From IMG/VR virus record IMGVR_UViG_3300001460_000291, positions 1-20,001 of that record: a DNA stretch of 20,001 bases; one strand, 5' to 3'. The notes beneath the pieces were generated by a model that worked only from the letters and a program-made list of their open reading frames with translations, was not told the DNA's origin and did no database searches. Numbering within the stretch: position 1 is the stretch's first letter; each line of letters opens with the position of its first letter. This DNA is from a virus. This document shows positions 1-20,001 of this stretch, piece after piece. The translations under genes and the position numbers were made by a program.

Positions 1-375
1 GTTTATAAAACTTATTTAGAAAATACTGATAATATAACTGTAGGGAATATTATACATTTGTTTTTTACTTACAACAATAAAAAGTTTAAGATAGGAACTG
101 CTAAGGTAGAGGACAAAGACTTCTCTTATTACATACTAAACAAACTATCTAACTTAACTCAAACCTATGGAAAAGAGTTAGTTGCAGCTTATTGCGTTAG
201 AGAATTTATAAAAGTTTCGTATGCTAAAGCTAGAAAAGATTTGAAAAAAATAGAGTTCTTATTTATGAAGTGGGAAAAGATGTTAAAGATAAAACACCCT
301 ACTTGTACTTCTATTAGAGATTTCAAGCCTACAATGGAAATGTACTTAAATGATTATAGCCTAAATAAAAGATGA
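1..375 (+). CDS. Hypothetical phage protein, 5' end outside window
   Basis: The reading frame is open from the first base of the window, so this is the C-terminal part (124 codons visible) of a longer gene; the TTG at 58 is not needed as a start. The product is lysine- and tyrosine-rich, mostly charged, with no signal peptide, membrane segment or motif that I recognise. Its stop overlaps the next start as ATGA (372-375), so it is translationally coupled to the methyltransferase and belongs to the same operon. Function unknown; from position it could belong to the replication or DNA-modification genes upstream of packaging, but that is only context. Confidence 0.7.
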   Translation, partial: VYKTYLENTDNITVGNIIHLFFTYNNKKFKIGTAKVEDKDFSYYILNKLSNLTQTYGKELVAAYCVREFIKVSYAKARKDLKKIEFLFMKWEKMLKIKHPTCTSIRDFKPTMEMYLNDYSLNKR

Positions 376-1016
376 GAATATTAAATTTATATGCTTGTCT
401 TGGAGGCAATAGATATAAGTGGGGAGACGAGCACGAAATCACTGCAGTAGAGTTAGACCCTGAGTTAGGTAGAATGTACCAGGAACGATTCCCAAAAGAC
501 AAAGTAATAGTAGCAGACGCACACCAATATCTATTAGACCACTTTAGAGAGTTTGATTTTATATGGACTAGTCCTCCTTGTCCCTCACATAGTAGAGCAG
601 CCTTTGGTTCTAGGAAATCTATTAAAGCCTCACATAAACCTTTATACCCAGATATGAAACTCTACCAAGAAATAATATTTTTAAAGCACTACTTTGATGG
701 CAAGTATGTAGTAGAGAATGTTATACCCTATTACGACCCATTAATTCCAGCAAAAAAAAGAGGTAGACATTTATACTGGACTAACTTTAATTTGCCTTCA
801 GTTTTAAGTACAAGAAAAAGTATAAGTATGGAGGATGTAAACGAAGTAGGACAATGGTGTGTATTCCACGATTATAATTTTAGGAACTATAAAGGAAAAC
901 AAACTATACAAAAGATAGCCAGAAACCTTGTAGACTATGAAGCTGGTAAAACCATATTAGATACAGTTCTTGGAATTGAACAAAACCTAAATGCCGAACA
1001 AATTAAATTGTTTTAA
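372..1016 (+). CDS. Compact cytosine-C5 DNA methyltransferase
   Basis: Predicted to transfer a methyl group from S-adenosylmethionine to C5 of cytosine in phage DNA, probably protecting it from host restriction. Visible landmarks: an N-terminal SAM-binding strand and glycine loop (residues 3-12, NLYACLGG), an acidic residue ending the next strand (VELD, 26-29), the catalytic PPC (68-70) followed by PSHS, the ENV motif (115-117), and a GRHLYW segment (131-136) where motif VIII is expected. The C-terminal RNLVDYEAGKTIL fits the final conserved helix. At 214 residues it is much shorter than typical family members (300 or more), with very little sequence left for a target-recognition domain. The start overlaps the upstream stop (ATGA). 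The family call is fairly safe; the target site and activity cannot be read from sequence. Confidence 0.85.
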   Translation: MRILNLYACLGGNRYKWGDEHEITAVELDPELGRMYQERFPKDKVIVADAHQYLLDHFREFDFIWTSPPCPSHSRAAFGSRKSIKASHKPLYPDMKLYQEIIFLKHYFDGKYVVENVIPYYDPLIPAKKRGRHLYWTNFNLPSVLSTRKSISMEDVNEVGQWCVFHDYNFRNYKGKQTIQKIARNLVDYEAGKTILDTVLGIEQNLNAEQIKLF

Positions 1017-1018
1017 TT

Positions 1019-1441
1019 ATGAATGAATACGACAAAATAGCAAACTTAGTAATAAGTTTAACTGAAATAGATATATTCGAGAATCGAAGGACACAAAGCC
1101 ACGTAGACGCTAGAGCCTTCTTTGACTTTATAATGAGAAAACTAAAGAACAAAACCTATACAGGAATAGCAAAATACTACCACACGAAAGGAAAGTCTGC
1201 AGATCATTCGACAATACTATACAGAACAAATATGTTTGACGAAATAAAATGTAGAAAGCCTGAATATAAAACCTGGTTAAATATTATTAAAAATGAGATT
1301 ATATCCTCCAAGGAATTATTAATAGTTTTTGATAAAATTAAAGTCTTAAAAACTCCAGATTCTTTAGAACAAGTAAATGAACTTATAGACAAATTAGCTT
1401 ACAAAGAAAAGTTATACAATACCCTAATAGATAAAAATTAA
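1019..1441 (+). CDS. DnaA domain IV-like DNA-binding protein
   Basis: The N-terminal half resembles the DNA-binding domain (domain IV) of the bacterial replication initiator DnaA: an RRTQSHVDAR segment (residues 23-32) matches the basic loop and helix start, and ADHSTILYR (61-69) matches the DnaA signature normally written GGRDHTTVLHA. The AAA+ ATPase part of DnaA is absent, so it cannot be an initiator by itself; it could recruit or block host DnaA, or act as a regulator that reads DnaA-box-like sites. The C-terminal half (about 75-140) is helical and charged, with no recognised domain. The start lies two bases after the methyltransferase stop. The fold call is good; the role is inference. 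Confidence 0.75.
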   Translation: MNEYDKIANLVISLTEIDIFENRRTQSHVDARAFFDFIMRKLKNKTYTGIAKYYHTKGKSADHSTILYRTNMFDEIKCRKPEYKTWLNIIKNEIISSKELLIVFDKIKVLKTPDSLEQVNELIDKLAYKEKLYNTLIDKN

Positions 1442-1445
1442 AAAT

Positions 1446-1463
1446 TTACGTTATATTAGTAGG
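1446..1463 (+). promoter_or_regulatory. Putative phage promoter, copy 1 (ACGTTATATTAGTA)
   Basis: ACGTTATA at 1448-1455 begins a 14-base block that recurs before the genes at 5048, 11991, 13137 and 17030. TACGTT fits the first part of the Bacteroidetes -7 box (TAnnTTTG). No TTTG-type -33 box is evident upstream. It separates the DnaA-like gene from the terminase genes. Confidence 0.5.
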
Positions 1464-1466
1464 GTG

Positions 1467-1835
1467 ATGTTACAAATGTTACACTATAAAAAAGATATAA
1501 TGTTAGAAAAAACTGAAGACAATAAAAGTAAAATGCTTAAAGCCTTAGAGGAGTATTATGGTATAGTAACAACCTCTTGTCAAAGTGTAGGTATAAGTAG
1601 AATAACTCATTATAGATGGCTTGAGGAGGACGAAGAGTATAAGGCTAAAGTCTTAGATATAAAAAATGCTGCTATAGATTTTGTAGAGTCTAAACTATTT
1701 GATTGTATAAATTCTGAAAAAGAAACTTCTATAATATTTTATTTAAAAACTATAGGCAAGAATCGAGGCTATATACCTAGACAAGAAATAGATACTGGAG
1801 AGAATAAAGAATTTAGAATTGAAGTAATTGAGTGA
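1467..1835 (+). CDS. Terminase small subunit
   Basis: Predicted DNA-recognition subunit of the packaging motor. The N-terminal half contains a helix-turn-helix-like stretch (GIVTTSCQSVGISRITHYRWL), typical of small terminases, and the rest is helical and acidic, consistent with oligomerisation and contact with the large subunit. It lies directly before the large terminase and overlaps it as GTGA. The start is ambiguous: GTG at 1464, ATG at 1467, and in-frame ATGs at 1476 and 1500 are all possible; I chose 1467 because it is the first ATG after the promoter-like motif. About 122 residues, somewhat short but within the usual range for phages of this type. The call rests on position plus the helix-turn-helix. 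Confidence 0.8.
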   Translation: MLQMLHYKKDIMLEKTEDNKSKMLKALEEYYGIVTTSCQSVGISRITHYRWLEEDEEYKAKVLDIKNAAIDFVESKLFDCINSEKETSIIFYLKTIGKNRGYIPRQEIDTGENKEFRIEVIE

Positions 1836-2992
1836 GAGACTTAAAAACAAACATAGTTTGGAAACACTTAGAAAAAAGCCAAAAGAAAATAATAATAGAA
1901 CAAGGAGGTTCTAGGTCTGGGAAGACTTATAATATATTGATCTGGATTATATTTGGATACAGCCTAAGAAATAAAAACAAAATAATATCTATTTGTAGAA
2001 AAACCTTTCCAGCTTTAAGGACTTCAGCTATGAGAGATTTTTTCGAAATCCTTAAAACACACGAGCTGTATAAAGAGGAAGACCACAACAAGACAAGTAG
2101 CGAATATAAAATCAATGGAAACCTAATAGAGTTTATTTCCCTGGACTCACCACAAAAAGTAAGAGGACGTAAAAGAGATATACTTTTTTTGAATGAAGCA
2201 AACGAGTGCACCTGGGAAGACTGGAACCAGTTAATATTCAGAACAATAGGTCGAGTCATATTAGACTACAACCCTTCAGACGATTTTCACTGGATATATG
2301 ACAAAGTCAAAGTTAGAGAAGACGCAGACTTTTTTAGAACTACTTATAAAAACAATAAGTTCCTAGAGGAATCGATAGTAAAAGAAATAGAAAGACTACA
2401 ATTTACAGACGAAAACTATTGGAGGATATATGGACTTGGTGAAGTAGGACAAAGTAAAGCAACTATATTTCAATTTAGAGAAATAGATACTATACCAGAA
2501 AATGCTAAGTTCGTTTCACTCGGAATGGATTTTGGTTATACAAACGACCCCACTTGCATCTCAAAAATTTACTTACACGATACCAACCTTTATTGCGAGG
2601 AGCTATTATATAGAACTGGAATGACTAATAGAGATATACATAATGAATTACTAAACTTAGAAATAGGTAGGCGTGATGAGATTTTTGCAGATTCAGCAGA
2701 ACCAAAAACAATAGACGAGCTGTATAGATATGGATGGAATATAAAACCAAGCACAAAAGGTAGAGACTCTATTAATATAGGAATTGATATGTTAAAGAGA
2801 TATACTATTCACGTAAAGAAAAATAGTCAAAACGCTATAAAGGAATTTAGAAACTATAAATGGAAAGAGGACAAGAATGGAAATATACTAAACGTCCCAG
2901 AAGACAAATGGAATCATTTTATAGATAGTCTCAGGTATGGAATTTATAACAAACTAGCTAAACCTAATTATGGAAAGTACGCAATCAGGTAA
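1832..2992 (+). CDS. Terminase large subunit
   Basis: ATP-driven DNA-packaging motor and headful or site-specific nuclease. The ATPase domain shows a Walker A GGSRSGKT (residues 25-32), a Walker B ILFLNE (117-122, catalytic Glu122) and a coupling segment LDYNPSDD (144-151). The nuclease domain shows the expected acidic triad in order: Asp233 in GMDFGY, Asp287 in FADSAEP and Asp365 in HFIDSLRYGI. At 386 residues it is complete but compact. The start is a GTG overlapping the small-subunit stop (1832-1835), so translation is coupled. Its 3' end overlaps the next small gene by 23 bases. One of the safest calls in the window. Confidence 0.96.
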   Translation: MRDLKTNIVWKHLEKSQKKIIIEQGGSRSGKTYNILIWIIFGYSLRNKNKIISICRKTFPALRTSAMRDFFEILKTHELYKEEDHNKTSSEYKINGNLIEFISLDSPQKVRGRKRDILFLNEANECTWEDWNQLIFRTIGRVILDYNPSDDFHWIYDKVKVREDADFFRTTYKNNKFLEESIVKEIERLQFTDENYWRIYGLGEVGQSKATIFQFREIDTIPENAKFVSLGMDFGYTNDPTCISKIYLHDTNLYCEELLYRTGMTNRDIHNELLNLEIGRRDEIFADSAEPKTIDELYRYGWNIKPSTKGRDSINIGIDMLKRYTIHVKKNSQNAIKEFRNYKWKEDKNGNILNVPEDKWNHFIDSLRYGIYNKLAKPNYGKYAIR

Positions 2993-3095
2993 GACTTGTA
3001 GGTTTTGTAAAATACCTATGACACCTACTGGTTCACTACAAAATGGTTTTTATTTCTACTGTCCTAAATGCGGAAAAGTAGAGTTTTGGAAATAA
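2970..3095 (+). CDS. Tiny zinc-ribbon protein (41 aa)
   Basis: A 41-residue frame starting inside the 3' end of the large terminase gene in another frame and ending one base before the PP-loop enzyme. It contains two CxxC knuckles: Cys10/Cys13 (TCRFC) and Cys31/Cys34 (YCPKCGK), separated by 17 residues, the layout of a small zinc ribbon. The tight fit between neighbours and the cysteine pattern make it a real gene despite its size. It could bind nucleic acid or a protein partner; no specific role can be assigned. Confidence 0.75.
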   Translation: MESTQSGKTCRFCKIPMTPTGSLQNGFYFYCPKCGKVEFWK

Positions 3096-3096
3096 T

Positions 3097-3945
3097 ATGA
3101 AAACAGTTAATTCTTTAAGTGGTGGAAAAACATCAAGCTATATTGCAGCCAATTATAAAGCTGACTACAATGTTTTTTCTTTAGTCAGAACTAGTGACAA
3201 AAAATGTTTGTTTCTAGATGCCAAAATAAGACAACAAATTTCAGATAGATTAGGAACTGAATTTATAGGGACACTTGAAGAAGATGAAATTATCTATACT
3301 ATGTTAGATTTAGAACAATACATAGGTCAAAAGATTGAATGGGTTACTGGTAAAACATTTGATGAAATTATTGTAAGAAAGGATAAAAAGTATTTACCTA
3401 ATGTTACTCAAAGATTTTGTACAACTGAAATGAAATTAAAACCAATATTTAATTGGTGGCAAAAAAAAATTAATAAACCTATAAAAATGAATATCGGTTA
3501 TAGGGCAAACGAAGGAAGTAGAGCAAAAACAATGTTAAGTAAAACTAATAAAAATGGATTGAGTACATTTAAAACTATTGTAGGTAAAAGAAAAACACAA
3601 AACAAATGGGCAGATATTGAGTGGCAAAAACCTATGTTCCCATTAATAAAAGACAATATATATAAAGATACTATTGAACAATACTGGAAGGACAAGCCAG
3701 TAAGATTTGCTTATATGAATAATTGTGTTGGATGTTTCCATAGAACTCCAGTTTTATTAAAACATCTATCAGATAAACACCCTAATAAATATCAATGGTT
3801 TATAGATGCTGAACAAGATACTGGTTATAATGTTAGAACTTTTAAAAATGGTATGAGCTATGAACAAATTAAAAACAGCTTTAAACAAACATCCTTATTT
3901 GATGATGATTTTAATGAGTGTGATTCTGGATATTGTGGTGTTTAA
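3097..3945 (+). CDS. PAPS reductase/PP-loop ATPase family protein
   Basis: Member of the phosphoadenosine-phosphosulfate reductase/adenine nucleotide alpha hydrolase superfamily, which binds ATP or an adenylyl-sulfate in a PP-loop. The loop is SLSGGKTSS (residues 6-14). Further family features are FCTTEMKLKP (Cys108), a GYRANEGSR substrate-binding segment (134-142), a CVGC pair (210-213) and a C-terminal CDSGYCGV (Cys275, Cys280); these cysteines could hold an iron-sulfur cluster or provide redox thiols. At 282 residues it is close to stand-alone family members. Such genes are common in tailed phages, but their role is uncertain: sulfur assimilation, DNA phosphorothioation-like chemistry and base modification are all possible. 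It appears to use GAT, GTT and ATT codons more than its neighbours, suggesting separate acquisition. Start follows a TAATATG junction. Confidence 0.85.
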   Translation: MKTVNSLSGGKTSSYIAANYKADYNVFSLVRTSDKKCLFLDAKIRQQISDRLGTEFIGTLEEDEIIYTMLDLEQYIGQKIEWVTGKTFDEIIVRKDKKYLPNVTQRFCTTEMKLKPIFNWWQKKINKPIKMNIGYRANEGSRAKTMLSKTNKNGLSTFKTIVGKRKTQNKWADIEWQKPMFPLIKDNIYKDTIEQYWKDKPVRFAYMNNCVGCFHRTPVLLKHLSDKHPNKYQWFIDAEQDTGYNVRTFKNGMSYEQIKNSFKQTSLFDDDFNECDSGYCGV

Positions 3946-4110
3946 TTTGGAAATGTGGAAAACTTTTAGTAACTTTATATTGTTGTTAAAGTCAAAGTCT
4001 CAACATATTCAGACTGGTAGAGTGAGCAAAGGTCAAAGCGAAACCTAACGAAGCAACCAAGGAGCTATCCTAGAATAGTAAAAAAGGTGTAAACAAGGAG
4101 CACCTACTCA
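3946..4110 (+). other. Gene-free segment, possible structured RNA or leader
   Basis: No convincing coding frame spans the gap between the PP-loop enzyme and the gene at 4148. By hand count 43 of the 100 bases from 4011 to 4110 are G or C, clearly more than the surrounding DNA. Short inverted repeats occur in series: ACTTTA/TAAAGT (3972-3992), AGTCT/AGACT (3996-4015), AGGA/TCCT (4060-4071) and AGGTGT/GCACCT (4085-4105, one wobble). None has a U-tract, so they are not simple terminators. It does not match any riboswitch, tRNA or intron core that I know. A 31-codon frame from 3953 exists but has no support. Confidence 0.25.
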
Positions 4111-4147
4111 ATGACAAATCAAAATCCTTTTAATTTAAACAAGAGAA

Positions 4148-4348
4148 ATGAAAACAAACAAACAATTTATTAAGAAACTTGCTAATATCTTAGGAGACAA
4201 ATTTTTCCTTTGTGATATGATTTGGCAAGAAGACTTACACGAAATGCAAGACAAACTAGCTAAACTAATTTGTGAAGCCTCAAACAATAATGTTAGTAGT
4301 GCAAGAACAATAGCAAAAGAATGTCCTAAAACTTTTACAATTTCATAA
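4148..4348 (+). CDS. Hypothetical small phage protein (66 aa)
   Basis: Short, mainly helical, soluble protein with mixed charge and three scattered cysteines (residues 22, 42 and 59); no motif that I recognise. It heads a cluster of five small genes ending at the terminator at 4986, all closely packed, which is typical of phage accessory genes. The start at ATG 4148 follows a purine-rich AAGAGAAATG. The stop is one base before the next ATG (TAATATG), implying coupled translation. Function unknown. Confidence 0.6.
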   Translation: MKTNKQFIKKLANILGDKFFLCDMIWQEDLHEMQDKLAKLICEASNNNVSSARTIAKECPKTFTIS

Positions 4349-4349
4349 T

Positions 4350-4487
4350 ATGAAAAAAACTAAATGCGATAATTGTAATAAGTATAGTCATCCACACTCG
4401 TTCCTATGTGAGTATTGTGGGTTTGACTTTGATTTCCAAATTACTTATAACAAATGGGGACTTCCCAATTTAACTCAAAAACAATAA
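4350..4487 (+). CDS. Tiny zinc-ribbon/zinc-finger protein (45 aa)
   Basis: Encodes 45 residues with two cysteine pairs, Cys6/Cys9 (KCDNC) and Cys20/Cys23 (LCEYCG), separated by a His-containing loop (SHPHS). This is a small zinc ribbon of the same general design as the 41-residue protein at 2970, though the sequences are not obviously copies. It starts one base after the upstream stop and ends two bases before the next gene, so the packing supports a real gene. Possible roles are nucleic-acid binding or interference with a host protein; nothing in the sequence decides. Confidence 0.7.
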   Translation: MKKTKCDNCNKYSHPHSFLCEYCGFDFDFQITYNKWGLPNLTQKQ

Positions 4488-4489
4488 TT

Positions 4490-4639
4490 ATGCCAATATC
4501 AAACGAAATATTCGAGACGTATAGGATTCAAGAGAGAGTCAAAGAGCAAAAGAAAGCTATAAGACTTTTAGCATCTCAAGGCTATACTATATTAGATTTA
4601 GAAAATAATATTATTAACAAAGAAAATTATAAACAATAA
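4490..4639 (+). CDS. Hypothetical small helical protein (49 aa)
   Basis: A 49-residue protein beginning MPISNEIFETYR. The frame is open back to an upstream ATG at 4454, but that would overlap the zinc-ribbon gene; ATG 4490 sits two bases after its stop, matching the spacing elsewhere here. The sequence is a charged helix (residues 8-28, rich in Arg, Lys, Glu and Gln) followed by an LLASQGYTILDLEN segment resembling the short helix-strand pieces of small regulatory proteins. No membrane segment or cysteine. Function unknown. Confidence 0.6.
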   Translation: MPISNEIFETYRIQERVKEQKKAIRLLASQGYTILDLENNIINKENYKQ

Positions 4640-4642
4640 AAT

Positions 4643-4801
4643 ATGACTAGAGAAAAATTAGATGACTTTTTAAGTACTTGGGCTGCACTAGTAATTCAAT
4701 TTACTACTATAGTTTTTGCCTTAACTTTTTGTTCAGTAGGAGTAATGTCTTGCGTAAAATTATTATATAGAATATTCAAAATGTTATTTTTAAATGAATA
4801 A
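4643..4801 (+). CDS. Small single-span membrane protein (52 aa)
   Basis: Encodes 52 residues with one strongly hydrophobic segment (about residues 13-38, WAALVIQFTTIVFALTF onward), a short acidic N-terminus and a basic C-terminus (KLLYRIFK). The charge pattern suggests an N-out/C-in orientation. It overlaps the next gene, another small membrane protein, by eight bases. A role in lysis (holin-like) or superinfection exclusion is conceivable for paired small membrane proteins in a phage, but no endolysin is in the window, so this remains a guess. Confidence 0.65.
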   Translation: MTREKLDDFLSTWAALVIQFTTIVFALTFCSVGVMSCVKLLYRIFKMLFLNE

Positions 4802-4958
4802 CGAGGAGTATATAAAAAGTCAAAGAGAAAGAGTAATGAGACAATATCGAAGTAACCAAGGTAGAAGTCCAAGAAAGGTAAACGAAATTATGAAACTATT
4901 AAAAGTAGTATTTATAGCTTTGTTTTTAATGACTATATTATGTTTTGTTTTCCTATAA
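4794..4958 (+). CDS. Small tail-anchored membrane protein (54 aa)
   Basis: The 54-residue product has a very basic, soluble N-terminal half (residues 7-34 contain many Arg and Lys) and a single hydrophobic helix at the extreme C-terminus (about 35-54, LLKVVFIALFLMTILCFVFL). This is the plan of a tail-anchored inner-membrane protein with its basic domain in the cytoplasm. It starts inside the preceding membrane-protein gene, so the two are probably co-translated, and it is the last gene before a strong terminator. No homologous family recognised. Confidence 0.65.
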   Translation: MNNEEYIKSQRERVMRQYRSNQGRSPRKVNEIMKLLKVVFIALFLMTILCFVFL

Positions 4959-4985
4959 TATAGTAATGGTTTTTTGTTTAAATTA

Positions 4986-5013
4986 GGGTAGTTTAACGAC
5001 TGCCCTTTTTTTT
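4986..5013 (+). terminator. Rho-independent terminator
   Basis: GGGTAGT (4986-4992) pairs with ACTGCCC (4999-5005), seven pairs with one G-T wobble, around the loop TTAACG, followed immediately by eight T residues (5006-5013). It ends the small accessory cluster and is followed within 20 bases by the promoter-like motif of the tail operon. Confidence 0.85.
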
Positions 5014-5030
5014 GTGAAAATTTTTAAAAT

Positions 5031-5047
5031 TAACGTTATATAAGTAT
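5031..5047 (+). promoter_or_regulatory. Putative phage promoter, copy 2 (ACGTTATATAAGTA)
   Basis: TAACGTTATATAAGTAT lies directly between the terminator and the ATG at 5048. The core TAACGTTA (5031-5038) is a perfect palindrome. A TTTG at 5011-5014, about 18 bases upstream, could act as a Bacteroidetes -33 box. If transcription starts at the usual distance, the leader is only a few bases or absent. Confidence 0.55.
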
Positions 5048-5686
5048 ATGGAATTAAAAGTCAACGTACCAAGTAGAATGGAGGAAATAACTTTAGAGCA
5101 ATACCAAAGGTTTCTAAAGGAGTGTGAAGACGAGAGTTTAAAAGAAGACGTGATAGCTTTAAAAATGCTAGAAATATTTTGTGGAGTTCCTCCAGCCAAA
5201 ACCTATACATACAAGATGAGTGATGTATATAAGATCTGTGACCAAATCAATAAAGCTCTAAACGAAAAGCCTCCACTAATTTGTAGGTGGAAATTTGATA
5301 AAATGGAATTTGGCTTTATTCCACAGCTTGACGATATGACTTTTGGAGAGTATGTAGACGTAGATAGTTATATAGTAGATTGGGAAAATATGCACAAAGC
5401 TATGGCTGTTTTATATAGACCAGTCGTACAATCTTTTAAAGGAAGTTATGAAATCGAAAACTATAAAGGCGATACTTATTGGGAAGTAATGTTAAAGATG
5501 CCACTTAGTTTAGTAATGGGTTCTATGCTTTTTTTTTGGACTTTAGAGAAGGAGTTAGTAGAAGTTATGAAGAGCTCTTTGAGTCAGGAGCAGAAGCAGA
5601 TCTATCAAGAGAAGCTAACTTCAATGTTAAATATGGATGGTATCACTCTATCTGGAGACTTGCAAAAGAAGACGTTACGAAATTAG
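5048..5686 (+). CDS. Tail assembly chaperone, gpG-like
   Basis: Predicted chaperone that coats the tape measure protein during tail-tube assembly, by analogy with lambda gpG. It is 212 residues, first gene of the tail operon, acidic and helical, with an N-terminal VPSRMEEITLEQYQRF segment that I recognise from tail proteins of Bacteroidetes phages. A run of nine T at 5529-5537 (codons CTT TTT TTT T) lies at residues 161-164; a -1 slip there joins the first 163 residues to the frame ending at 5784. The unshifted C-terminus (residues 164-212, ending near MDGITLSGDLQKK) also looks like real protein. Starts at the ATG directly after the promoter-like motif. Annotators may call it only hypothetical tail protein. 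Confidence 0.75.
   Translation: MELKVNVPSRMEEITLEQYQRFLKECEDESLKEDVIALKMLEIFCGVPPAKTYTYKMSDVYKICDQINKALNEKPPLICRWKFDKMEFGFIPQLDDMTFGEYVDVDSYIVDWENMHKAMAVLYRPVVQSFKGSYEIENYKGDTYWEVMLKMPLSLVMGSMLFFWTLEKELVEVMKSSLSQEQKQIYQEKLTSMLNMDGITLSGDLQKKTLRN
5529..5537 (+). other. Predicted -1 ribosomal frameshift site
   Basis: Nine consecutive T residues read as CTT TTT TTT TGG in the chaperone frame contain the ideal slippery heptamer T TTT TTT. Slipping back one base leads into the open frame 5536-5784, whose only early start codon is a weak TTG at 5536, inside the T-run context. No strong stimulatory stem is seen at the usual distance; a weak imperfect pairing of GACTT at 5539-5543 with GAGTC at 5581-5585 is possible. 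Confidence 0.7.
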
Positions 5687-5784
5687 ATGAGGTTACTAAT
5701 ATGAATTTTCATAAATGTCTAAGTGCTTTAATGTACATAAAAGAAAAAAACGTATTACAAACGCAAAAAATAAAAAAGAAATAA
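5536..5784 (+). CDS. Tail assembly chaperone C-terminal extension, gpT-like (made by -1 frameshift)
   Basis: Frame -1 relative to the chaperone gene, overlapping its last 151 bases. It encodes 82 residues with the segment YGWYHSIWRLAKEDVTK, then a conserved-looking DEVTNMNFHKCLSALMYIKEK, a pattern I recognise in overlapping tail genes of Bacteroidetes phages. There is no ATG near its beginning; the TTG at 5536 would be a poor independent start. I infer it is made as the tail of a gpG-gpT-like fusion of about 245 residues. In lambda the longer product recruits the tail tube protein to the tape measure. It ends four bases before the next gene. Alternative: independent initiation at an internal ATG such as 5701, giving only a fragment. 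Confidence 0.7.
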   Translation: MDFREGVSRSYEELFESGAEADLSREANFNVKYGWYHSIWRLAKEDVTKLDEVTNMNFHKCLSALMYIKEKNVLQTQKIKKK

Positions 5785-5788
5785 AACG

Positions 5789-6262
5789 ATGAGTAATAAA
5801 AGAGGTATAAGAAGTTATTATTTAATAATGTCTAAACTAGAAGAGGAGCTACTAAAAAGCCCTTTTGTAAAGACTGTAACATTTGGAGACATTACACAAA
5901 TTGATTTAAGAAAGCAAACTATATTTCCTTTGTCTCATATTATTATGAATAACGTTGTACAAAGCGGCCAAGTCTTAACTTATAATATGACTATACTATT
6001 AATGGATATTATAGATATTAACAAAGCTATAGTAGTAGACCAATATACTGGCAACACAGATGAGATGGATATTTTAAATACTCAGCTTGGAGTTGGAAAT
6101 AAACTTGTAGAACAAATGAGATCTGGAACTTTATTTAACGATATGTACCAGGTCAGCACAGATGTAACATTTGAACCTTTCTTTGATAGGTTTGAGAACG
6201 AGCTGGTAGGCTGGAGTATGAATGTAAACATAACAGTAGAAAACGATATTTATATATGTTAG
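5789..6262 (+). CDS. Tail terminator-like/tail completion protein
   Basis: 157-residue protein with an alternating strand-helix pattern: KSPFVKTVTFGDITQIDLRKQTIFPLSHI-type strand segment near residues 24-52, a long hydrophobic strand LTYNMTILLMDIID (63-76), and a C-terminal strand pair ending WSMNVNITVEND. This matches the general design of small proteins that cap the tail tube, and the spot beside the chaperone and neck genes fits. I recognise the protein type from Bacteroidetes phages but cannot prove the terminator role. Its last seven bases overlap the next start. Confidence 0.55.
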   Translation: MSNKRGIRSYYLIMSKLEEELLKSPFVKTVTFGDITQIDLRKQTIFPLSHIIMNNVVQSGQVLTYNMTILLMDIIDINKAIVVDQYTGNTDEMDILNTQLGVGNKLVEQMRSGTLFNDMYQVSTDVTFEPFFDRFENELVGWSMNVNITVENDIYIC

Positions 6263-6840
6263 AGTTTGACGAGATTGAAAAAGTACTTGAAGCATTTGCA
6301 ATTAATGTAATATCTGCAGCAAAAAATAATTTAGCTAAGTCTAATAATTCTAATGGCGAACTATACAATAGCTTAACAAGTAAGGTTTCACCAGGAAGTG
6401 ACGATATAATTTTAGATTTCTTGGCTACAGATTATGCTTCGTTTTATGATTTAGGTGTACAAGGTGCAGCTCCTTCTAAAATGCCTCCTAAGTCTTTAGC
6501 TAGATTTAATAAAGCACCTATGAGTCCTTACAAGTTTGGAACTGGGTCTGGAAAAAAAGGAGGGTTACGTGGAGCTATAGACAAATGGGTTATTACTAAA
6601 GGACTAGAAAACGTAAGAGATAAAAAAACAGGTAGATTTCTACCAAGAAAAAGTATGACTTTTTTAATATCCAGGAGTATTTATTTAACAGGATTAAAAC
6701 CTAGTAATTTTTTCTCAGCTCCATTTGAACAATACACTAGAGATTTAGAGTTAGACTTAGAAAAGGCACTAGGAAGAGACGTAGATATTGCTTTAGAAAA
6801 CTCCAGCTTTACAAACGAATTAACAATAACAATAACATAA
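6256..6840 (+). CDS. HK97 gp10-like neck/tail-joining protein
   Basis: 194 residues. The first helix (2-28) is followed by NLAKSNNSNGELYNSLTSKV, a short strand IILDFLATDYASFYDLGVQG and a Gly/Pro/Lys-rich loop (about 72-110); then WVITKGLENVRDKKTGRF and a helix FLISRSIYLTGLKPSNFF. The order of ASGxLxxSI-like segment, acidic Y-x-x-F-x-D-x-G-V strand and WIxxKGL helix is that of gp10/neck proteins of HK97-type siphoviruses, which join the finished head to the tail. The position next to the tail terminator candidate agrees. Overlaps both neighbours by a few bases. Confidence 0.6.
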   Translation: MLEFDEIEKVLEAFAINVISAAKNNLAKSNNSNGELYNSLTSKVSPGSDDIILDFLATDYASFYDLGVQGAAPSKMPPKSLARFNKAPMSPYKFGTGSGKKGGLRGAIDKWVITKGLENVRDKKTGRFLPRKSMTFLISRSIYLTGLKPSNFFSAPFEQYTRDLELDLEKALGRDVDIALENSSFTNELTITIT

Positions 6841-7838
6841 TGGCAGCAATAGCATTAAGAAGCCCTCAATACAAATCAGACGTAGCAGATACAGGTAGTC
6901 CTTTGTCAGCAAAAATAACTATAACAATAGACTCGACTTTAAGATATACTTTAGTAAAAGCAACTTCTATAAATGAGACTATGCTTTGGGAAATCTCAGA
7001 GTTATGTAGAGATTATATAAACATCACTTATAATGGTAGCTATACTGCAGAGACTTTAGCTATAGTATCGGTATTAACTTCTCACGCTTCTACGGATGGT
7101 AGTGGTACAGCTTTAACTACTAGTACAATTACAGACGTAGGTTACGATGCCTATGGAACTTTTATGGAGGGAGCAAATCCGACAGTTCCTTTTGGTTCAA
7201 GACCAACCTGGTTAATAAGTGGAAATCCAGATCACACAGGAATAAATGACGAATACTATATTTATGCACCAGTTGGAGCAGCTTCAGAAATTCCTTATAT
7301 AATTGCTAATGAGTCAATGGGTTATAATAGTTATGGTGCAAATGATACACAACTAAACGGAACTCCTGCCGGTATTAGAATGAATATTGTTAGAATTGAT
7401 TGTAGTAAATACGGAGATGGAAATAAAATAACATTTGTTAATAAGTTTGGAGCTTTACAAGATTTATGGTTCTTTTTAAAATCAGTTAACACTACAACTA
7501 AAAAACAAGAACAATTCCAAAGAAATATAATAGATGGGAATGGCTCTTATAATGTAAACACTCACACAAAACAAGACTTCAATACTTTAGCAAATACAAG
7601 TATAACTCTTAGTTCAGGTTTTTATCCAGAGTGGACTAATGCTTGGTTTGAGCAATTACTATTATCTGAACAAGTATGGTTAACAAGGCTTGACCCTACA
7701 AATCCTAACGCAACGCAATACGTTCCAGTAAATGTTACTAAAAACAATTTGATTAAAAAAACAATAGTAAATGATAAACTAATTGAATATACGTTTGATT
7801 TTTCAATGTCATTTGATTATATAAATAATGTTAGATAA
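6840..7838 (+). CDS. Virion structural protein, probable tail sheathless tube/tip component
   Basis: 332 residues, rich in Thr, Ser, Asn and aromatic residues, with many predicted strands and no membrane segment, as expected of a secreted-size virion protein. A conserved-looking core, CSKYGDGNKITFVNKFGALQDLWFFLKS (split around residues 190-217), and a later SSGFYPEWTNAWFEQLLLSEQVWL block recur in tail proteins of Bacteroidetes phages as I know them. It follows the neck protein with a TAATG overlap and precedes the large tail protein with another, so the three are made together. Distal tail protein is a reasonable guess; the exact place in the virion is not visible. Confidence 0.55.
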   Translation: MAAIALRSPQYKSDVADTGSPLSAKITITIDSTLRYTLVKATSINETMLWEISELCRDYINITYNGSYTAETLAIVSVLTSHASTDGSGTALTTSTITDVGYDAYGTFMEGANPTVPFGSRPTWLISGNPDHTGINDEYYIYAPVGAASEIPYIIANESMGYNSYGANDTQLNGTPAGIRMNIVRIDCSKYGDGNKITFVNKFGALQDLWFFLKSVNTTTKKQEQFQRNIIDGNGSYNVNTHTKQDFNTLANTSITLSSGFYPEWTNAWFEQLLLSEQVWLTRLDPTNPNATQYVPVNVTKNNLIKKTIVNDKLIEYTFDFSMSFDYINNVR

Positions 7839-10033
7839 TGCAAAAACTCCAGCTTTTTATAGATAATAACCCCTTGCCTGAAACTATTGCATATCAAAGA
7901 ATAGATTTATTTAAAGATGAGACTGTAACTATAAATCAAAGTATCCAAAACATAAAAGACCCAGCTAAGATATTTACTGAGTTTACCAAAAGTTTTACTA
8001 TACCAGCTTCTAAGTCAAATAATAAAATATTTGAACACTATTATAATTTTGATATTATTAATGGATTTGATGCTAGAGACAAAAGACCAGCAAAAATAGA
8101 ACTCAATAACATTCCTTTTAAAATAGGCTTTGTTAGATTAGAAGGTGTGGAGTTAAAAAGAAATGCTCCATACGCTTATAAGATTGTTTTCTATGGAAAT
8201 ACAGTTAGCTTAAAAGATACTTTAGGTGAGGCTAAATTACAGAACCTAACTTCACTAGTACAATATAATCTAAACTACGATTCAGCTACAGTTAAAGCTA
8301 GATTACAAACTGCAAACGGCCCAATACTTTGTCCTTTAATAACGTCTGGAGCTTCTAATAAAGACTCTGATTTAGTGCCTCCTCCCTCACGTTTATATTA
8401 CGACACAGTAACGAATACTCAAGCAAATGGAAATTTATATTATCCTGGGAACGATGACAATGGAGTTTTATATTCAGACTTAAAATATTCAATAAGAGTA
8501 AAAGAAGTAATAGACGCAATTACAGCTCAATACTCTAATTTAGTATTTAGTGACGATTTCTTTAATACTAGTAACGCTGAGTTTTACAACTTACATTTGT
8601 GGTTACATAGAAAAAAAGGAGGAGTACCAGACGAGTCTCTAGTACAAACTTTTCCAAGCCCAGTTACAGGATTCGGCCCTCCAACTATTCAAGCTACCAA
8701 TATGTTTAATGGTACAGGTTTAGTTATACAAAATAATTGGTTAGACACAAATGGAGTTTTAGTTTCAGGTATACCAAACACTACTCAAAAACTTTTATTA
8801 ACAACTACAAGCACAGATCTTTTTACAGTTGTAATTTATAGAAATGGATTGACTCACGCTACTATAGCAAATCTACAAGGAGGAGGGGGAACTCTTGTTG
8901 TAGGTGCAAGTAGTTTAGGTGGGACGTTTAGTGCAGCAACCTACACTATAACTATTTTTTCAGCAACTCAAATTAATTTCACTGAAATAAAGTGGGACTT
9001 AGCTGGCTACGACCCAAATGTTCAAGTAGGATGGGTAGAAACTTATACAGTAGCTTTTAATGCAACTGCAGCTTTTACGTTTGATATACCTAGTCAAATT
9101 CCAGATATGAAAATTATAGACTTTTTAACTTCTATATTTCGTATGTTTAATTTAACAGCTTTTTTAGATGACAATACGTTATTAGCTAATGGGTCTGTAA
9201 ATCCAGATTTTAATAAAATTAAAGTACAAACCTTAGATGACTTTTATTCTACAAATGTATCTACCTATGATATATCAAAATATATAGATATTGAAAATAG
9301 CCAAGTTAATATTGCTTTGCCATATAGAGCTATTAATTTTAAATATGCAGAAACTGACACTATCTTAGCCCAGCAATATAGCCAACTTAATGGACGTAAA
9401 TGGGGGTCTGAGCAATACGATGGAAACGATACTATTGGTGATAATTTTGACGGCCCAAATTCTACTTATACAGTTGACGTTCCATTTGAACATTTAATGT
9501 ATGAAAGACTAACTAATACTGGGTCAGGAGTTGCAGCAAATACGCAAACGTCTATACAATATGGATATTTTGTAGACCAAAACCAAGAACCAATTTTAGG
9601 TAAACCTTTATTGTTTTATCCTATACACCAAGCAGCAGGTTCAGGAACTACAGTTATTTCTTTTAAGTCTGCTCCTAGTGGTTCAAACATAAACTCCCCT
9701 TTAGATAATTATTTTATTCCTAGTAATAGTTTAGCTATTTCAGCTTCTACTAGCACAAAGAATTTAAACTTTAGAGATGAGTTTAATGAGTATACAGGGT
9801 CTTCAGATTTCCCAGGTACTTTGTTTAAAGAAAACTACGACACATATATAACTAATATTTTTAATGGTAAAAGAAGATTAATAAAGATAAAAGCCTATTT
9901 GCCTTTAAGTATAATAAACGATTTAAAGTTAAACGATACGTTAACTATTAATAACCAAAACTATAAAATTAATACTATCTCTACCAATTTAATTACTGGT
10001 GAAAGTGATATAGAAATATTAAACGAGCTATGA
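7838..10033 (+). CDS. Large tail protein, baseplate/tail-tip hub candidate
   Basis: 731 residues, the largest protein here. The N-terminal 140 residues contain IDLFKDETVTINQSIQ, then KIFTEFTKSFTIPASKSNNKIF and VELKRNAPYAYKIVFYG, a pattern I associate with tail-tip proteins of Bacteroidetes phages. A central Ser/Thr/Gly-rich part (about 260-400) looks like inserted beta domains that may face the outside; the C-terminal part returns to strand-rich sequence ending in LKLNDTLTINNQNYKIN and TNLITGESDIEIL, like the final barrel of tail hub proteins. No lysozyme or peptidase motif was seen. Position between the distal tail candidate and the tape measure supports a tail-tip role. Confidence 0.6.
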   Translation: MQKLQLFIDNNPLPETIAYQRIDLFKDETVTINQSIQNIKDPAKIFTEFTKSFTIPASKSNNKIFEHYYNFDIINGFDARDKRPAKIELNNIPFKIGFVRLEGVELKRNAPYAYKIVFYGNTVSLKDTLGEAKLQNLTSLVQYNLNYDSATVKARLQTANGPILCPLITSGASNKDSDLVPPPSRLYYDTVTNTQANGNLYYPGNDDNGVLYSDLKYSIRVKEVIDAITAQYSNLVFSDDFFNTSNAEFYNLHLWLHRKKGGVPDESLVQTFPSPVTGFGPPTIQATNMFNGTGLVIQNNWLDTNGVLVSGIPNTTQKLLLTTTSTDLFTVVIYRNGLTHATIANLQGGGGTLVVGASSLGGTFSAATYTITIFSATQINFTEIKWDLAGYDPNVQVGWVETYTVAFNATAAFTFDIPSQIPDMKIIDFLTSIFRMFNLTAFLDDNTLLANGSVNPDFNKIKVQTLDDFYSTNVSTYDISKYIDIENSQVNIALPYRAINFKYAETDTILAQQYSQLNGRKWGSEQYDGNDTIGDNFDGPNSTYTVDVPFEHLMYERLTNTGSGVAANTQTSIQYGYFVDQNQEPILGKPLLFYPIHQAAGSGTTVISFKSAPSGSNINSPLDNYFIPSNSLAISASTSTKNLNFRDEFNEYTGSSDFPGTLFKENYDTYITNIFNGKRRLIKIKAYLPLSIINDLKLNDTLTINNQNYKINTISTNLITGESDIEILNEL

Positions 10034-10185
10034 TAAAAAATATATTAGAAATGTTAAAACACGCAGACGGTGAAACTGATAATATCAAATTTGCTCAAGG
10101 TGCTAAAAAACTTTCAAAAAACTTTAAAGAGGGAAAAGATAAACTTAAAAAACAAATAAGATGGGAAGGTCAATCCAAACAATAG
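10030..10185 (+). CDS. Small charged protein before the tape measure (51 aa)
   Basis: A 51-residue frame that starts in an ATGA overlap with the large tail gene and runs 25 bases into the tape measure gene. It is lysine-rich and helical (AQGAKKLSKNFKEGKDKLKK, residues 22-41), with no hydrophobic segment. It fills an otherwise empty 127-base gap, and coupling at both ends supports its reality. It may be a small tail-assembly factor or simply a coupling frame for tape measure translation; no family recognised. Confidence 0.55.
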   Translation: MIKNILEMLKHADGETDNIKFAQGAKKLSKNFKEGKDKLKKQIRWEGQSKQ

Positions 10186-11957
10186 CAGTCGAAGGAGGCA
10201 AAGAAGCTGAAAAGGAAATCAAAGGCGTACAAAATGCTTTAGACAAATTCGGTAAAACAGCACAAAAAAATAGAGACGCTACTAGACTTTTAGACAAGGC
10301 TACTGGCGGTGCAGTTACTAAATTCAATGATCTGCAAAAAGGATTATTACAAGGAACTAAAGGATTAAAAGGTTTAGCACTAGGTTTTAAAGGTCTTAGT
10401 AAAGCTATTATAGCTACAGGTATTGGAGCAATCGTTGTAGCGTTAGGAGCTATCTATGCGTATTGGGACGATATTACAGAGGCTATTAATGGAGTATCTG
10501 CCGAGACTAAAACTTTATTAGGATTACAAGAAGAGCAAGTCGCAGCAACCCAAGAAGCATACGATACTATTGCGGCTACTGAAAATATTTTAAGACAACA
10601 AGGACAAACTGAACAAGATATATTAAACTTAAAAAAGTTAGCTACAGACGAAGCTATCGCAGCTCTTGAGGCTCAATTAATAACACAAAAAGAAATTAAA
10701 AAAGCTCAAGTAGAAACTGCCGAGAGAAACTCTAAAATACTATCAGGTATTATATTAATGCTTACAGCTCCACTCGCTGCAGTATTAGTAGCAGTAGATG
10801 AGGTAGCTAAGGTATTAGGCAAAGAAGCTAACCTGGCTAAAAACTTTTACGAGGGTATTGGAACTTTTGTATTCGACCCTGAAGGTATTGCTGAAGAGGG
10901 TGAGGAAGCCATAAACGAAACTGAAAATCAATTAACTAAATTAAAAAATAGAAAAGCAGGTTTTGAATTACAAGAACAAAAAAACAAAAAGGCTGCAAGT
11001 GACAAGGCTAAAGCAAACCAAGAGAAAGCAGATAAAAAAGCTATAGATGACGAAAAGAAAAAACAAGAAGCTTTAGAAAAAATTAGACAAGGAGGAATAG
11101 ATACTGAGGAAGAGAGAAGAGCTGAAGAGAGAAAAAAAATAAACGATGAGTATACGCAATTACTTTTAGACCAAGAAAAATTTGGAGGAGACAGGGAAGC
11201 ATTACTAGAAGCTCAAGAAACCAAACTAAGAGAATTAAGAGAAAAGTTTGCTTTAGAAGACAAAGCTAAAGCTGACGCTGACAAGTTATTAGAACAAGAA
11301 AAAATAATTGAACAACTAGAGTTAGACGCTGAATTTGAAGAATTAACTTTTGACGAGCAAAGACAATTATTAAACGAAAGACAACAGCAATTATTACAAG
11401 ACGAAACTTTAAGTGAAGAGCAAAGAACTAAATTAAGTGCAGCCTTTGGAAAAGCTAGAGTTAAAATAGTAGAGCTAGAACAAAAACAAAAAGAAGAGGC
11501 TACAATGTCTTACGCAAATTCGTTAAGTAAAATTTCAGGATTACTTGGTGCTGAGACTCAAGCTGGCAAACTTACTGCTAGTGCTGCGGCATTAATTGCA
11601 ACTTACTTAAATGCTAATAAGGCTAGAGAAAGTCAATTAGCAATAGCAACTCCAGACGCTCCATTTAGAGCTGCGTTAGCTATGGCTGCAGAAATAGCAT
11701 CTGGATTAGCAAATGTAAAAGCTATTAATTCAGTTAAAGTTCCTAAGGCTTCAGGAGGAGGCTCACCTAGTGCACCTAGAACTCCAGCGACTGTATCTGC
11801 TCCTTCATTTAATATAGTTGGAGGAAGTGATACAAGCCAATTAGCCGAGACTATAGCTAGTCAAACTCAAGAACCTGTAAGAGCTTTTGTAGTAAGCAAC
11901 GATGTAACTACAGCTCAAAGTTTAGAGAGAAATATAGTAGAGGGAGCTACAATATAA
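10161..11957 (+). CDS. Tape measure protein
   Basis: Fixes tail length and passes through the tail tube during assembly. The 598 residues show the typical build: an N-terminal helical region, a Gly/Ala-rich hydrophobic segment KAIIATGIGAIVVALGAIYAYW (near 81-102), a second hydrophobic stretch (about 192-214), a long charged coiled coil rich in Glu, Lys and Gln (about 250-450), an Ala-rich helix region (about 465-525) and a Gly/Ser/Pro linker before a C-terminal segment SFNIVGGSDTSQLAETI and VRAFVVSNDVTTAQSLERN that I recognise from Bacteroidetes phage tape measures. At about 0.15 nm per residue the tail would be close to 90 nm. It lies last in the tail module, after the tip genes rather than before them. 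Confidence 0.85.
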   Translation: MGRSIQTIAVEGGKEAEKEIKGVQNALDKFGKTAQKNRDATRLLDKATGGAVTKFNDLQKGLLQGTKGLKGLALGFKGLSKAIIATGIGAIVVALGAIYAYWDDITEAINGVSAETKTLLGLQEEQVAATQEAYDTIAATENILRQQGQTEQDILNLKKLATDEAIAALEAQLITQKEIKKAQVETAERNSKILSGIILMLTAPLAAVLVAVDEVAKVLGKEANLAKNFYEGIGTFVFDPEGIAEEGEEAINETENQLTKLKNRKAGFELQEQKNKKAASDKAKANQEKADKKAIDDEKKKQEALEKIRQGGIDTEEERRAEERKKINDEYTQLLLDQEKFGGDREALLEAQETKLRELREKFALEDKAKADADKLLEQEKIIEQLELDAEFEELTFDEQRQLLNERQQQLLQDETLSEEQRTKLSAAFGKARVKIVELEQKQKEEATMSYANSLSKISGLLGAETQAGKLTASAAALIATYLNANKARESQLAIATPDAPFRAALAMAAEIASGLANVKAINSVKVPKASGGGSPSAPRTPATVSAPSFNIVGGSDTSQLAETIASQTQEPVRAFVVSNDVTTAQSLERNIVEGATI

Positions 11958-11975
11958 AAACAAAATTATTAATTA

Positions 11976-11990
11976 AAACGTTATATAAGT
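11976..11990 (+). promoter_or_regulatory. Putative phage promoter, copy 3 (ACGTTATATAAGTA)
   Basis: ACGTTATATAAGT begins at 11978 and is followed immediately by the ATG of the protease gene at 11991, so the last A of the motif is the first base of the start codon. It lies at the boundary of the tail and head modules. A transcript starting at the expected distance would be leaderless. No -33 TTTG is seen. Confidence 0.55.
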
Positions 11991-12932
11991 ATGAAAATAG
12001 TAGAACTGATTATAGACGAAGAGGATGAGTTAGCAGGTATTGACGCTATAAGCATAGTAGAAAGCCCAGCAATAGAAGAGAATTTCGTAGCTCTTAATAA
12101 ACAAAAAGAATACAAACTAAAAACCTTAGACGAGGATAAAAGAATTTTAATGGGTGCACTTTTAGTGCCTAATAAAACTATATATCGTAAAGAAGGAAAA
12201 GAGGAGTATTATATATACTTTTCAAAAGAGACTGTAAAAAAAGCTAGTGAGTTATTCTTGCAAAAAGGTAAACAGAACAACGCTACACTAGAACACAAAT
12301 TTGATATAGAAGGTTTAACCTTAGTAGAGTCTTGGATAGTAGAAGACAAAGACAAAGACAAGTCAGCTCTATACAATATGGACGTACCAGTAGGAACTTG
12401 GATGGGTGCTGTAAAAGTAAACAACGAGGATATATGGAAAGACTTTGTTAAGACTGGTGACGTAAAAGGTTTTAGTATTGAGGGTTTTTTCCTTGACCGA
12501 GAAGAGAGACCAAAAGAAAAAATAAAAGACAAGCTAAATGAAGTAGAGCTAGAAACTTATAATGACTACCCAGAGTCTGCAGTTAACAATGCTAAGAAAG
12601 CAATTAAATATAAAGAAGAGAATGGTTCAAGCTGTGGAACTCCAGTAGGCTGGACTAGAGCTAGTCAATTAGCTAACAAAGAAAATATAAGTCGTGAAAC
12701 TATAGCTCGTATGGCATCTTATAAAAGGCACGAAGGAAATAGCGAGGGCTCTTACGAGGATGGATGCGGCCCTATAATGTACGATGCTTGGGGAGGAAAA
12801 TCTGGAGTAAATTGGGCTATAAATAAATTAGAACAAATTGACAAAGAAAAATTATCTCAAATACAAGCAGGGGTCAAGTTGCTTAAAATAAAAAAAATGT
12901 TAATAAATGCCAGTAAGAAAACGAACAAATAA
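11991..12932 (+). CDS. XkdF-like prohead maturation protease with C-terminal mini-domain
   Basis: Predicted serine protease that processes scaffold and other head proteins before DNA packaging. The N-terminal part (residues 1-35, including DELAGIDAISIVESPAIEENF) and the core (50-175) follow the XkdF-type protease pattern: LMGALLVPNKTIYR, then LEHKF with candidate catalytic His102, and VKGFSIEGFF with candidate Ser162. From about 185 onward there is a separate module: a YPESAVNNAKKAIKYK helix, TPVGWTRASQLANKENIS, then ARMASYKRHEG and a Gly/Trp-rich DAWGGKSGVNWA, common in phage head proteins. 313 residues, start directly after the promoter-like motif. First gene of the head module. Confidence 0.8.
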   Translation: MKIVELIIDEEDELAGIDAISIVESPAIEENFVALNKQKEYKLKTLDEDKRILMGALLVPNKTIYRKEGKEEYYIYFSKETVKKASELFLQKGKQNNATLEHKFDIEGLTLVESWIVEDKDKDKSALYNMDVPVGTWMGAVKVNNEDIWKDFVKTGDVKGFSIEGFFLDREERPKEKIKDKLNEVELETYNDYPESAVNNAKKAIKYKEENGSSCGTPVGWTRASQLANKENISRETIARMASYKRHEGNSEGSYEDGCGPIMYDAWGGKSGVNWAINKLEQIDKEKLSQIQAGVKLLKIKKMLINASKKTNK

Positions 12933-12933
12933 A

Positions 12934-13101
12934 ATGAATAGGCGTAGTCAAACTATGCCTTATAATGAGCGTTGGAACCCAGCTAGTCCTTCTAGTAGTT
13001 CTAGGGCTTGTTATTGTAAAGACGAAAACACTTACTCCAGGGAGTGCTGCGATGGGTCTTTGTGGGCTCAAGGTATTGGAGTTATTACTCGTGTAACCTG
13101 A
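12934..13101 (+). CDS. Small Cys-rich phage protein (55 aa)
   Basis: 55 residues with a basic N-terminus (MNRRSQTMPYNERW) and a cysteine cluster ACYCKDENTYSRECCDGSL followed by WAQGIGVI. I recognise the CxCxxxxTYSxxCCDGxxxxQGIG pattern as a recurring small protein near the capsid genes of Bacteroidetes phages; its function is not known to me. Start choice: ATG 12934 lies one base after the protease stop, while ATG 12907 would give 64 residues and overlap the protease by 26 bases. Four cysteines could bind a metal or form disulfides. Confidence 0.65.
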   Translation: MNRRSQTMPYNERWNPASPSSSSRACYCKDENTYSRECCDGSLWAQGIGVITRVT

Positions 13102-13121
13102 AAATGCAAAATAATTTTATA

Positions 13122-13136
13122 CTACGTTAAATAGGT
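13122..13136 (+). promoter_or_regulatory. Putative phage promoter, copy 4 (variant ACGTTAAATAGGTA)
   Basis: TACGTTAAATAGGT at 13123-13136 is followed directly by the ATG at 13137, with the same spacing as the copy at 11978. It differs from the consensus at two positions. It lies in the only noncoding gap of this head region (13102-13136), which also contains no terminator that I can see. Confidence 0.45.
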
Positions 13137-13334
13137 ATGAATGAGCTAAACAGGATTACAGAAAAGTTGTTCAAAGACAATTTAAACTTCCCACTTATTT
13201 TAAGACAAATCGAGAAAGAGGTAAACCTTGAGGAATACCCTTGGGACGAGTGTATAGCAGATCAAACTAAAAGATATGGAGCTGAGGCTGCTCCTAAAAT
13301 TTGTGGATATATAAAAGAAAAATATGGCAATTAA
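13137..13334 (+). CDS. Small head-module protein with CIADQ/ICGYIK mini-domain
   Basis: 65 residues. The C-terminal half, PWDECIADQTKRYGAEAAPKICGYIKEKYG (given here in two pieces: PWDECIADQTKRYG and PKICGYIKEKYG), is a two-cysteine helical hairpin (Cys40 and Cys56) that in other phages I know occurs at the ends of protease or portal-type proteins. Here it is a stand-alone gene. The N-terminal half is a charged helix. It overlaps the next gene by 11 bases. It may bind to, or be cleaved with, other head proteins; that is inference from the context. Confidence 0.65.
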   Translation: MNELNRITEKLFKDNLNFPLILRQIEKEVNLEEYPWDECIADQTKRYGAEAAPKICGYIKEKYGN

Positions 13335-13785
13335 ATTAAACCAAGTAGTTTTAAACAAACTAAAAAACGCTAAAAAAGATAGTCTAAAAAAAGTAGACTT
13401 GTCTTTAGTAAGTGATATAGATAATGAATTTGACTGGCTTGAACAATCTTATAGTGAGGCTAGTTATGGAGCAGAGTTTATGAGAGAGTGGGAAGATAAA
13501 ATTTTAGATTTTGGAACGGAGCTTAGTATAGCAGTCGATAATTATGTAGTAAATGGAGCAGGTTATAGTTTTGAGGAAGCATATACAGATATGAGAGTTA
13601 AAATAGAGGAATTAGAATCAAAGTCAGAAGAGTTAGGAATTAATCCTAGCGAACTAGTATCAAACTACGAAGAAATTAAAGACATTTTAAGTAATGCAGA
13701 ATCAGTAGACTCTGAGTTTAAAAATGCTTATAAAGAAGTATTAAGACAAGCTAATGAACGCTTTGGACTAGCAGATTTTTCATAA
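13324..13785 (+). CDS. Acidic helical head-module protein, paralogue A
   Basis: 153 residues, strongly acidic and almost wholly helical, with a predicted coiled coil in the second half. It shares with the next gene the overall length, the order of helices and the segment SEELGINPSELV (about residues 101-112 here), so the two probably arose by tandem duplication. No catalytic or membrane motif. Placed between the maturation protease and the scaffold-like gene, it could be an auxiliary scaffold or a core protein that is removed by the protease; this is inferred from position and composition only. Confidence 0.65.
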   Translation: MAIKLNQVVLNKLKNAKKDSLKKVDLSLVSDIDNEFDWLEQSYSEASYGAEFMREWEDKILDFGTELSIAVDNYVVNGAGYSFEEAYTDMRVKIEELESKSEELGINPSELVSNYEEIKDILSNAESVDSEFKNAYKEVLRQANERFGLADFS

Positions 13786-13786
13786 T

Positions 13787-14257
13787 ATGAACGCATTTAA
13801 AACTATACTAAATAAGTTATATTCTGAAGACAATAAAGTCTTCGCTATTCTAAAAGCTGAAAACAAATTAGAGTTGGCTGCTATAGACGATATAAACTCT
13901 TCTATTGATGAGGCAGAAAATTTTAGTAGAAATGACGAATGGCAAAGATTATCTGCAGACGCTAACGATTTTATGATTAGAGTTGTGGAGTTTAAAGAAC
14001 TAGCTCAAGAATATTTAACTAATTACGAGGACACAGATAGTCATTTTTCAGAGTTTAAAATTAAAATGGACGCTTTAGAAGAGAATTTAAATAAATACGC
14101 TTTATTATCTGAAGAGCTAGGTATAGACCCTAGTAGTAATTCAGATTTTCAATACGGTGAATTAATATTGCAAGATATGCAAGACGAATACAGAGAATAT
14201 GACAATAGTTACGATACGATTATCGCATCTATTAACGTTGCAAACAGAGTATTATAA
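13787..14257 (+). CDS. Acidic helical head-module protein, paralogue B
   Basis: 156 residues, acidic and helical, starting one base after the stop of paralogue A (TAATATG). The shared block here is SEELGIDPSS at about residues 108-117, preceded in both proteins by a phenylalanine-Ser/Glu helix with a conserved Met and Leu. Elsewhere the two have diverged heavily. No motif suggesting an enzyme. Possible auxiliary scaffold protein. A 27-base A/T-only style leader follows before the next gene. Confidence 0.65.
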   Translation: MNAFKTILNKLYSEDNKVFAILKAENKLELAAIDDINSSIDEAENFSRNDEWQRLSADANDFMIRVVEFKELAQEYLTNYEDTDSHFSEFKIKMDALEENLNKYALLSEELGIDPSSNSDFQYGELILQDMQDEYREYDNSYDTIIASINVANRVL

Positions 14258-14284
14258 TAAACATTAATAATTAAATAATAAATA

Positions 14285-14899
14285 ATGAAAGCAAGTGAAA
14301 TGTTAAAAAAAATCAATACGCTCCTAGGGGTGCAAGTTGATTTAGAAGAGCTTGTCTTGGATAACGGTACGAGAATTTTTGCCGATAGCTACGACAAGGG
14401 TGAAAGCGTTTTTATCGTAACAGACGAAGACGAGAGAGTTCCTCTACCAAGTGGCGAGTATACCATAGAGGACGGTAGAATTTTAGTAGTAAAAGATGAC
14501 GGTTTAATTGATGAGATTAGACTTGAAACTATACCAGAAGCTGAAGAGGAAGGATACAAGGACGGAATCGCTGACGAGAAGGAAGACGTAAGAGAGGATA
14601 TGGAAGAGGAAGTAATAGTTGAAGTGCCTGACGAAGTAGCTCCTGAAATGGGTGATATTATCGCTGCAGTAGTAGAGGTAGTAAGTCCTATAATCGAGGA
14701 AGTAAAAGAAGAGATTGAGGAATTAAAAAAGAAGTACGGTGAAGTTGAAAAGGTAAAAGAAAAAATGTCTAAACAACCAGCTCGTAAACCTTTAACTCAA
14801 GCTCCAAATAAAAAGAATGATACTTTTCTATATGGTCAAAATAGACCAGAGACAACTATAGATAGAGTATTAGCAAAAATAAGTCAAATTAAAAAATAA
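14285..14899 (+). CDS. Probable scaffolding protein
   Basis: 204 residues. The N-terminal half is a small strand-rich domain: VLDNGTRIFADSYDKGESVF, then VPLPSGEYTIEDGRILVV and a DDGLIDEI strand, a repeat-like pattern I recognise from proteins encoded just before the major capsid gene in Bacteroidetes phages. The middle is extremely acidic (about 80-125), followed by a long Glu/Lys coiled coil (about 130-162), typical of scaffolding proteins. The C-terminal 40 residues are basic (ending TTIDRVLAKISQIKK), as expected for a capsid-binding tail. It lies two genes before the capsid protein and downstream of the protease, which would degrade it. Scaffold function is inferred from these features together. 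Confidence 0.7.
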   Translation: MKASEMLKKINTLLGVQVDLEELVLDNGTRIFADSYDKGESVFIVTDEDERVPLPSGEYTIEDGRILVVKDDGLIDEIRLETIPEAEEEGYKDGIADEKEDVREDMEEEVIVEVPDEVAPEMGDIIAAVVEVVSPIIEEVKEEIEELKKKYGEVEKVKEKMSKQPARKPLTQAPNKKNDTFLYGQNRPETTIDRVLAKISQIKK

Positions 14900-14910
14900 T
14901 AATAAAAACA

Positions 14911-15330
14911 ATGAGTACATTTATACACACAAGTAACGATGACGTAAGAGTACAAGTATCACAAAATACTATTTCTGCTTCATTATCAATTCCAGCAGGA
15001 GACGCAGGAATCGACCAAAACGTTGCGACAGACGCACTAGTTATTTCTCTACCTCAGATTCATTCTGAAAATATAGGTTTAACATATTTATTTAGAAATA
15101 CAGGAGCAGACGGTAACAACATAATCACTTTAAGTCCACACTCTTCAGATGGTTTTCACGGATCTATCGCTAACGCTGCAGCAGATTCTGTAGCTAGTGG
15201 AGTAGTAGACAAAGATTGGGTAAACACTAAAGCAACTGCAAATAGTGGAGACTATGTAATAATCAGAGCCGTAGCTTTAACAAAGTGGTTTATCGTAGGC
15301 GGTGTCGGAATATGGGCATCTGAAGCATAA
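14911..15330 (+). CDS. Probable capsid decoration protein
   Basis: 139 residues, rich in Ala, Ser, Asn and Thr, with regular short strands (VRVQVSQNTISASLSIPAG, then TYLFRNTGADGNNIITLSP and YVIIRAVALTKWFIVGG). Small size, beta content and location immediately before the major capsid gene fit a head decoration protein that binds the outside of the mature shell. No cysteine, membrane segment or enzyme motif. It is not similar enough to any decoration family that I can name, so the assignment is positional. Leader before the ATG is A/T only. Confidence 0.55.
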   Translation: MSTFIHTSNDDVRVQVSQNTISASLSIPAGDAGIDQNVATDALVISLPQIHSENIGLTYLFRNTGADGNNIITLSPHSSDGFHGSIANAAADSVASGVVDKDWVNTKATANSGDYVIIRAVALTKWFIVGGVGIWASEA

Positions 15331-15356
15331 TAATTAATAAATAAATAAATAATAAA
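15331..15356 (+). promoter_or_regulatory. A/T-only translation leader of the capsid gene
   Basis: The 26 bases between the decoration stop and the capsid ATG contain only A and T in a TAAA-type repeat. Similar leaders precede 14285 and 14911. With no Shine-Dalgarno site, such unstructured A-rich leaders are the expected strong initiation signal in Bacteroidetes. Confidence 0.5.
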
Positions 15357-16310
15357 ATGAAAAGAAATATAAATTTAGCGACTACAACTTCGATAACTAC
15401 AAGTTATTCCGGTGAGTTCGGAAATCAGTATATCGCTGCTGCTCTTCTTTCTGCGAGTACAATCAATGACGGAGGAATTACAGTAAAACCAAATATCAAT
15501 TTTAGAGAAACTATTAAGAAAGTAGACACTGGGTCTTTAGTATCTGATGCTACTTGCGACTTTAACCCTAACTCTTCTATTACTCTTACTGAGAGAATAC
15601 TTGAGCCAGATAATTTACAAGTTAATTTACAAGTTTGTAAAAATGACTTTTTAAAAGATTGGGAGGCGCAATCGATGGGGTTCTCGGGCTTTAAAAACCT
15701 ACCTCCTCAATTTTCAGATTTTATCTTAGCTCACGTTGCAGCAGAGATAGCTCAAAAAACTGAGCAAACAATTTGGAGAGGTGTAGCTGCAAATGTAGGA
15801 GAGTATGCAGGTTTAGTTACTTTAGCCGCAGCAGACGCTACAATTCCTGCAGCTCAAAAAATTGGTGCTGCCGCAGTTGATGCTGCAAACGTAATTGCTC
15901 AAATGGGACTCGTAGTTGACCAAATTCCGTCAGCTTTATATGGAAAAGAAGACCTACACTTATACGTTTCACAAAATGTAGCTAGAGCTTATGTTAGAGC
16001 TTTAGGAGGTTTTGGAGCAAATGGACTAGGAGCAGCAGGTACTAACGCAATGGGAACTCAATGGTGGAATAACGGAAGTCTTTCTTTTGACGGAGTTAAA
16101 GTATTTGTAGCACAAGGAATGAATGACAATTCAATGATGGCTGCAGAGCGTTCAAACTTATACTTTGGAACTTCTTTAGTTGGAAATATGAATGAAGTAA
16201 AACTATTAGATATGAGCGACTTAGATGGCTCTTCTAATGTTAGAGTTATTTGCAGATTCTCTGGAACTGTGAACTATGGAATTGCTTCTGACATCGTAGT
16301 TTATTCTTAA
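15357..16310 (+). CDS. Major capsid protein, HK97-fold type
   Basis: 317 residues, the main shell subunit. Support: size, position after protease, scaffold and decoration genes, the terminator right behind it, and composition (many Ala, Gly and Asn, few Lys). The N-terminus (MKRNINLATTTSITTSYSGE) is flexible and Ser/Thr-rich, followed by an ERILEPDNLQVNLQVCKNDFL strand region and helix FILAHVAAEIAQKTEQTIWRG, which fits the spine helix of the HK97 fold. VDQIPSALYGKEDLHLYVS and the C-terminal FGTSLVGNMNEVKLLDMS to SDIVVYS fit the P- and A-domain strands. There is no long N-terminal delta domain, consistent with a separate scaffold gene. Function is confident; the fold is inferred. Confidence 0.88.
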   Translation: MKRNINLATTTSITTSYSGEFGNQYIAAALLSASTINDGGITVKPNINFRETIKKVDTGSLVSDATCDFNPNSSITLTERILEPDNLQVNLQVCKNDFLKDWEAQSMGFSGFKNLPPQFSDFILAHVAAEIAQKTEQTIWRGVAANVGEYAGLVTLAAADATIPAAQKIGAAAVDAANVIAQMGLVVDQIPSALYGKEDLHLYVSQNVARAYVRALGGFGANGLGAAGTNAMGTQWWNNGSLSFDGVKVFVAQGMNDNSMMAAERSNLYFGTSLVGNMNEVKLLDMSDLDGSSNVRVICRFSGTVNYGIASDIVVYS

Positions 16311-16332
16311 TAATTAAATTAACCAAAATTTA

Positions 16333-16367
16333 GGGTAGGTGGGACAAACCTGCTTACCCTTTTTTTT
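16333..16367 (+). terminator. Rho-independent terminator after the capsid gene
   Basis: GGGTAGGTGGG (16333-16343) pairs with CCTGCTTACCC (16349-16359) as an 11-pair stem with three G-T wobbles and loop ACAAA, followed by eight T (16360-16367). It stands 22 bases after the capsid stop. The next gene has no promoter-like motif of its own, so some read-through is implied. Confidence 0.85.
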
Positions 16368-16383
16368 ATAAAAATATATATCA

Positions 16384-16914
16384 ATGAGTTGTTCAATATT
16401 AAGTACAGGTAGAAATCTACCTTGCATCAAAAGTGTTGGAGGCGTTAAGAGTATAATTTTAGCTGACTTTGGAACTTTAGGAAACTTATCTGTTACTGGA
16501 GCTGAAGTTACTGCAATTAGCACGACACCTGCAGCCTATAAATACCTGGTAAAACCAGGCTCTTCTGGAATGGAGGAAACGATTACTGCTTCGGCAGAGA
16601 ATGGTACGGTTTATTACGACCAAAATGTTACTGTTCAATTACAAAAATTAGACAAATTAACTCAAGCTGAATTACAGGACGTAGTCAAAGGAAACCCTCA
16701 CGTTTTTGTAGAAGACTTTAACTCTAATACATTCCTAGTAGGAGCGTATAATGGAGCTGACGTTTCTGCAGGTACAATAGGAACTGGGACAGCCCTTGCA
16801 GATTTTACAGGATTTAATTTAACATTTACAGCTCAAGAGCAGTTACCAGCTTTTTTCTGTGCTAGTGCTGTAGTAAGTGCTTTACAAATTGGAGCTGCAA
16901 TAAGCCCAGTATAA
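16384..16914 (+). CDS. Tail tube-like structural protein
   Basis: 176 residues. The start MSCSILSTGRNLPCIKSVGGVKSIILADF, an EETITASAENGTVYYDQNVTVQL strand pair and LDKLTQAELQDVVKGNPHVFVED, followed by GNTF-like and TGFNLTFTAQEQLPAFF segments, match a protein type that I know as the tail tube candidate of Bacteroidetes phages: an Ig-like or tube-fold beta protein with one helix in the middle. If it is the tube, it is separated from the other tail genes by the entire head module. It lies between two predicted terminators, which would give it its own expression level. The exact role cannot be proven from sequence. Confidence 0.6.
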   Translation: MSCSILSTGRNLPCIKSVGGVKSIILADFGTLGNLSVTGAEVTAISTTPAAYKYLVKPGSSGMEETITASAENGTVYYDQNVTVQLQKLDKLTQAELQDVVKGNPHVFVEDFNSNTFLVGAYNGADVSAGTIGTGTALADFTGFNLTFTAQEQLPAFFCASAVVSALQIGAAISPV

Positions 16915-16942
16915 TAAAGTTTTTTTCTGTGTTTAGTTTTGA

Positions 16943-16969
16943 AGTAGGGCGTAAAAGCCCTATTTCTTT
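16943..16969 (+). terminator. Probable terminator after the tail tube-like gene
   Basis: TAGGGC (16945-16950, with T at 16945) pairs with GCCCTA (16957-16962) around GTAAAA; the stem can be extended by a G-T and an A-T pair. The following tract TTTCTTTA is interrupted, so this is weaker than the other two. It is followed by the promoter-like motif at 17007. Confidence 0.65.
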
Positions 16970-17004
16970 ATGTAATAGTTTTATTTATACAAAAACTAAA
17001 AAAA

Positions 17005-17029
17005 TTACGTTATACTATTAAAGGATAAA
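17005..17029 (+). promoter_or_regulatory. Putative phage promoter, copy 5 (ACGTTATACTATTA)
   Basis: TTACGTTATACTATTA lies between the terminator and the ATG at 17030. The first eight bases are identical to other copies and the rest is looser. Here the distance to the start codon is longer (15 bases after ACGTTATA) and contains AAAGGATAAA, so this transcript would have a short leader. Confidence 0.5.
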
Positions 17030-17449
17030 ATGATAGTTTTAACTACTGCTACTACGGAACAAACTTTTGGCATAATACCCAGGGAGTATGTAACTGACGC
17101 TACAATTTGTATAAGAGACGAAAGCACAAACGATGAGAATTGCGTTTTAACTTCTGGTAGTTTTTGGAATACATATAATGTAGATTGGGAACTTGCGACA
17201 AATGATTGGGAAGACGAAGTAGGAATTGTAATAACTAACGACACTATGTTTGTTACTATGAATTTAAACTTAATTGAGGGAAGGTTTTATGATATTAAAA
17301 TAACTAATACAAGTGGAACTGTTATATTTAGAGATAAAATATTTTGTACAGATCAAACTATAGACCAAGAAACTAATAATTATTATGATGTTAACCAAGG
17401 ACAATATATTCAAAACACTTCAGGAAATAACGACTATATAATATTCTAA
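17030..17449 (+). CDS. Small beta-rich virion protein
   Basis: 139 residues starting MIVLTTATTEQTFGIIPRE. Strand-rich: the middle repeats hydrophobic and polar residues, TMFVTMNLNLIEGRFYDIKI leads into TSGTVIFRDKIFCTDQTIDQ and a final YYDVNQGQYIQNTSGNNDYIIF. I recognise this order (TTATT start, YRDKIFCTDQ and NDYI end) from small genes near the portal of Bacteroidetes phages, where they are annotated as hypothetical or structural. It has its own promoter-like motif and ends one base before the portal gene (TAATATG). It may be a head or neck accessory protein; the precise role is unknown. Confidence 0.6.
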   Translation: MIVLTTATTEQTFGIIPREYVTDATICIRDESTNDENCVLTSGSFWNTYNVDWELATNDWEDEVGIVITNDTMFVTMNLNLIEGRFYDIKITNTSGTVIFRDKIFCTDQTIDQETNNYYDVNQGQYIQNTSGNNDYIIF

Positions 17450-17450
17450 T

Positions 17451-19409
17451 ATGAAAGTAAACTTTTTACAATTAAGCACCTATACAACACCTGAAGTAAG
17501 AGAGGTAAACAACCAAGATTGGATACAATATGGAGCAGATAATAACTACTTTCAATTTTTGATTGATAGGTATAATGGGTCTGCTACTAACAACGCTCTT
17601 ATTAATGGTATTTCACAAATGATAGTTGGACGTTATTTAGACGCTACAGACTCTAATAGAAAACCAGATGAGTATGCACAAATGAAATCTATGATTTCTG
17701 AGGATATGCAAATGAAACTAGCTAGTGATTTAAAACTAATGGGTCAATGTGCTATCCAAGTTATTTATAGTCAAGATAGGTTAAGAATAGCTCAAGTGGA
17801 GCACGTGCCAATAGAGACTTTAAGGGCTGAAAAATGTAATGAAGAGGGAGAGATTCCAGCTTACTATTATTTTTATGATTGGGAAGAGTTCCAACAAGGT
17901 GATGAGCTAGAGAGAATACCAGTATTTGGGTCTTCTAATAGTGAAATGGAAATACTTTACATAAAACCTTATAGAGCTGGATTTAAATATTATAGTCCTG
18001 TAGACTACCAAGGAGGAATACAATATGCTGAGCTAGAAGAGGAAATAGCTAACTATCACTTAAATAACATAATGAATGGTTTAGCACCTTCAATGTTAAT
18101 AAACTTTAATAATGGTACTCCAACTGAAGAGGAGAGAAATATTATAGAACAAAAAATAGCTGCAAAATACCAAGGCACTTCTAATGCTGGGCGTTATATA
18201 CTAGCTTTTAATGACTCGGCAGATTCTGCAGCAACTATGGAGGCAGTTCAATTAAGTGACGCTCCACAACAATACGAGTTTTTATCTACTGAGTCTATGA
18301 AAAAAATAATGGTAGCTCATAGAGTTACTAGTCCTATTTTATTTGGTATTAAGGATATGACTGGTTTTGGAAATAATGCAGAGGAAATAGTTACAGCTTC
18401 TACATTAATGGATAATACTGTTATAAGACCTTTTCAGCAACTTTTATTAAATGCTTTTGACGATATACTAGTTTACAATAAGATAGTCCTTAATTTATAC
18501 TTTAAAACGCTCCAACCTTTAGAGTTTAACGACTTAACAAACGCTACTAATAAAGAACAAATAGAAGAGGAAACTGGACAAAAGTTTTCATTTTCAAAAG
18601 TAATTGATGGAAAAATAGCATACGAAACGATTGAGGAAGCTGAAAATAAAGCTAATGAAATAGGATGTATGGGCTATCACGAACACGAGCTAGATGGCAA
18701 AATTTATTATATGCCTTGTCAAACTCACGAAGAGTTAAAGGCTCCTTGTTGGAAAGGATATGAGCAAATAGGCACAAAAATAAAAGATGGAAAAGAGGTT
18801 CCTAACTGCGTTCCTTTAAATGTAAACGAAGAGTTAACTAAAGCTATTTTAAGTGAGTTAGAAGGTAAAGGCGAAGACGAGGAAATAGAAGGCTACGAAT
18901 TAATAGATTCAAGACCTGCTAATGACTATGACAAAATACTAAACCACTCTTTAAAATTTGCTATGGATTTAGCTACAGTACCTACTAGCACCCCAAACAA
19001 AAAAAGCTCTCAAGATACGAGTATAATAAAAGTGCGTTATAGGTATTACGGAAGTAATAATCCAGAAAGAGAATTTTGTCGTAAAATGTGGTCAGCTAAA
19101 AAAGTTTATAGAATGGAGGACTTAGACAAAGAAAGTTCGGATAATCCTGGGTTCGGTCCTGGTGGTTCAAATTCTTATAATTTATGGCTTTACAAAGGAG
19201 GAGTTAATTGTCAACACTATTGGGAACGTAGAACATATTTAAGAAAAAACAACAAGAGAATTACAGTAGCAGAGGCTAGACGTAAAATCGCAGCTTTAGA
19301 CCCTAGTTTAAAAAAGGAAGCACAAATAGAAACTAATGTCCCTGAAGTTGCTCAAGTGGCTCAACCTAAAAATGATTGGTGGAGCTTAGACCCAAATTAT
19401 AGAAAATAA
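17451..19409 (+). CDS. Portal protein with C-terminal Cys/His mini-domains
   Basis: The portal is the dodecameric ring through which DNA enters and leaves the capsid. Residues 1 to about 385 look like a portal core: WIQYGADNNYFQFLIDRYNG near the start, a stretch of helices with MIVGRYLDATDSN, strand regions in the middle and a late helix MKKIMVAHRVTSPILFGI followed by EEIVTASTLMDNTVIRPFQQ, the typical portal stem and crown order. The remaining 265 residues are unusual: GCMGYHEHELDGKIYYMPC (about 402-420), GYEQIGTKIKDGKEVPNCVP (about 434-453) and FCRKMWSAKKVYRMEDLD to GGVNCQHYWERRTYLRK (about 541-605), which are small modules that in other phages I know belong to separate head proteins. At 652 residues it is longer than most portals. 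It lies near the end of the window, far from the terminase. Confidence 0.82.
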   Translation: MKVNFLQLSTYTTPEVREVNNQDWIQYGADNNYFQFLIDRYNGSATNNALINGISQMIVGRYLDATDSNRKPDEYAQMKSMISEDMQMKLASDLKLMGQCAIQVIYSQDRLRIAQVEHVPIETLRAEKCNEEGEIPAYYYFYDWEEFQQGDELERIPVFGSSNSEMEILYIKPYRAGFKYYSPVDYQGGIQYAELEEEIANYHLNNIMNGLAPSMLINFNNGTPTEEERNIIEQKIAAKYQGTSNAGRYILAFNDSADSAATMEAVQLSDAPQQYEFLSTESMKKIMVAHRVTSPILFGIKDMTGFGNNAEEIVTASTLMDNTVIRPFQQLLLNAFDDILVYNKIVLNLYFKTLQPLEFNDLTNATNKEQIEEETGQKFSFSKVIDGKIAYETIEEAENKANEIGCMGYHEHELDGKIYYMPCQTHEELKAPCWKGYEQIGTKIKDGKEVPNCVPLNVNEELTKAILSELEGKGEDEEIEGYELIDSRPANDYDKILNHSLKFAMDLATVPTSTPNKKSSQDTSIIKVRYRYYGSNNPEREFCRKMWSAKKVYRMEDLDKESSDNPGFGPGGSNSYNLWLYKGGVNCQHYWERRTYLRKNNKRITVAEARRKIAALDPSLKKEAQIETNVPEVAQVAQPKNDWWSLDPNYRK

Positions 19410-19413
19410 AGAT

Positions 19414-19929
19414 ATGGCTACAGCATTATTTATATCGAGAACAGACTTAGTAAGAAACTCCATAATTGATGGGTCAGTAGACGCAGATTTGCTTTTACCT
19501 TTTGTCAAGATTGCACAACAAATGCACATCCAAAATTATCTAGGTACAGATCTATACAACCAAATTTCAGAAATGATTACTAATGGAACTTTAACACACG
19601 CAGCAAATCCTGACTATTTTTATTTAGTTAACGAATACGTGCAGCCAATGTTAATAATGTTTAGTATGGTCGATTTCCTTCCTTTCTCAAATTACGCTAC
19701 AAAACAAGGAGGCACTTATAGGCATCGTTCAGAAAACGCAGACTTACCCACAAAAGATGAGATTGATTTTCTAGTACAAAAATATAGAGACTTTGCAGAT
19801 TTCTATACTAGAAGGTTTATAGACTATATGAATTTTAACGCTTCAACAAAGTTTCCAAAGTACTACTCGAATAGTAATGACGATATGTACCCTGATACTG
19901 AAGCTAATTGGGTAGGATGGGTATTATGA
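19414..19929 (+). CDS. Head-tail adaptor-like protein (head completion)
   Basis: 171 residues, helical at both ends. It begins with ATALFISRTDLVRNSIIDGS, then LLLPFVKIAQQMHIQNYLGTDLYNQI, a helix pair with the IQxYLGxxLY pattern typical of the adaptor or head-completion protein next to the portal in Bacteroidetes phages (I believe close to the DUF6712 type). The second half contains YVQPMLIMFSMVDFLPFSNY and a long helix, FLVQKYRDFADFYTRRFIDYM. It would bind under the portal ring and create the surface for tail attachment. Position directly after the portal fits. The stop overlaps the next ATG (ATGA). Confidence 0.65.
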   Translation: MATALFISRTDLVRNSIIDGSVDADLLLPFVKIAQQMHIQNYLGTDLYNQISEMITNGTLTHAANPDYFYLVNEYVQPMLIMFSMVDFLPFSNYATKQGGTYRHRSENADLPTKDEIDFLVQKYRDFADFYTRRFIDYMNFNASTKFPKYYSNSNDDMYPDTEANWVGWVL

Positions 19930-20001
19930 AAAAAGAATATAATATAAAAAAAACAAACTTTAAAAAGTTATTAGTTTATCTAAAAAAAATAAAAAATGAG
20001 T
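19926..20001 (+). CDS. Start of a lysine-rich gene, cut by the window end
   Basis: ATG 19926 overlaps the adaptor stop as ATGA and the frame stays open for 25 codons to the end of the window. The visible part (MKKEYNIKKTNFKKLLVYLK) is very lysine-rich and contains no motif. The coupling to the adaptor suggests a real gene in the same operon. Confidence 0.5.
   Translation, partial: MKKEYNIKKTNFKKLLVYLKKIKNE

Follow-up and report, generated by a model that had tools for sequence, protein, structure and literature searches.

The window analyzed here is a 20,001-nucleotide stretch of viral DNA (IMG/VR record IMGVR_UViG_3300001460_000291, positions 1 to 20,001). On its plus strand, an open reading frame of 212 amino acids (5048..5686) extends from an ATG at 5048 to a stop codon at 5684-5686. 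This frame, referred to as frame 0, matches phrog_32199, a family of unknown function (E 3e-13), and is proposed to encode a gpG-like product composed of an N-terminal domain and a frame-0 C-terminus. A run of nine T residues, preceded by C and followed by GG, occupies 5529-5537 (+) and is read in frame 0 as CTT (5528), TTT (5531), TTT (5534), and TGG (5537). Because the nine T residues occupy these positions, a T_TTT_TTT heptamer falls in frame 0 at 5530-5536 (+), where two tRNA-Phe would slip in tandem in the case of a ribosomal shift. In the -1 frame, an open reading frame of 82 codons (5536..5784, +) runs from a TTG at 5536 to a stop codon at 5782-5784. It contains YGWYHSIWRLAKEDVTK, includes a conserved (K/Y)(W/Y)GWYxSIY block, and would supply the helical C-terminal domain of a gpT-like fusion. 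The initial annotation had described nine T residues in the correct phase for a T TTT TTT slip and an 82-residue -1 frame with a conserved block and no ATG of its own; both descriptions are confirmed, though the TTG at 5536 is a possible start codon. Joined at the slip, 163 residues from frame 0 and 82 from the -1 frame give a predicted fusion of 245 amino acids with the junction ...MLFF|LDFREGVSR, and the 150 nucleotides at 5537-5686 (+) would be read in two frames. The third (+1) frame is closed by a TAG at 5544-5546 (+), just after the T-run, and closes at the same short distance 3′ of the run in 309 of the 327 relatives described below. This closure may limit the products of a one-base deletion or may just follow from the encoding of Leu-Gly/Glu over Phe-Arg/Lys.

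The first relatives were collected by a protein search of IMG/VR, which returned 52 loci with 36-100% identity. All of these loci that span the junction have T_TTT_TTT at the equivalent position; on contigs that extend far enough, they also have a -1 open reading frame of about 79-91 codons with the WGWYxSIY block or a close variant. The set was widened by searches with separate profiles of the N-terminal and -1 domains, a bacterial-genome scan, two DNA patterns (scanned with a spacing of 88-118 nt to the WGWY block), and a divergent-profile search. The -1 relation is found in all junctions that have both domains (216 of 216 in the first set and 179 of 179 unique junctions in the second set) and is also found in 75 of 75 junctions of the more distant set recovered by the divergent-profile search. 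After removal of near-duplicates, the final set comprises 327 non-redundant junctions from public contigs, 322 of which group into 125 clusters at 70% N-terminal identity. Across these 327 junctions, the T-run has a length of 9 in 257, 10 in 69, and 12 in 1, and is never shorter than 9. The searches were unbiased for the T-run because they were protein-based or used a pattern needing just five T residues, with the exception of one pattern that needed seven. In other genes of these phages, runs of nine or more T residues occur twice in 402,000 codons versus ~21 expected, and their occurrence at the junction of all 327 relatives is far beyond chance. The loss of the T-run in a relative that keeps both frames had been named at the outset as an observation that would refute a slip; such relatives were looked for and none was found among the 327 non-redundant junctions. 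A -1 relation and a slippery site that are conserved in relatives, as is characteristic of lambda-type G/GT chaperones, are therefore both found here. The related contigs are AT-rich, and their other genes strongly avoid both A-runs and T-runs of nine or more (T10+, 0 versus 4.8 expected; A10+, 0 versus 44 expected).

Conservation at the slip extends to the choice of codon. Both core Phe codons are TTT in 273 of 273 non-redundant junctions, and upstream in the same genes TTC makes up 515 of 1993 Phe codons (26%). A change from TTT to TTC in the second codon is silent in both frames (Phe in frame 0 and Leu in the -1 frame before Tyr or Trp), and selection therefore acts on the nucleotides. A scan for TTTTTC at the slip never recovered an interrupted run of seven or eight T residues; the matches all had ten T residues, as in CTT TTT TTT TTC. 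The residue after the slip is Y, W, F, L, C, or S. A homopolymer sequencing error was considered for the T-run and rejected because the sequence is consistent across hundreds of contigs and in a cultured isolate, and because each of the two frames shows protein-like evolution.

We propose, with a probability of roughly 0.85, that one gene gives rise to two protein forms by a slip at the T-run, with dual-coded ends and most likely a role like that of lambda gpG/gpGT. As judged from comparison of the sequences, the locus combines a conserved -1 relation, an invariant T-run, and dual coding, and lacks a conserved independent start; the occurrence of the slip, its rate and mechanism, and the chaperone function are inferred. 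Most products would result from reading frame 0 to 5686, which yields the 212-amino-acid protein. In a minority, a slip back by one at the T-run would direct translation along the -1 frame to 5784 and yield the 245-amino-acid fusion with a second helical domain. The single phage gene would in this manner encode two proteins that have residues 1-163 in common.

For the slip itself, a ribosomal route that involves tandem tRNA-Phe slippage on U_UUU_UUU is slightly favored over slippage of RNA polymerase. The well-studied tail-chaperone shifts are described as ribosomal, and an in-phase heptamer of the X_XXY_YYZ type (T_TTT_TTT) is always present, though any T9 run contains one. A stem-loop, pseudoknot, or Shine-Dalgarno-like stimulator is common, not universal, in -1 programmed ribosomal frameshifts. 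At the window sequence, no RNA hairpin was found (window z-scores of -0.34 to 1.49), in agreement with the earlier remark that a clear downstream stem is lacking. Likewise, no conserved stem was found upstream or downstream of the T-run (mean z of ~0 in eight windows over 126 sequences), and no conserved Shine-Dalgarno-like element was found upstream (SD-like sequences in 13 of 273 junctions). An efficient ribosomal shift is therefore not obviously explained by a conserved stimulating RNA structure or SD-like element.

The alternative, which is plausible if somewhat less probable, is transcriptional slippage: at the T9-T12 run, the host RNA polymerase would insert a single extra U (or 1 + 3n of them), and the longer mRNA, read normally by a ribosome that does not slip, would give the same fusion protein. 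Three features make polymerase slippage a serious rival: the nine-T floor, the frame-independent avoidance of long runs, and the missing stimulator. No run in the 327 relatives is shorter than nine, yet the heptamer needs just seven. Elsewhere in these phages, the longer a T-run is, the rarer it becomes relative to expectation, whatever the frame (observed/expected of 0.56 for T7, 0.24 for T8, and 0.12 for T9); of the three heptamer registers, the in-phase T_TTT_TTT is depleted least (0.49 versus 0.23 and 0.37). This route is also in line with the missing downstream stem and upstream Shine-Dalgarno-like element and with the codon after the slip, which nearly always starts with T; in the four cases where this codon is CTG, the run still contains nine T residues. 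A conserved, unbroken stretch of at least about nine A/T nucleotides, as present here, is itself a feature of programmed transcriptional slippage, a process that would also yield mRNAs of mixed run length. Slippage has been described at a run length of nine (PMC5009743), and in bacterial genomes selection against it is commonly seen at runs of nine A/T nucleotides (PMC1088944). In contrast, the flanking T residues may follow from the encoded amino acids (V/L/I/F before the core, mostly Y/W after it, and Leu in the -1 frame), and polymerase slippage would also be expected to generate deletion products. In addition, the avoidance of long runs may reflect indel mutation; a similar frame-independent avoidance in E. 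coli has been attributed to transcriptional slippage or indel mutation (PMC4066793). Of the -1 programmed frameshift predicted in the initial annotation, the conserved switch to the -1 frame at the T-run stands, whereas its ribosomal nature is less secure, since an extra T introduced by the polymerase gives an identical protein and several features fit this explanation as well or better. Ribosomal and polymerase slippage may both contribute.

The proposed two-form gene is located in the tail module between the genes for the large terminase (1832..2992, +) and the tape measure protein (10161..11957, +; phrog_24676, E 6e-20), with four genes separating it from the latter. A family search of the window identified no major tail protein gene. 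This protein may be encoded at 16384-16914, after a likely capsid gene at 15357-16310, a placement by which the tail module would be split. The window regions 6256-10033 and 16384-16914 hold structural genes of unknown PHROG families. Among family members, 8 of 26 show weak profile matches to the tail protein family phrog_166. The model of the frame-0 protein has good confidence and strong fold matches to proteins from P12024S and uncultured phages, and the few named fold matches include two tail assembly (chaperone) proteins, with weak E values of 0.1-0.2. No Pfam match to a curated tail-chaperone family was obtained, and the PDB fold search gave no usable match to a solved structure. Sequence or fold similarity is a weak criterion here because chaperones of this class diverge strongly. 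By analogy to lambda, the role is probably best described as that of a tail assembly chaperone with a short and a long form produced at a set ratio. For this assignment, as first made, a location in the tail module, ahead of the tape measure gene, is observed; a curated family or structural match does not accompany it, and the gene is not positioned between known major tail protein and tape measure genes. The lack of an adjacent known major tail protein gene and the empty family and structure searches would also agree with another tail or neck assembly factor, but this identity is unlikely given the position within the tail module before the tape measure gene, the phrog_166 matches, the two named fold matches, and the short-plus-long design, which is a hallmark of the tail assembly chaperone class.

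Like lambda gpG/gpGT, the predicted arrangement consists of one gene and two proteins with a common N-terminus, a -1 shift near the 3′ part, a second domain in the longer form only, and a location upstream of the tape measure gene. It differs from the lambda arrangement, in which the slip site is GGGAAAG, by an all-T run of nine or more and by a conserved frame-0 tail of ~50 residues that overlaps the new frame; moreover, there is no sequence match, and the gene is not directly before the tape measure gene. A wider G-T class of tail assembly chaperones was reportedly described by Xu, Hendrix and Duda. In lambda-type chaperones, the long form is produced at a low and fixed ratio, is required for tail assembly, and does not occur in virions. 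The lambda gpG/gpGT products are made at a ratio of 30:1 (PMC5009743), and a frameshift cluster of HK97-type phage tail assembly chaperones was tested at 7% (PMC3711429). The latter cluster likewise combines a chaperone with recoding, but no similarity to it is detectable by Pfam or PHROGs. The transcriptional slippage sites of T. thermophilus dnaX and of IS elements (A9/T9) share with this locus nine identical A/T nucleotides, two products, and a nine-nucleotide threshold (PMC1088944), whereas at this locus the new frame leads into a long conserved domain of a putative phage assembly gene.

The unshifted C-terminus also shows the properties of a selected protein. When the -1 protein is recoded synonymously according to local codon usage, frame 0 closes after an average of 13 codons, whereas the natural sequences keep it open for 56 codons past the slip (n=186, median p 0.005); in the window sequence alone, it is open for 49 codons versus 25 expected (p 0.02). 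In 60 disjoint pairs, -1 wobble positions differ at 0.179 in the overlap versus 0.332 after it, and frame-0 wobble positions upstream differ at 0.421. A second comparison used 93 disjoint pairs that share the frame-0 stop and considered codons that encode an identical degenerate amino acid in both members. Here, synonymous change amounts to 0.382 in frame 0 upstream, whereas the -1 frame shows 0.162 within the overlap and 0.251 beyond it. Change is lower in the overlap than downstream in 62 of these pairs and higher in 30 (p 0.001). At the boundary, -1 synonymous change is 0.11 over the six codons that precede the frame-0 stop and steps up to 0.33 immediately beyond it. The depressed synonymous variation that had been suggested as a check over 5537-5686 is thus observed in the relatives, with a sharp rise at the frame-0 stop, and together with the extended open frame it backs the earlier proposal that the unshifted C-terminus is real and that ~150 bp are coding in two frames. 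Both C-termini are under protein-level selection, and the 150 nt therefore code twice. The end of the frame-0 tail varies from 38 to 78 codons past the slip (5-95% of the 327 relatives) and its last residues are modelled with very low confidence; because of these two features, the constraint on the overlap is real but not uniform. Variable ends, low model confidence, and a tail of just ~24 residues in phage P12024L would also suit a passive frame-0 tail that is open by accident, with just the shared domain and the -1 fusion being of importance. This explanation is improbable and already disfavored, as the open stretch of frame 0 is four times the length predicted from synonymous recoding and the depressed wobble change in the overlap steps up at the frame-0 stop.

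A separate -1 gene with its own start, translated by coupling, is highly improbable: apart from the TTG at 5536, which has a counterpart in 30 of 273 relatives, most relatives lack a start there (ATG or GTG in 14 of 273 junctions, counted over the open -1 frame as far as five codons past the slip), the conserved LxF(R/K) of the -1 domain begins directly at the slip, and the T-run would be left without a role, so that two separate genes are not tenable. Several single viral proteins of 226-267 amino acids match both the frame-0 and the -1 models, a size range that includes the predicted 245 residues; these matches suggest natural in-frame fusions.

The hosts of this family are Bacteroidota, represented by Nonlabens phages and, in the bacterial-genome scan, by Winogradskyella or Bacteroidetes bins. 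One relative lies in a bin labelled Epsilonproteobacteria and is likely a mis-binned phage contig. The cultured Nonlabens phages P12024L and P12024S are family members. Among cultured phages, a tblastn search with the N-terminal domain matched only P12024S and P12024L, and the same search with the -1 domain gave no match. In P12024L (NC_018272, 6001-6695), a T9 run is located at the end of gp40, which stops ~24 codons past the run, and the -1 frame continues through gp41, which is annotated from an internal ATG of the -1 domain. The two are listed as separate hypothetical genes, but from their sequence they look like one recoded gene. The gp40-gp41 pair of P12024L and P12024S is homologous to the gene described here and has the same T9 site and -1 domain, as read in P12024L; it differs in its short frame-0 tail and in its annotation as two hypothetical proteins. 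A weak fold relative, gp10 of Flavobacterium phage 6H (NC_021867, 10927-10352, minus strand), is found upstream of the tape measure gene. It was rejected as a site of the same type, having no T9 run and no clean slip into a following open frame. Past its stop is a frame of ~100 codons (HPIIFLYG...YKKLEKK) without an annotated gene, which may be its second domain, entered through a different site.

The frameshifting of tail chaperones is a classic case of programmed recoding, with known examples mostly from outside the Bacteroidota. The present results describe a very large and mostly uncultured phage family that would rely on a pure T-run and keep ~150 nt of two-frame coding, at a site that went unnoticed in the annotation of a cultured member. 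They suggest a simple annotation rule, in which the two open reading frames are joined at the T-run. P12024L would provide a culturable system for deciding between ribosome and polymerase, and with it a clean test of whether phages can exchange ribosomal slippage for that of the polymerase while keeping the gene design, as bacteria do in dnaX. We tentatively raise the possibility that a large group of Bacteroidota phages makes its two tail-chaperone forms by RNA polymerase slippage on T9-T12 rather than by the ribosomal frameshift of lambda. If true, the same two-protein logic would be achieved by a different molecular step, together with a deeply conserved double-coded C-terminus.
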